DNA of 54,718 nucleotides, taken from the NCBI GenBank assembly GCA_023667765.1, contig JAMOZS010000013.1:1-54718 (forward strand), read 5' to 3'. This document shows positions 1 to 54,718 of this stretch, in pieces. The stretch is from Roseburia sp. (GTDB lineage: Bacteria; Bacillota; Clostridia; Lachnospirales; Lachnospiraceae). A model generated the notes under the pieces. The model was not told where the DNA came from. It was given only the letters and a program-made list of their open reading frames with translations, and did no database searches. How positions within the stretch are numbered: position 1 is the stretch's first letter; every line of letters starts with the position of its first letter. The position numbers and the translations under genes are program-made.

Positions 1-2539
1 TCTTATGGCAGAACTCTACGGAAGAAGGATCTCCGCCGTGCTCGCCACAGATACCGATGTGCAGCTTAGGATTTACAGGCTTGCCAAGCTTAATAGACAT
101 CTCCATGAGCTTGCCGACACCGGTCTGATCCAGCTTTGCAAAAGGATCGTTCTCAAAAATCTTGGTGTCATAGTAAGCATTCAGGAACTTACCGGCATCA
201 TCACGCGAGAAGCCAAAGGTCATCTGTGTAAGGTCATTCGTACCGAAGCAGAAGAAATCAGCTTCCTTGGCAATCTCGTCAGCAGTCAGAGCCGCACGGG
301 GAATCTCAATCATCGTACCTACTTCGTACGTAAGATTAATGCCGGCTGCAGCAATTTCAGCATCAGCGGTCTCAACTACCACCTTCTTAACAAACTTCAA
401 CTCCTTAATCTCACATACAAGAGGAATCATAATCTCAGGCTTAACCGTCCAATCGCTGTGAGCCTTCTGTACATTGATGGCAGCACGGATAACAGCCTTG
501 GTCTGCATCTTGGCAATTTCAGGATAAGTTACGGCAAGACGACATCCTCTGTGGCCCATCATAGGGTTGAACTCATGCAGAGAAGCAATGAGATTCTTAA
601 TCGTCTCTACAGACTTACCCTGAGCCTTAGCCAGCTTCTCAATGTCGGCTTCCTCAGTGGGAACGAACTCATGCAGAGGCGGGTCAAGGAAACGAATGGT
701 AACAGGATTACCCTCCAGAGCCTCATAGAGCTTCTCGAAATCACCCTGCTGATAAGGCAGAATCTTCTCCAGAGCCGCTTCTCTCTCCTCTACGGTGTCA
801 GAACAAATCATCTCACGGAATGCTGCGATTCTGTCCTCCTCAAAGAACATATGCTCGGTACGGCACAGACCGATACCCTCAGCACCCAGCTCGCGAGCCT
901 TCTTAGCATCCTCAGGCGTATCGGCATTGGTACGAACCTTCAGCTTACGATACTTATCGGCCCAAGCCATTACACGGCCGAACTCACCTGCGATGGTAGC
1001 ATCCACTGTCTTAATCTCACCGGCATAGATATTACCGGTCGTTCCGTCGATGGAAATCCAATCTCCCTCATGGAACTCCTGTCCGCCTAAAGTGAACTTC
1101 TTATTCTCTTCATCCATAGCGATATCGCCGCAGCCGGATACACAGCAGGTACCCATACCACGTGCAACTACTGCCGCATGGGAGGTCATACCGCCGCGGA
1201 CAGTCAGGATACCCTGAGATGCCTTCATACCGGTAATATCCTCGGGAGAGGTCTCCAGACGAACCAGAACAACCTTCTCGCCCTTTGCCGCCCAGCTTTC
1301 AGCGTCCTCAGCAGTAAATACAATCTTACCGCAGGCGGCACCGGGAGAAGCGCCAAGGCCCTTGCCCATGGGGGTAGCTGCCTTAAGAGCCGCCGTATCA
1401 AACTGGGGATGAAGCAGAGTATCCAAATTACGAGGATCAATCATAGCTACTGCCTCTTCCTCGCTTCTCATACCCTCATCTACTAAATCACAGGCAATCT
1501 TTAAAGCTGCCTGTGCGGTTCTCTTACCATTTCTGGTCTGCAGCATGAACAGCTTACCATGCTCAACGGTAAACTCCATATCCTGCATATCTCTGTAATG
1601 ATCCTCCAGAGTTTTGCAAACCTGCTCAAACTGTGCAAAAGCCTCAGGGAACTTGTCTGCCATCTCTGCAATCTTCATAGGAGTACGAACGCCTGCAACC
1701 ACATCCTCGCCCTGGGCATTGGTAAGGAACTCACCGAACAATCCCTTGGAACCGGTGGCAGGGTCGCGGGTAAAGGCAACGCCGGTACCGCAGTCATCAC
1801 CCATGTTACCGAATGCCATGGACTGTACATTTACGGCAGTACCCCAGGAATAAGGGATATCATTGTCACGACGATATACATTTGCACGAGGGTTGTCCCA
1901 GGAACGGAATACAGCCTTGATGGCGCCCATCAACTGCTCCTTGGGGTCGTCAGGGAAGTCATTGCCAATCTTAGCCTTGTACTCAGCCTTAAACTGGCCT
2001 GCCAACTCCTTGAGGTCATCAGCGGTAAGCTCCACATCCTGCTTAACACCCTTCTTTTCCTTCATAGCATCAATCAGCTGCTCGAAATATTTCTTACCCA
2101 CTTCCATAACTACATCGGAATACATCTGGATAAATCTTCTGTAGCAGTCCCATGCCCAACGGGGATTATTGGACTTTTCAGCGATAACATTCACTACATC
2201 CTCATTTAAACCAAGGTTCAAAATGGTGTCCATCATACCGGGCATGGAAGCTCTTGCGCCGGAACGAACGGATACCAGCAGAGGATTCTCCAAATCACCA
2301 AATTTCTTGCCGGTGATTTCCTCCATCTTAACGATGTATTCATTAATCTGCGACTGAATCTCATCATTGATTTCCCTGCCGTCCTCATAATACTGCGTAC
2401 AGGCCTCTGTCGTAATCGTGAAGCCCTGAGGAACAGGAAGGCCGATGTTGGTCATCTCTGCCAGATTTGCACCTTTGCCGCCGAGCAGTTCACGCATGTT
2501 GGCATTACCCTCGGTAAACAAATATACCCATTTCTTCAT
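1..2539 (-). CDS. ppdK: Pyruvate, phosphate dikinase, C-terminus cut by window edge
   Basis: Interconverts pyruvate, ATP and phosphate with phosphoenolpyruvate, AMP and pyrophosphate in the cytoplasm, serving glycolysis or gluconeogenesis in anaerobes. About 846 residues are visible. The N-terminus reads MKKWVYLFTEGNANMRELLGGK, the ATP-grasp part of the family. The central swivelling domain has the phospho-histidine motif GGMTSHAAVVARGMG, and the PEP/pyruvate barrel ends at the active-site Cys motif CGEHGGDP close to the window edge. The family is about 875-880 residues, so roughly 30 C-terminal residues are missing only because the window stops. The start at 2539 has a GGGAG ribosome site 9-10 bases upstream. 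No PPDK regulatory protein gene lies next to it. A promoter and a structured leader precede it. Confidence 0.97.
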   Translation of the reverse strand, partial: MKKWVYLFTEGNANMRELLGGKGANLAEMTNIGLPVPQGFTITTEACTQYYEDGREINDEIQSQINEYIVKMEEITGKKFGDLENPLLVSVRSGARASMPGMMDTILNLGLNEDVVNVIAEKSNNPRWAWDCYRRFIQMYSDVVMEVGKKYFEQLIDAMKEKKGVKQDVELTADDLKELAGQFKAEYKAKIGNDFPDDPKEQLMGAIKAVFRSWDNPRANVYRRDNDIPYSWGTAVNVQSMAFGNMGDDCGTGVAFTRDPATGSKGLFGEFLTNAQGEDVVAGVRTPMKIAEMADKFPEAFAQFEQVCKTLEDHYRDMQDMEFTVEHGKLFMLQTRNGKRTAQAALKIACDLVDEGMRSEEEAVAMIDPRNLDTLLHPQFDTAALKAATPMGKGLGASPGAACGKIVFTAEDAESWAAKGEKVVLVRLETSPEDITGMKASQGILTVRGGMTSHAAVVARGMGTCCVSGCGDIAMDEENKKFTLGGQEFHEGDWISIDGTTGNIYAGEIKTVDATIAGEFGRVMAWADKYRKLKVRTNADTPEDAKKARELGAEGIGLCRTEHMFFEEDRIAAFREMICSDTVEEREAALEKILPYQQGDFEKLYEALEGNPVTIRFLDPPLHEFVPTEEADIEKLAKAQGKSVETIKNLIASLHEFNPMMGHRGCRLAVTYPEIAKMQTKAVIRAAINVQKAHSDWTVKPEIMIPLVCEIKELKFVKKVVVETADAEIAAAGINLTYEVGTMIEIPRAALTADEIAKEADFFCFGTNDLTQMTFGFSRDDAGKFLNAYYDTKIFENDPFAKLDQTGVGKLMEMSIKLGKPVNPKLHIGICGEHGGDPSSVEFCHK

Positions 2540-2581
2540 TGTTTTTTGTCTCCCTTTTCTAAATTTTGAATATATATTTCT

Positions 2582-2630
2582 GACCCTTTCGGCCTGCCCG
2601 AACAACGGCTCGATTAGGCCTCTGAAGGTC
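2582..2630 (-). promoter_or_regulatory. Stem-loop in the ppdK 5' leader
   Basis: In the transcript the arms GACCTTCAGAGGCC and GGCCGAAAGGGTC pair through GACC/GGTC and GGCC/GGCC, with an internal loop between. An inner pairing CGAGC/GUUCG is also possible. No U-run follows, so it is not an intrinsic terminator. It matches no riboswitch I recognise. It may affect ppdK mRNA stability or translation. Confidence 0.4.
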
Positions 2631-2650
2631 AAATATACTCGTACTTAAAT

Positions 2651-2679
2651 ATTTTAGCAAGCAAAACTGTGAATAGCAA
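2651..2679 (-). promoter_or_regulatory. Promoter of ppdK
   Basis: Read on the minus strand, TTGCTA (2674-2679) and TAAAAT (2651-2656) are separated by exactly 17 bases, a sigma-A type arrangement. Transcription would start near 2644 and give a leader of about 105 bases before the ppdK ATG. Confidence 0.7.
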
Positions 2680-2879
2680 GCCGATTTTTATAAGAATTTG
2701 ACAGGCTTTCCATTTTCGTATAGTTTTACCAATTTTTTCTAATAATATTCATATATTTTGTACATACTTCAGACTTTTCCCAGCGCTTCCCATCTGCCGT
2801 CTCCTCTCGCCGTCCCCTTCCGAAACCCTCACTGTTTCAGCTGCTTCTTCCCCATCCAACGCTTCCTGCAGCCTTTCTT

Positions 2880-3719
2880 CTAGGACGCCGCCGCAGGAGG
2901 CATAAAGCTGTCAAAAATAAAAATATCGAAATCCTTTCTGGCAGCCTCCAGCTCCGCCTGGCTCTTAATGGTCCAGGCCGCCGCCGTATTGTGATACAGC
3001 TTACGACACAGCTTCCTGGAAAGCTGCTTGGAATACTTATGATTATATGCAATAAAATCAGGCTTTGTCAGACAGTTCAGCAATAGATTCTGCAGCACAA
3101 AACGCACAATATGACAACTCTTCTTTTCCCGGCAGAAGGCATCCGACAGCTGTCCTCTCACCACGCCGGAGCGCCTCCTGCGATACCAGAGTACCGCCAG
3201 AGGATTAAAGGATTCTATGCAGTAAAGTCCTCGATAATCGCACAAAAGCCTGTCCGCCTCCCTACACAGACTCATATCCTTATATTCGATTTTAAGCTCC
3301 ACTATCAGGGGCACTCTGCCATTCACCAGCCCCAGGACTTCCTCAAATCTGGGGATTCTCTCCTGGGAGCCGAATAAGGTAAACTGCCGCAGTTCCTCAC
3401 AGGTATAATCCGCAATCCTCCCCTTTCCGCCGCAGGCCCTGTCCAGCGTGAAATCATGAAACACCACCGGTATCTTATCCTTCGTGAGCTGAATATCCAG
3501 CTCTATGCCAAACCCGGCTTCCACCGCTTTGGCAAAGGCTCTCATGGAATTCTCGGGAGCTTCTCCTCTATTGTCATGCAATCCTCTGTGGGCATAAAGC
3601 CACCTTTGAAAAACCTTTGTCTTATTCTTGCTGGAAACATGGGGCATAATCAAAAGAAGATACCCGCAGACAACAGCCGCCACACACAACACACACACGA
3701 ATATCATCATATGCAGCAT
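2880..3719 (-). CDS. Membrane-anchored glycerophosphodiester phosphodiesterase
   Basis: 279 residues with one N-terminal membrane helix (about residues 4-25), followed by a GDPD TIM barrel. Catalytic signatures are visible: AHRGLHDNRGEAPENS (metal and base His, Glu), then GIELDIQLTKD and the second His in VVFHDFTLDR. The family hydrolyses glycerophosphodiesters to glycerol-3-phosphate and an alcohol. The membrane anchor suggests it acts on the cell surface or on lipid-derived substrates. The ATG at 3719 is preferred over the GTG at 3728 because GGGAGG lies 8 bases upstream of the ATG, whereas it abuts the GTG. The C-terminal half is short compared with UgpQ-type enzymes. No operon partner is evident. 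Confidence 0.9.
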   Translation of the reverse strand: MLHMMIFVCVLCVAAVVCGYLLLIMPHVSSKNKTKVFQRWLYAHRGLHDNRGEAPENSMRAFAKAVEAGFGIELDIQLTKDKIPVVFHDFTLDRACGGKGRIADYTCEELRQFTLFGSQERIPRFEEVLGLVNGRVPLIVELKIEYKDMSLCREADRLLCDYRGLYCIESFNPLAVLWYRRRRSGVVRGQLSDAFCREKKSCHIVRFVLQNLLLNCLTKPDFIAYNHKYSKQLSRKLCRKLYHNTAAAWTIKSQAELEAARKDFDIFIFDSFMPPAAAS

Positions 3720-3877
3720 GTTCAACACCTCCCATCCTCTGTCAGTCTCACTTTACTCTTCTTTTTTTCGGACTGCAATATCTTTCTTTTGTTATTTATT
3801 AATTCTTTAGGAAATATTAAGGAAACATTGCTGGAAGCGTTTCTCTGAAAAAAACTTGAAAAAATGCCAATATTTAC

Positions 3878-3905
3878 TTGAAAATCCTGACTTTTCATGT
3901 ACAAT
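3878..3905 (+). promoter_or_regulatory. Promoter of the ABC-F gene
   Basis: TTGAAA (3878-3883), 16 bases, then TACAAT (3900-3905). The start would be near 3912, giving a leader of about 80 bases before the ATG at 3991. Confidence 0.6.
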
Positions 3906-3990
3906 AGGAAAGGATAAAATCAGCAGTATGGAAACATATACAAAAACAGTGCAGAAATACACTAAAAACAGAGTAGAAATGAGGTAAAAT

Positions 3991-5628
3991 ATGATTAGTG
4001 CAAATAATGTAACGCTCCGTATCGGTAAAAAGGCTTTATTTGAAGATGTCAATATCAAGTTTACGGAGGGAAACTGTTACGGGCTGATTGGCGCCAATGG
4101 GGCAGGTAAATCCACCTTCCTGAAAATACTTTCGGGAAAGCTGGAGACCACCAAGGGCGATGTGGTCATCACCCCCGGTCAGCGTCTTTCGGTACTGGAG
4201 CAGGACCACTTTAAATATGATGATTTTGTAGCTATGGACACTGTGATTATGGGTAATGAGCGTCTATATCAGATTATGAAGGAAAAGGATGCCATTTACG
4301 CCAAGGAGGATTTCTCCGACGAGGACGGCATCCGGGCCAGCGAGCTGGAAGCAGAATTTGCCGAGATGGACGGCTGGGAGGCAGAGAGCAACGCCGCCAT
4401 GCTCTTAAACGGCCTTGGTATCGATACGCAATATCACTATGCAGTCATGAAAGACCTGGAAAGTCCCATCAAGGTGAAGGTGCTTTTGGCTAAAGCCCTT
4501 TTCGGCAATCCCGATATCCTGCTGCTGGACGAGCCCACAAACCATCTGGATTTAGACGCTATCGCATGGCTGGAAGAATTTCTGATTAATTTTGAAAACA
4601 CAGTAATCGTAGTCAGCCATGACAGGTACTTCTTAAACAAGGTCTGCACCCATACTGCGGATATCGACTATGGCAAAATTCAGCTCTATGCCGGTAACTA
4701 TGACTTCTGGTATGAGTCCAGCCAGCTCTTAATCAAGCAGATGAAGGAAGCCAACAAGAAGAAGGAGGAAAAGATTAAGGAGCTCCAGGAATTTATCTCC
4801 CGCTTCTCCGCAAACGCTTCCAAATCCAAGCAGGCTACCTCCCGCAAGCGGGCTCTTGAGAAAATTGAGCTGGACGAAATCAAACCCTCCAGCCGAAAAT
4901 ACCCCTATATCGACTTTCGGCCCGAGCGGGAAATCGGCAATGAGGTACTGTCCGTAGAACATTTATCTAAAACAATCAACGGTGAAAAGGTATTAAACGA
5001 TATCTCCTTTATCGTGGGACATGACGATAAAATTGCCTTTGTGGGAAGCAACGAAATAGCCAAGACCACACTGTTTCAGATTCTCACCGGAGAACTGGAG
5101 CCGGACGAGGGCAGCTATAAATGGGGCGTTACCACCTCTCAGGCCTACTTCCCCAAGGACAATACCGATGAATTCGACAATGATTTGACAATTGTGGACT
5201 GGCTGACCGGCTATTCCCCCGTCAAGGACGTAACCTATGTGAGAGGCTTTCTGGGACGTATGCTCTTCGCCGGCGAGGACGGCGTAAAAAAGGTAAAGGT
5301 ACTCTCCGGCGGAGAAAAAGTACGGTGTCTGCTCTCCAAGATGATGATTAGCGGCTCCAACTGCCTGCTGTTGGACGAGCCCACGAACCATCTGGATATG
5401 GAATCCATCACCGCCCTGAACAACGGCCTGATAAAGTTCCCGGGCGTAGCGCTGTTTTCCTGCCATGACCATCAGTTCGTCCAGACAACGGCCAACCGTA
5501 TTATGGAAATTCTGCCGGACGGCCGCCTGATTGATAAGATTACCACCTATGACGAGTATCTGGCCAGCGACGAGATGGCCAGAAAACGCACGGTATTTAC
5601 CGCCCAGAAGGAGGACGACGAGAATTAA
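3991..5628 (+). CDS. ABC-F family ATPase, YkpA/YbiT type
   Basis: 545 residues with two nucleotide-binding domains and no membrane segments, so a soluble ribosome-associated ABC-F protein. NBD1 carries GANGAGKST near residue 36 and LLLDEPTNHLD near 171. A charged KKKEEKIKELQEF linker follows (about 245-290). NBD2 has LSGGEK and LLLDEPTNHLD. Two departures are visible: NBD1 has LESPIK where LSGGQ is usual, and the NBD2 Walker A is GSNEIAKTT rather than GxxGxGKT. Similar variation occurs in YkpA-like members, so I take it as a subfamily trait. GAGGT lies 5 bases before the ATG. ABC-F proteins tune translation or protect ribosomes from antibiotics; which applies here cannot be told. Confidence 0.92.
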   Translation: MISANNVTLRIGKKALFEDVNIKFTEGNCYGLIGANGAGKSTFLKILSGKLETTKGDVVITPGQRLSVLEQDHFKYDDFVAMDTVIMGNERLYQIMKEKDAIYAKEDFSDEDGIRASELEAEFAEMDGWEAESNAAMLLNGLGIDTQYHYAVMKDLESPIKVKVLLAKALFGNPDILLLDEPTNHLDLDAIAWLEEFLINFENTVIVVSHDRYFLNKVCTHTADIDYGKIQLYAGNYDFWYESSQLLIKQMKEANKKKEEKIKELQEFISRFSANASKSKQATSRKRALEKIELDEIKPSSRKYPYIDFRPEREIGNEVLSVEHLSKTINGEKVLNDISFIVGHDDKIAFVGSNEIAKTTLFQILTGELEPDEGSYKWGVTTSQAYFPKDNTDEFDNDLTIVDWLTGYSPVKDVTYVRGFLGRMLFAGEDGVKKVKVLSGGEKVRCLLSKMMISGSNCLLLDEPTNHLDMESITALNNGLIKFPGVALFSCHDHQFVQTTANRIMEILPDGRLIDKITTYDEYLASDEMARKRTVFTAQKEDDEN

Positions 5629-5654
5629 GGGCTCTGTTCGTAAAGGAGGTTCCT

Positions 5655-6521
5655 ATGATAGATTTGCACGTACATTCCATTCGCTCCGACGGCACCCTTA
5701 CTCCCTCGCAGCTTGTGGACTATGCCATGGAAAAGGGTCTGACGGCATTCGCCCTGACAGACCATGATACGGTAGACGGACTTGAGGAGGCCATCGCCTA
5801 TGCGAAAAGCCTGCTTCCCTCCGCCCCTGAAATCATACCGGGAATCGAGCTGTCTACAGAATATCAGGGAAAAGATATTCACATCGTGGGGCTCTATATC
5901 GACTATCACAACGAAGCTTTTACCGAATATTTAAAGAACTTTATTGCCTCCAGACAGCAACGCAACCAAAAAATGTGCGAACTTTTGTCCCAGGCCGGCA
6001 TCGATATCAGCTATGAAAAGCTGCAGGCAGAATTTCCGGACGCCGTCATCACCCGGGCTCATTATGCCAAATATCTGTATCGGCATGGCTATACCAAAAG
6101 CATGAAGGAAGGCTTTGAACGCTATGTGGGAGACCATTGCCCCTATTATGTCCCGAGAGAAAAGGTCACGCCCGCTCAAGCGATAGAACTGATATTAGAA
6201 GCGGACGGAATCCCCATACTGGCTCACCCCATTCTCTACGGCATGAGCCGGACAAAGCTGGAGGAGCTGGTTGCCAACTTAAAGGCTGCCGGGCTGATTG
6301 GCATCGAGGCCGTCTACAGCTCTTACACTCCCTCTGACGAACGGCAGATACGCCGCCTCGCCGACAAATATCATCTGCTTATCAGCGGCGGCTCGGACTT
6401 TCACGGCGGCAACAAGCCCAATCTGGATTTGGGCGTTGGTTATGGACATCTATATGTCCCCGACCAGCTTCTGGACGAAATAAAGAAGCGCCGCCCTGGA
6501 AGTAAAGGAAGCCGCCGATAG
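5655..6521 (+). CDS. PHP-domain phosphoesterase (YciV/TrpH-like)
   Basis: 288 residues. The N-terminus IDLHVHSIRSDGTLTP and the following ALTDHDTVDG are the first metal-binding motifs of the PHP fold. EIIPGIELSTEY, AHP and SGGSDFHG supply the remaining metal ligands. Members of this COG0613 family act as 3',5'-nucleoside bisphosphate phosphatases or 5'-3' exonucleases on short RNA (RNase AM). The substrate here is not certain. AAGGAGG sits 5 bases before the ATG. It starts 26 bases after the ABC-F stop and is probably cotranscribed with that gene. Confidence 0.88.
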   Translation: MIDLHVHSIRSDGTLTPSQLVDYAMEKGLTAFALTDHDTVDGLEEAIAYAKSLLPSAPEIIPGIELSTEYQGKDIHIVGLYIDYHNEAFTEYLKNFIASRQQRNQKMCELLSQAGIDISYEKLQAEFPDAVITRAHYAKYLYRHGYTKSMKEGFERYVGDHCPYYVPREKVTPAQAIELILEADGIPILAHPILYGMSRTKLEELVANLKAAGLIGIEAVYSSYTPSDERQIRRLADKYHLLISGGSDFHGGNKPNLDLGVGYGHLYVPDQLLDEIKKRRPGSKGSRR

Positions 6522-6554
6522 TTTCCCCTGCAAATCCGCGTGCATCGTTTTGTT

Positions 6555-7031
6555 TTATCGTTTATCCCCTCTGAAAAAAGCCAATATTCTATGGAGCGGC
6601 GTCCTGATTGGAAGGAGAACCAGCCAGAGTAGCGCCGCCGTCCTGTATATCGGATTCGTCGCTTTGATACAGCGCCCTTTTCTGATAAAGGCTGTCAGAA
6701 CCCCCTTTATCTGTTCCCTTTGCAGAGGCCCCTCCAACTCCGACTGATTATCCCCCACCAGATACAATCCTTCCGGGCGACAATGCGCCAGGCGGTGCAG
6801 CACCAGCATCCCGTTGTCCCGACGATACAGCACCACATCCCCCTTTTTTAATTTAGAACCATCCGCTTTCTTTAATATGGCCTTATCACGCCCCGGAAGC
6901 ATCATAGGATACATGCTGTTTCCCATGGGCTCTATCTGAATAGACGGATAAGCATCCAGCAACGCTTCGATTCGCTGTCCGGGCTTTCTGTCGGTTTGTC
7001 GTTCCTTATTTTCGGCAGGGTAATGTACCAT
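6555..7031 (-). CDS. S24/S26 signal peptidase-like protein, ER type
   Basis: 158 residues. The catalytic serine block EPMGNSMYPMMLPGRDK (Ser39), the block LVLHRLAH (His79) and LVGDN (Asp94) fit the Ser-His-Asp S26B (SipW/Sec11-like) peptidases rather than the Ser-Lys bacterial type I enzymes. The usual N-terminal anchor is absent. One hydrophobic helix lies near the C-terminus (about 131-150), so the active site may face either side of the membrane. It is transcribed divergently from the PqqD/HprK-like gene from a shared palindromic promoter, and it lies 3.3 kb from a leader-bearing protein and its exporter. That context suggests a dedicated leader peptidase (inference) rather than the general signal peptidase. 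The start at 7031 has GGAG 10 bases upstream. Confidence 0.85.
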   Translation of the reverse strand: MVHYPAENKERQTDRKPGQRIEALLDAYPSIQIEPMGNSMYPMMLPGRDKAILKKADGSKLKKGDVVLYRRDNGMLVLHRLAHCRPEGLYLVGDNQSELEGPLQREQIKGVLTAFIRKGRCIKATNPIYRTAALLWLVLLPIRTPLHRILAFFRGDKR

Positions 7032-7080
7032 CTGTATTTCGCTCCGTTTCTGCGCCGTTCTACTCCTACAGCCTGATTAC

Positions 7081-7150
7081 GTTACAATTCACGCCCTAAC
7101 CGATTCAGCAATTTTCAGTTTGATGTGCGTGAATAGTCGTGAATAGTAAC
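7081..7150. promoter_or_regulatory. Operator-like repeat cluster upstream of the exporter island
   Basis: GTTACAATTCACG (7081-7093) is mirrored by CGTGAATAGTAAC (7138-7150) with one mismatch. CGTGAATAGT also occurs twice head to tail at 7128-7137 and 7138-7147. Read on the minus strand this gives two ACTATTCACG copies spaced one helical turn apart, plus the inverted ACAATTCACG. The pattern suits a dimeric DNA-binding regulator and is reminiscent of LytTR-type boxes. No LytTR regulator is encoded in the window. Confidence 0.5.
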
Positions 7151-7169
7151 CTGATTTCACTTTTTAATA

Positions 7170-7202
7170 ATTATAGCATTCTGTCCCTGAAAATGCTATA
7201 AT
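7170..7202. promoter_or_regulatory. Symmetric divergent promoter for S26 peptidase and PqqD/HprK genes
   Basis: ATTATAGCATT (7170-7180) and AATGCTATAAT (7192-7202) are perfect 11-base inverted arms around 11 bases. Each arm supplies an extended -10 element (TGCTATAAT) for one direction: plus-strand TATAAT at 7197-7202, minus-strand TATAAT at 7170-7175. The -35 boxes are weak and lie within the opposite arm, so RNA polymerase could use only one direction at a time. Confidence 0.6.
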
Positions 7203-7286
7203 GAACGCCGTAAGACCAAAACCTGAAGGTAACGATTGACTGGCAACAAGGCGACCGTTAAAATAAAGGCGCGCAGGAGGTATTAT

Positions 7287-8441
7287 ATGATTCAAAATTC
7301 CTTATTTACAACAGCTCATTTATCCGATATCCCCTATATTCTTCCCTATGGACAGAATATTGCGGATCACCTGGGTGGCATTTCCACAAATGAGGCAGGA
7401 CTTCTTATATGGGACGCTCTGTGTTCCGGGAAAAACCGGGAGGAGATTCTGGCTCTTCTGACAGAAGCTTATGAGGCAGACGATAGGGACGCCGCCCTTC
7501 TGAAAGACGATTTGGACGCTTTTTTGAAGTCTCTGAAGGATAAACAGCTCACGGACAGCCGGCTCTGTGTCCCCTTTGCCCCCCATCAGGAGCATTTTAT
7601 CAAAATCGGCCCTCTCACTGTTTCTCTGCGAATCCCCGAGAAGCTATACCGGGATTACTTCGCCGACTTCTCCCGGGACGACTGTGAGAACCTAAAAGAG
7701 CCCGCACAGACAATTGTCTGCTATCACCACGCGCCCCTTCGCCATGAAAACGGCCAGGTTTTGGTGCGCAATGAAGAAATGCTGATTCTTGATACAAAAG
7801 AAACCTATATCCTTCTGCCCCGAAACAGCAAATACGTGTATGAAATCCATACCTCCAAGGACGGACGTACCGCCCGACTTTACTTTAAATATGACGCCGC
7901 AAAAGCGGACTGCCTCGGAGAAGTCTTTCAAGCCATACGGTTTGCCTTCCTGGTGGCGGCCGGGCAGAACGGCCTCTGTGTCATTCACTCCGCCTCTCTT
8001 CTGCACAGAGGAAAGGCCTGGCTGTTCTCCGGACATTCCGGCGCCGGAAAATCCACCCACACCAATTTATGGCATCAGCAATTCGGTACACCCCTGCTCA
8101 ACGGAGACCTGAATATGATTGGCCTGGAAGATGGCGCCCCCATCTGCTATGGGCTGCCCTGGTGCGGCACCTCCGGCATTTTCACAAATCATAATTACCC
8201 GCTGGGCGGCATCGTATTCCTGAAACAGGCCCCGGAAAACAGTGTGCAAAAGCTCTCCCCCGACCGGGAAATCCTCTATCTTTGTCAGCGGCTCATCACC
8301 CCCGGCTGGACAGAAGAACAGCTTACTCGAAATCTTGCCCTTTCCGCCTCACTTGCAGAAAAAATCGGCATCTACAGGCTCTGCTGTACCAAAGAACCGG
8401 CGGCTGCCATAATGATGCGGGAAGCTATCGAACAGGAATAA
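7287..8441 (+). CDS. PqqD-like / HPr kinase-like fusion protein
   Basis: 384 residues. Residues about 15-90 look like a PqqD-type peptide-recognition domain (ILPYGQNIADHLGGISTNEAG, then a two-helix tail). The C-terminal part is an HPr kinase/PEPCK-like domain with IHSASLLHRGKAW, the P-loop GHSGAGKSTH (249-258) and LLNGDLNMI. HprK-like kinases in lasso peptide clusters phosphorylate the peptide, and PqqD domains bind leader peptides. A kinase that phosphorylates a leader-bearing substrate is therefore a reasonable inference, and the nearby 144-residue protein is the obvious candidate. The ATG at 7287 is chosen for the AGGAGG 6 bases upstream. It is convergent with the ABC exporter, with only 13 bases between stops. 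Confidence 0.82.
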   Translation: MIQNSLFTTAHLSDIPYILPYGQNIADHLGGISTNEAGLLIWDALCSGKNREEILALLTEAYEADDRDAALLKDDLDAFLKSLKDKQLTDSRLCVPFAPHQEHFIKIGPLTVSLRIPEKLYRDYFADFSRDDCENLKEPAQTIVCYHHAPLRHENGQVLVRNEEMLILDTKETYILLPRNSKYVYEIHTSKDGRTARLYFKYDAAKADCLGEVFQAIRFAFLVAAGQNGLCVIHSASLLHRGKAWLFSGHSGAGKSTHTNLWHQQFGTPLLNGDLNMIGLEDGAPICYGLPWCGTSGIFTNHNYPLGGIVFLKQAPENSVQKLSPDREILYLCQRLITPGWTEEQLTRNLALSASLAEKIGIYRLCCTKEPAAAIMMREAIEQE

Positions 8442-8454
8442 GATAAATCCCCCG

Positions 8455-10221
8455 TCAAAAAGCATTCACGAGAGCGGCAATCTCCTCCTCATTCAGCACA
8501 ACGCATTGCTTATCCCGGATGGCATAAACCCGGTTGCATATATTTAACACCGTGGGTCTGTGGGTGGTCACGATACAGGTACGGGGATAAGCGTCCTGCA
8601 TGATATTTTTAAGCACTCTGCGCTCCGTAGCCACATCCAGCGCCGAGGTCGCCTCATCTAACAAAAGAATCGGAGCTTTTCTGAGGAGCGCTCTGGCGAT
8701 AGACAGCCTCTGCGCCTGTCCTTCCGAAAATCCTCCTCCCCGCTCCTTGATTTCACTGTTGATTCCATCGGGTAGTTTCTCCACAAACTCCCATGCACAG
8801 GCCAGCCTAAGAGCCTCTATTATCTCCTCGTCCGAAGCATCCTCCTTTATATTGCGCATATTTTCCGCAATGGTTCCCGAAAACATGGTATTACCCTGAG
8901 GCACATAGGAGAAGAGCGCTCTGGCGGCAGGCGTCAAAGCAAGCTGACGGCCGTCCTCTCCTCCGGTACAGAAAGCTCTTCCCCCCTGTACCGGCATCAG
9001 AGAGAGCAGCAGACGCAGCATAGTGGTTTTTCCCTCCCCGGAAGGGCCCACCAAAGCCACCACCTCATGAGGCTTCGCCTCCAAATCCGCTCCCCGAAAT
9101 ACCTGCGTGCCATTGTGATAGCTGTATTCCACCTGCTCCATCGTCAACCGGATTCCCTCCCGACGATATCTCTCCAGAAATTCAGCCACCTCTCCGGCAG
9201 CGCTGTAATCCTCTCTGGGCATCTCCACAATATCCATAAGACGCCCTGCGGAGGTGGCAAGACCAATAGCTGTGGGCACCAGCGAGGTAAGACTGTGCAG
9301 CGTTCCTGTCAAGGTACCCGACAGCCCTAAAAACATGGTCATCGTACCATAGTCAATGGCGCCGCTCCAGACCCTGTAAATTCCCCATCCATAAGAGGCA
9401 TAGGATACAAGCAATCCCACCGTGGACAAAAGCAACGAAGTCCACACAGACATTCTCTGGAAATCCAGCCGCATATGAATATATTCCTGCTGCAGCTGCC
9501 TCAGGCGTTTGATATACAAATCAATCAGTCCGAAAGCCTTTATAGTCTGGACATTAGAAAAGGCCTCCTGATTAAAACCGGACATCTTCGCTCCCATGGC
9601 GGCGCTGCGCTGATTATTATTGACCATACGTCTCATTAAAGTCCTTGACAGCAAAAGACTTACAGGCATACCAAGAAAAGCAAACAACGCAAAGGAGGCG
9701 TCATGATAGATTACTACCGCAAAAGCGCTGATAAAGCGAAAAGAATAGATAATCAGATTCGGGATAAAGTTCAACACGCCGCTTGAAATATTGGAGGCAT
9801 CCGAGCTCCAGCGGGTCAAAAGGTCCCCGGTATGATAATTGGTCAGAGCTTCCCAATCTGTCACCAGAATTTTTCGGAAAATATCCGATTTAATCTCCGC
9901 ATCCACCTTCATGCCAATCCAGCTGGAAGCGTAATTTGCCGCCTGATTCATCAAGGTGCTGCCCATGCCAAGGCCTATCATCATACAGAAGGTTTTCACT
10001 ACCTCCCCCGCCTGATTCCCGGTGATAATATTGACCAAATCCCTTGACACAAAACCCGCCGCCAATGAGACCACCGTACCCACAAGACCCAGCAGCGTAT
10101 AAAAAATCATAGCCAGCCAATAATGTCTGGCATATTCATAAATCCATTTTATCTGCCTTACCATTTCCTGCAGCCGTCCCGCTCTGATACGGGACATATA
10201 AAACAAAAACCGTTCCTTCAT
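8455..10221 (-). CDS. ABC exporter, fused permease-ATPase, no peptidase domain
   Basis: 588 residues, type IV (exporter) fold: six membrane helices in about residues 35-320, then an ATPase with Walker A GPSGEGKTT (392-400), signature FSEGQ (498-502), Walker B/D-loop LLLDEATSALD and the H-loop TTHRP. There is no N-terminal C39 peptidase, so any leader would have to be removed by another enzyme. The S26-type protein nearby would fit. Its start lies 153 bases downstream of the stop of the leader-bearing protein gene, on the same strand, with an intrinsic terminator between them. The usual LSGGQ is FSEGQ here, a mild variant. The substrate is inferred from context only. Confidence 0.88.
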   Translation of the reverse strand: MKERFLFYMSRIRAGRLQEMVRQIKWIYEYARHYWLAMIFYTLLGLVGTVVSLAAGFVSRDLVNIITGNQAGEVVKTFCMMIGLGMGSTLMNQAANYASSWIGMKVDAEIKSDIFRKILVTDWEALTNYHTGDLLTRWSSDASNISSGVLNFIPNLIIYSFRFISAFAVVIYHDASFALFAFLGMPVSLLLSRTLMRRMVNNNQRSAAMGAKMSGFNQEAFSNVQTIKAFGLIDLYIKRLRQLQQEYIHMRLDFQRMSVWTSLLLSTVGLLVSYASYGWGIYRVWSGAIDYGTMTMFLGLSGTLTGTLHSLTSLVPTAIGLATSAGRLMDIVEMPREDYSAAGEVAEFLERYRREGIRLTMEQVEYSYHNGTQVFRGADLEAKPHEVVALVGPSGEGKTTMLRLLLSLMPVQGGRAFCTGGEDGRQLALTPAARALFSYVPQGNTMFSGTIAENMRNIKEDASDEEIIEALRLACAWEFVEKLPDGINSEIKERGGGFSEGQAQRLSIARALLRKAPILLLDEATSALDVATERRVLKNIMQDAYPRTCIVTTHRPTVLNICNRVYAIRDKQCVVLNEEEIAALVNAF

Positions 10222-10283
10222 TTACCGTAATATCCTTTAGATTCGCTTTCTATTTCCCTGCCTGCAAAATTCACAAAACACTG

Positions 10284-10319
10284 AAAAAAGCCGGATATTC
10301 TTTCAGGGAATACCCGGCT
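10284..10319 (-). terminator. Intrinsic terminator between leader-bearing gene and exporter
   Basis: On the minus strand AGCCGGGTATTC pairs with GAATATCCGGCT (12 pairs, one G-U) around a 7-base loop and is followed by TTTTTT. It would end most transcripts of the upstream small gene and let a fraction read through into the ABC exporter, a common arrangement for peptide precursors. Confidence 0.88.
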
Positions 10320-10374
10320 CTGACTTTCCTTCATTCTGTTTCACCCGTCAGCCTCAGCAGCATCGTCGATTTTA

Positions 10375-10809
10375 TCAGTGACCCTCCTGACCGCAGGTCT
10401 GATTACAATAAGTGCTGTAAACATTTGTAATAGCTAATCCCGACTCTGATTTAACCGTCAACTGTCCCAGACCGATATTATCAAACTGAGCATTATTATG
10501 ATAAGAACCATTGATGCCATCCGTAAATGTCAGCGTCAGCGCAGCGGTGCCGTCTCCGCTGACACCTGCAGCATTACTACTCAGATATGTTACGTTCTGA
10601 TTAAATACAATCACAACCGTACGCGACGAACTGTGATGACCATCCTGCGCATTATGCGTCCCGTCTATCTGAATTGTATAATAATCCATACCTGTCGCAG
10701 GGGACTGCACTATGTTGGCTGTGAAGGTGTAACAGTCTCCGCTTGCCATATACACGCCTTCGGCAAGTTCATCATTTTCCAGAACCATAGGTTTGATATA
10801 ATTTTTCAT
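10375..10809 (-). CDS. Leader-bearing small beta-rich protein, possible exported substrate
   Basis: 144 residues, function unknown. The N-terminus MKNYIKPMVLENDELAEGVY followed by MASG looks like a short leader. It has no hydrophobic core, so it is not a Sec signal. Residue 25 onward changes to a Thr/Ser/Asn/Gly-rich beta-strand pattern (TVVIVFN, ALTLTFTDG, LGQLTVKS) with DGHHSSSR near 56-63. Cys26, Cys135 and Cys139 are the only cysteines, near both ends of the mature part. From memory, similar leaders with EGVYxASG occur on other Lachnospiraceae proteins; I could not check this. Its own strong promoter, a good ribosome site (GGAGGAG), a downstream terminator and the neighbouring exporter, HprK-like and S26 genes point to a secreted substrate. 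The start at 10809 is set by that ribosome site. Confidence 0.8.
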   Translation of the reverse strand: MKNYIKPMVLENDELAEGVYMASGDCYTFTANIVQSPATGMDYYTIQIDGTHNAQDGHHSSSRTVVIVFNQNVTYLSSNAAGVSGDGTAALTLTFTDGINGSYHNNAQFDNIGLGQLTVKSESGLAITNVYSTYCNQTCGQEGH

Positions 10810-10861
10810 ATTTGTCTCCTCCGTTGCAGAACTGAAACTATTTACCCTTTTACTTAAGCTT

Positions 10862-10890
10862 AGTATATACCCAATATTTCCAAATTGCAA
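10862..10890 (-). promoter_or_regulatory. Promoter of the leader-bearing protein gene
   Basis: On the minus strand TTGCAA (10885-10890), 17 bases, then TATACT (10862-10867). The leader is about 46 bases with a strong Shine-Dalgarno. It lies just after the pelG stop, so the small gene can be expressed apart from the polysaccharide operon. Confidence 0.72.
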
Positions 10891-10927
10891 GACCTAAAAA
10901 AAATTTTTTATGCTTTTACTTGCTTTT

Positions 10928-12385
10928 TTATTTCTTATTTTTATTTCTTTCCGGCGTATATACTTTTCCCGTCGGCTTCCTGCCTTTTCCCCGTTTCAAA
11001 ATACTCCCCCGGCAGAATACATGAACATCCATATGCTTTTCCACCCAGCGCAGTCTGCTGTATGCTACCGACCATCCCATGCCGGCGCCTGCTATCACCC
11101 CAAGGCCATACCATATGGGCGTCAGCGCAGAGGCCGAAATACTCACCACAAAGGTGGTAATGCAAAAGCTGCCCGCAGTCAAAAGCGAACCTGTCAAATC
11201 ATTAAAATAATACAGAAAAATAATCGCCGAATACATGATAAACAAAATGAAATACCCCGCCGCAAGACTGGGATAAATTTGCATAACCAAATCGGAAAAT
11301 CCGAAGCGTGGCAGAAAAACAATACAGAGCAGGTAAATCACCACCGAGACGATAAACTGTATTCTTACCAGATTCATCAATTCCGTAGCAAGCTGCCGAA
11401 ACATCCGCCCCTTGGTGTTGGCAATATCAATCCCCCTTCCGCCGATAACCGCCTCAGAATAAGCCTTATATCTCTCGTGAAAGTTCATCTCCACCCGGCT
11501 GATAAACAGAATCGTGGCTGAAATATTGGTAAACATGGCGATACAGCTGGCCATATCATACGGCTGGGCACAGACAAAGCTGTCCGCCACCACCATTCTG
11601 ATATCCGTATTCCAGAACACAAAATTATGGATATACAGTCCCAGCGTATATAAGAAGTTCGTAAGCACCAGCTTCCAGTATTTTCTGAAGTAATACAGAA
11701 CTCTGCGATAACATCTGCTGTTCTCCCTGAAATACTGCTTTGTCGCCGCCAGCTCCAGACAGGCAATCAACAAAAAACCTACTACCAGAGAAAACAGCAT
11801 GGCATATGTAATCTCCCAGCCTGCCGCCCAGACCAGAAACAGAGAGAGCAAAAAGGACGTCAGCATTCCCAGCAGGAAGAAAAAAGAAATCTTCTTATAA
11901 TCCTTACAGATAGACAAATACAGCATGGAATAAAATACCAGCACCAGGCTGATATAACCGCAAAATCCGGTACACACATAGTACAGCTCCACCTGTCCCA
12001 CAAAATACTCCCAAATACAGAAGGGAATACCCAGCAGGCTGCTGAGAATCAGGTTCAATAACATCCCCACATAAAAGCAGGGAAGAATATCCTCGTATCT
12101 GTCCTCATAAATAACATCTGACATATATTTAGACAATACGGCATTAAAGGGAGCCGCCGTCAGCAGCGCAAAGATAAAAATGTACAGAACCGTACAGGCA
12201 AACAATTCTCTGACCGAAAAACCCACCGAGGAAAATCCCAGACAATAACCCGACAGAAAAATCTCCCCGATTACCAGAAACATAGGGGCTACCGTGACAG
12301 CCGCACTGTAACCGAAACCCAAAAGATTCGTTGTAACCGTATTTTTGCCATATATCTTATTCAGCGTAACACCTATTCCCGCCAT
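10928..12385 (-). CDS. pelG: PelG-like exopolysaccharide transporter
   Basis: 485 residues, polytopic with about 12 membrane helices, related to the Wzx/MATE-like PelG family. Characteristic stretches are MAGIGVTLNKIYGKNTVTTN at the start and the central NFLYTLGLYIHNFVFW, which resembles PelG. PelG partners with the cytosolic glycosyltransferase PelF to polymerise and move the GalNAc-rich Pel polymer across the membrane. It is the last gene of the seven-gene operon, starting 12 bases after the pelF stop, with GAGAGGT before the ATG. The C-terminus is a basic tail (KRGKGRKPTGKVYTPERNKN). Confidence 0.88.
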   Translation of the reverse strand: MAGIGVTLNKIYGKNTVTTNLLGFGYSAAVTVAPMFLVIGEIFLSGYCLGFSSVGFSVRELFACTVLYIFIFALLTAAPFNAVLSKYMSDVIYEDRYEDILPCFYVGMLLNLILSSLLGIPFCIWEYFVGQVELYYVCTGFCGYISLVLVFYSMLYLSICKDYKKISFFFLLGMLTSFLLSLFLVWAAGWEITYAMLFSLVVGFLLIACLELAATKQYFRENSRCYRRVLYYFRKYWKLVLTNFLYTLGLYIHNFVFWNTDIRMVVADSFVCAQPYDMASCIAMFTNISATILFISRVEMNFHERYKAYSEAVIGGRGIDIANTKGRMFRQLATELMNLVRIQFIVSVVIYLLCIVFLPRFGFSDLVMQIYPSLAAGYFILFIMYSAIIFLYYFNDLTGSLLTAGSFCITTFVVSISASALTPIWYGLGVIAGAGMGWSVAYSRLRWVEKHMDVHVFCRGSILKRGKGRKPTGKVYTPERNKNKK

Positions 12386-12397
12386 AGCCTACACCTC

Positions 12398-13879
12398 TCA
12401 AATGTCATAATCATCCGTGTCACTGACCTCTATGTCGAATTTGGCCAGCCCTCGCTCATCTTCCAGCTTCTCAAAGAAATCGGAATAAATCTTCTCATAG
12501 GTCTGCAGCATATCCTTCAGCTGATATTTATACATCATTCTCTGATATCCCGCCTCTCCCATACGCCTGCGGGCGGCAGCATTATTTCCCATAAACACAA
12601 GCGCCTGGGAAATCTCCTGCAGATTCATAATATGAGTGAGTATCCCCGCCGCCCCGAACTGGTCGTCCTCGCCGTAAATCAACCCGCTGCAGTTGCCCAC
12701 ATCCGTGGCAATCACAGGCTTATGAGCGGCAAAGCTCTCCAGAATCGTCAACGGCTGACCCTCGCTGATACTGGTCAGAATCGTGGCGTCCATTCTTCCC
12801 AGATAATCCTGCACCTTGATTCGCCCGGTAAAAACCACATCCTTGATTTTCATGGTCTCCACCATGTCAAAGCATTCCTGGGCATACTCCCTGTCCTCCT
12901 CCCAGGACCCCATAATCCAAAGCTTCAGGCTTTCGCATTTCTCCTTAGCAAAAGCAAATGCCTGCAGCATGCTTTTCACATCCTTGATAGGAGCCACACG
13001 CAGGATAGCGCCTATATTTACCATGCCCTCATCCTCTTTTGTCTTTCCCGGCAGATTCTGAAAACGCACGGGATTCACACCATTGGGGGTCACCATAATT
13101 TTAGCCGGAGGGCAGCCCAGCTCCATCTGCAGCTCTCTGGCATGCTCATAGAGGCTGGTCACCAAATCCGCGCTCTTGTATGCCAGACCGGACAGCTTTT
13201 TAAACTGGTCTATCCAGACATTCTTATAGATACCGCTGACCCACTGAGCCTTAATCAGCTCCTCCTCCCTCTCTCTGGTATAGATGCCATGCTCGGATAT
13301 CAAAAGCTTGGCGCCGAAGAAATACTTTGCCATACTGCCCAGAACCCCCGCATACCCGGTGGCCACACAATGATACAAATCCGCCTTCGGAATATCCATT
13401 TTCAGCACAAACATCAGGGGCAGATAAATAGAGCGCATGGTCCACAAAAAATCCGAGAATACAATCTGAGGATATTTTAAATTATAACAATCCCTCACGG
13501 CGAGATAGAAGTCCTCCCCCATCAGCACCTGGTCTATGGAAAGGTTTTTCTTCCTGAATAAGTCAAACAGGGTATACCAGTCCACATCCTGATTCAGTAT
13601 CAGACTTCGCAGCGCCTGATACTGCTTGTTCTTAAGACGCTTGCCATGATATCCTTCCCTTCCCCAGTACCAGTCCTGGTCGTTTAAATATACCTCATGT
13701 ACACCCACCACATTTTTCGGCAGCTCATATACATATTTTCCCCGAAGAGACCTGTCGGCCACAATTGCCAGAATTTCAAATTCATAATCCGGAAAAGACT
13801 GAATCATACTGTGAATCCAGCTGGATACACCGCCGACCACATAAGGATAACATCCTTCCGCCACAACACAAATTTTCAT
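12398..13879 (-). CDS. pelF: PelF-like GT4 glycosyltransferase
   Basis: 493 residues, GT-B fold. The N-terminal MKICVVAEGCYPYVVGGVSS and LLISEHGIYTREREEEL are typical of PelF. The C-terminal domain holds the nucleotide-sugar site ISEGQPLTILESFAA (E-x7-E). PelF uses UDP-sugars to build the Pel chain in the cytoplasm with PelG as membrane partner. The start at 13879 is preceded by AAGGAGGAGA. The stop is 12 bases from pelG and the start is 45 bases from the DUF2194 gene, so all belong to one transcript. Confidence 0.92.
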   Translation of the reverse strand: MKICVVAEGCYPYVVGGVSSWIHSMIQSFPDYEFEILAIVADRSLRGKYVYELPKNVVGVHEVYLNDQDWYWGREGYHGKRLKNKQYQALRSLILNQDVDWYTLFDLFRKKNLSIDQVLMGEDFYLAVRDCYNLKYPQIVFSDFLWTMRSIYLPLMFVLKMDIPKADLYHCVATGYAGVLGSMAKYFFGAKLLISEHGIYTREREEELIKAQWVSGIYKNVWIDQFKKLSGLAYKSADLVTSLYEHARELQMELGCPPAKIMVTPNGVNPVRFQNLPGKTKEDEGMVNIGAILRVAPIKDVKSMLQAFAFAKEKCESLKLWIMGSWEEDREYAQECFDMVETMKIKDVVFTGRIKVQDYLGRMDATILTSISEGQPLTILESFAAHKPVIATDVGNCSGLIYGEDDQFGAAGILTHIMNLQEISQALVFMGNNAAARRRMGEAGYQRMMYKYQLKDMLQTYEKIYSDFFEKLEDERGLAKFDIEVSDTDDYDI

Positions 13880-13924
13880 TCTCGTCTCCTCCTTTCCCTT
13901 TCCGATATTCTCCGCTCCGGCTCA

Positions 13925-15787
13925 TTATCCGCCGTAATAGTAAAGTTCCAGCTCCGGCTTCAGTTCCAGTATCAGCTGGGAACGCAGAGCCCTTATCAGC
14001 CACACATGTTCCTCCAGTTCCACGAACTCGCCCCCCTGCAGCGAAGTCAACACCTTATGATTCGTGCGAAGCAAAAACCATGCCTCCTTCTCCCAGTTCT
14101 CTATCTCCAGCGAAATTCGATTCTCCTGGCAGGTATCCTGATAATCCAGGGCCAGAAAACGCCGCACTCGCTCGTCACTCTCCGTCAGCGTGGTAGCGTC
14201 AAATGTCTGAAAGGGCTTCCAATACGTGTTGATATTACTGGAAAAATCATCATACAATACCTCCCAGTGAACTTCCTCCTCCCCCGGCCAGAAAACCCTC
14301 TCCAGATTCAGAACGATACTGGAATACCCTAAAGCTGTCTCCAGACTCTTTAAGCACAAATCCTGTGAAAAGGTATGGCTGTAACCATCCAGCACCCCTC
14401 CCTGCAATGTGATATTCTCGTTCACATAGGACAGCACAGGCTCTGTCTGCCCATAATCACAAATCACAGTACAAAGTCCGTCATAAGAATCGTACTGGGA
14501 CAGCAGCTCTGTTATCTGCTTTACCTGCCTGGCGTCCGCCGCATCCTCTCTGCTCAGATACAGACTGGAATAAGAGCGCGTCAGTCCCGTATCCTTCAAA
14601 AAGGCGTCCATCCAGGCCGCCGCCTCCATAAGAGAGGTCCCATCCGCCCGGGGGAAAGAAACGCCCATCTCCCCATATCCCTCATTTACCTGCTTCAGGT
14701 AATAGATTAGCGTATCCTTTGAGGGCAGATTCTCGTCGGAAAAATCCATCTGTCCCGCCATCATAGCCGATATTCTGTAATCCGAATGCTCCGCAACAGA
14801 AACAAGACCGGGGCCCACAATATCACGCACCACCGCCAGCTGGTCTCTGGTATAGATTTTCTGCATATTTTCCCGGTTTTCCGACGCCAGCACCGGATAC
14901 CCTGCCGTCACAAAATTCTGCGCGTTCACCACGGGATAAATAAGATAGGAATTCAATTCCTTCATCATAGCCGAGAGAAAACCCAGTCCTGTCAGCCCGG
15001 ACATATAGTCTCCGTTCACCACAAAGATTTTGGCGTCCTTATAGGCCGCCCTCCAAATAAGCATCGGGAGCTCTTCGTTTTCAATCTCCTCATCCTGCAT
15101 CAGCCCCGTCATATACACCTTCGTACCCGACGCCCCGACACACCATGGCACCAAAAGCTCCAAATCCTGCCTGTATTCATCCTTGGGCGTCTCTACCTCG
15201 TAAATACTCTCTCCGCCCAACAGGAAACCCTCGTATAAATGTACTCCCGTCAGCTCGGCCTCCTCCCGAAGCTCTCTGATTCCCAGAAGCTTACGAAGGG
15301 AAACGCTCTTTTCAAGCAATGCTGTCTCCGGCAGGTCACAAAATATCATAGGCACTCCCGCATCAGCCAAGGCCAAAAGTTCCGAAACCCCCGAAGCCTG
15401 AGTGAGCGCTGCCGAGTCCACAAGCATCACCTCCGGGCGTCGTTCCCCTGCCTGCTCCGGGGAGGGAATGCCGGCCGTTGTCAAAAGATTTCGCTTCGTA
15501 TATTGGCACCACTGAGTTACAATCGAATGCAGGGGGCCCTCCTCCTGCCCCGTCACAAACAGAACGTAATCCCCTTCCTCAAAATCAAGAGGCGTCCTGC
15601 CATCCTGCCCTTTCCAGCTCTGAGCCTGTGTATACTGGGTGGTTCTGTCCTCCCAATCGGGATTGGTGTCATAATTGTTCAACCGCTCCTTTCCCACTCC
15701 CACAAAAAGGAACAGAAACACAATAACACCCATCATAGTCATAATTGTAAAATAATTCCGTATGGATACCATATTTGTCCGTGTCAT
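13925..15787 (-). CDS. DUF2194-type membrane-anchored protein of the Pel operon
   Basis: 620 residues: short cytoplasmic N-terminus, one membrane helix (about 13-30), then a large extracellular part. I place it in DUF2194 by overall style and its position before pelF; confidence in that family is moderate. It has a Rossmann-like first half (EVMLVDSAAL, MIFCDLP) and an LDGYSHTFSQD segment that faintly recalls polysaccharide deacetylase active sites, but no clear metal-binding HxxxH. Gram-positive Pel operons normally carry a deacetylase (PelA-DA) in this place, and none is recognisable here, so this protein may do that job or may be an unrelated assembly factor. Confidence 0.68.
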   Translation of the reverse strand: MTRTNMVSIRNYFTIMTMMGVIVFLFLFVGVGKERLNNYDTNPDWEDRTTQYTQAQSWKGQDGRTPLDFEEGDYVLFVTGQEEGPLHSIVTQWCQYTKRNLLTTAGIPSPEQAGERRPEVMLVDSAALTQASGVSELLALADAGVPMIFCDLPETALLEKSVSLRKLLGIRELREEAELTGVHLYEGFLLGGESIYEVETPKDEYRQDLELLVPWCVGASGTKVYMTGLMQDEEIENEELPMLIWRAAYKDAKIFVVNGDYMSGLTGLGFLSAMMKELNSYLIYPVVNAQNFVTAGYPVLASENRENMQKIYTRDQLAVVRDIVGPGLVSVAEHSDYRISAMMAGQMDFSDENLPSKDTLIYYLKQVNEGYGEMGVSFPRADGTSLMEAAAWMDAFLKDTGLTRSYSSLYLSREDAADARQVKQITELLSQYDSYDGLCTVICDYGQTEPVLSYVNENITLQGGVLDGYSHTFSQDLCLKSLETALGYSSIVLNLERVFWPGEEEVHWEVLYDDFSSNINTYWKPFQTFDATTLTESDERVRRFLALDYQDTCQENRISLEIENWEKEAWFLLRTNHKVLTSLQGGEFVELEEHVWLIRALRSQLILELKPELELYYYGG

Positions 15788-15817
15788 TCCTTCATTTGCT
15801 CCTCATGCCATTTCCGA

Positions 15818-17260
15818 CTATCTGATAATCGTAACCGTACCAATCCTATAGCCATATTTTTCCCTTTCCTGTTCGTTCGCCAGCTGCATCGGTGTTTCTG
15901 TCTCGGCGTCCTCTATCTGAAAGTACACGCTGTAGACGCCCTCGGGCAGACTGCTTAAGGAAAATTCAGTCCCGCAATCCGCCGTTTTGCCGGACTGCTC
16001 CCCGCCTGTCAGCAGACGCAGCTCATAATCCAGCGTTTTCCTTACCACAAGCTCTCCCTCTCCTCCACAGAGCGTTATGATTAAGAGCTTATCCGTATAT
16101 ACCGGGGCAAAACCTACATTCTGCAGGCGAACCGCCGCCAAAAGAGCGTCCTCCTTTCTATCATAGGATAATTCCGCCTCCCGTATCAGAATACGATATC
16201 CCAGATGCCTCTCTATATAACTGAGGCCATCCATCCCCTCATAGCATCCGGGGCTCCCCAGGATAGTTTTTTTCCATTTTTCATATATTTTGGCGTCATA
16301 TTCCTTATTCAGATAAGTGACATGCATCCTTGCCAAATCCCTCAGGGCATTCTCAAAATCATTGTACGGGTTCTCCATCATGATTTCTCCCCCATTGGGC
16401 ACCCATTTACACAACTCATCCTGAAACGCCAGCTCATCCTCACGACACCAGGGCTCATAATAGATAGCCTCCTCTGCGCTCTTTGTGCCGTAAGTTCCAT
16501 AATCGCCTTCATTACCCATAATTCCGTCATTGTAGAGGCTAAGCCTCCTGGTCAGCGTTCCCTCCGCCGCCTCTCCTAAATCCGGATTTCGCAGCTCGGT
16601 GATTGTCCTCCACTGGCTGGGCATTCTCACCGCCAGATAATCCGAAGGGTCGCTGGCCTTTGCCAAAGCATCGGAAAGGCGCTTAAAATCCTCAATGGCC
16701 AAATATTTGGTGCCATTCATCTCTCCCCAGTTTCCGATAAACAAACCCTGTATGACAAAGACCTCCTGCTTATGCTTCTGCAATACCTCTCCCGCCTGAC
16801 GAATATGCTCCAGAATAATTTCAATGCTTTGAGGCTCTCTCTGCTCGTTTTCTCCGTCCCAATCATACAGAAAGCGAATCAGATAATGCTTGCCCGTCTC
16901 CTCTAAGGCGGTAAATAATTCCTCCAGATGAACCAGTCCCCTTTCGGAAATAGCTCCCTGACTGTAATTCTGCAGATTAATCTGCACCATGGCAAGGGTC
17001 GTTTCCCTGTCGCCTGCGAATCTCTGACGCACCTGGGTTGTAAGATCCGTATCCTCATCCGTTATATAAAAACCATAGATATAGTAAAAGCCCCTGTCGT
17101 CATTATCCAGATATGCCGACGTCTCCGAAAACTCCGACGTACTTACCGTCACCTGCCAGTGACGGCTCTGAAGATAAAACTTACCTGCCAGGCCAAGCAG
17201 AAGAAACACTCCCGTCATAAGCAGAAAATAAACGATACAGGCGCCTGTTTTTTTTGCCAT
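15818..17260 (-). CDS. DUF4832-family membrane-anchored protein
   Basis: 480 residues with one N-terminal membrane helix (about 9-28), then an extracellular TIM-barrel-like domain and a C-terminal beta domain. The family motif GLFIGNWGEMNGTKYL (Glu180 inside it) plus DRGFYYIY, LYNDG and NGGE match DUF4832/DUF4874 proteins, which resemble glycoside hydrolases; the WGE glutamate would be a candidate acid. A paralogue lies at 26946. AAGGGGAAA precedes the ATG. In the Pel operon it may trim or bind the polymer outside the cell. No activity has been shown from sequence. Confidence 0.75.
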   Translation of the reverse strand: MAKKTGACIVYFLLMTGVFLLLGLAGKFYLQSRHWQVTVSTSEFSETSAYLDNDDRGFYYIYGFYITDEDTDLTTQVRQRFAGDRETTLAMVQINLQNYSQGAISERGLVHLEELFTALEETGKHYLIRFLYDWDGENEQREPQSIEIILEHIRQAGEVLQKHKQEVFVIQGLFIGNWGEMNGTKYLAIEDFKRLSDALAKASDPSDYLAVRMPSQWRTITELRNPDLGEAAEGTLTRRLSLYNDGIMGNEGDYGTYGTKSAEEAIYYEPWCREDELAFQDELCKWVPNGGEIMMENPYNDFENALRDLARMHVTYLNKEYDAKIYEKWKKTILGSPGCYEGMDGLSYIERHLGYRILIREAELSYDRKEDALLAAVRLQNVGFAPVYTDKLLIITLCGGEGELVVRKTLDYELRLLTGGEQSGKTADCGTEFSLSSLPEGVYSVYFQIEDAETETPMQLANEQEREKYGYRIGTVTIIR

Positions 17261-17271
17261 CCGATTTCCCC

Positions 17272-19692
17272 TTATCTGTCAATTACCAAATCAAATAGAT
17301 TCCGGGGATTCTGATGAATATAGTAACACACAAAATCCTCGTCCTCATAAAATACTTCCATCTCCTGGGGATAAGCTCTCTCAAAAGCCTCGCACCATTC
17401 ATATACTTTAGAAGACAACACCGTTCGGTTATCCAAATTGGAATATACCTCCTGCAATTTCGCATAAGCTATATTCCCCCGGGCCTGCTCTCTCGATATT
17501 TCAGATGTTGTAATATCAGGACACTGGCTCACAAAGGAGCTGTAAAAAGCAGGATATTTCTCCAGCGCCAGCCACTTGGGCCCGGCAAAGAAATGGCTCT
17601 GGGCATACTCCAACGGCTTTTTTTCCAGATAGATAAATATATGCTCCGTAGGAAGTCTGTATGGCTCCTCCTTACCCGCATTTAGCACAAAGGTATAAAG
17701 CTCCTCATGCCGCCCCCTCTGAATCACCTGATACAATTCATCCGTGGGACTGACAATCGTATAGCTGTTTTTCGGGAACGTATCCATAATGGAATCCGTG
17801 ATTCTCACCGCCGCATTATAGCGGGTCAGCTCATAATATAAATAGCCGTGATAGCTTCCGCTTATCACCACGCCGAAAATTACGCCAAAACACCCGGCTA
17901 CAGCCAGAAGCTCAGGCAGCAGCCTGACGCCTCGCTTTTCCGGCAGGCACAGCGCCAAATCCACCGGCGCCAGAACCGCCGCCAAAGCCAGAAAATGAAT
18001 CGTGGTACAGAGTCTCGCTCCGGCTACCACCTCCGGCAATCCTGCCGTGGGCGCGCCATACAGAAACATAAAAAGGGTGGCCGCCAGCGTCAGAGAGATA
18101 TATCCGTCCAGGAACCCCTTCGTCTCTCTGGAAGCGGAGCGTCCAAAAAAGCGAAACCCTATTCGGTAAAGCAGCCAGAGCACCGCCATAAATCCGGACG
18201 CCAGCAATATCACCAACGCCCTTTCCGGTGTATAAAGGGTGGCATAACCGCCGTAATAAATATCCCACATCATATCCCAGAGCGCCGCTCCAATCTTCTG
18301 CGCCGTATCCGAAAGCCTCTCCGTAAAGCTTCTCTCCGGCGCCGGCTGTCCGGATGAAATTCCCTCCGGCGTCTGAACCTGCTGCGGCTGCAGGGAAGCG
18401 GTATCCTCCGGCTGTGAAGGTACGGCCTCCGGCAGAGAATCGGCTTCGCCGGGCACAGGGTCCGCAAAAGGATCCGTTCCGCTGATAACTCCCAGCGCCC
18501 AGTCGATAGAGCCCTGAAAATCCTTTCCTTCCAAAAGCGCCCCGCACATGGGCACCATGGCAATCAATAGTCCCAGAATAACCGCCAGCACAAGGGGTAC
18601 AAAATGTTTCTTGTTGAAAATCCGCGGCAGCAGAAATATCGCTACGGAAGCGCAGACAAAGAAAGCCATAATCGTCGTATAAAAATGAATGGATAAGGAG
18701 GCCGCCAGAGCCAGCGTAAATAACAGCAGATAATCCTCCATGACATATTTCTGCTCCATAAACGCCGCTTTTTTGATAAGCTTTCCGATTTTAAAATTAT
18801 GCTCCGACGTATCCGTCTTTAAATATTTCACAAGATAAACGGCGCATACATACTGGGTAAACAGGCCAAACTCCTGGGGCAGCGTCCACTGCAGCCTGGA
18901 CATACTGAACACCTGATTGATACAGGTTAAATCCAGAATCAGGAAAGCAATGATAATCAGAAACGGCGTGTATTTCCCATGAAGCAGCTCCCTTAAAAAG
19001 GCATACATTGCCACAATCAACGCTATGATATGAATCCCTGCCAGAAACATTTGTATGCTGTACACCTCTATGCCGAACAGGGTATGCAGCATATAAATAA
19101 AGCAATGCATAGCCTCCGGGTATACGCCGTCACTGAAAATATCCCCCTGAATCAGGCCGTAAATCCAGCTGTGATGCGTATACATATCTCCGAAGCCATA
19201 AGAATAATCCTGAAATGCGCCATAGGTAAAATATATCATGGCATATACCACAACTCCCAAAAGCAGCGCATGCTCCAGAAGCCTGGGTCTGGTATTGCGC
19301 CAGACCTCCACCGCCTTCCGCTTAAACCAGCGTCCCAGCCGCCCAAATAAGCGCAGCCCAAACAGCTTGACGCCGCATTCCCCGGTGACCAGTCTGGAGA
19401 AATTCGTCTTTGTCTCCGCATCTATCAGATGCATTCTGTATATGGCATAAAGAAAGATTCCAAGGAATACCGCTCTGACGGTCCATGCATTCAGAAGATG
19501 CAGCAGACCCAGTCCCAGCACAATGAGATTGACTACCAGAATCTGAGACACCGTACAAAAAAGGAAGCTAAAAAGCCTGCCCTTTCCCTTCAAATATCCC
19601 CTAAATACCACAGAGGGCCAAAGATACATGACCAGCAAATACGCAGTCAGCACCTTTCCGTATTCTATCGCCCAATATAAGCCTACCGGCAT
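17272..19692 (-). CDS. Large polytopic membrane protein, GT-C-like architecture
   Basis: 806 residues, about 13 or more membrane helices. I do not recognise the family with certainty. After two or three N-terminal helices comes a loop with YGFGDMYTHHSW (about 163-173), an acidic/His loop where GT-C glycosyltransferases keep catalytic residues. A Pro/Glu/Gln-rich stretch (about 405-455) sits between membrane blocks. The C-terminal 200 residues are mostly soluble (FPKNSYTIVSPTDELYQVI). The ATG at 19692 is preferred over the GTG at 19701 because GGGAGG lies 8 bases before the ATG. It is in the middle of the Pel-like operon and is not part of the canonical pelDEAFG set. A lipid-linked sugar transferase or polymer modifier is possible. 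Confidence 0.7.
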   Translation of the reverse strand: MPVGLYWAIEYGKVLTAYLLVMYLWPSVVFRGYLKGKGRLFSFLFCTVSQILVVNLIVLGLGLLHLLNAWTVRAVFLGIFLYAIYRMHLIDAETKTNFSRLVTGECGVKLFGLRLFGRLGRWFKRKAVEVWRNTRPRLLEHALLLGVVVYAMIYFTYGAFQDYSYGFGDMYTHHSWIYGLIQGDIFSDGVYPEAMHCFIYMLHTLFGIEVYSIQMFLAGIHIIALIVAMYAFLRELLHGKYTPFLIIIAFLILDLTCINQVFSMSRLQWTLPQEFGLFTQYVCAVYLVKYLKTDTSEHNFKIGKLIKKAAFMEQKYVMEDYLLLFTLALAASLSIHFYTTIMAFFVCASVAIFLLPRIFNKKHFVPLVLAVILGLLIAMVPMCGALLEGKDFQGSIDWALGVISGTDPFADPVPGEADSLPEAVPSQPEDTASLQPQQVQTPEGISSGQPAPERSFTERLSDTAQKIGAALWDMMWDIYYGGYATLYTPERALVILLASGFMAVLWLLYRIGFRFFGRSASRETKGFLDGYISLTLAATLFMFLYGAPTAGLPEVVAGARLCTTIHFLALAAVLAPVDLALCLPEKRGVRLLPELLAVAGCFGVIFGVVISGSYHGYLYYELTRYNAAVRITDSIMDTFPKNSYTIVSPTDELYQVIQRGRHEELYTFVLNAGKEEPYRLPTEHIFIYLEKKPLEYAQSHFFAGPKWLALEKYPAFYSSFVSQCPDITTSEISREQARGNIAYAKLQEVYSNLDNRTVLSSKVYEWCEAFERAYPQEMEVFYEDEDFVCYYIHQNPRNLFDLVIDR

Positions 19693-19737
19693 CTGTCTCA
19701 CCTCCCTTTCTTCTCTTTTCCTCTCATCAGCCCTTCC

Positions 19738-20670
19738 TTAGGGCTGGAAAATCCGAATCAACTCCAGCGTCTCCTTGTCAATTACCACATCCGACTGCTT
19801 CGTCTGCTGCAGCGCCTCAAAAAACCGCTCTCTGTCACCTGCGGTAAAATAGAGCTTTAGTCTACAGGTGTGACTGGAAAGCTCCATGGGATAATTCTCC
19901 ATGGCCCTGTCGCACCATTCGCCGCAGCGCTCATACTCTCTGCTGTCCAACAGCCGCATACAGATTGCCTCGTAATAATCCGCCCTCATAAGAGAAGGCT
20001 GCAGCTCATACAAAAGCTGGCATGCCTCGTCCATCTTCCACACATAATCCGTCTGTTCCATCCGGGTCAGAACATTTTGCATCAGGATAGGATTCATACT
20101 CTCTATCAGCGCCGAAGCATATGCACAGCGCTCCTCCGTATCATTCTGTCCCTCCTCATCTTTCATCTCCACATACAGCTTCTGGACATTGATACGGAAG
20201 CTGTTCAGCTCGTCTACCAGAACTGAGGCCGCATAATGAGAGGTCTCCGAATCCTCGCTGCCAAGCGCCATGGAGATAGCCCTGAGAGACGTGGTAATAT
20301 CCCCCTTGATGACATTTAACATCAACCGGCGCAGACTGGACTTATCACTGACCGCAAGAGCCTCCTCTATAGGAGCTATATTCATCTCCCTCTCCTCATC
20401 CGCCTTCACAATGGATTCCTTTTTGTCCTTATTAAAGATGACGTCTGCCAGGTCCACAGGCTCTTTTAATACAAATCGGAACAAAAGCTGACCCAGGATA
20501 AAAAAGAGGGGAGCCACCACCGGGCAAAGCAGCATTGCCACGGCATTCATCACATACTGCATCCGCCCTTCTTTCTTACGGCCCCACACCATGCCATAGA
20601 CAAAGTACAGAAGAGTTATCACAAAATTGATAAATAAGACCAGGAAAAAAATGCTCTCTTGCCTTGTCAT
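19738..20670 (-). CDS. pelE: PelE-like membrane/TPR protein
   Basis: 310 residues: two N-terminal membrane helices (about 6-27 and 41-68), then a helical repeat region (LADVIFNKDKKESIV onward) with the look of TPR repeats (YEAICMRLLDSREYERCGEW). This is the layout of PelE in Gram-positive pel operons, which joins PelD and PelG in the synthase complex. The start ATG overlaps the PelD-fusion stop by 4 bases (ATGA), so the two are translationally coupled. Sequence conservation in PelE is low, so the call rests on architecture and position. Confidence 0.78.
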   Translation of the reverse strand: MTRQESIFFLVLFINFVITLLYFVYGMVWGRKKEGRMQYVMNAVAMLLCPVVAPLFFILGQLLFRFVLKEPVDLADVIFNKDKKESIVKADEEREMNIAPIEEALAVSDKSSLRRLMLNVIKGDITTSLRAISMALGSEDSETSHYAASVLVDELNSFRINVQKLYVEMKDEEGQNDTEERCAYASALIESMNPILMQNVLTRMEQTDYVWKMDEACQLLYELQPSLMRADYYEAICMRLLDSREYERCGEWCDRAMENYPMELSSHTCRLKLYFTAGDRERFFEALQQTKQSDVVIDKETLELIRIFQP

Positions 20671-22841
20671 GCCTCCAGCGCCTCCCTGATTTCCCCTTCA
20701 AAGCCCTGCTCTCTGAAACGCTTCAAAACAATGACGGCGTCCGTTGCGTTGGTATTGGACAACAAGACATACAAAAGCTTATCTTCCATCTCCCCGAGAT
20801 AATCGGACTGCCTGAGCATTTTACTCAGTCTTACGCTGTTCTCCCTCGTAGGCGCCGCATTCAGGCAAATCAGGCTGCACTCGGTCAGTCCCTTTTCCTT
20901 CGCCTCCAGATGCGCTCTGGTCAAGCTGACAAAAGCCTCCTCCTCCAGAATGGATGTATCATCCACGTAGCGCTCCTCACGCAGCGCGTCCATATATCTG
21001 TCCGCACGCACCAGAGCGTCGCGCACCAACAGGCTGATAACGGAAAGCATATTCGCCTGGCTCATGGTCATACGGTCCCAGGAAAGTCCCCATACCATGA
21101 TAATCAGCCGCAAAGACTCCTCCTCATAGATGGCGTTGGCCATCAAAGGATACCCCTTCTGCAGACCCTTATTGATATAAACTCTCTTCTCGTACAGTAC
21201 TTCCGTAAGTCCCTCCAGTTCCTGATATTTCAGAGAATTCCCCATCTGCCTTGCGGTATCGGAGGTGGCGGAACACAATCTGGCGTAGGTATCATCCTTT
21301 ACGGAATAAATAGCGATATCCCTACTGTGCAGCAGCCTGGACAACACATCCGCCGCATAGAATAATACCTCGTCAGGAGCGTATCTCCCCAGCGAAGAGG
21401 TGATATCATAAATTTTTCCGATACTGTCATTCTGATTGGCCAGCTGCGAAATCAACACATCCTTCATCCGAACATTCGTGGAATTGATATCCTGAATATC
21501 TCCCACCTGGTCCTCCAGATATTCTATCTCCTGCTCATTTTCCGCCTTAATCACCCGAAGCTGGTCTCTCATGTAGCCTACCACCAGCCCCAGAATAAAC
21601 AGCTGGGCAATCCAGACATAGGTATTGTAATCCAGAAGCACATCAAAGCCGGAGCGGGAATACATCTGCCTGAATATATAGCCCGCCATGGCCAAAAGCG
21701 CCGAGAAGGTGGCCTGATGCTGTCCATATACAATGGCAAACAACAACACGTACAATAAATAAAAGTCCAAATTCTGAAAATATCTGCTGTCAGTCGCCCT
21801 GTTATTCAGCATAAAAAAGGGGACAAAACAAATCATATTCTCCAGAAACGGAACCAGTTTCTCAAAGGTAATACGGAAATGGCGGACAAACCGCACAAGG
21901 AAATTCACATCTTCGTCACTGGGATTCAGATAAACTCTTCTATGGTTACGCATATAGCCCACAATGCGCTCCACGATTTTCTCAGGGGTATAGACTACCC
22001 GCTGCCCGAATTCCTCCCGAAAGGCCTCGCTCGACAAAACCACTCTGTAGCTGCTGCCCACTGTATTATCCGTAATCGTCAGTAAATAGCCCAGCCGGCT
22101 GCTCACCAGTTTCGCCAGCTGCAGCTCTGTGACCACATTACCCGAGGAGAGATTGTAGAGCATTCTCTGATGAGACTCGCATGTCATGAGCCGGTAGATG
22201 TATTCCACCGCATCCGAAACAAACAGAGGCGCAAAGGAAATATTGGCATTTGCGGCAATATCTCCGGTTCGAAAACCCTCCATACACAATCTGCCGCAGG
22301 GCGTCTCCGCTTCCCACTTTTTTCTCGGAATACCGCAGAAATGGTCCAGCCTGGCCACCACCACATCCAGCCCCATCTGCTCGCTGTAATTAAAGCACAG
22401 CTGCTCCGCCTGCGCCAGTATCATAGAGCGGAAGCCCTTCGGACAGGTGGGCTCATCCTCCTCTATATCATTGGGATAGGAATTGCAATAGACCTCTTCA
22501 CTGGACAGATAAACAAAACGGCCCTTTTTGTGAAGCGCATAAGCCATCAACATATTCAGAATACTGTTGGAATAATGAATGGACTCCCTGCGCGGGTCCG
22601 ACCAGTTAAAAACAGAATCATAAGCGCCCAAACTCAGAATGACGTCCGGGTTCACGCTGTCAAACACATCATTTAAGCTATCGCTGTCATAAGTGAAGCG
22701 ATAATATTCAAAGACCTTTCTGTCCTTTGCTTCCCTGTACTTACTGCCCGTCAGCACATATATGCGATGGCCTTCCTTGTGAAGCTTATCAATCATCGCC
22801 TTCATCAAATTGCCATCGCCGCCCACCAGCAAAATATCCAT
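20667..22841 (-). CDS. pelD: SDR-PelD fusion, predicted c-di-GMP receptor
   Basis: 724 residues. Residues 1 to about 300 form an extended SDR/epimerase-like Rossmann domain (LLVGGDGNLMKAM). Its YxxxK site reads GFRSMI, so Tyr and Lys appear lost. Membrane helices occupy about 335-425, followed by a coiled coil (EQEIEYLEDQVGDIQDI), a GAF-like domain (about 485-590) and a C-terminal GGDEF relic. In the relic RQSD (677-680) keeps the RxxD c-di-GMP inhibitory-site motif, while GGDEF has become GEMEDK, so cyclase activity is unlikely. PelD binds c-di-GMP this way to switch on Pel synthesis. The ATG at 22841 (AGGGAG 4-5 bases upstream) is preferred to the GTG at 22856. It is the first gene of the operon. 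Confidence 0.85.
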   Translation of the reverse strand: MDILLVGGDGNLMKAMIDKLHKEGHRIYVLTGSKYREAKDRKVFEYYRFTYDSDSLNDVFDSVNPDVILSLGAYDSVFNWSDPRRESIHYSNSILNMLMAYALHKKGRFVYLSSEEVYCNSYPNDIEEDEPTCPKGFRSMILAQAEQLCFNYSEQMGLDVVVARLDHFCGIPRKKWEAETPCGRLCMEGFRTGDIAANANISFAPLFVSDAVEYIYRLMTCESHQRMLYNLSSGNVVTELQLAKLVSSRLGYLLTITDNTVGSSYRVVLSSEAFREEFGQRVVYTPEKIVERIVGYMRNHRRVYLNPSDEDVNFLVRFVRHFRITFEKLVPFLENMICFVPFFMLNNRATDSRYFQNLDFYLLYVLLFAIVYGQHQATFSALLAMAGYIFRQMYSRSGFDVLLDYNTYVWIAQLFILGLVVGYMRDQLRVIKAENEQEIEYLEDQVGDIQDINSTNVRMKDVLISQLANQNDSIGKIYDITSSLGRYAPDEVLFYAADVLSRLLHSRDIAIYSVKDDTYARLCSATSDTARQMGNSLKYQELEGLTEVLYEKRVYINKGLQKGYPLMANAIYEEESLRLIIMVWGLSWDRMTMSQANMLSVISLLVRDALVRADRYMDALREERYVDDTSILEEEAFVSLTRAHLEAKEKGLTECSLICLNAAPTRENSVRLSKMLRQSDYLGEMEDKLLYVLLSNTNATDAVIVLKRFREQGFEGEIREALEA

Positions 22842-22883
22842 AATGCTCCCTTTCACCTTTGTTCTTCAACCATATGCAACAAA

Positions 22884-23010
22884 CTAAGGAAGCGCTGATT
22901 GAATCAGCTCTTCCTTAGAGCCTCCGGCAGATGCACACGGATTTGCAGGAGAATTTGCCGCTTTGCGGCGCAAATCCGGTGCGGAAAACGTATTTATCAG
23001 CGTTTCCTTA
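22884..23010. repeat. Nested palindromic repeat in the Pel operon leader
   Basis: CTAAGGAAGCGCTGATT (22884-22900) and AATCAGCTCTTCCTTAG (22902-22918) form a near-perfect 35-base palindrome with one mismatch. A third related copy, ATCAGCGTTTCCTTA, lies at 22996-23010. Between them GCACACGGATTTGC (22933) pairs with GCAAATCCGGTGC (22970), and GCCGC/GCGGC forms the tip (22957-22969). This is MITE- or REP-like, and it fills most of the 5' leader of the Pel operon. The first 14 bases recur exactly at 46550. Confidence 0.75.
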
Positions 23011-23017
23011 AAAACGA

Positions 23018-23046
23018 ATTATATCATATAAAACGAAAGGATACAA
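23018..23046 (-). promoter_or_regulatory. Promoter of the Pel-like operon
   Basis: On the minus strand TTGTAT (23041-23046), 17 bases, then TATAAT (23018-23023). The start would be near 23011, so the transcript begins right at the palindromic repeat and has a leader of about 170 bases. Confidence 0.65.
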
Positions 23047-23059
23047 CAAATTAATATTT

Positions 23060-24616
23060 CTACCTATCTTTCATTTTACAAAAACGCCTTACCGGCTTTA
23101 AAAGCATCTCCTTCTCTTCCCCGTTCATGCCAAAGAGCCACATGGAAAAGCCATATACCAGCACATAAATGAAAATCACCAGTATGAGCCGGGCTACAGA
23201 ATCCACCTCCACCCACGCATGCAGGGCAATCCCTGCCGCAATCGGCAATATCAGTCCTTTCGCAACGCTCCCGATATGTTTCCAGAAACAGATGATATCC
23301 AGATTGCAGCGCAGGTGATAATAAATATTCATCACAATACCGTTGCACAGAAGAAAGGAGATAGCTGTGCCCACAGCGGCTCCCACGGCCCCGTAGCTTT
23401 TGCACAGCCAGACCGTCAGCGCCAGATTGATGACCGCCATCACCGAATACACAATACTCCTGAACCGATGTCTGTTCAGCGCCCTCTGTATTTCAATCCC
23501 CAAATCCTGTACCAGCGCAATGGAACCGGGCAGCAGCAAAAGCAAGGCAACCTCATAGGCTTCCTCATAGCCGGGGCCCGCCCAGAATTTCACGATAAAA
23601 GCCTCGCCCCAAAACACAAAGCCCGTACACAACAGTGCCAGAAGCATAAACTGTATTCTGCCTACCTTCACAAAAAGCTCCGTCAGGCGTTTCCTCTGCT
23701 CTTTCTCCTCCTCCCTGGTCTCCTCCACAATACGATGTATCCAGGGGGTGAACACTCCCGAAACCAACAAAAGCGCAGACACCACATAATTATATAAGGT
23801 AAAGCCGGCCGAATAAACGGCAACCGAGGATGTTCCGTGAAATCTGCCCAGCAGCAGCTTATCAATATTACCGTTTACCTGGTCGATAATCAGATTGATT
23901 GCGATAAATACGGTATAGATAAAAAGACTTTTAAAAATCCCTTCCTCAAAGCCATGAAACACAAAGCGATTTTTCAGAATAACAAAAACATAAAAGACAT
24001 AGGCTGCATTGACTGCCAGAGACACCAGCAAGGTAATCAGCACCACCGACACCGATTTACCTCCCGCAAACAGCACCGGAATCGTGAGAAGCGGCGCCAG
24101 TACATTTTTCCCCATATCCAGTATCCTTAGTACGATAAACCGTTCATGAGCAGAGATAATGCTGGAGAACACGCTCGCCGGAAAACCAATTGCCATATGA
24201 AGGGTCAAAAGAAGCATCAAAATCCTTGCGATTCCATATTCCTGCTCCGTCAGCCCGGCGTCAAAAATCAGTTCCAAATGTTCTGTGACATACAGACCGC
24301 AAACCAGCGCAACCGCTCCGATAATGGTAAAAATAATCAGAAAAAGACCGTTTAATCTGGCTATGGAAGCCTCATCCCCCCTTTGCTTATACCGGGTATA
24401 ATAACGGATATACCCACTGTTAAAGCCCAGGCTGAGTATGGAGAGCATATATGCCGTTGACCATGCCGTATTATACAGCCCATATTCACTTTGTCCCAAC
24501 TGCCGAATCATAATCGGCGTATAGGTCAGCACCAGCAGCATACCCAGAACCATCTGTACAAAGGACAACACGGCTCCTGCCTGAATCTGGTCTGTTTTTT
24601 CTCTATGCCGTACCAT
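23060..24616 (-). CDS. Wzx-type polysaccharide flippase
   Basis: 518 residues with about 13-14 membrane helices, MATE/MVF superfamily. The N-terminus GAVLSFVQMVLGMLLVLTYT followed by QLGQSEYGLYNT is typical of Wzx/polysaccharide biosynthesis membrane proteins that flip lipid-linked repeat units. It is the last gene of the eight-gene operon starting at 30891, with 86 bases to the upstream GT2. Its presence besides PelG implies a second glycan made on a lipid carrier. The ribosome site is weak (GAGAGG 14 bases away). Confidence 0.88.
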   Translation of the reverse strand: MVRHREKTDQIQAGAVLSFVQMVLGMLLVLTYTPIMIRQLGQSEYGLYNTAWSTAYMLSILSLGFNSGYIRYYTRYKQRGDEASIARLNGLFLIIFTIIGAVALVCGLYVTEHLELIFDAGLTEQEYGIARILMLLLTLHMAIGFPASVFSSIISAHERFIVLRILDMGKNVLAPLLTIPVLFAGGKSVSVVLITLLVSLAVNAAYVFYVFVILKNRFVFHGFEEGIFKSLFIYTVFIAINLIIDQVNGNIDKLLLGRFHGTSSVAVYSAGFTLYNYVVSALLLVSGVFTPWIHRIVEETREEEKEQRKRLTELFVKVGRIQFMLLALLCTGFVFWGEAFIVKFWAGPGYEEAYEVALLLLLPGSIALVQDLGIEIQRALNRHRFRSIVYSVMAVINLALTVWLCKSYGAVGAAVGTAISFLLCNGIVMNIYYHLRCNLDIICFWKHIGSVAKGLILPIAAGIALHAWVEVDSVARLILVIFIYVLVYGFSMWLFGMNGEEKEMLLKPVRRFCKMKDR

Positions 24617-24702
24617 AAACTGCCTGTTTCCTCTCTATCATACGAATCCTCCCTGTCAGAGCAGCTTGCTGCAATGACACCGCTTTATAGGTTCTTCTCT
24701 CG

Positions 24703-25689
24703 CTACAGACGAGATTTAAGCGCCACATACATACTGCAGAACTTTGCCAGAAGAACGGGACTCAGGCGGAATAAGAATACCGCTCCCCGCCGATACATAG
24801 AATCCTTTACGGCTCCCGCCATCTCTTTTTCGAAAACCCCCGATACTTCATTCCATTCTTTGATACAATTTCGTCTGCCATATCGATTCATTCTCTCAAA
24901 CAGCATACAGCAGGCCTCTATCAGCAAGCCTCCCGCATCCCCGGCAAGCTGCGGGTAGCTCTCCTCCATCAACGCTTTCCCTGCATATCGGGCCTCCAAA
25001 AGCTGCATATGCGCCTGAATCGTCTGAGAATTACAGGTATTGCCCTCTCTAAAATAATAATGATACACCGGACAGTCAATAACCGTACAGCTTCCCGCCT
25101 CCCGCAGCAGAAAAGGCATCATCCACGCGTCCTCATAAATCTTGTTTTCGGGGAACCGGAGCTTTTCGAATACACTTCTGTGAAATAAACGACACCACAG
25201 ATGGTCGTCCCCACGGCAGCCCCGGTATTCATACGCCATCAGTTCCTCCCCCCGAAAGGTTCCCTCCGTGAAATGAATCCGCTGCTTCTTTACCTTTTTG
25301 CCTGCGTAACGGTAACAGTAATAGGCTCCCATGCTGACTGCCGTACTTGCCTTCAGCGCCGCCTGCAGCAGAAACTCTATCGCATTTTCCTCCATCCGGT
25401 CGTCGCTGTCCACAAAATATATCCACTCTCCCTTCGCCTCGTCCAGCCCGGTGTTTCTGGCGCAGGAAATACCGCCGCCCTCCCGGCATATCAGGCGAAT
25501 CCGGGAATCCCTTTTCTGGAAATCCTTTATAATCCCGAGACTCTTATCCTGAGAGCCTCCGTCAATCACCACGATATCCAGCTTCTGATGCGTCTGTGCC
25601 GTTATCGAATGCAGACATCTCTCCAAATATTCCTCCACATTGTACACAAGCACAATGATGCTGACGCATATTTCTTTCCTGTCCTCCAT
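24703..25689 (-). CDS. GT2 family glycosyltransferase
   Basis: 328 residues, GT-A fold: VSIIVLVYNVEEYLERCLHS at the N-terminus, then GGISCARNTGLDEAKG and the metal/nucleotide motif YFVDSDDRM. It transfers a sugar from a nucleotide donor to a glycan or lipid-linked acceptor at the inner face of the membrane. Specificity cannot be told. A GTG at 25701 overlaps the upstream stop as GTGA and may be a coupled start giving four more residues. The ATG at 25689 has AAAGG 11 bases upstream. The C-terminus is basic and amphipathic. Confidence 0.88.
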   Translation of the reverse strand: MEDRKEICVSIIVLVYNVEEYLERCLHSITAQTHQKLDIVVIDGGSQDKSLGIIKDFQKRDSRIRLICREGGGISCARNTGLDEAKGEWIYFVDSDDRMEENAIEFLLQAALKASTAVSMGAYYCYRYAGKKVKKQRIHFTEGTFRGEELMAYEYRGCRGDDHLWCRLFHRSVFEKLRFPENKIYEDAWMMPFLLREAGSCTVIDCPVYHYYFREGNTCNSQTIQAHMQLLEARYAGKALMEESYPQLAGDAGGLLIEACCMLFERMNRYGRRNCIKEWNEVSGVFEKEMAGAVKDSMYRRGAVFLFRLSPVLLAKFCSMYVALKSRL

Positions 25690-25697
25690 AAAGTGTT

Positions 25698-26939
25698 TCA
25701 CCTTTCAAATAATCTCATTTCTTCCACAAGCTCTGCCCGCTCTCCCGCTTTTCGCAGGATTCCTCTCAGAGACGCCCTGTTAAGCCTCCGGTTATTCTTC
25801 AGAAAGACAAACAGGGTTTTCATCCATAATGTGGGCCATTTATATGGTTTTGCGCTCTCCCCGGGATAATTGATTCTCATCTGATGATGAAACTCCCTGA
25901 AATATCCTGCAAGGCTTTTTTCCCGAAGGGCTACCATTCTGTCCCTGTCGCCGGCGGAGCCTCCGAACTCCCCTGCCTCCATAATTTCCGTCAGCAGTCT
26001 CTCTCCATACCCTTCCGAAAACCGCTCCTTAAGCGAGCTTCCTTCCCGTCCCTTCCCGGCCGGATACACCTTATTCCTTTTAAGCCCCAGATATCTCTCA
26101 CACACAAGCGTCACCGCCTCTGCGAAGCCTTCCAGGCCGCAATCCCGGGCCAGCTGCCTAAACTCGGCTGCCGTCTCCTTCTCCCTTACCCCGTTCCAGA
26201 ATACCACCCAGTCGCACAAAAGCCTCAGACCGAACCCGGCGCGCAGGAAATGATGAAGCATATGCAGCAGAAGCGAAAGCGCCTGATGGGCGTCCCTGGG
26301 AACCGGCAGCGCAACACCCATAACCTCCCGCCGACATCTCTCTTCCAGAAAGACCGGCGTCAGCTCCTCCAGCTTCCGGTTCAGTTCCCCGCTGTCAAAG
26401 GCCTCCGCCAATCGGATATGAAGCTCCACATCGATGCCCTTCTCATTGCTGCAGCATATATGATGGCTGGCATGCTCCTCTTCCTTCCTATGCCACCCCT
26501 CCTTCTGTAAGAGGGAAAGCGCCTCCAGGGCTGACTCTCTGTCCCGAAAACACAAATCAATATCCCCCGACTTTCTGTATTCCGGCACAGGATACCAGGC
26601 TGCGACTCCGCTGCCCTTTAATACAAGCACCGGTATGTCCGCCCTTTCCAGGATATCTATAAGCTGCCGGCTCAGAAAGAGCAGGCGGTAGCTCTGCCTT
26701 ACCGTACTTGCCGCCACACGCTGCAGCCTGTCTCTCTCCTTCTCTCCCAGACAGGCTTGTCCCTCCAGCACATCATAAACAAGGGCAAGCACCCTGTGTC
26801 TTTCCGCCAGCTCCCATATACCGTTTATATCCGCTCCGGTCAAAAGCTCCTGCTCCTTTTCGGAAAGCCCGGAAGCTGTCAGCGCCCTTTTCACCAACAG
26901 ACAAAGCCATTTCGTATTCCCATCCAATTTTACATTCAT
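25698..26939 (-). CDS. PF14907-type nucleotidyltransferase family protein
   Basis: 413 residues. VLVLKGSGVAAWYPVPEYRK followed by SGDIDLCF gives the Pol-beta-like signature (GS, then DxD) of the uncharacterised nucleotidyltransferase family PF14907, and the helical rest matches in length. Members are common beside PqqD domains, HprK-like kinases and lasso peptide genes, where they may modify the phosphorylated peptide, and also in polysaccharide loci. The ATG at 26939 follows AAGG by 7 bases. It is 6 bases from the DUF4832 gene and overlaps the GT2 reading frame start. The substrate is unknown. Confidence 0.78.
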   Translation of the reverse strand: MNVKLDGNTKWLCLLVKRALTASGLSEKEQELLTGADINGIWELAERHRVLALVYDVLEGQACLGEKERDRLQRVAASTVRQSYRLLFLSRQLIDILERADIPVLVLKGSGVAAWYPVPEYRKSGDIDLCFRDRESALEALSLLQKEGWHRKEEEHASHHICCSNEKGIDVELHIRLAEAFDSGELNRKLEELTPVFLEERCRREVMGVALPVPRDAHQALSLLLHMLHHFLRAGFGLRLLCDWVVFWNGVREKETAAEFRQLARDCGLEGFAEAVTLVCERYLGLKRNKVYPAGKGREGSSLKERFSEGYGERLLTEIMEAGEFGGSAGDRDRMVALREKSLAGYFREFHHQMRINYPGESAKPYKWPTLWMKTLFVFLKNNRRLNRASLRGILRKAGERAELVEEMRLFER

Positions 26940-26945
26940 CACACA

Positions 26946-28241
26946 CTACCTTCTCACGCTACCCAGATATAGCTTATCCTCTGTATACGGATTCGCAAAA
27001 AAAATTTCTCTTCCGTCCCGGCTGCGCTTTATCTGCAGATACAGCGCTTCCTTTTCCTTCAGCGAAACTCCTTTGATGGGAAACACAAATTTCCCTTTCT
27101 CTGAGCCGGGCAACTCGCAAAGCTCCGGGGAGCCGAAAAGCTCCAGCTGTCTGACATGATTCGTATCATCCTTAAGATACAGAAAAAAAGAAACCGGCTC
27201 ACAGCCACAGGCAAAGCCGATATTTTCTATCTCCAGCTCCAGACAAAAGCCCTTTCTTCCCCCATCCTGCAGGCGACATTCCCGAAGCACATAGCAGTAG
27301 CCCAGCCGAAGCCCGATATAATCGTAAAGGCTTACGCCCTCCCAGAGCGTCTCCTTCCATTGGTTCAACCTTTTCTCATCATGCACACAGTTCAGATAGC
27401 TGACCTGAAGCTCCCGCAGCTGCCTTATGGTTTCCGAAGCCTTTAAAGGTCTGTATGCCCAGACCACCTCTCCTCCCATCGGCACTTTTGCGCTCAGAGG
27501 CGCCATAAATTTTACCTCTTCCTCAGAACTCCAGGGCTCCTCCCAGCCCGGCTGGGGACACTCTCCCTCGGCAAAGGTTCCCATATGGGATTTCGACGCA
27601 AGCATCGCATCATTATAAAAACCGATACAGGCCTTTCCTTTTCCCACAAAAATCTCCTTTGTTCCGGGCAGCTTTCCTTTTACCTGCCGATACTGTACAG
27701 GCCTGCGGAAGGCAAGCCTCACAAGGCCTTGCGTCTCCTTCTGAAAAAGAGCCGTCAGCTGTTTTAAATGCCCCTTGGTGAGATATTTGGAGCTGTGCAT
27801 CTCCCCCCAGCTGCCGATAAACAACCCCTGATGCACCAATATATGCTCTTTGTTTTCCAAAAGCAGAGGCGCCAGCTGTCTCATATGCTGCTGCACAAGC
27901 GAAAAGGAAGATGGCTCTCTCTCCATCCCCCTGCCTTTTGTATCATAAGTTATGCGCACAATCATCTCCAGCTTCTGTTCGGCAAAGCATGAAAAAATCT
28001 GCTGCACCGCCTCCAACGCCGCCTCATCCAAAGCTCTCTCACTGTAAAAACCAATATCCAGCAATACCAGCGCTATCGTCTCGTTTTCATAACACACCGG
28101 CAACAGAAAATCCTCGCTGCTTCCCAGTTCATAGGTATAAATGTGATACCAGCCCCGGCCGGGATTGTAAACAGGTGCAAGTCTTTCCTGAAATACCGGA
28201 GCCAAAAGCAAATTGCGCCTTTTGCTAATAATAAATTTCAT
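26946..28241 (-). CDS. DUF4832-family protein without membrane anchor
   Basis: 431 residues, paralogue of the protein at 15818. Shared landmarks: NPGRGWYHIY (DRGFYYIY there), GLFIGSWGEMHSSKYL with Glu147 (GLFIGNWGEMNGTKYL there), FYNDA and MGGEV. Unlike the paralogue it has neither a signal peptide nor a membrane helix, so it may be cytoplasmic or use a non-Sec route. A TIM barrel plus C-terminal beta domain is expected. It overlaps the upstream GT2 gene by 17 bases; GGGAG lies 9 bases before the ATG. Candidate glycan-processing protein. Confidence 0.72.
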   Translation of the reverse strand: MKFIISKRRNLLLAPVFQERLAPVYNPGRGWYHIYTYELGSSEDFLLPVCYENETIALVLLDIGFYSERALDEAALEAVQQIFSCFAEQKLEMIVRITYDTKGRGMEREPSSFSLVQQHMRQLAPLLLENKEHILVHQGLFIGSWGEMHSSKYLTKGHLKQLTALFQKETQGLVRLAFRRPVQYRQVKGKLPGTKEIFVGKGKACIGFYNDAMLASKSHMGTFAEGECPQPGWEEPWSSEEEVKFMAPLSAKVPMGGEVVWAYRPLKASETIRQLRELQVSYLNCVHDEKRLNQWKETLWEGVSLYDYIGLRLGYCYVLRECRLQDGGRKGFCLELEIENIGFACGCEPVSFFLYLKDDTNHVRQLELFGSPELCELPGSEKGKFVFPIKGVSLKEKEALYLQIKRSRDGREIFFANPYTEDKLYLGSVRR

Positions 28242-29010
28242 CTTTTTTTACTCCCGCCTTCTTCTGAAGAACCCTCAGCCTGAAAACCACGGCAAAGATA
28301 GACAGAACCATACGAAACATATAAATGAAGGGCTTGAGTCCCGAATGCATACTGGTGCCGAAGCTGCGACAGTGCATCACGGCAGGTATCTCCCTGATGC
28401 GATATTCCAATATCAGCATCTGAATAATCATATTCGCATCGGGATACATATCGTCAAAATGGCCAAATTTGGAATAATACAGCACCGCCCTGCCGCTGAG
28501 CCCCTGAAGTCCCGTAGTCGGGTCGGCAATCCTCCTGCCCGTAAATAATTTAATCAAAAAACGGAACAGGCTGTAAGCCACCTTCTTGGTAAACGGCACA
28601 GGGAAATCGCTGCTTTCCTTCATAAAGCGGGAACCCAGTACAATGTCAGGACAGACGCCGTCCTCATCGGGCGTTTTAAGCTCCTGATACAGTTTCACAA
28701 TATTACAGATATCATGCTGGCCGTCCGCGTCCATCTGAATGACATATTTATATTTTCTGCGGATAGCGTATTTATAACCCAACTGAATCGCACTTCCATA
28801 GCCCAGATTAAATACGTTTGTGACCAAAGCATAATCCTTTTTCTTGACAATCCAGTTCGTCGAATCCGAAGAGGCGTCATTAATGACAAGCACATCCGCT
28901 ATCCGTATAATGCCCTGAGCCTCCAGCTGCTCCAGCACAGGCAGAATATTCTTCTCCTCATTATAGGCAGGCATTATAATCAACAGATCCTTTTCTCCGG
29001 TATGCTTCAT
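28225..29010 (-). CDS. DPM1-like GT2 glycosyltransferase
   Basis: 261 residues. LLIIMPAYNEEKNILPVLEQ, VLVINDASSDST and the metal motif IQMDADGQHD mark a polyprenyl-phosphate mannosyl/glucosyl transferase type GT2. No C-terminal membrane pair is present. Such enzymes load a sugar onto undecaprenyl phosphate for use outside the membrane. The nearby small DUF2304 protein is a frequent companion. The ATG at 29010 has GAGAGG 6 bases upstream and agrees with family N-termini; the in-frame upstream start is not needed. Confidence 0.86.
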   Translation of the reverse strand: MKHTGEKDLLIIMPAYNEEKNILPVLEQLEAQGIIRIADVLVINDASSDSTNWIVKKKDYALVTNVFNLGYGSAIQLGYKYAIRRKYKYVIQMDADGQHDICNIVKLYQELKTPDEDGVCPDIVLGSRFMKESSDFPVPFTKKVAYSLFRFLIKLFTGRRIADPTTGLQGLSGRAVLYYSKFGHFDDMYPDANMIIQMLILEYRIREIPAVMHCRSFGTSMHSGLKPFIYMFRMVLSIFAVVFRLRVLQKKAGVKKDEIYY

Positions 29011-29029
29011 GCTTATCCTCTCCCATTCC

Positions 29030-30232
29030 TTATAACAATTCCATAAGTAAGGCGACATCCTTCTCGTATGAGGTTCTCTTCTTTGCGGCCTCCTCTGCGA
29101 GCCTGTTCCCCTTTTGAGGATTCTGTATCAGAGAAATCAGCTCGTCTCTGAGCGCCTCCTCCTTAAGCTCACATATGATACCGTCTACATTGTGCTCCAC
29201 CTGTTGTCTGTTCCCCGTGCAGTCCGAGACGATGATTCTGCAGCCCAGAATCTGTGCCTCCTGTATCGCTATGCTTTTCCCTTCAAAAAGCGTTGCATGT
29301 ACATAATAATCTGTCTGCCGATAATAGGGATAGGGATTGCTTACCGCCCCCAGAAGCACGAAATCCTCCTTTAGTCCCAGACTCTCTATCAGCTGCTCTA
29401 AGCTCTTACGCTCTTCGCCCTCCCCGCAGACATACCACCTTGCTCTGATTCCCGCATCCTTTAAAAGCTTCATGGTACGGATTGCAGTGGGATAGGATTT
29501 TTGCTTGTTTAAGCGGCCCACCGTCAGAATGCGAATACCGTCAAAGGCATCGGTAAAACCTCCCGGCAGGGAAGCCTTTTGCAAAATCGATTCACTGTCC
29601 ACAATATTATGAAAAACTTCCGTCCTGTCGGCACACTCGGGATACGCCTTCAAAAATCCCTGCTTTGTCTCCTCCGAAATGGGAAACAGCCTGTCAAAGC
29701 CCACATAACAATCCTTGTCTAAAGCTCTGGTATAACCGGCATATTCATAATCAATATGAATAAAAGCCGCCTTTTTACGGGCCTTCACATGGTCCGATAT
29801 ATAATAGGCCGAGCCTCCCTCAATATAGGCCACCGCCAAATCATACTCTTTCTCAAAACGCTCCGCTCCGTCCGACAGCACTCTCCACATCAATTTGTCC
29901 GTCATCACGCGCCCCTTCCTGAGCATTCGCCACAGGTTCCTGCACAGATAGGGAAATAGCCGAAGCATTGTACCTCTTCTCAAGCCACAGGTACAGACCC
30001 TTCGAAGCATATGTAAACGGCCTCTTTTCGCCAGCACGGAAACCGGGCTGAAGTGCGGATTCAGTAAATGCACATGCTCCGGCAGCTGTTCTATCAATTC
30101 TCCCTGTCCCATCAGTACAAACAGGTCAACCTCGTATGCCTCTCCCCGAAACTGTTTCAAGAGCTCCAAAAGAGCCGTCTCAGCTCCTGCACGCCCCAGG
30201 GTGTTTATTACAAATAAGATACTTTTAGTCAT
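29030..30232 (-). CDS. GT4 family glycosyltransferase
   Basis: 400 residues, GT-B fold. ILFVINTLGRAGAETALLEL at the N-terminus and the C-terminal donor site LFEGKSIAIQEAQILG (E-x7-E) define GT4. ILTVGRLNKQKSY starts the second domain. It overlaps the DUF2304 gene by 8 bases, which suggests coupled translation. Sugar specificity is unknown. Confidence 0.88.
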   Translation of the reverse strand: MTKSILFVINTLGRAGAETALLELLKQFRGEAYEVDLFVLMGQGELIEQLPEHVHLLNPHFSPVSVLAKRGRLHMLRRVCTCGLRRGTMLRLFPYLCRNLWRMLRKGRVMTDKLMWRVLSDGAERFEKEYDLAVAYIEGGSAYYISDHVKARKKAAFIHIDYEYAGYTRALDKDCYVGFDRLFPISEETKQGFLKAYPECADRTEVFHNIVDSESILQKASLPGGFTDAFDGIRILTVGRLNKQKSYPTAIRTMKLLKDAGIRARWYVCGEGEERKSLEQLIESLGLKEDFVLLGAVSNPYPYYRQTDYYVHATLFEGKSIAIQEAQILGCRIIVSDCTGNRQQVEHNVDGIICELKEEALRDELISLIQNPQKGNRLAEEAAKKRTSYEKDVALLMELL

Positions 30233-30596
30233 TTCCTGCCTGTTCCTTTATATCAGCAATTTCCTGAAGGATTCTTTCGTTTTCCTGGTTCAGCAGAGAT
30301 ACCTGCATGGCCAGCTCCTGGGTTTTCATCACCAGAACCGATATCACCTTGGTAACCTTAAATATCAAAAAGATTAGTATCAGCCCGTAAATGATTCCTG
30401 CCGCCCAGACTGTCTGCAGCTTTGGCACCGCCAAAAGGACTACTCCCAGGATTAGAAACACCAGCGCAATCCACATCCATATCATACCAAAGCTTTCATT
30501 CATCCTCTTCCTTGCATATGCACAAAAGTCCAGGACAAAGAGAGCTATTGCCAGTACAATCATGGCAATTCCAACAATCATCAAAGCATCATTCAT
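30225..30596 (-). CDS. DUF2304-like small membrane protein
   Basis: 123 residues: three membrane helices (about 5-26, 37-57, 63-84) and a C-terminal coiled coil with QVSLLNQENERILQEIADIK. This is the DUF2304 layout, usually found with polyprenyl-phosphate GT2 enzymes such as the one two genes downstream. It may scaffold or complete that enzyme. The ATG at 30596 follows GAGGGAG by 3-4 bases; the in-frame GTG 12 bases earlier lies over the ribosome site and is unlikely. It overlaps the PqqD gene by 8 bases. Confidence 0.78.
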   Translation of the reverse strand: MNDALMIVGIAMIVLAIALFVLDFCAYARKRMNESFGMIWMWIALVFLILGVVLLAVPKLQTVWAAGIIYGLILIFLIFKVTKVISVLVMKTQELAMQVSLLNQENERILQEIADIKEQAGND

Positions 30597-30891
30597 AGGC
30601 TCCCTCACATTCTCCCGTTTTGCGGTATCTTAAGGCGGCTTCCTGCTCCTTCAGCTTCTGTAAAAATTCTTCCACATCCGCCAGCGCCTGTTCTACAGAT
30701 ATACCATAGCGCTCATGCATCTGCTGCGCTACCGCCGTTCTTTCCCCCAGCAGGAAATACTGCTCCAGAATAAAAGCCCCGCTTTCGTTCATACAAATCG
30801 GCTCACGGTAACAGTCGCCATCCTGTTCCATATCCAACAGCCAGTATTGTCCCGCTGCATATCTGAGCTGATATCTGTCCGCATTCTTCAT
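30589..30891 (-). CDS. PqqD-like peptide-recognition protein
   Basis: 100 residues, first gene of the second polysaccharide operon. It begins RYQLRYAAGQYWLLDMEQD, continues with CMNESGAFILEQYF and a helical ISVEQALADVEEFLQKL, the winged-helix PqqD pattern (beta hairpins, NESGAFIxE, then two helices). Stand-alone PqqD proteins hold leader peptides for modifying enzymes. No radical SAM or cyclase partner is nearby, so its client may be the 144-residue protein at 10375 (inference). The ATG at 30891 has AGGG 6 bases upstream. Confidence 0.75.
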   Translation of the reverse strand: MKNADRYQLRYAAGQYWLLDMEQDGDCYREPICMNESGAFILEQYFLLGERTAVAQQMHERYGISVEQALADVEEFLQKLKEQEAALRYRKTGECEGAYE

Positions 30892-30962
30892 AGTCAACCC
30901 TGAAACCTTTTACCGTTTCACCCCTCGCCCTTTCGGTTCCTTGTCTGTTGCATGTTAGTTTT

Positions 30963-31018
30963 GCGCCAACGGCGCTTATTTATAGTACAAATGTACCATA
31001 TTTATTGACTTATGTCAA
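30963..31018 (-). promoter_or_regulatory. Promoter with overlapping palindromes for the pqqD-GT operon
   Basis: On the minus strand TTGACA (31013-31018), 17 bases, then TACATT (30990-30995). A palindrome TTGAC-TTAT-GTCAA (31005-31018) covers the -35 box and GTACA-AA-TGTAC (30985-30996) covers the -10 box, both good repressor or activator sites. A GCGCC/GGCGC hairpin (30964-30976) lies in the leader. Confidence 0.65.
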
Positions 31019-31057
31019 TTGTTTGGGCATCTGATTCACTTCTCCAGAATCTGTCAG

Positions 31058-31321
31058 TTATCCTTCGACAATCAGGTATCTGCCATCCCCTATCTCAAAG
31101 ACCTCCCTGGCCTCCAGAAGTTCTTCCCCGGAGGCGTCCTCCGTGTCGATACCCTCCTCCTCAAAAAAGGCGGCCACCTCCTTCACAGAGTCCACTACGA
31201 CCGCCATACAGTCCTCCAGGAATTCCTCTGCCTCCGACAGACTTTCGGCCACCGGTTCCGGAAACAACTGAAGTTGCTTATCCAAAAAACATTTTAAAAC
31301 CCTATCGTCAAATTCCTGCAT
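31058..31321 (-). CDS. Small acidic protein after maf, unknown function
   Basis: 87 residues, strongly acidic (many Glu and Asp), no cysteine pair, membrane helix or recognised motif beyond VFEIGDGRYLIVEG at the C-terminus. The start overlaps the end of maf by 14 bases and has GGGAGG upstream, so it is very likely translated as the last gene of the pheA-maf operon. I do not recognise the family. Confidence 0.6.
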   Translation of the reverse strand: MQEFDDRVLKCFLDKQLQLFPEPVAESLSEAEEFLEDCMAVVVDSVKEVAAFFEEEGIDTEDASGEELLEAREVFEIGDGRYLIVEG

Positions 31322-31913
31322 ATCCCAAACCTCCCGCCATGCTTTTCAACTCCTGATAAAGCCTCCCCACAGGCAGCCCTACCACATTATTATAATCTCC
31401 CTGGATCCCTTTGATATAACGGGCAAAAATACCCTGAATGCCATAAGCTCCGGCCTTATCCATGGGCTCCAGGGTATCCACATAGTCCCTGATTTCCTCA
31501 TCTGTCACAGGATAGAATTCCACCGTGGTCACCTCATGAAAAACGCTTTCCCTGCAAACCTGCCCCCGCAAAAGCAGCGCAATGCCCGTATAGACCTGAT
31601 GCTTTCTTCCCTGCAGGCGCTTGAGCATATCGCAGGCTTCTCTTTTATCCCCGGGCTTTCCCAGTATCCGCCCGTCGCATATCACCACCGTATCTGCGCC
31701 GATAACCAGATAGGGCTCCTTCTCCAGCTCCTGTGCCGACAGGCTTTCGGCCACTGTCTTTGCCTTTAGCATAGAAAGCCGCTCTACTGCCTCCGAGGGC
31801 TGCGAAGAGGTGATGGTTTCCTCCGCATTGCTGACGCGTATCTCAAATTCCAGTCCTATCTGCCGTAAAAGCTCCCTCCTTCTGGGAGAGGCAGACGCCA
31901 ATAGTATCTTCAT
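31308..31913 (-). CDS. maf: Maf-like nucleoside triphosphate pyrophosphatase
   Basis: 201 residues. The N-terminus ILLASASPRRRELLRQIGLE is the Maf signature, followed by VIGADTVVICDGRILGKP and KAGAYGIQG. Maf proteins hydrolyse non-canonical or canonical NTPs such as dTTP and UTP and influence septum formation. ATG at 31913 overlaps the region of the ppk stop (1 base gap), so it is coupled to ppk. Confidence 0.95.
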   Translation of the reverse strand: MKILLASASPRRRELLRQIGLEFEIRVSNAEETITSSQPSEAVERLSMLKAKTVAESLSAQELEKEPYLVIGADTVVICDGRILGKPGDKREACDMLKRLQGRKHQVYTGIALLLRGQVCRESVFHEVTTVEFYPVTDEEIRDYVDTLEPMDKAGAYGIQGIFARYIKGIQGDYNNVVGLPVGRLYQELKSMAGGLGYAGI

Positions 31914-31914
31914 A

Positions 31915-34038
31915 TCAATTCTCCTGATGCGTCTTGGGAATAAACGTGCGCCCTACGGTCACAGGCACAGCCGCAGCCTTCGCCTTCTCTATGGCCTCCA
32001 TGCAAAAAACATCCTGGGCAAGCACAAGCTTTTTGCCTCTGCGGTCCACCTTCTCATAGGTGCCGTCCGGCTGCAGCACAGCCGCCTTTGCCGTATCCGA
32101 AAGCTGTACCTTAAGGACATGCAAAAGCTCCTCCTTAAGCTCCTCCTTATCTACAGGAAACAGGATTTCCACCCGGCGCTCCAGATTTCTGGGCATCCAG
32201 TCCGCGCTGCCGCAGTAAATTTCGTATTGCTCGTCATTCTCAAAATAAAAGATGCGGCTGTGCTCCAAAAAATTGCCCACAAGGGAGCGCACCGTGATAT
32301 TTTCACTGACTCCCGGAATGCCTACCTTCAGACAACAGATTCCTCTGACAATCAGGTCTATCTTTACCCCGGCGGCACTTGCCTCATACAGCGCGGCGAT
32401 AATATCCTTGTCACAGAGCGAGTTCATCTTGGCAATAATATGGGCGGGCCTTCCCTCCTTTGCATATTTTTCCTCCCGGCGAATCAGATACAAAAACTTA
32501 TCCTTCAGCCATAGAGGGGCAACCGCCAGTTTATTCCAGAACAAGGGCTCCGAATAGCCGGAAAGCATGTTAAACACCGCTGTGGCGTCCTCTCCGATGG
32601 TCTCGGAGCAGGTAAACATACCGATATCCGTATAGAGCTTGGCCGTGGCGTCATTATAATTACCGGTGCCCAGATGCACATAACGCCGGATGCCTTCCTC
32701 CTCCCTGCGCACTACCAGCGTAATCTTGGAATGGGTCTTTAAGCCCACCAGCCCGTAAATTACATGACAACCCGCCTTCTCCAGCATTCTGGCCCAGACA
32801 ATATTATTTTCCTCGTCAAACCTGGCCTTCAGCTCGACCAGCACCGTTACCTGCTTTCCGTTTTCCGCCGCCTGCGCCAGCGCGGCGATAATCGGAGAAT
32901 TACCACTCACTCTGTACAGGGTCTGTTTAATGGCCAGCACCTGAGGGTCCTTTGCCGACTGACGAATAAAATCCACCACCGGCGTAAAGGTCTGATAAGG
33001 ATGCTGCAGCAAAATATCTCCCTTTCGTATGGCCTCGAATATATCGCAGCCCGCCGGAAGCTCCGGTACCTGCTGGGGCTCATATTTCGGCGTCTTTAAG
33101 TGCGCAAAACCCTCCAGACCATACAGCTTCATCAGCACCGTCAAATCCAGCGGCCCGTCTATGGAATAGATATTCTCCTCCTCTATCGGCAGCTCCTTTT
33201 TCAAAAATTTTAACAGTCTTTTATCGATTCCCTGTTTTACCTCGAGACGTATAGCCTCCCCCCACTGACGCTTTTTAATCTGTTTTTCAATCTCCTTTAA
33301 CAGGTCGGCAGCCTCTTCCTCCTCTATGGTCAGGTCGGCGTTTCGCATAATTCGGAACGGATGAGCACATATAATATCATAGTTCAAAAATAGCTTGTCG
33401 ATATTTCGCTCGATAATCTCCTCCAGCAGGATAATCTTGCGCATCCCCTCCTGAGAAGGCAGCTCCACAATACGGCTGAGCACGCTGGGCACCTGTACCG
33501 TCGCAAACTCTAATTCCTTATCGTCTTTTTTTCTGCGCACCATGGCGCCGATATTGAGAGACCTATTGCGAATCAGCGGAAAAGGCCTGGAAGAGTCCAC
33601 AGCCATGGGCGTCAACACGGGATATACATTCTCCTCAAAATAGCGGTCCACAAACGCCGCCTCCTCCTTGGAAAGCTGCTCATGCCCTTTTAGTACCACC
33701 AGGCCGTTCTGCTCCATCAAAGGCAATAGAGAACGGTTATAGGTGGAATACTGCAAATCCACCAGATGATGAATCGCCTCGTGAAGGGCTTTCAGCTGCT
33801 CCGTGGGCGTCATACCGGAGATGTCCTTTTTCTCATAGCCCGCATTTACCATATCCTTCAGAGAAGCCACCCGAATCATAAAAAATTCATCCAGATTTGA
33901 GGCGGTAATGCTTAAGAATTTAAGTCGCTCAAACAGAGGAATCTTTTTATCCCTGGCCTCATTTAACACGCGATGGTCAAACTGCAGCCAGCTCAATTCT
34001 CTGTTGGTATAATATTGGGGGTTTTTGAATTCGTTCAT
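31915..34038 (-). CDS. ppk1: Polyphosphate kinase 1
   Basis: 707 residues, the usual PPK1 length. It starts YYTNRELSWLQFDHRVLNEA, has VYPVLTPMAVDSSRPFPLIR, the phospho-histidine motif GLVGLKTHSKITLV (near residue 430) and RYVHLGTGNYND. It makes polyphosphate from ATP reversibly and is often membrane associated. It lies 18 bases after the exopolyphosphatase gene, so making and breaking polyphosphate are encoded together. Confidence 0.97.
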   Translation of the reverse strand: MNEFKNPQYYTNRELSWLQFDHRVLNEARDKKIPLFERLKFLSITASNLDEFFMIRVASLKDMVNAGYEKKDISGMTPTEQLKALHEAIHHLVDLQYSTYNRSLLPLMEQNGLVVLKGHEQLSKEEAAFVDRYFEENVYPVLTPMAVDSSRPFPLIRNRSLNIGAMVRRKKDDKELEFATVQVPSVLSRIVELPSQEGMRKIILLEEIIERNIDKLFLNYDIICAHPFRIMRNADLTIEEEEAADLLKEIEKQIKKRQWGEAIRLEVKQGIDKRLLKFLKKELPIEEENIYSIDGPLDLTVLMKLYGLEGFAHLKTPKYEPQQVPELPAGCDIFEAIRKGDILLQHPYQTFTPVVDFIRQSAKDPQVLAIKQTLYRVSGNSPIIAALAQAAENGKQVTVLVELKARFDEENNIVWARMLEKAGCHVIYGLVGLKTHSKITLVVRREEEGIRRYVHLGTGNYNDATAKLYTDIGMFTCSETIGEDATAVFNMLSGYSEPLFWNKLAVAPLWLKDKFLYLIRREEKYAKEGRPAHIIAKMNSLCDKDIIAALYEASAAGVKIDLIVRGICCLKVGIPGVSENITVRSLVGNFLEHSRIFYFENDEQYEIYCGSADWMPRNLERRVEILFPVDKEELKEELLHVLKVQLSDTAKAAVLQPDGTYEKVDRRGKKLVLAQDVFCMEAIEKAKAAAVPVTVGRTFIPKTHQEN

Positions 34039-34056
34039 AGGCCTGACCCACCTTTC

Positions 34057-35607
34057 TTAAAAAATTTTTTTCGTCTTTAAAATAGGTTCCACACTGAACA
34101 CCTCCTGGAAGAAATCGGCGTTTATTCCAAAAAAGCCTTTCTCCAGAGCCACATCCTCCTGGGTATCAATGGTCAGTATCAGCTTATTATCCTGCAGCGA
34201 CGCCTTTAAGCCCTTCAGCTTCTGCTTATGGCTGCGGTCTAAGCTGTTGGCCAGACGCATAATCGCCGTCAGCTTTGCCACCGTCAGATACCGGGTATGC
34301 TCGGGCATCTTTTCCGCCGTCTGTCGATAAAAATCATTGTATACAAAGGGGCTGTGATTGAATTTCACGATATTGGCCACAATCTCCCTCTCCCCATGGG
34401 AAAGCCCGATAATCTCCGTGGCCATGATAATATCGTAGGAGGTCTCTCCGATATTAATCATACTGATATATTTGCCGCAGTCATGAAGCATTGCCGCAAT
34501 CTGTAAATACAATCGCTCTCTTTTGCCCATGCCGTGAAGCTTTTTCATGCTGTCAAAAATGGTAGTGGTAATATTTTCCAGCGTTTCCGCCCGCTTGCGG
34601 CTCCCCATATAACGCTTGCTGATATTCAATGCACAGGCGATAATATCCTTCTCAAAATCATGCTCGCCCCGAAACATCTTAATTTCCTCCGCATACTCGT
34701 AAGCCATACCGTCACAGAGGCTCACCCCGGGCACCCATATCTGGGAAGCGCCCATCAGCTTCGCAATTCTGTGGGTCAGTATTGCGCTTATCAATACCAG
34801 TGGGATCTTCTCCTCCGAGACCTTCAACTGCTTTGCGGCCTCCGTCCGGTTTTTGGTTCGCAGAATCTGCATCAGCTCCTCAAAATCCTCCGCTCCGATG
34901 GTGGATTTGCGCCCCTCCTTCTCCGTACGGCGCAATACCCAGGAAGAGATATAATCGTCTATGATAATAATATTCTTGATTTCCCGTTCCTTTAGATACA
35001 GTTTTTTATAGACGGACAGCTGGGCGGTGGCCATCTCATCAATCAACTCCTCCGTCTGATGGCTGCCCGCATTCAGATGGGTCAACATTTCCTGTAAACG
35101 CAGTACGCCCAGCCGGAGATTCTGAGTGGAAACCAACGTGTCGTTGTCAAAGAGAGAAATCTGGATGCTTCCCCCGCCGATATCTACGATGGCCGTCTTT
35201 TCCTCGATGATTTTGCGGAAGCTCTCTCCTTTCGCCGCCACTGATTTGTAATCCAAAAAACGCTGTTCCGAATTACTCAGCACCTTGATAAAGACTCCTG
35301 TCCTCTGGGCAATCTGATCCTGCAGAATCGTTGTGTTCCTGGTCTCACGGATAGCGCTGGTCCCGTAGGCCCGATAGTCGTCCACCTGATAGGAATTCAT
35401 GACAGAACGAAATTCCGCTAGCGTCCGGCTCAGCTCATCTATCTTCTCATTGCTGATTTTTCCATGGGCGTAGGTATCGCTTCCCAAATCCAGCCTCCTG
35501 GAGACACTGTCTATCTCCCGGATGTTATTTTTCCCTGAGAATTCAAAAATTTTCATTGTGAGTTCAAAGCTGCCCACATCAATCGCCGCAAAGGTTTTTA
35601 CACTCAT
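34057..35607 (-). CDS. ppx: Exopolyphosphatase, Ppx/GppA family with HD-like C-terminus
   Basis: 516 residues. TFAAIDVGSFELTMKIFEF and TAIVDIGGGSIQISLF are the ASKHA phosphate-binding loops of Ppx/GppA. The C-terminal third has YLQIAAMLHDCGKYISM, the helical HD-type domain of long Ppx proteins. It removes terminal phosphate from polyphosphate or pppGpp. The ATG at 35607 follows GGGAGGAA; an in-frame upstream start would add 50 residues unlike the family. Confidence 0.93.
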   Translation of the reverse strand: MSVKTFAAIDVGSFELTMKIFEFSGKNNIREIDSVSRRLDLGSDTYAHGKISNEKIDELSRTLAEFRSVMNSYQVDDYRAYGTSAIRETRNTTILQDQIAQRTGVFIKVLSNSEQRFLDYKSVAAKGESFRKIIEEKTAIVDIGGGSIQISLFDNDTLVSTQNLRLGVLRLQEMLTHLNAGSHQTEELIDEMATAQLSVYKKLYLKEREIKNIIIIDDYISSWVLRRTEKEGRKSTIGAEDFEELMQILRTKNRTEAAKQLKVSEEKIPLVLISAILTHRIAKLMGASQIWVPGVSLCDGMAYEYAEEIKMFRGEHDFEKDIIACALNISKRYMGSRKRAETLENITTTIFDSMKKLHGMGKRERLYLQIAAMLHDCGKYISMINIGETSYDIIMATEIIGLSHGEREIVANIVKFNHSPFVYNDFYRQTAEKMPEHTRYLTVAKLTAIMRLANSLDRSHKQKLKGLKASLQDNKLILTIDTQEDVALEKGFFGINADFFQEVFSVEPILKTKKIF

Positions 35608-35681
35608 GCCGCTTCCTCCCTTCCCTGGCTTTACAGCCGTTTTTTTATCCCTGTCGGCGGCTGTTCCAAAGCCGCCTCGTA

Positions 35682-36971
35682 TTACAATCTGCCCAGCAGA
35701 TAATCCACAAACTGGCTTGCCGTGCGTCCGGTAAGCCCTCCGTGGCTCAGTTCCCACTGATTCGCTTCCAAAAGCAGCTCCTCCTTTGGCATTTCAATTC
35801 CCGCCCTTTCGGCCAGCATCTTCACAATATTCTGGAATTCCTTTTTGTCAGGGGCCCCAAAATAAATTGTAACCCCGAAGCGGTATGCCAAAGACAGCTT
35901 CTCCTGCACGGTGTCGCCGGTGTGCATATCCTCTCTGACGTCCTCTTTATCGCCATAGCTTTCCCGAATCAGATGACGGCGGTTGGAGGTGGCATAAATC
36001 AGCACATTATCCGGGCGCTTCTCCAGCCCGCCCTCGATAACTGCCTTTAAATATTTATATTCAATCTCAAACTCCTCAAAGCTTAAATCATCCATATAAA
36101 TAATAAACCGGTAATTACGGTTTTTAATCTGGCTGATAACCTCGTTTAAATCCTGAAACTGATGCTTATATACTTCAATGATTCGCAGACCCTGTTCATA
36201 ATATTCATTGGCAACCGCCTTGATACAGGAAGATTTTCCTGTTCCCGCATCGCCAAAAAGCAGACAGTTATTCGCTCTTCTGCCCTGTACGAAAGCATCC
36301 GTATTGTCCCTAAGCTTTCTCTTTTGAAGCTCATAGCCCACCAAATCGTCAAAGTATACATGGGCAATATTCAAAATGGGCTCAATACGCACGCCGGCCT
36401 CGTCATGCACCACCCGAAAGGATTTATGCAGACCGAATTTCCCCACGCCGTATTCCTTATAAAAGGCAGTGAGCGTAGCCTTCATCTCCTCCGGCGTATG
36501 GTCGGCGCAGAATTTCTCCGCCAGCTCACAGATACGCGTACAGATACGGGTATTATATACCTTGCTCTCCAGAGAGCTTCTCTCATAATGCTCTGTCAGC
36601 GCAAATTCCTTTACGCTCAGCTTTTTTGCCATATCCGCAAAATCATAATCGTAAAACTCTTTAAAAATCTCTATATCATGCAATGCCGCCTGATTGATGC
36701 TGCCCTGAATCTCTCCTCTGATTTCACAGCCGCAGCTGTAGCTGTTCTCATTGCTCACCAGAAGATGCGCCAGATAGCAATGCCACAGATTCCCATAGAA
36801 GCCATAATTCCCGGCCAGCTCAATCAGCCGGTGAATACAGTCATAAAACAGATGAACCTTGTCCTCCCTGTTATAATATTCATCCTCATAATGACTCATC
36901 AGCCAGGCAAGGTCATAAAAAAGCGCGCCGTCCTGAAAATTTTTATATACAATCAGTTCCTGTTCTCTCAT
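35682..36971 (-). CDS. DUF815 AAA+ ATPase
   Basis: 429 residues. The N-terminal half (about 1-195) is helical and variable. The ATPase follows with Walker A LLFGDAGTGKSSCIKAVANE, Walker B IIYMDDLSFEEFE, sensor ATSNRRHLI and RFGVTIYFGAP. DUF815 proteins are conserved in Firmicutes; the function is not established, and AAA+ remodelling is the safest statement. GAGGT before the ATG; pheA ends 12 bases upstream, so it is in the pheA-ppx-ppk operon. Confidence 0.88.
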   Translation of the reverse strand: MREQELIVYKNFQDGALFYDLAWLMSHYEDEYYNREDKVHLFYDCIHRLIELAGNYGFYGNLWHCYLAHLLVSNENSYSCGCEIRGEIQGSINQAALHDIEIFKEFYDYDFADMAKKLSVKEFALTEHYERSSLESKVYNTRICTRICELAEKFCADHTPEEMKATLTAFYKEYGVGKFGLHKSFRVVHDEAGVRIEPILNIAHVYFDDLVGYELQKRKLRDNTDAFVQGRRANNCLLFGDAGTGKSSCIKAVANEYYEQGLRIIEVYKHQFQDLNEVISQIKNRNYRFIIYMDDLSFEEFEIEYKYLKAVIEGGLEKRPDNVLIYATSNRRHLIRESYGDKEDVREDMHTGDTVQEKLSLAYRFGVTIYFGAPDKKEFQNIVKMLAERAGIEMPKEELLLEANQWELSHGGLTGRTASQFVDYLLGRL

Positions 36972-36983
36972 GTTTACCTCATT

Positions 36984-38108
36984 CTAATAATTCCCGAGTA
37001 CCTTCATATTTCTGGATTCCTCCCGAAGTCCCCGCAATGCGTTTTTTACCGCACTGTCCGCCAGATTCCCGTCAAAATCAATAAAGAAACGGTATTCCCA
37101 GCTGCGTCCCTCAATCGGACGGCTCTCTATTTTGGTCATATTCAAATTGTTGTAGATAAAATGTGAGAGCATATGATACAGGGAGCCGCTCTCGTTGGAT
37201 ACCTCGAAGCAGATGCTGATTTTATCGGCGTCCTTCCTGAATATTTTCTGATTTGTGACTATGATAAAGCGGGTGGAATTACCGTCAAACTGATTGACGC
37301 CCTTTTTCAATATCTCGAGCCCGTAAACATCCGCCGCCTGAGCGCTGGCAATGGCCGCTATGGTCCTGTCTCCCCCCTGCGCCACCTTTTGGGCGGCAAA
37401 GGCATTGTTCTGCATACTAATCTGTTTCCAGTCATAATCCGAAAGAAATCTTGCGCTCTGCATCAGAGACTGGGGATGGGAATATACGGTCTCAATATCG
37501 GAAAGCCGGGCGCCTGGCAACGCCATAAGACAATGCTCCACCTTGATTACCTGCTCTCCTACAATATAATTTTCAAACTCCACCAGAAGGTCATATATCT
37601 CACTGACAATGCCTGCCGTGGAATTCTCGATGGGAAGAACCGCAAAGTCCGCAGAGCCCTCCTCAATGGCTCCCATGGCATCCCGGAAGCTGTCCACATG
37701 AAAGCTGTCTATGGAGTCGGTAAAATACTGCTGCATGGCTGCCTGGGAATAAGAACCCTCCGCTCCCTGAAAAACCACTCTGGCCTTTCTCGTATCCAGC
37801 TCTTCCACCCGGATAAACGGCAGCTTTCCCTCACCCTTATTGGCCGTAAGAAGCTGATACTGAAGCTTCCGGCTCATAGACATAATCTGCTCAAAAAGCT
37901 CCTCTATGCCATGGCTGTTAAAGTCATTATGGGTAAGGCTCTTCACAGAGGCCAGCTTCTCCTGCTCTCTGACTCTGTCAAAGACCTTCTTTCCGGTTTT
38001 TATTTTATATTCAGCCACCTGTCTGCTGATATCCATTCTCTTTTCATACAATTCCACAATCTGATTGTCAATTTCATCAATCTGCTGCCGTAATTCCAGT
38101 AAATCCAT
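36984..38108 (-). CDS. pheA: Bifunctional chorismate mutase / prephenate dehydratase
   Basis: 374 residues. Residues 1-90 form an AroQ chorismate mutase (LLELRQQIDEIDNQIVELYE). The prephenate dehydratase domain follows with VVFQGAEGSYSQAAM, VLPIENSTAG and GNSTRFIIV. The ACT domain contains NESGSLYHML and TKIESRPIEG, the Phe-binding GAL and ESRP motifs, with GSL in place of GAL. It converts chorismate to phenylpyruvate for phenylalanine synthesis and is probably feedback inhibited. First gene of a six-gene minus-strand operon. Confidence 0.96.
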   Translation of the reverse strand: MDLLELRQQIDEIDNQIVELYEKRMDISRQVAEYKIKTGKKVFDRVREQEKLASVKSLTHNDFNSHGIEELFEQIMSMSRKLQYQLLTANKGEGKLPFIRVEELDTRKARVVFQGAEGSYSQAAMQQYFTDSIDSFHVDSFRDAMGAIEEGSADFAVLPIENSTAGIVSEIYDLLVEFENYIVGEQVIKVEHCLMALPGARLSDIETVYSHPQSLMQSARFLSDYDWKQISMQNNAFAAQKVAQGGDRTIAAIASAQAADVYGLEILKKGVNQFDGNSTRFIIVTNQKIFRKDADKISICFEVSNESGSLYHMLSHFIYNNLNMTKIESRPIEGRSWEYRFFIDFDGNLADSAVKNALRGLREESRNMKVLGNY

Positions 38109-38199
38109 ATTTTCTCTCTTTCCGCCGCTTCCGCGGCTTTCGTCTGTGCAATGGGCATAAAATGCATCGCCGTATGGCCTTCTGCATTCCGTATCATTA

Positions 38200-38230
38200 T
38201 ATTATCTCAAAACTTGCTTGATAGCAAGTA
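38200..38230 (-). promoter_or_regulatory. Promoter of the pheA operon with hairpin operator
   Basis: On the minus strand TTGCTA (38223-38228), 17 bases, then TAATAT (38200-38205). A perfect 7-base inverted repeat ACTTGCT/AGCAAGT (38213-38230) covers the -35 box and could be a regulator site. Confidence 0.55.
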
Positions 38231-38261
38231 AAAAGCAATGTATACTTAATGTATCGCTTTT

Positions 38262-38290
38262 TGCGTACCAAACAGTATGATATTGATATA
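38262..38290 (+). promoter_or_regulatory. Promoter of the DUF5050 gene
   Basis: TTGCGT (38262-38267), 17 bases, then TGATAT (38285-38290), about 10 bases before the AAAGGAG ribosome site of the gene at 38308. Moderate match. Confidence 0.4.
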
Positions 38291-38307
38291 TAAAAGGAGA
38301 ACTTGCC

Positions 38308-39354
38308 ATGCAGAACAAAAAAAACCTTCTATACGCAACAGGAATCCTTATCGCTGCGGTCACAGCGTTGACCCTTCTGGCCGTCTATCACTTCCTTGAG
38401 CGTATTCCTCAGAATCCGCCGGACACCGTGGGCAACACCGCCGGTAACATTAATAATTCCGGGCTTTTCTGTGAACACCGGGACACGGTTTACTTTTCCA
38501 ACAGCTTCGACGGCGGCTGTCTATATGCCATGGACCCTACGGAGGGAAATATTCGCAAAATCAGCGATGTGATTATCTGTAATCTGCTTGCCGGCGGCGA
38601 CTATCTGTATTACTTTCAATTAGGCTCGAACAACGCCGATAATTTTGCCGCCGTCGTCTCTGACAGGGGCTTTAACCGCAACAGCCTGACGGGCAAGAAT
38701 CAATCGGGCCTCACCAGAGACGTCATAACCAGCGCCCAGCTGGTAGGCAATTACCTCTATTTATTAGCCAGTACAAACGACGGGCCGTTATTTTATAAGA
38801 TGAAAACGGACCGCTCCGATAAGACGGATTTGGCCAATTACCCGATTAACCCCGCCTGTGCCTTAAACGGCGTTATCTATTACAGCGACGCCCGGGAAAA
38901 TCACGCCTTATTTGCCCTGGACACCTCCGATGATGTACTCTCAACTGTCTATAACGGCACTCTCTGGAATCCTGTAATCTATGAAGATTATGTTTACTAT
39001 ATGGATGTAGCCAACAACTATCGGCTCTGCCGGTATTCCCTGAGCGAAGAACAGGAGGAGGTACTGACCGATGACCGGGTGGACTGCTTCAACATAGGAA
39101 GCGGTTACATCTATTATCAGAAAAACGGCGCCGATGCACAGCTGAAATGCATGCGCATGGACGGCACCGACGAAACTGTGATTGCCCAGGGCAATTATAC
39201 CCATATCAATATGACTTCCCAATATGTCTATTTCCAGGAATTCGGAAATGATACAACGATGTACCACAGCGCTATCGGAAGCGCCGGTTACGAGCTCTTT
39301 GCTGCCGCCCGGGAGGCGGCCCCGAACAGTCAGGAGGAGGAAGCTGCCCCTTAG
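38308..39354 (+). CDS. Membrane-anchored DUF5050-like beta-propeller protein
   Basis: 348 residues: an N-terminal membrane helix (about 7-27), then repeats of the form YFSNSFDGGCLYAMDPTEGN, YYFQLG, YLYLLAST, VIYYSDAREN, YVYYMDVANN and YIYYQKNG. These tyrosine-rich (Y-I/V-Y-Y) strands every 40-50 residues are typical of DUF5050/DUF5082-type propellers anchored outside the cell. No catalytic residues are seen; a binding or sensing role is likely. Ribosome site AAAGGAG. It is convergent with the ArsR gene, with 2 bases between stops. Confidence 0.75.
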   Translation: MQNKKNLLYATGILIAAVTALTLLAVYHFLERIPQNPPDTVGNTAGNINNSGLFCEHRDTVYFSNSFDGGCLYAMDPTEGNIRKISDVIICNLLAGGDYLYYFQLGSNNADNFAAVVSDRGFNRNSLTGKNQSGLTRDVITSAQLVGNYLYLLASTNDGPLFYKMKTDRSDKTDLANYPINPACALNGVIYYSDARENHALFALDTSDDVLSTVYNGTLWNPVIYEDYVYYMDVANNYRLCRYSLSEEQEEVLTDDRVDCFNIGSGYIYYQKNGADAQLKCMRMDGTDETVIAQGNYTHINMTSQYVYFQEFGNDTTMYHSAIGSAGYELFAAAREAAPNSQEEEAAP

Positions 39355-39356
39355 GC

Positions 39357-39701
39357 TCACTCCTCTATATGGTCCAGCCCCTGACTCAGAATCGTTACAA
39401 TATGCGAGTCGGCCGGCGCATAAAATATGGTCTTGCCCTCCCTCCTGTTTTTCACCAGACCCATCTGCTTTAATACCCGCAGCTGATGGGAAATGGCGGA
39501 CTGAGACATACCCAGCAGGGAGGAAATATCATACACGCACATTTCGGAACATAAAAGCACATACAATATCTTCAGACGGGTGGAATCCCCGAATACCTTA
39601 TAGAAATCCGCCAACTCCTGCATTTCCTCTTCCGGCGGCATTTCCCTTTCCACCCGCTGAATAACTCCCTCCTCCAGATAGATATACTTTCTTTCTTCCA
39701 T
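39357..39701 (-). CDS. ArsR/SmtB family repressor with zinc-type alpha-5 site
   Basis: 114 residues, winged helix: LADFYKVFGDSTRLKILYVL, recognition helix MSQSAISHQLRVLKQMGLVK, and wing NRREGKTIFYAP. The C-terminal helix has Asp98, His100, His111 and Glu114, with the same spacing as SmtB (D-x-H-x10-H-x2-E), so zinc or cobalt sensing is likely. The alpha-3 CxC site is incomplete (EMCVYD). No metal transporter is adjacent; it lies 84 bases after folBK. Confidence 0.9.
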   Translation of the reverse strand: MEERKYIYLEEGVIQRVEREMPPEEEMQELADFYKVFGDSTRLKILYVLLCSEMCVYDISSLLGMSQSAISHQLRVLKQMGLVKNRREGKTIFYAPADSHIVTILSQGLDHIEE

Positions 39702-39785
39702 ATCGATACCTCTCTGCGTGTTTTCGCACGCCTTGATGCGCTGTGACGCACATCGGTTCTACAATTTCTACAATTGATTTGCTTC

Positions 39786-40625
39786 TTACGTCTCCTCCGG
39801 CAAAGCCTCCAAAAGCTGTAGCACCGTCTTATGCAGAACAGGATGCCTGAGATTCGGCGCAAGCTGCGACAAGGGCTTTAATACAAAACTGCGGTTCTCC
39901 ATATCCACATGAGGAATCACCAGCCGCTCATCCTCATATACCAGCTTGTCATAAAACAGAATATCCAAATCCAGCGTACGAGGACCCCAGCGCACCAGGC
40001 GCTCTCTCCCCGCAGCCGCCTCAATCTCATGTAAAAGCTCCAAAAGCTCTCCGGGAGAAAGCAGCGTCCAAAGGCCAATCGCACCATTCAAAAAATCCTC
40101 CTGCTCCACCCCGCCGTAAGGCTTCGTCACGAAAAGGTCGGAGGAAACCACCTGCCGAATCAGCCTGTTCTCCGAAAGCTTCTGCACCGCTCCCTCAATA
40201 TTTACTCTGCGGTCGCCCATATTAGAGCCTACCGACAGATATACCTGATGCCAGCCTCTGTGTATCTTCACCGAAACGCAGCCGAAGGGAAGCTCTATTG
40301 GCGCCTGAGGCTTGCGAATCTCCAAGTCAATCTCCTTTATTAAAGGATAATTTAACAAAATTTCCTGTGCCAGCCTTTCAGCCACAGCCTCCAGCAGGCT
40401 GCAGGTATGCTTTTTCATCCAATCGTCTATAAAGCCGCACAGGGCTCCATAATCCGTAGAATCAGCCAGTTCATCCGTTCTGCCTGCCTTTGCGGTATCG
40501 GTAAAAAGAACAGCATTTATATAAAAAAGCTGTCCTTTCTGCCTCTCACTGTCATAAACTCCATGATAGGCAAAACATTCCAGGTTTTCTATGATAATTT
40601 CATCCGTTTTGCTTTCTCGATCCAT
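39786..40625 (-). CDS. folBK: Fused dihydroneopterin aldolase and HPPK
   Basis: 279 residues. Residues about 7-118 are FolB (IIIENLECFAYHGVYDSERQ, then LLEAVAERLAQEIL). Residues about 123-275 are FolK, 6-hydroxymethyl-dihydropterin pyrophosphokinase, with VYLSVGSNMGDRRVNI and RWGPRTLDLDILFYD. It carries out two consecutive steps of folate synthesis. The ATG at 40625 follows AAGG by 5 bases; an earlier in-frame start would overlap folP and add 22 unrelated residues. Last enzyme gene of the fol operon. Confidence 0.95.
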   Translation of the reverse strand: MDRESKTDEIIIENLECFAYHGVYDSERQKGQLFYINAVLFTDTAKAGRTDELADSTDYGALCGFIDDWMKKHTCSLLEAVAERLAQEILLNYPLIKEIDLEIRKPQAPIELPFGCVSVKIHRGWHQVYLSVGSNMGDRRVNIEGAVQKLSENRLIRQVVSSDLFVTKPYGGVEQEDFLNGAIGLWTLLSPGELLELLHEIEAAAGRERLVRWGPRTLDLDILFYDKLVYEDERLVIPHVDMENRSFVLKPLSQLAPNLRHPVLHKTVLQLLEALPEET

Positions 40626-40687
40626 ATTATCCTTATCTCCATAAAGTCCTTCTCTAAAGTCTCTGGCACAAATCCGGTACGGTTCCC

Positions 40688-41500
40688 TCAACCGCTCCCA
40701 AGAATAGCTTCTGTCATTTTTATGGCTCTCGCATTCTTCTCCACATCATGTACACGAACAAAGGAACAGCCTTTCATAACACCCATTACGGTAGTTACCA
40801 GCGTTCCCTCCTCCCTTTCCTCTGTGGGCAGCTGCAGCGTCAGACCAATCACGGATTTTCTGCTGCAGCCCAAAAGAAGCGGATAGCCGAGCCTATTTAG
40901 CTCCTCCAGACAGTTGATTACCTCCAGATTCTGCTCACAGGTCTTGCCGAAGCCCACGCCCGGATCCAGTACAATCTTCTCATCCGCAATACCGGCCTCA
41001 TGAGCCAGTCTGATTGATTCCGCCAAATCGGCGGCTACCTCCTGCATAAAGTCCTTATATAGAGCTTCCTTCCGATTATGCATCAGGCAGCAGGGCACCC
41101 CGGCCTCTGCAATAACACCCGCCATTTTATTATCATACTTTAGTCCCCAGATATCATTAATGAAATCTACCCCCTCCGCAATACCGGCTTTTGCCACCTC
41201 GCCCTTATAAGTATCCAGAGAAACCGGTACATCAAAATGCGCTTTCACGGCACGGATAACGGGAAGCACTCTGGCAATCTCCTCTTCCTCTGACAGCATG
41301 GTATAGCCCGGCCTGGTAGACTCTCCTCCGATATCCAGAATATCCATTCCCTCCCCCAGCATACGCTCTGTCTGTCTTAAGGCACCGTCTAACGACTCCC
41401 ATTTACCGCCGTCAGAAAAAGAATCGGGTGTTATATTTAGAATACCCATCACATAGGTATGATGCCCCGTCTCAAACTCCCTGTTCCCGATTTTCATCAT
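40688..41500 (-). CDS. folP: Dihydropteroate synthase
   Basis: 270 residues. VMGILNITPDSFSDGGKW, ILDIGGESTRPGY, VSLDTYKGEVA and LLGCSRKSVIG are the pterin and pABA loops of DHPS. It joins pterin pyrophosphate and p-aminobenzoate, and is the sulfonamide target. Two adjacent ATG codons exist (41500 and 41497). Starts 26 bases after the HD gene stop. Confidence 0.97.
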   Translation of the reverse strand: MMKIGNREFETGHHTYVMGILNITPDSFSDGGKWESLDGALRQTERMLGEGMDILDIGGESTRPGYTMLSEEEEIARVLPVIRAVKAHFDVPVSLDTYKGEVAKAGIAEGVDFINDIWGLKYDNKMAGVIAEAGVPCCLMHNRKEALYKDFMQEVAADLAESIRLAHEAGIADEKIVLDPGVGFGKTCEQNLEVINCLEELNRLGYPLLLGCSRKSVIGLTLQLPTEEREEGTLVTTVMGVMKGCSFVRVHDVEKNARAIKMTEAILGSG

Positions 41501-41526
41501 CAGCCCCCTGCTCCTTTGACATATTT

Positions 41527-42009
41527 TCAGTAGATGATATGCAGATTCTTTTTGTCCTCTTTCCAGTTACAGGCTTTCCGGGCCTCGCAGGCAAAGCAGG
41601 GCCGGCTGGCCTTATCCGCCCGATACAAAACGCCTGTAAGGTTTCTCTCCGCCGCTGCACTCTTATCCCTGTGGGAGGCTATGGCCGATAAAATATCACT
41701 CGTTTCCTTTTTATCAAAGCCGCAGTCCTCCAGTATCTTTGGCGCAATGCGCACACTGGCCAGCTCATGAGGCGTCCCGTCCTCATACTGTATATGCCTG
41801 CCAATATCATGGAGCAGAGCCGCCGCATAAATCCATTCTTTCTCCAGTCCCAGCTGTTCCTCCTGATTTATCATACAACCGATTCTCGCCACATCCAGGA
41901 AATGTCCCATATCATGCCGACAGAATGGCCTGTCCGCCTCCGCCTTATAATTCTTATCTACACATTCTAAAAATAAATCGTGTTTTAATATTTTATCTAT
42001 TCTTTCCAA
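41527..42009 (-). CDS. HD-domain protein of the folate operon
   Basis: 160 residues. His and HD residues are seen in CRHDMGHFLDVARIG and AALLHDIGRHIQYEDG, with HELAS after. The C-terminus carries PCFACEARKACNWK, a CxxC-x5-C cluster that could bind zinc or iron-sulfur. HD proteins hydrolyse phosphate esters. Placed between folE and folP it could dephosphorylate dihydroneopterin triphosphate, a step often without an assigned enzyme. This is inference from position. Confidence 0.75.
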   Translation of the reverse strand: MERIDKILKHDLFLECVDKNYKAEADRPFCRHDMGHFLDVARIGCMINQEEQLGLEKEWIYAAALLHDIGRHIQYEDGTPHELASVRIAPKILEDCGFDKKETSDILSAIASHRDKSAAAERNLTGVLYRADKASRPCFACEARKACNWKEDKKNLHIIY

Positions 42010-42048
42010 AGCCTCTTCCGTCCTGTTTTATTATCTTACCGGCGATAG

Positions 42049-42609
42049 TTATTCCTGCCCCAGCATCCTGAAAAACCGATTCTGCAACCGTTCATTCTCC
42101 TCAAATATGCCCCGAACGGCAATACTGACCGTTTTACTTCCCGGCTTTTTAACTCCGCGCATCGTCATGCACATATGCTCGGCCTCTACCAATACCATCA
42201 CACCCTGAGGCGCCAGATATTTCATAACGGCATCCGCTATCTGTCCTGTCATCTGCTCCTGAATCTGAAGCCTTCTGGCATAGACCTCCACTGTTCTCGC
42301 CAGCTTACTCAGGCCTGCCACCTTGCCCTGTGGAATATAGGCGATATGCACCTTCCCAAAAAAGGGCATCAGATGATGCTCGCAGATGGAATAAAACACT
42401 ATATCCTTTTCCAGCACCATTTCGTTATGCTCTACCGAAAACACCCTGGATAAATGCTCTGAAGCGTCCTCCTCCATGCCGCCGCAGATTTCCTCATACA
42501 TTCTGGCTATTCTGTCCGGCGTCTCCCTGAGGCCTTCTCTGTTTATATCCTCACCGATTCCCTCTAACAAAAGTCTTACTGCTTCCTTTATCTTTTCGTG
42601 ATTCACCAT
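42049..42609 (-). CDS. folE: GTP cyclohydrolase I
   Basis: 186 residues. [20 protein letters not shown] holds the zinc Cys and His ligands, with [15 protein letters not shown] and [17 protein letters not shown] containing the second zinc Cys. It opens GTP to 7,8-dihydroneopterin triphosphate, the first step of folate synthesis. The reading frame start overlaps the end of folC by 59 bases. Confidence 0.97.
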
Positions 42610-43888
42610 GCTTCCTCACAATCTCCATCAATGGGCCCAGATAGGACAAAGAACCAAAAGCCAGTATCACATCCTCTTTTCCGGCTAACAGCCTGCTAAG
42701 CTCCACCGCTTCCTCCAGACTGTCCACGGCTGTCACCTGCGGATGCACCTTCGCAATCTCCTGGGCCAGCTCAAGGCTGCTCATGGCCCTGGGATTTTCC
42801 GGCGGTGTCACCGTGATAACCTGCTCCGCATATTGATACGTCAGCGCAATGACCCTTTCGCATTCCTTGTCCCTCAACATTCCTATTATATAGATAATTC
42901 TCTTATTTGTAAAATACAATTCCACAGAATCCGCAAGTTTTTGTGCCGCGTCCTCATTATGGGCTCCGTCCGCTATAAACAGGGGATTTTTATCAAGCAC
43001 TGTCAAGCGCCCTTCCCAGACCGTCTCCTTCAACCCCTTTCGCAGCGCCGCCTCTTTTACCGGATACCCCCGCCTTTCCAGCAGCCTTAAGGTATCAAGG
43101 GCCAAAACCGCATTGGCAATCTGGTATTTTCCCCCCAGAATAATCTCCAGCTTCCTGCAGCCGCCATAATCAAAGGTCTGTCTCTCCAAACCATACTTGA
43201 TATGTGTCGCCTTACTTACATCCGAAAGGTGAAATACAGCCCCCTTCCTCCCGGCCTCTTCCTGCACTGTCTTTAAAACAGTTTCCTTTTGCTGCATACA
43301 AATAACATCACATCCGTTTTTTATGATACCTGCCTTCTGCGTGGCAATTTCCTCCAGGCTGTCCCCCAGAAATCTCATATGGTCTCTCCCAACAGACGTA
43401 ATAACCGCCACCAGCGTACTATTCACAAGATTGGTGGCGTCCAGAAGGCCTCCCATCCCCGTTTCCAGAACCACTATATCACATTTCTGCTCCTTAAAGT
43501 ACCAGAAGGCCAGGGCAGTCTCCACCTCAAAGGGCGTAGGCTGGGGCAATCCCCGCCGCGTCATTCGCAGACATTTCTCCCGGACAAGCTCCATCCCCTC
43601 ACAGAGCGCTTTTTTGGTAATCTTTCTTCCGTTTACCTGAATACGCTCCCGATAATCAAATATAACAGGTGATATATATCTTCCCACCCGATATCCGCCG
43701 CATTTTAAAATCGTGGAAATATATGCCAGCACGGAGCCCTTTCCATTCGTGCCCGCTATATGCACAAAGCGAAGGGAATCCTGAGGATTCCCCAGAAGCC
43801 CGCATAAAGTCTTTATACTTTCAAGTCCCGGCACGATACCGATGGGGGAAATACTCTCTATATAATCCATAGCCTCTTTATAATTCAT
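42551..43888 (-). CDS. folC: Folylpolyglutamate / dihydrofolate synthase
   Basis: 445 residues. The P-loop [48 protein letters not shown] and [15 protein letters not shown] are FolC motifs. It adds glutamate to folates and dihydropteroate. The ATG at 43888 is chosen for AGGAGAA upstream and agreement with family N-termini ([11 protein letters not shown]); an in-frame start 18 bases earlier is possible. First gene of the folate operon. Confidence 0.95.
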
Positions 43889-43981
43889 CCGCTTCTCCTT
43901 CTGCACTTCTTTCGCTTTGCTTCTCTACTTTTGTTTTCTTTTTCGGCTCTCTCTTCCCGTTTCCGCTCTCGTTTCCCTTTT

Positions 43982-44035
43982 CCATTCTTCTTCTCATAAT
44001 TTTCCGAATCGGGGAAATAATAGGAAGAAGAATGG
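43982..44035. repeat. Long inverted repeat covering the ribosome site of the PF06541 gene
   Basis: CCATTCTTCTTC (43982-43993) and GAAGAAGAATGG (44024-44035) are perfect 12-base arms. AATTTTCC and GGGGAAAT extend the stem inside. The right arm runs into the GGAGGT ribosome site of the next gene (44034-44039), so a folded transcript could mask it. It separates folC from the divergent PF06541 gene. Confidence 0.55.
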
Positions 44036-44046
44036 AGGTCAATCAT

Positions 44047-44463
44047 ATGTCCCTTTCAAATCCCCTGAAAAATTTCAGTCAAAACTTTCTGCGCTGCGGC
44101 CTTGCGGGCTGGTGTATGGAAATACTGTTTACCTCCCTTAACGCCCTGCGCTGCCGTGATTTCAAATTAAAAGGAAACACCTCTCTATGGATGTTTCCCA
44201 TTTATGGCTGCGCCGCTTTTCTGGCTCCCATCAGCCGACTTATAAAGCGCCGCCCCTTTTGGGTGCGTGGACTGACCTACATGTCCCTGATTTTCTCCGC
44301 AGAATATTTCAGCGGCGCCTTTTTAAAACGCCGCGGCCTCTGTCCCTGGGACTATGGCCGGAGCCGCTTTCATATTAACCGCCTGATTCGCTTGGATTAT
44401 GCCCCCTGCTGGTTTGGCGCCGGACTGTTCTTTGAGCGCTTTCTGCTTAAGGAATATCACTGA
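44047..44463 (+). CDS. PF06541-type small membrane protein
   Basis: 138 residues, about four membrane helices. CGLAGWCMEILFTSL, LWMFPIYGCAAFLAP, YFSGAFLKRRGLCPWDYG and LDYAPCWFGAGLFFER are landmarks of the putative ABC-transporter type IV family PF06541, whose role is unknown. The protein at 49780 is a longer relative. The ATG at 44047 follows GGAGGT by 7 bases; the in-frame ATG at 44032 is weaker. It is convergent with, and overlaps by 17 bases, the PH-domain gene. Confidence 0.75.
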   Translation: MSLSNPLKNFSQNFLRCGLAGWCMEILFTSLNALRCRDFKLKGNTSLWMFPIYGCAAFLAPISRLIKRRPFWVRGLTYMSLIFSAEYFSGAFLKRRGLCPWDYGRSRFHINRLIRLDYAPCWFGAGLFFERFLLKEYH

Positions 44464-44824
44464 TATCGTCTATGTCAACAGAACCGATGTCCAGCATATT
44501 CACGGTACGTCTCTTGATTCTGGCCTCCTCGGACTCCTTCAATATAAAGTCTTTTATCGCCCGTGAGTTTTTGATATGTATCAATTGAAGCTTGGGATGA
44601 GTGGTATCACCGGTAAAGCAGGTAATCGTGCCTAATTTAAAGATTCTCTCTATCAGACTGGCCGTATGCTCCACATCCTGAACCTTATACATGTAACAGT
44701 CGTTTTCCCTGACCTTCAGAAATCCATCCTGAATGGTCAGCATATCCTCCTTAATCGTGTATTTCGTGAACGTAAAGGGCAGCCCTAAAAATAACCACCG
44801 TTTTCTTTCTACAAATTCCACCAT
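44447..44824 (-). CDS. Small PH-domain-like protein
   Basis: 125 residues. MVEFVERKRWLFLGLPFTFT and YTIKEDMLTIQDGFLKVREN with CYMYKVQDVEHTASLIERIF follow the beta-strand pattern of bacterial PH domains (bPH2/YdbT-like), here without membrane helices. The C-terminus is acidic (GSVDIDDISDIP). Function unknown. The ATG at 44824 has GGAGAGGG upstream; the longer in-frame reading is not supported. Confidence 0.75.
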   Translation of the reverse strand: MVEFVERKRWLFLGLPFTFTKYTIKEDMLTIQDGFLKVRENDCYMYKVQDVEHTASLIERIFKLGTITCFTGDTTHPKLQLIHIKNSRAIKDFILKESEEARIKRRTVNMLDIGSVDIDDISDIP

Positions 44825-44933
44825 ATTCCCTCTCCTTCTCTCTTTCGTTTGAATAGATTCCGTTGTATTTTTTATTATAAACGATAGCACAACAGAATGC
44901 AAAAACTATTTCTCTTATTTTCCAAATATGCCA

Positions 44934-44962
44934 TTGCAACCCATCCCTTAAAATGGTATGAT
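44934..44962 (+). promoter_or_regulatory. Promoter of the nitroreductase gene
   Basis: TTGCAA (44934-44939), 17 bases, then TATGAT (44957-44962), about 40 bases before the ATG at 45002. Confidence 0.6.
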
Positions 44963-45001
44963 AATTTATGGCAAAAAAACATCACATAAGGAGGGTTTGA
45001 C

Positions 45002-45541
45002 ATGACTGCAAAGGAATGTATCGTGGGGCGCAGAAGCATCCGTCGGTTTACGGATAAGCCAATAGAGCATGCGCTGTTGGAAGAAATCATTGAGACAGCC
45101 AGCTTCGCACCCAGCTGGAAAAATACACAGATTACCCGCTATACCGCTGTGGAGGGCGCCATGAAAGACAAACTGGCACAACAATGCACCTCTGTCTATG
45201 CCGGCAACGCCGCTCATATAAACAGCGCGCCTATGGTAATCGCCGTATCCATTGTTAAAGGACGCTGCGGCTACGAAAAGGACGGTTCCTTTTCTACCGT
45301 GAAGGGCGACGGCTGGCAGATGTTTGATGCCGGTATTGCCAGCGAGGCCTTCTGTCTGGCCGCTTACGAAAAGGGTCTTGGCACCGTTATACTTGGTTTA
45401 TTTGATGTTGCGGAGGCTGCCGCACTGTTGGAAATCCCTGCGGAGCAGGAATTAGTTGCTCTGATTCCCATCGGATATCCCGCAGAGACTCCTGCCGCTC
45501 CAAAGCGCAAAACCGTATCAGACTTATTATCTTACAAATAA
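45002..45541 (+). CDS. Nitroreductase family protein
   Basis: 179 residues. The N-terminus CIVGRRSIRRFTDKPI carries the FMN-phosphate RRSxRxF motif, followed by FAPSWKNTQ and the C-terminal GLGTVILGLFD and IPIGYPAETP. It is a flavin oxidoreductase using NAD(P)H, substrate unknown. The ribosome site AAGGAGGG is strong and an intrinsic terminator follows, so it is probably a single-gene unit. Confidence 0.93.
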   Translation: MTAKECIVGRRSIRRFTDKPIEHALLEEIIETASFAPSWKNTQITRYTAVEGAMKDKLAQQCTSVYAGNAAHINSAPMVIAVSIVKGRCGYEKDGSFSTVKGDGWQMFDAGIASEAFCLAAYEKGLGTVILGLFDVAEAAALLEIPAEQELVALIPIGYPAETPAAPKRKTVSDLLSYK

Positions 45542-45547
45542 TATAAA

Positions 45548-45575
45548 GTCGAAGGATTTTTCCTTCGGCTTTTTT
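45548..45575 (+). terminator. Intrinsic terminator after the nitroreductase gene
   Basis: GTCGAAGGA and TCCTTCGGC pair around a TTTT loop (45548-45569), followed by TTTTTT. It starts 7 bases after the stop codon. Confidence 0.9.
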
Positions 45576-45602
45576 ATGGAAGCTTTCACAGACATTACAT
45601 GA

Positions 45603-45620
45603 TGCGCAGAGAACTGCGCA
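45603..45620 (+). promoter_or_regulatory. Hairpin just before the pyrB ribosome site
   Basis: TGCGCAG and CTGCGCA form a perfect 7-pair stem with an AGAA loop, ending 4 bases before GAGGT of pyrB. It may set translation or mRNA stability. No pyrimidine attenuator (PyrR box plus terminator) was recognised between the upstream terminator and pyrB. Confidence 0.5.
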
Positions 45621-45635
45621 GAAATGAGGTTAACT

Positions 45636-46553
45636 ATGAGACACTTGATGAATCCTTTAGATTTTACTGTCGAAGAGCTGGACAGGCTTTTCGACCTGGC
45701 CGCCGATATCGGTGAGAATATGCCCAAATATGCCCATGCCTGCGATGGCAAAATACTGGCTACCTGCTTTTATGAGCCAAGCACCCGCACCCGACTGAGC
45801 TTTGAATCTGCGATGACTCGATTGGGCGGCAGGGTATTAGGCTTCTCAGACGCCGCATCCTCCTCCGCTTCCAAGGGAGAGAGCGTCAGCGACACCATCC
45901 GGGTTATCTCCTGCTACGCGGATATCTGCGCCATGCGCCATCCCAAGGAAGGCGCTCCCATGGTCGCTGCCGAAAAATCCGGTATTCCGGTTATCAATGC
46001 AGGCGACGGCGGCCATTACCATCCTACCCAGACCCTGACGGATTTGCTCACGATTCGTACCTTGAAGGGCAGACTGAGCGATTTTACCATCGGCCTCTGC
46101 GGTGACCTGAAATTCGGCCGTACCGTCCATTCCCTGATTAATGCGCTGGTACGCTATCCGAACATCCGCTTTATCTTTATCTCCCCGGAGGAGCTGCGGG
46201 TGCCCGATTACATTATTGATATGCTTCACGAAAAAAACATTCCCTTTGAGGAAGTCATCCGACTGGAAAATGTTATGCCCCGGCTTGACCTCTTATACAT
46301 GACCCGCGTACAGAAGGAACGCTTCTTCAATGAAGAGGATTATGTGCGCTTAAAAGACTTCTATATTCTGGATACCCCTAAAATGGCGCTGGCCAGGGAA
46401 GATATGCTGGTTCTTCACCCTCTCCCCAGAGTCAATGAAATTTCCGTGGAGGTGGACGAGGACCCCAGAGCCTCTTATTTTAAACAGGCTCAATTCGGCG
46501 TATATGTGCGCATGGCTCTGATTTTAACCCTGTTGCAGATAAAGCTTTCCTAA
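45636..46553 (+). CDS. pyrB: Aspartate carbamoyltransferase catalytic chain
   Basis: 305 residues. The carbamoyl phosphate site [16 protein letters not shown], then [11 protein letters not shown] in the 80s loop, [11 protein letters not shown], and [13 protein letters not shown] and HPLPRVNEI toward the C-terminus. It forms carbamoyl-aspartate in pyrimidine synthesis. The ATG at 45636 follows GAGGT by 6 bases; an earlier in-frame ATG at 45624 overlaps that site. It is followed by pyrI, so a regulated holoenzyme is expected. Confidence 0.97.
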
Positions 46554-46616
46554 GGAAGCGCTGGGCCTGTGTCCGCGCTGCGACACAAAATTGGCGCATC
46601 CCTCAAGAGGCAGCGC
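46550..46616. repeat. Dispersed repeat and stem-loop between pyrB and pyrI
   Basis: CTAAGGAAGCGCTG (46550-46563) is identical to the start of the palindromic repeat at 22884 and contains the pyrB stop codon. GCGCTG (46558-46563) pairs with CAGCGC (46611-46616), enclosing a second stem TGTGTC/GACACA (46568-46587). The 78-base spacer is therefore mostly structured. Confidence 0.6.
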
Positions 46617-46631
46617 AGAAATGAGGAACAT

Positions 46632-47072
46632 ATGTTAAATGTAGGAAAAATTGAAGAAGGATTTGTATTGGACCATATCAAGGCCGGAAAAAGCCTTTCC
46701 ATTTATGAGCATCTTCAGTTGAACAAACTGGACTGCACTGTAGCGATTATCAAAAATGCCCGCAGTAATAAAATGGGTAAAAAAGACATTCTAAAAGTAG
46801 AATGTGATATCAACCTGCTGGATTTGGATGTGCTTGCCTTTATCGACCACAATATCACCGTAAATGTCATCAAAAACGGCGAAATTGTGGCAAAGAAAGA
46901 ACTGATTCTGCCTCAGCAGATTAAAAATGTCATCAAATGCCACAACCCCCGCTGCATCACCTCCATCGAACAGGAGCTGCCTCATATCTTCATACTGGCA
47001 GACCCTGACAAGGAGATTTACCGCTGCAAATACTGCGAAGAGAAATACAGCGAGAATGCCAAATCCCTGTAA
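46632..47072 (+). CDS. pyrI: Aspartate carbamoyltransferase regulatory chain
   Basis: 146 residues. The nucleotide-binding N-terminal domain (LNVGKIEEGFVLDHIKAGK) is followed by the zinc domain with CHNPRC and CKYC, the four Cys ligands that hold the regulatory chain to PyrB. It gives allosteric control by CTP/ATP in known holoenzymes. The ATG at 46632 follows GAGG; the in-frame start 63 bases earlier would read through the stem-loop and is rejected. Confidence 0.96.
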   Translation: MLNVGKIEEGFVLDHIKAGKSLSIYEHLQLNKLDCTVAIIKNARSNKMGKKDILKVECDINLLDLDVLAFIDHNITVNVIKNGEIVAKKELILPQQIKNVIKCHNPRCITSIEQELPHIFILADPDKEIYRCKYCEEKYSENAKSL

Positions 47073-47138
47073 ACAATACCCGTAGGTCTTTCTCTTTGCC
47101 ATAATAAACGCAAGGGCAGCAGGATGATATATTGGTTT

Positions 47139-49025
47139 TTATTCATTCCGGAGCACGGGGAAGCTCAGAAGCACCTTAAATAAATCACCGTCAATGACAA
47201 TCTCCATGCTGCCCTGCTGAAGCTCCGCCAGACTTTTCGCTATGGAAAGTCCCAGTCCGTTTCCTTCCATATTCCGGGACTTGTCTCCCCGCACAAACCT
47301 CTCCTGAAGCTCCTCTCCAGATATCTCCAACGCATACCTGGACATATTGCGGAAAATCACCACCGCCTGCCTTTCTCTCTCCTCCAGTGTCAGATATACC
47401 CGGGAGTTCTCCTGCGCATATTTACACACATTATTCAACAGATTGTCAAATATTCTCCACAGATGCCGACCGTCCGCCATAATATAAATGGCCTCCTCGG
47501 GCTGCCTGGCAATCAAGGTCAGATTCCGTTGGGCAAACCGCTTCTCGTACTCCCCCGCCGCCTGAGTGAGCAATACTCCTATTTCACATCTCTCCAGATT
47601 CACTTCAAGATTACCTGTGGTCGCCTTGGAAGCGTCAATCAAATCATCCAAAAGCTTTTTGAGCCCCTTGGACTGGCGGAGCAGCACTTCTGCATATTCG
47701 CTTACCTTCTCAGGCTCAACCCCCTTATTTCCCAGCAAATCGGCATAATTAATAATCGAAGTGAGCGGTGTCTTTAAATCATGGGACACATTTGTGATAA
47801 GCTCCGTCTTTAAACGCTCGCTCTTCATGCGCTCCTCCACCGCCCTGGTCATACCCTCGCCGATATGATTCAAATTATCGCCATGCTTCTTAAAATCCCG
47901 AAACATACGGGAGGTATCCAGCTTATAATTTAAATCGCCGGCAGCCAGAGCCTCGCTGGCCTTCTGCAGCTTTTTACACAGCAGCGCACAATAAATAATC
48001 ACCGGAAACAGCACCAGCTTTTCCCCAAACCAGAATACACAAAACTCCCATCTACTGTCAAAGAACCTGATAGCCAAGAGCTCCGCCAAGGAAAGAACCG
48101 CAAAAAGAATAGCCGTAGCCGGTACCAATGGTATGCTTTTTCCCAACCACTTGATAAAAGCCGCTCCCCTCCCAACCTGACGCCGTAGAAAAACCAAAAA
48201 CACATAAATCAGCGTACGCTTCCACCATTTTCCCTGCTTCAGCCGTACCACAAATTCCATGAGATAAAGCATTCCCAATACCACCGCTACCGCTACAGCT
48301 GCCATCACGATTACCAGCGCGGTCCATTCACTGACATAGGAAAGCGTATCCATAACCTCTTTTGCTCCCACTGCCATAATCCCTGCCAAAGCCACCGTCA
48401 ACACGTCAAAATGTATGGGCGCCATAATACCCGGCACGATTTCTTCCCTTCCCTTTACATGCCCTGCAGACAGCAATAACAGAAACATGCAAAAGAAAGC
48501 CAGCAGAATGGAAACGCTGCCTATTGCAGATATCACCGGACGATAGGTCGTTAAAAGAGCAACCTTTCTGCCCATTTCCCTGTATTCCTCATATAATACC
48601 CTGTATGCGTCCTGAACAGGGAAGGTGTCATCCACATAGATATAATAGTTATAGGTCTTATATCCAATTGGCACATCCTCCACCACCAGCCGAAAACGGG
48701 TATCGAATCCGTCGTAGGTATCTCCCAATACGCTGTTCCCGTTTACGGCCTCCAGACGATAGCTCACATTGCGTGAGTTGCTATATCTCTCGGCCTCCTT
48801 GCCGTTTGCTCTCTGATAGCATTCGTTAATATAGCGGTAATCCTCCATGGCCTGTTCCAACACAGCCTCTTCAAAAGTTGTTTTGGCGGCCTTCCGGATA
48901 TAAACTTCCCCTGCAATACAAGCTGTGAGAAGCAGAATGCTTATCACCAACAGAACAAATTCCAGTACACGATAGAAAAAATTCCCCTGGAACGCTTTCC
49001 TTCTCTTCACCTTCTCCGCCTTCAT
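47139..49025 (-). CDS. Membrane sensor histidine kinase
   Basis: 628 residues. An N-terminal helix (about 20-40) is followed by an extracellular domain (about 41-160). Further membrane helices occupy about 163-345, then a HAMP-like segment (KASEALAAGDLNYKLD) and the kinase core. Phospho-His lies in LITNVSHDLKTPLTSIIN; the ATPase boxes are DNLLNNVCKYA and GNGLGLSIAKS. The start overlaps the regulator stop as ATGA, so they are coupled. The signal is unknown; a cell-envelope role would fit the many-helix input region. Confidence 0.93.
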   Translation of the reverse strand: MKAEKVKRRKAFQGNFFYRVLEFVLLVISILLLTACIAGEVYIRKAAKTTFEEAVLEQAMEDYRYINECYQRANGKEAERYSNSRNVSYRLEAVNGNSVLGDTYDGFDTRFRLVVEDVPIGYKTYNYYIYVDDTFPVQDAYRVLYEEYREMGRKVALLTTYRPVISAIGSVSILLAFFCMFLLLLSAGHVKGREEIVPGIMAPIHFDVLTVALAGIMAVGAKEVMDTLSYVSEWTALVIVMAAVAVAVVLGMLYLMEFVVRLKQGKWWKRTLIYVFLVFLRRQVGRGAAFIKWLGKSIPLVPATAILFAVLSLAELLAIRFFDSRWEFCVFWFGEKLVLFPVIIYCALLCKKLQKASEALAAGDLNYKLDTSRMFRDFKKHGDNLNHIGEGMTRAVEERMKSERLKTELITNVSHDLKTPLTSIINYADLLGNKGVEPEKVSEYAEVLLRQSKGLKKLLDDLIDASKATTGNLEVNLERCEIGVLLTQAAGEYEKRFAQRNLTLIARQPEEAIYIMADGRHLWRIFDNLLNNVCKYAQENSRVYLTLEERERQAVVIFRNMSRYALEISGEELQERFVRGDKSRNMEGNGLGLSIAKSLAELQQGSMEIVIDGDLFKVLLSFPVLRNE

Positions 49026-49720
49026 TCTCTGCTTCCTTTCTCCATCTTATAACCCTGCCCCCAGACCACCTTCAGATATCTTGGCTCCGCAGGATTAATC
49101 TCCAGCTTCTCACGAATATGGCGGATATGTACCGCTACCGTATTTTCACTTCCAAGAGGAATATCATTCCAGATTTTCGTATAAATTTCCTTCGGCGAAA
49201 AAACCTGACCGGGATTCTCCATAAGAAGCTTCAGAATATCATACTCCGTAGGGGTAAGCGCCACCGGCTCCCCGTCCAGTGTGACGGTCTTTTCCTTGTC
49301 ATCCAGCTCTATGCCCCCCAGCTTCAGTACGGATTCCTTCACGCTTCCGCCTCCCAACTGCATATACCGGCGCAGTTGAGACCTCACCCGAGCCGCAACC
49401 TCCATTGGATTAAAAGGCTTTGTGATATAATCGTCCGCTCCCACATTCAAGCCCAGCAGCTTATCGGAATCCTCGCTTTTCGCCGTGAGCAGTATAATCG
49501 GCACATTACTGCTCTCCCGGATTTTTACCATGGTAGAGATGCCGTCCAGCTCCGGCATCATAATATCCAGAAGCACCAGATGAATCTCATTCTCCGAAAT
49601 AATCTTAAGCGCCTCTCTGCCGTTAAAAGCTTCAAAAATCCTGTAATTCTCGTCATAGAGATAAATTTTCAAAGCATTCACAATATCTCTTTCATCGTCA
49701 CAAACTAATATATGATACAT
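49022..49720 (-). CDS. OmpR-family response regulator
   Basis: 232 residues. The receiver domain has ILVCDDERDIVNAL with the phospho-Asp in LVLLDIMMPELDG and the Lys in ADDYITKPFNP. The C-terminal winged helix ends with NTVAVHIRHIREKLE and YLKVVWGQGYKME. The ATG at 49720 matches the family start; an in-frame start 48 bases earlier is less likely. It controls genes that cannot be named from the sequence. Confidence 0.95.
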   Translation of the reverse strand: MYHILVCDDERDIVNALKIYLYDENYRIFEAFNGREALKIISENEIHLVLLDIMMPELDGISTMVKIRESSNVPIILLTAKSEDSDKLLGLNVGADDYITKPFNPMEVAARVRSQLRRYMQLGGGSVKESVLKLGGIELDDKEKTVTLDGEPVALTPTEYDILKLLMENPGQVFSPKEIYTKIWNDIPLGSENTVAVHIRHIREKLEINPAEPRYLKVVWGQGYKMEKGSRE

Positions 49721-49779
49721 CTCATACCCCATTCCTGCCACGATACCCGCTTTGGGCTCTTTTCTCATATTTCTGAATT

Positions 49780-50622
49780 TTATCTGCTCCTTTTTTCCTC
49801 TATCAGCTTCCTAAGCTCTTCAAAGCTTTCCTTAAACTGTATGGATTGCATAGTGGAATTGCCCCTTATCACATGGCGCATGCTTCCCTCCAGATGCTGC
49901 AGCATAGCGGCCCTTCTGGTCTCCCATTCCTGCTTGCGGACAGTCAGATTCAGAACCAGCTGCTCCTTGCGCTCCGAAAATTCCTCCTTGAACTCTTCCC
50001 TGCGTTCGGACAGCTCCTCCTCCGTCAACGCAATCACCACATCCAGACGCTTCTGGACATGCGCAAGCTCCTCCTTGGCCCTCTCCAGCTTTACCAGCAC
50101 ATCTCTCAAATCCAGAGCCGTCTTGAAAGCCACCGCAAAATCCGCAAAAATAACGGCTGTCAGCACAAAGGTTACCAGCGTCAGAAGGGCCGAAGGAATC
50201 AACAGGACCAAATACTCCACAGGCTTATGCAGATAATTCGTCATCAATATGGTAAGAACGCCCCAGGCCAATGTGGAGCTAAGACAGATGTGACCCTGAA
50301 AATTGAATCTCTGATTGGAATAATCCCAATAACGCACATGAAACAAAGCCTCCATCACGACTCCCGTCACATATTCCAGAGCCGTGGCTCCCACGCAGCC
50401 GGCCAAATACACCAGAACCACATGATTCTGAAACGGCATGGACACCACCAGCATCATAATCGCGCCGCTTCCATATAAGGGAAGAAAGGGCCCTCTCATA
50501 AAGCCTCTGTTTACCGGTTTTCGTGACTTTAACGAAACAAAGGCGGATTCAAAGCACCAGCCCAGAAAACAATACACATAAAAGAAAAATATCCACTGTA
50601 CTATCGTATAATGATATAACAT
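49780..50622 (-). CDS. PF06541-type membrane protein with coiled-coil tail
   Basis: 280 residues. Four or five membrane helices (about 8-150) with the PF06541 landmarks YCFLGWCFESAFVSL, RGPFLPLYGSGA, VTGVVMEALFHVRYWDYS and HICLSS. A long charged coiled coil follows (about 165-278; DVLVKLERAKEELAHVQKRL, REEFKEEFSERKEQ). Longer than the 138-residue relative at 44047. Function unknown. It lies 59 bases before the response regulator and may be in the same transcript. Confidence 0.8.
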   Translation of the reverse strand: MLYHYTIVQWIFFFYVYCFLGWCFESAFVSLKSRKPVNRGFMRGPFLPLYGSGAIMMLVVSMPFQNHVVLVYLAGCVGATALEYVTGVVMEALFHVRYWDYSNQRFNFQGHICLSSTLAWGVLTILMTNYLHKPVEYLVLLIPSALLTLVTFVLTAVIFADFAVAFKTALDLRDVLVKLERAKEELAHVQKRLDVVIALTEEELSERREEFKEEFSERKEQLVLNLTVRKQEWETRRAAMLQHLEGSMRHVIRGNSTMQSIQFKESFEELRKLIEEKRSR

Positions 50623-50678
50623 ATTTCACCTCCTGCGCCGCTCTCTGCGCATCATCCATGCTTTCCGCCCTTTTTATC

Positions 50679-51449
50679 TCAGCGAAACACCGCTATCTCC
50701 ACATGCAGCTTTCCCTTTCTGGTCTCTCCCAGCTCTCCCTGATAGATATATTTTCCATACCCCCTGGCATTGACCGTCTCCCCTGCCTTGAGCAGACGGG
50801 AATTGTTTTCGCAGAGCCTGCCGTTCACAAACATCCTGCCGGCCCGAAACAGCTCCAGACATTCCCCTCTGGACAGGTGGTACACTTTAGCTGTCACCCC
50901 GTCGACTCTGGAGGAGGACACCTGCAGTAATTCCTTCTCGGGCTCCTTTTGGGGAATCTCCCGATAATCCGCTGTTCTATGGCAGGTTACCCGGGTATGC
51001 TTTATCTGCCTGAGATTCTCACAGATAAAATCTCCCATCGACTCCAGACAGAACAGATAAGCTTCTCTGTCTCCCACCCGGATATCTCCCAGTGTGCTGC
51101 GCTCAATACCCAGATTCATCAACGCCCCCAGAAAATCCCTGTGGGAAAGCTCATCCGCAAATTTATACATCAATGGCTGTATATGAATACAGGCCATGGG
51201 AAAATCTGTCTCATAGCCAAGCTCCGTCGGATTTCCGAAGCGCAGAATCCGACGGTCTGCATTTTCGTATCCTCCTGCAAACTCACAGCCCGCATAGCGA
51301 AGCTCCTCCTCCATCCGCCAGAAGCACTCCTGCTCATTGAGGCCCAGGAAACCCGTAAAAGTAAAAATGCCCTGGCGAAAGGATTTATCCGCCAGCTCCC
51401 GAAAGCGCTTCCTAAGCTGTTGTGTTTCCTTCTCCTGTTCCCTTTCCAT
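50679..51449 (-). CDS. ylmH: YlmH-like S4-domain RNA-binding protein
   Basis: 256 residues. The N-terminal domain (TFTGFLGLNEQECFWRME, IHIQPLMYKFADELSHRD, LGDIRVGDREAYLF) is the YlmH fold. The C-terminal S4 domain begins near 175 with SSSRVDGVTAKVYHLSR and FVNGRLCENNSRLL. YlmH binds ribosomes and 50S-peptidyl-tRNA and is usually in the division cluster; here it stands alone. Ribosome site is moderate (GGAAAGGG region). Confidence 0.9.
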   Translation of the reverse strand: MEREQEKETQQLRKRFRELADKSFRQGIFTFTGFLGLNEQECFWRMEEELRYAGCEFAGGYENADRRILRFGNPTELGYETDFPMACIHIQPLMYKFADELSHRDFLGALMNLGIERSTLGDIRVGDREAYLFCLESMGDFICENLRQIKHTRVTCHRTADYREIPQKEPEKELLQVSSSRVDGVTAKVYHLSRGECLELFRAGRMFVNGRLCENNSRLLKAGETVNARGYGKYIYQGELGETRKGKLHVEIAVFR

Positions 51450-51506
51450 ATTCCCCGTATCCTTTCTGTTTTGCCGCCGACGGCTTTCCTCCTGCGCTGC
51501 GCCGAC

Positions 51507-51528
51507 AAAAAAGCTGCCCTTGGGCAGC
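51507..51528 (-). terminator. Intrinsic terminator after the CobW/YcgQ-like gene
   Basis: On the minus strand GCTGCCC and GGGCAGC pair around AA and are followed by TTTTTT. It begins 2 bases after the stop codon at 51530. Confidence 0.9.
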
Positions 51529-51529
51529 C

Positions 51530-52459
51530 TTAATTAAAGGTAATAATTTCATCTCTGGGGGCCTTTGTCTTTTCAACGCTGACAGCATGTAGAACGGGGC
51601 CTTCCCCCTGGTAATCTTCCCAGTATTCTCTGGTAACGGCCGCCGTTACCTTTACCCATTCCTTCTGCTTCAGGGCGTCGGCGCCCGGAAATTCACAGGC
51701 ATACCCTAAAAATGCCAAATCATCCGCACAGCAGGTCATAGCCATCCGTCCCGGCACAAAATAACCCTTTTTTATCTTTTCAGGCTTCAGTACCATCGCT
51801 GTGAAACGTATTTTTTTTCCGATATAGCGATCCAAATTTTCCATAGAATCCAGATACCAGATACCATAACCCAGGTTATCCAGCTCAATAATCTCCTGAT
51901 TCAGGTCGTAGGGCAAATCCTCCTCGAAAATTTTATCAATCTCCCCGTCGGCGCCCTCAAACACAACATCCGCGGAAGGATTTACCGCCTTGATATTTCT
52001 CTTATAGACGTTCAGCTCCTCGATACCGTCACATCGGTTAAAGATAATCATCTCCGACTTGCGTATCATCTCCGCCAGCAGGGAACGCATATTGGTATAA
52101 TACATCGGGAAGGTTCTGCCGTCAATCATGGTAATCTGCTGCTCCACCTTCCAGTACCAGGGAAGCTTCACATTCTTGCAGTTCCACATCCCGTTAAATT
52201 CAATAACGATACGATCCGGCTTATGCTTTTTCTCCAGCTCAGTTAAATGGCCGGGATTAAAATCCTCTTCCTCCTCAATCACCTCAATCAGGGCATTGCT
52301 CCTTCTAAGCAGCTCTTCGTCATACTCCGCCTCGCCCTCCTCGCAGAGAATAATCAAGGTCTTGCCCTTTATCTGGAAGTATGGCTGCGCCAGCGTAAAT
52401 GCAATAAACTCCGTTTTCCCGCTCTCCAGAAAACCATTGATAAAATATACGGGTTTCAT
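51530..52459 (-). CDS. CobW-like GTPase fused to YcgQ-like domain
   Basis: 309 residues. The N-terminal CobW domain has VYFINGFLESGKTEFIAFTL as P-loop and NRCD for the base, but lacks the CxCC metal motif. The C-terminal part (about 205-309) resembles the YcgQ/TIGR03943 domain: GKKIRFTAMVLKPEKIKK, MTCCADDLAFLGYACEF. In Bacillus the YcgRQ and YciC proteins belong to the zinc-starvation response. A zinc-related role is inferred here; the YcgR permease is missing. It lies 42 bases after the second CobW gene and shares its direction. Confidence 0.78.
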   Translation of the reverse strand: MKPVYFINGFLESGKTEFIAFTLAQPYFQIKGKTLIILCEEGEAEYDEELLRRSNALIEVIEEEEDFNPGHLTELEKKHKPDRIVIEFNGMWNCKNVKLPWYWKVEQQITMIDGRTFPMYYTNMRSLLAEMIRKSEMIIFNRCDGIEELNVYKRNIKAVNPSADVVFEGADGEIDKIFEEDLPYDLNQEIIELDNLGYGIWYLDSMENLDRYIGKKIRFTAMVLKPEKIKKGYFVPGRMAMTCCADDLAFLGYACEFPGADALKQKEWVKVTAAVTREYWEDYQGEGPVLHAVSVEKTKAPRDEIITFN

Positions 52460-52501
52460 TCACTCACCCCTTTCTGTCACCTAAAACGCCACAGACTTCC
52501 T

Positions 52502-53620
52502 CTACCTGCGAAACAGCTCTGCAAGCTTCTCTTCCTTAAGCTCGGAGCCGATTACGCAAATCTTGCCTGTCACCTCCGGCTTGCCGCTTCTTACCTCGTG
52601 TTCACCGGGCACATAATCATAATAAATCCATGTACCGTCCTTTGCAGGCACCATACCCTTCGCCCGCAATACAGCGCCATACTCGCCGCCGTCCAAAGCG
52701 CTCAGAATAGCCTCTATCTCTTCCCTGTCGTATACATTCGGCGTCTCCATCCCCCAGCTTGTAAAAACCTCATCCGCATGGTGATGGTGATGCCCATGCT
52801 CCCCATGCTCATGATGATGCTCGTGACCGTGTTCCTCATGCTCATGACCATGCTCCTCATGTTCATGATGATGCTCGTGACCGTGTTCCTCATGTTCATG
52901 ACCATGCTCCTCATGTTCATGATGATGCTCATGGCATCCGCAGGTGCATTCCTCACCATGCTCATGGTGCTCATGCTCCTCATGAACCTTCTCGAGCATT
53001 TCCTGCATCATATCCTCCAGCCTGTCTGCGCCCTCAATCGTCTCCAGCACAGCCTTGCCCTCCAGCTTGGACAAAGGCGTGGTAATAATCACCGCCTTTT
53101 GATTATGCTGGCGAAGCATCTCCACACAGGCATTGATTTTCTCCTGCTCTACCTTATCTGTACGGCTTAAAATGATTGTACCTGCATAGGCAATCTGATT
53201 GATAAAAAACTCGCCGAAATTCTTGATATACATCTTACATTTGGAGGCGTCTACTACCGCCACAGCGCTGTTGACCTGCACATCCAGCTCCCCGGCCACA
53301 TCCTCCACAGCCTTCAGCACATCCGACAGCTTCCCCACGCCCGAGGGCTCAATTAAAATACGCTCCGGTGCATAGGTTGTGATAACCTCCTTTAAGGAAG
53401 CGCCAAAATCTCCCACCAGAGAGCAGCAGATACAGCCGGAATTCATTTCCTTAATTTCGATTCCTGCCTCCTTTAAAAACCCTCCGTCAATTCCAATTTC
53501 ACCGAATTCGTTCTCAATCAGCACTGTTTTACTGCCGTCAAGCGCCTCTGAAAGAAGCTTCTTAATCAGCGTCGTCTTTCCTGCGCCCAAAAAACCTGAT
53601 ACCACATCTATCTTTGTCAT
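52502..53620 (-). CDS. CobW/COG0523 metallochaperone GTPase with His-rich insert
   Basis: 372 residues. P-loop VVSGFLGAGKTTLIKKLL, metal site SGCICCS (Cys63, 65, 66) and LSRTDKVEQEKI for guanine. Between about residues 215 and 277 lies a His/Glu-rich linker encoded by a 54-base tandem repeat. The CobW C-terminal domain (EVFTSWGMETPNVYD onward) closes the protein. COG0523 proteins deliver or buffer zinc or other metals; the His segment would bind metal. The ATG at 53620 follows AGGAGAAT; an upstream in-frame start would add 27 residues before the P-loop. Confidence 0.93.
   Translation of the reverse strand: MTKIDVVSGFLGAGKTTLIKKLLSEALDGSKTVLIENEFGEIGIDGGFLKEAGIEIKEMNSGCICCSLVGDFGASLKEVITTYAPERILIEPSGVGKLSDVLKAVEDVAGELDVQVNSAVAVVDASKCKMYIKNFGEFFINQIAYAGTIILSRTDKVEQEKINACVEMLRQHNQKAVIITTPLSKLEGKAVLETIEGADRLEDMMQEMLEKVHEEHEHHEHGEECTCGCHEHHHEHEEHGHEHEEHGHEHHHEHEEHGHEHEEHGHEHHHEHGEHGHHHHHADEVFTSWGMETPNVYDREEIEAILSALDGGEYGAVLRAKGMVPAKDGTWIYYDYVPGEHEVRSGKPEVTGKICVIGSELKEEKLAELFRR
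52810..52933. repeat. 54-base tandem repeat encoding the His-rich linker
   Basis: Two copies (52810-52863 and 52864-52917) differ at one base, and a partial third copy starts at 52918. Each encodes an 18-residue unit of His, Glu and Gly. Copy number may vary among strains through slippage. Confidence 0.85.
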
Positions 53621-53684
53621 ATTCTCCTGTCCTTTCCCGTACCATACACTTTTCCCATTATTTTCTACCATATAAGCAGGAATG

Positions 53685-54518
53685 TCAATCGCTTTTCTCA
53701 AACTCCAAAAGCAGACTCTCCTGCGTCTTTATAATGCTTAACGGTACAACTGCGGCCTCGTCTATGCCGTCCTCACAGCTGCCGGCGCTGAGAAGCCCCA
53801 GAAAATATCCCTGCCTGTCAAAAAGACCTCCTCCCGACATGCCCGGACGGACAGATACCTCCGCCACCATCCGATACCGGGATAAGCTCTCCACAAAGAC
53901 CCAGCTCTCCCGAAGCCTTCCCTCATACGCATTTTCCGCCACACCCCCGGCGGAGCCCATGGCAATTACCGTATCTCCCTTTTGCATCCTGTCAAAGACC
54001 GTCTTATCCACAGCCGCCTTACAATAACGGCTTAAATGCTCATTGATTTCCTCTGAAATCTCCCTGTCATCCCGTCCCGCTCCCTGTATCATCCCTGCAT
54101 ATGGGATTCGCAAAAAAGCCACATCCTCCTCTTCGGACAAATAGGCCTCCCCGCATTCCACGGTAAGCCCGTCCCAAAAGACAACTGACGCCTGTCCCCT
54201 CCAGCCGTCCAGCACATGCGCCGCCGTCAATATAAAAAGCTGCTCCTCATCCGCCCGATAAATCACGCCGCTGCCCAGCAGCTCCTTTGTAGTGATTTGC
54301 ACCATCATGCCACCGAACCGCTCCTGTATCAGAGCGGCCGCATTCTCATTGTCCTTCTCGGCCGAAAGCGCCTCGCACTCCTCCACCGGTACCCATTGAA
54401 CGGGCGGCTGCGGCGCTTTCGACCAAGCACAGCCGGACAGGCACAAAAGTCCCGGAATCACAAATGAGAAAATCCTCCGGAATCCGTTTTTTTTCTCCTT
54501 TACAGCGCTGTCTCTCAC
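53685..54518 (-). CDS. Trypsin-like serine protease, lipoprotein
   Basis: 277 residues. A basic N-terminus and hydrophobic helix end in the lipobox LSGC (about residue 30), so it is exported and lipid anchored. The protease domain has the catalytic triad: His in LFILTAAHVLDG, Asp in EEEDVAFLRI, Ser in RPGMSGGGLFD. DegP-like PDZ domains are absent. It is likely a surface protease; its substrate is unknown. Its end lies 65 bases before the start of the CobW gene. Confidence 0.85.
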   Translation of the reverse strand: MRDSAVKEKKNGFRRIFSFVIPGLLCLSGCAWSKAPQPPVQWVPVEECEALSAEKDNENAAALIQERFGGMMVQITTKELLGSGVIYRADEEQLFILTAAHVLDGWRGQASVVFWDGLTVECGEAYLSEEEDVAFLRIPYAGMIQGAGRDDREISEEINEHLSRYCKAAVDKTVFDRMQKGDTVIAMGSAGGVAENAYEGRLRESWVFVESLSRYRMVAEVSVRPGMSGGGLFDRQGYFLGLLSAGSCEDGIDEAAVVPLSIIKTQESLLLEFEKSD

Positions 54519-54555
54519 AGTATTTTCTTCCGTCGTCTTTTTTTGTGTAAGCAGG

Positions 54556-54718
54556 ACGATAAGCCGGGTTATGTCGTTGAATGGTCATCTATCTGGCACG
54601 GCTGTTGCCAGCCGCATCTAGCGACCTACCTGAAAGCAGGCCGGGCAAGCCTGTCGCTTTCTGTTTGGTCTTGCTTCGGATGGGGTTTACATGGCTCCGC
54701 CTGTTACCAGACGGACGG
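54556..54718 (-). ncRNA. rnpB: RNase P RNA, 3' portion
   Basis: On the minus strand the conserved core reads GTAAACCCCATCCGAAGCAA then GACCAAA, then GGTAGGTCGCTAGA, a GGCTG/CAGCC hairpin, CCAGATAGATGACC and, at the 3' end, ATAACCCGGCTTAT. These match the conserved regions of bacterial RNase P RNA. The 5' part lies beyond the window. The 3' end is placed approximately. Confidence 0.95.

Follow-up and report, generated by a model that had tools for sequence, protein, structure and literature searches.

We propose that a gene set of Roseburia sp., found in a 54,718-nucleotide stretch of DNA (contig JAMOZS010000013.1; hereafter the window), is a RiPP-like maturation and export system that resembles that of the Linear Polyphosphorylated Peptides (LPP) but is turned to protein-sized cargo; by analogy with known systems, we assign this reading a probability of roughly 0.78. 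While the initial annotation had regarded the set as undescribed, a May 2026 paper on the lpp cluster of Paenibacillus alginolyticus had already described these enzyme types together, under the name of LPP RiPPs (passages of PMC13381572). As judged by sequence comparison with those passages, the kind of system is already known, and what is new is the fusion of the RRE with the kinase, another end of the leader, and the protein-sized cargo. A literature search, with most subscription journals outside its scope, returned no paper describing protein-sized cargo together with a PqqD-HprK fusion. RiPP machinery is usually seen as tailoring small peptides, whereas here apparently the same set is paired with many different bodies.

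Gene set and polysaccharide surroundings

All four reported genes, namely those for the leader protein, the ABC exporter, the S26 peptidase, and the PqqD-HprK fusion, were confirmed within the window. The leader-bearing cargo protein (144 aa; 10375..10809, minus strand) is read from an ATG at 10809 to a stop at 10375; the ATG is preceded by GGAGGAG, a ribosome-site-like stretch, and the end given in the initial annotation, 10890, is a TTG further upstream. Upstream of the cargo gene, a promoter-like site (10862..10890, minus strand) is a 9/12 consensus match only. A hairpin with a U-run between the cargo and exporter genes (10287..10321, minus strand; MFE -21.4, z -3.2) is a probable terminator, with 3 of 200 shuffles equally good and no entry in the list of a simple terminator scan. 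In terms of arrangement, the four genes had been taken as an adjacent set; all are indeed present, but they do not form a single operon because the fusion lies on the opposite strand.

Directly upstream of the leader protein is a clostridial-type pel operon (10928..22856, minus strand), which was recognized by Pfam/NCBIfam matches and by comparing its layout with passages of PMC7112168, and the leader gene stands at its end. The operon contains PelG, PelF, DUF2194, DUF4874-DUF4832, an epimerase with a weak GGDEF match (PelD-type), and two proteins with no Pfam match; PelA and PelE are named by position only. Passages of PMC7112168 list DUF4832 among the accessory genes of pel loci in streptococci and clostridia. 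Also on the minus strand are a Wzx-type polysaccharide flippase (23060..24616; Pfam Polysacc_synt, E 2.6e-14) and, about 15 kb from the cargo gene, an NTP_transf_5 nucleotidyltransferase (25698..26942; PF14907, E 3.1e-41) that is LppN-like by family.

Of 54 loci examined, 37 were counted; outside the count are L045 and L046 (fusion split), L047 and L048 (22-24% matches whose partners were not detected), L049-L051 (radical SAM type), L108 (fusion truncated at a contig end), and L110-L118 (fetched around leaders, with no fusion within). Among the 29 loci with 5 kb flanks, a flippase was found in 18, NTP_transf_5 in 16, and a DUF4832-type protein in 12. Pel genes proper are nearby in a minority: PelG was found in 5 of these 29 loci and in 2 of 53 fully flanked loci, the latter drawn from the best 80 of 167 confirmed loci of named genomes.

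Co-occurrence of leader, fusion, and partners

The co-occurrence expected of a leader-guided gene set was evident among 250 genomes of the family: the leader (E <= 1e-5) was found in 15 and the full-length fusion (E < 1e-50) in 14, with both together in 13 (Fisher p 8e-19). The association is partly built in, since the profile used to detect leaders derives from those next to fusions. A profile of the cargo domain only, furthermore, matched seven genomes, all of which (7/7) hold leader and fusion; homologues of the 144-aa protein thus do not occur mostly without these partners. Three genomes break the pairing, namely G146 (three leaders and no fusion; 68% complete), G213 (a leader with a divergent, 24% fusion), and G096 (a fusion with a weak leader).

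In the 53 loci with 5 kb on both sides, the leader was found in 47 (undetected in 6), the ABC exporter in 50 (undetected in 3), the S26 peptidase in 41 (undetected in 12), and NTP_transf_5 in 27 (undetected in 26). The set of 80 loci partly overlaps the other locus set (e.g., L119 and L086), and the two are hence not independent. The hosts are Lachnospiraceae by most record titles and include Blautia luti, Coprococcus catus, and Roseburia porci. Taken with the presence of all four genes in the window, the strong association among the genes for leader protein, fusion, exporter, and S26 peptidase bears out the coherent set seen in the initial annotation.

Leader and its protein-sized cargo

The conserved leader and junction region spans 24 residues (10738..10809, minus strand) with Y4xxP7xV9, EGVY, and Ser23-Gly24. 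An N-terminus of this kind, YxxPxV...EGVYxASG, is common to 116 distinct proteins including that of the window. The motif pattern, in which Pro, Ser, and an acidic-type residue are already required, fits 111 of them (outside it are L041, L097, L107, L118, and a fragment in L173), and the first position of YxxPxV is Tyr in 110/111 and Phe in 1/111. Judged by eye, the N-terminus reads as an RRE-type leader with no hydrophobic Sec signal. By comparison with LppA in passages of PMC13381572, cleavage is predicted after Tyr20 or Ala22; the leader is probably 20-22 residues long, somewhat shorter than the 24 first proposed. Searches of the leader against solved structures gave E values of 2 or worse, and one leader had a match to Pfam DUF5972 at E 0.035.

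Behind this common leader, the bodies fall into 15 BLAST-unlinked clusters, two of which are doubtful (the L173 fragment and L118, with a weak leader). Because one leader precedes many cargo clusters, with Pro-rich linkers behind it in some proteins, the leader appears separable from the cargo rather than part of its folded domain. The bodies are 58-209 residues long (median, 137). Homologues of the window cargo in 13 other loci are 42-56% identical, and its class is related to the DCWTV class (93.8%). NCBIfam has no model for the window cargo protein and gave chance-level matches only for the DCWTV class; the best sequence match of cargo to a solved structure (E 0.13) was taken as chance. In another cluster, CBM_2 was above the Pfam cut-off in 3 of 5 members. 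CBM_2 domains bind sugars in other systems. The window cargo domain was also considered as a CBM2 relative, which was ruled out by hhalign (0.2%; 8% against another class).

Might the cargo instead be the precursor of a short peptide as in ordinary RiPPs, with the remaining body as a carrier? LPP precursors, whose C-termini vary, are stated to be 35-200 aa long, and a core of 45 residues came from the precursor studied there (passages of PMC13381572). The bodies are, however, conserved along their length: an alignment of 14 rows has 16 invariant columns beyond the leader, and one of 10 rows has 19. Some are recognizable CBM_2 domains, and no conserved second cleavage site was seen in the cargo bodies. 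We hence regard a short-peptide product as very improbable. The leader proteins could also be bacteriocins or toxins of a conflict system and not matrix proteins, given that the bodies vary greatly and have a patchy distribution, that one class of 17 proteins is Cys-rich, and that the authors of PMC13381572 describe the history of LPP as characteristic of biological-conflict genes. The CBM_2 cargo and the polysaccharide neighbours of the loci nonetheless argue against this possibility, which we consider unlikely.

Fusion, peptidase, and exporter

The PqqD (RRE)-HprK-like kinase fusion (384 aa; 7287..8441, plus strand) has its PqqD/RRE domain at residues 31-88 (7377..7550, plus strand; PF05402, above cut-off, E 1.1e-8). 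The two parts are joined in the window and in 28 aligned relatives, while split versions occur in L045 and L046. For this domain, profile A3 matched TbiB1 at E 1.2e-4 and LppB (9x8z) at E 0.035. Residues N33, D70, and F74 of LppB hold the Tyr and Pro of the leader (passages of PMC13381572); equivalents of all three are present in the window fusion and are kept in 26/29, 25/29, and 25/29 fusions, respectively. HprK-related models match weakly (E 2e-4), and one could suppose that the HprK-like domain has no kinase activity on the cargo and that the fusion is only an adaptor for leader-directed cleavage and export, in a double-glycine-like manner with a separate peptidase. A folded cargo could indeed act with no modification, and L129 and L142 (2 of the 53 fully flanked loci) have a fusion with no other part found. 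The G, G, and K of the P-loop GxGK and the NGD motif are, however, invariant in 29/29 rows, and the LPP kinase is active, with its deletion hindering cleavage (passages of PMC13381572); an adaptor role is thus quite unlikely in our view.

The protein encoded at 6555..7031 (minus strand; 158 aa) is an S26 archaeal/ER-type (SipW-like) signal peptidase and the probable leader peptidase. Its best NCBIfam match is the archaeal-type signal peptidase TIGR02228 (E 2.5e-8, below cut-off), and Pfam Peptidase_S24 is also below cut-off; Ser39, His79, and Asp94 are invariant in 21/21 aligned rows, of which three come from radical-SAM-type loci. The ABC exporter (588 aa; 8455..10221, minus strand) has ABC_membrane and ABC_tran above cut-off. 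AAA_21 is also just above cut-off, as an ATPase overlap. Exporter copies in the fusion loci are 52-76% identical, and the leader gene lies 19-330 bp from the exporter gene in 32 of the 33 loci holding both. As initially annotated, the exporter of the window is peptidase-less, with no C39 domain found by Pfam; a pathway through a peptidase-containing (C39) exporter was ruled out on this ground and by the leader junction, which is ASG rather than double-Gly.

The absence of a lasso cyclase was likewise confirmed within the contigs searched: neither the cyclase (Asn_synthase, PF00733) nor B2 (Transglut_core3) was matched on any fusion contig in 38 genomes. A lasso peptide cluster was thereby ruled out for these contigs, although several are short (4-10 kb) and a cyclase located outside them might have escaped detection. 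Elsewhere in the 38 genomes, with positions compared by eye, Asn_synthase was matched in 36 and Transglut_core3 in 8; in G308 and G096, a cyclase-B2 pair is present on contigs other than the fusion contig. A radical-SAM (SPASM) RiPP cluster was not supported either, as none of three rSAM queries had a BLAST match in the fusion loci.

Proposed mechanism

Leader-guided phosphorylation, cleavage, and export of the cargo are well supported in outline, given the leader-fusion co-occurrence, the seven cargo-domain genomes, and the lack of cyclase or B2 hits on the fusion contigs. By analogy with pseudomycoidin and the LPP system of P. alginolyticus (passages of PMC13381572), we infer the following biochemical steps. 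The PqqD domain would bind the N-terminal YxxPxV leader of the cargo, and the fused HprK-like kinase would add at least one phosphate to Ser near the leader junction, most likely Ser23. Aided by the PqqD domain, the SipW-like S26 peptidase would then cut the leader near EGVY|xA|SG, and the ABC exporter would carry the cargo out of the cell. NTP_transf_5 may attach a sugar to the phosphate, and the exported cargo would be a matrix or surface protein acting with the neighbouring exopolysaccharide, Pel in the window.

A far broader picture, which we regard as rather improbable, is a general tag-directed secretion of whole folded proteins, in which the phosphate that the kinase sets near the new N-terminus is a handle for the nucleotidyltransferase and neighbouring glycosyltransferases. 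These would attach a sugar or exopolysaccharide to it and so link matrix proteins with many different folds covalently to the biofilm polysaccharide. If the steps proposed above hold, the LPP-like system would let whole matrix proteins leave the cell by a route other than Sec. The cargo bodies, some of them carbohydrate-binding modules, are often encoded beside polysaccharide genes in gut bacteria.

Comparison with known systems

Paeninodin-like phosphorylated lasso peptides (paeninodin and pseudomycoidin) share with the window system the PqqD-type B1 and the HprK-like kinase, and pseudomycoidin also the nucleotidyltransferase; an ABC exporter is also part of such lasso systems. They differ in their cyclase and B2, which were not matched on the fusion contigs, in a WxxP leader in place of YxxP, and in the size of the window cargo, about 120 residues. 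In SipW-TasA of Bacillus subtilis, a secreted protein is likewise processed in a matrix context by a signal peptidase of the archaeal/ER type; the window has the same type of peptidase and a matrix-type setting, whereas its N-terminus, by eye, is an RRE-type leader and not a hydrophobic Sec signal, and export would proceed via the ABC exporter. The clostridial pel operon (pelDEADAFG, PMC7112168) is matched by PelF, PelG, DUF2194, and the epimerase-GGDEF gene, while the passages of PMC7112168 name no RRE, HprK, or leader protein and have 0 occurrences of "ABC transporter".

The closest likeness is to LPP. In passages of PMC13381572, the LPP enzyme set comprises a SipW-like peptidase, a PqqD-type RRE, an HprK kinase, an NTP transferase, and an MsbA-like exporter with no cyclase; Ser phosphorylation is HprK-dependent and leader cleavage SipW-like and RRE-dependent, with the roles of kinase, RRE, and peptidase shown by deletion and in vitro cleavage. 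The window region has the same enzyme types, including a SipW/archaeal-type S26 peptidase beside the RRE gene, an HprK-like kinase (weak match), an NTP transferase, and an MsbA-like exporter, with no macrolactam cyclase match on the fusion contigs of the 38 genomes, some of them short. A YxxPxV leader, a polysaccharide-gene setting, and one to three precursors that have their N-terminus in common and differ in their bodies are also alike. The RRE is, however, stand-alone in LPP and fused in front of the kinase here; the LPP precursor N-terminus, YxxPxVLxHQxIxFETxxS, ends in FETxxS instead of EGVYxASG; and the LPP system studied is from a Paenibacillus, with no Clostridia named in the main text of PMC13381572, while the fusion type has mostly Lachnospiraceae hosts. 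The cargo of the fusion type, furthermore, consists of conserved protein-sized domains including CBM2 domains. If the proposed steps hold, the system would offer a testable answer to the purpose of LPP that its discoverers left open in passages of PMC13381572.

Results

Sequence analysis confirmed the four genes at 6555-10890 that the initial annotation had proposed as an undescribed system for leader-guided phosphorylation and export of a surface protein. The leader protein is encoded on the minus strand (ATG at 10809, end at 10375), and the gene of an ABC exporter (588 amino acids; by domain search, without a peptidase domain) lies 154 bases past its end, with a hairpin and U-run in between. 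Beyond the exporter are the PqqD-HprK fusion (7287-8441), on the strand opposite to the leader protein, and the S26 peptidase (6555-7031). Upstream of the leader gene, on the same strand, is a clostridial-type pel operon with PelG (Pfam E 2.8e-144), domain or family matches to PelF, DUF2194 and DUF4832, and an epimerase that matches GGDEF weakly; PelA, PelD and PelE were named by comparing gene order and domains with those in the available text of PMC7112168. Genes of a flippase and NTP_transf_5 follow past the operon, at 23-27 kb.

Among 54 loci examined, including the window, a fusion of the counted kind was found in 37, of which 29 had 5 kb on both sides. These 29 loci contained the ABC exporter (28), the leader (28), S26 (24), the flippase (18), NTP_transf_5 (16), a DUF4832-type gene (12) and PelG (5), and L043 was the single one without leader and exporter. 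The leader and exporter genes were separated by 19-330 bp in 32 of the 33 loci with both, and by 1067 bp in L106. A scan of named genomes confirmed 167 loci, of which the best 80, a set overlapping with the former, were kept; their titles were mostly Lachnospiraceae or its genera, the remainder being a few "bacterium", Bacillota, Eubacteriales and Clostridiaceae and, once, Gastranaerophilales. Full flanks were available in 53 of these 80, with the leader in 47, ABC exporter in 50, S26 in 41, flippase in 32, NTP_transf_5 in 27 and PelG in 2.

Several loci were arranged differently. At L043, the fusion gene (8460-9734) adjoins pel genes, and leader, exporter and S26 were not found within 18.5 kb; the same genome (G135) carries them elsewhere, at L117 (5334-8724), namely a second S26, an exporter and two leader proteins, on the contig of the fusion and at a distance of ~37 kb from it. 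At L049, L050 and L051, HprK, ABC and S26 accompany a radical SAM-like gene, a radical-SAM version of the module, and two of these loci also have NTP_transf_5; three BLAST queries for radical SAM genes matched nothing in the fusion loci. Near split PqqD, HprK, ABC and S26 genes, L045 (6383-7189) and L046 (6111-7028) encode histidine-kinase-like proteins with N-termini YQKPxL/V, a motif of the type bound by RREs (PqqD domains); they possibly mimic the leader, which would link a sensor with the RRE.

The fusion protein of the window matched 59 of 250 Lachnospiraceae genomes at E <= 1e-10; full-length-type fusions (E < 1e-50) were present in 14 of the 59, and in many others the similarity was confined to the kinase part. 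The 24-residue leader profile matched 17 of the 250 (15 at E <= 1e-5). In the co-occurrence check that the initial annotation proposed, leader and fusion coincided in 13 of the 250 genomes (Fisher p 8.4e-19), an association that is not blind because the profile was built from leaders adjoining fusions; G146, G213 and G096 were exceptions. In 398 phylum genomes, the profile hit only the window's own genome and one weak, partial match. Stripped of the leader, the cargo domain of the window hit 7 of the 250 genomes, all of which carry leader and fusion; the cargo homologues thus do not occur mostly apart from these partners. In G146 (68% complete), three leader proteins were found on three contigs (L110, L111 and L112) and no fusion was found; two of the proteins share one body, with a Pfam ubiquitin match below the cut-off (E 0.0015) in one. 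G240 has its leader and its fusion on two different short contigs, possibly parts of a single locus.

The 136 leader ORFs yielded 116 distinct proteins, which range in length from 58 to 209 residues with a median of 137; their bodies fell into 15 clusters by single-linkage BLAST with the leader excluded, although separate clusters are not necessarily unrelated folds. The largest had 78 and 17 members, the former merging classes with only partial mutual resemblance, and two singletons are doubtful; CBM_2 exceeded the Pfam cut-off in three of the five members of one cluster. Some proteins have Pro-rich linkers behind the leader, and in G022, G029, G034 and G135 leaders also occur distant from the fusion, which suggests that the system acts in trans. 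Given one leader on many cargo clusters, the linkers and the distant leaders, the leader resembles a portable tag outside the cargo fold rather than a part of the folded domain. The description of the cargo as beta-rich and folded is a judgement from conservation. The same leader also precedes a Cys-rich class of 17 distinct proteins (CDSxYMxGVW...GCLGCPA...CGL; e.g., L033 11733-12107 and related loci), one member of which matched nothing in a Pfam search.

Discussion

We infer every biochemical step of the mechanism proposed here. The leader contains Y4xxP7xV9 (the patterns used in motif counts already assume some of its positions), which is of the type bound by the RREs of lasso peptides and of the linear polyphosphorylated peptides (LPP) of Paenibacillus alginolyticus; the PqqD domain would bind the leader through it. 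In the crystal structure of the LPP RRE, LppB, Pro and Tyr are held by N33, D70 and F74, according to PMC13381572, and alignment assigned the equivalents as N in 26, D in 25 and F in 25 of 29 fusions. The S26 enzyme, with Ser-His-Asp kept in 21 of 21 aligned rows, would then remove the leader after Tyr20 or Ala22. In LPP, the peptidase LppS is described to cleave after FET and the kinase LppK to phosphorylate Ser3 of the core (PMC13381572); aligning EGVYxASG to FETxxS by Ser puts the cut after Tyr20, and aligning it by the aromatic residue at -3 and the small residue at -1 (Px9Fx[T/A]) puts it after Ala22. By analogy, Ser23 is the best phosphate candidate under either cut. The review PMC9266682 reports that the nucleotidyltransferase PsmN is required for the hexose on phosphorylated Ser of pseudomycoidin, and NTP_transf_5 of the window may play a similar role; deletion of the LPP counterpart, LppN, produced no change in the LPP test (PMC13381572).

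The enzyme set cannot be called undescribed, since the LPP paper (May 2026) already presents it, without a cyclase, in capsular polysaccharide loci; its authors leave the function open and name biofilm as speculation. Neither Lachnospiraceae nor Clostridia is mentioned in the main text of PMC13381572 by word search. Plain LPP membership is not claimed, because the RRE of the window is not discrete and half of the leader motif is not matched. To the LPP picture, the window adds an RRE fused to the kinase instead of a discrete one, a leader ending in EGVYxASG instead of FETxxS, many classes of conserved cargo of protein size, and pel genes as neighbours.
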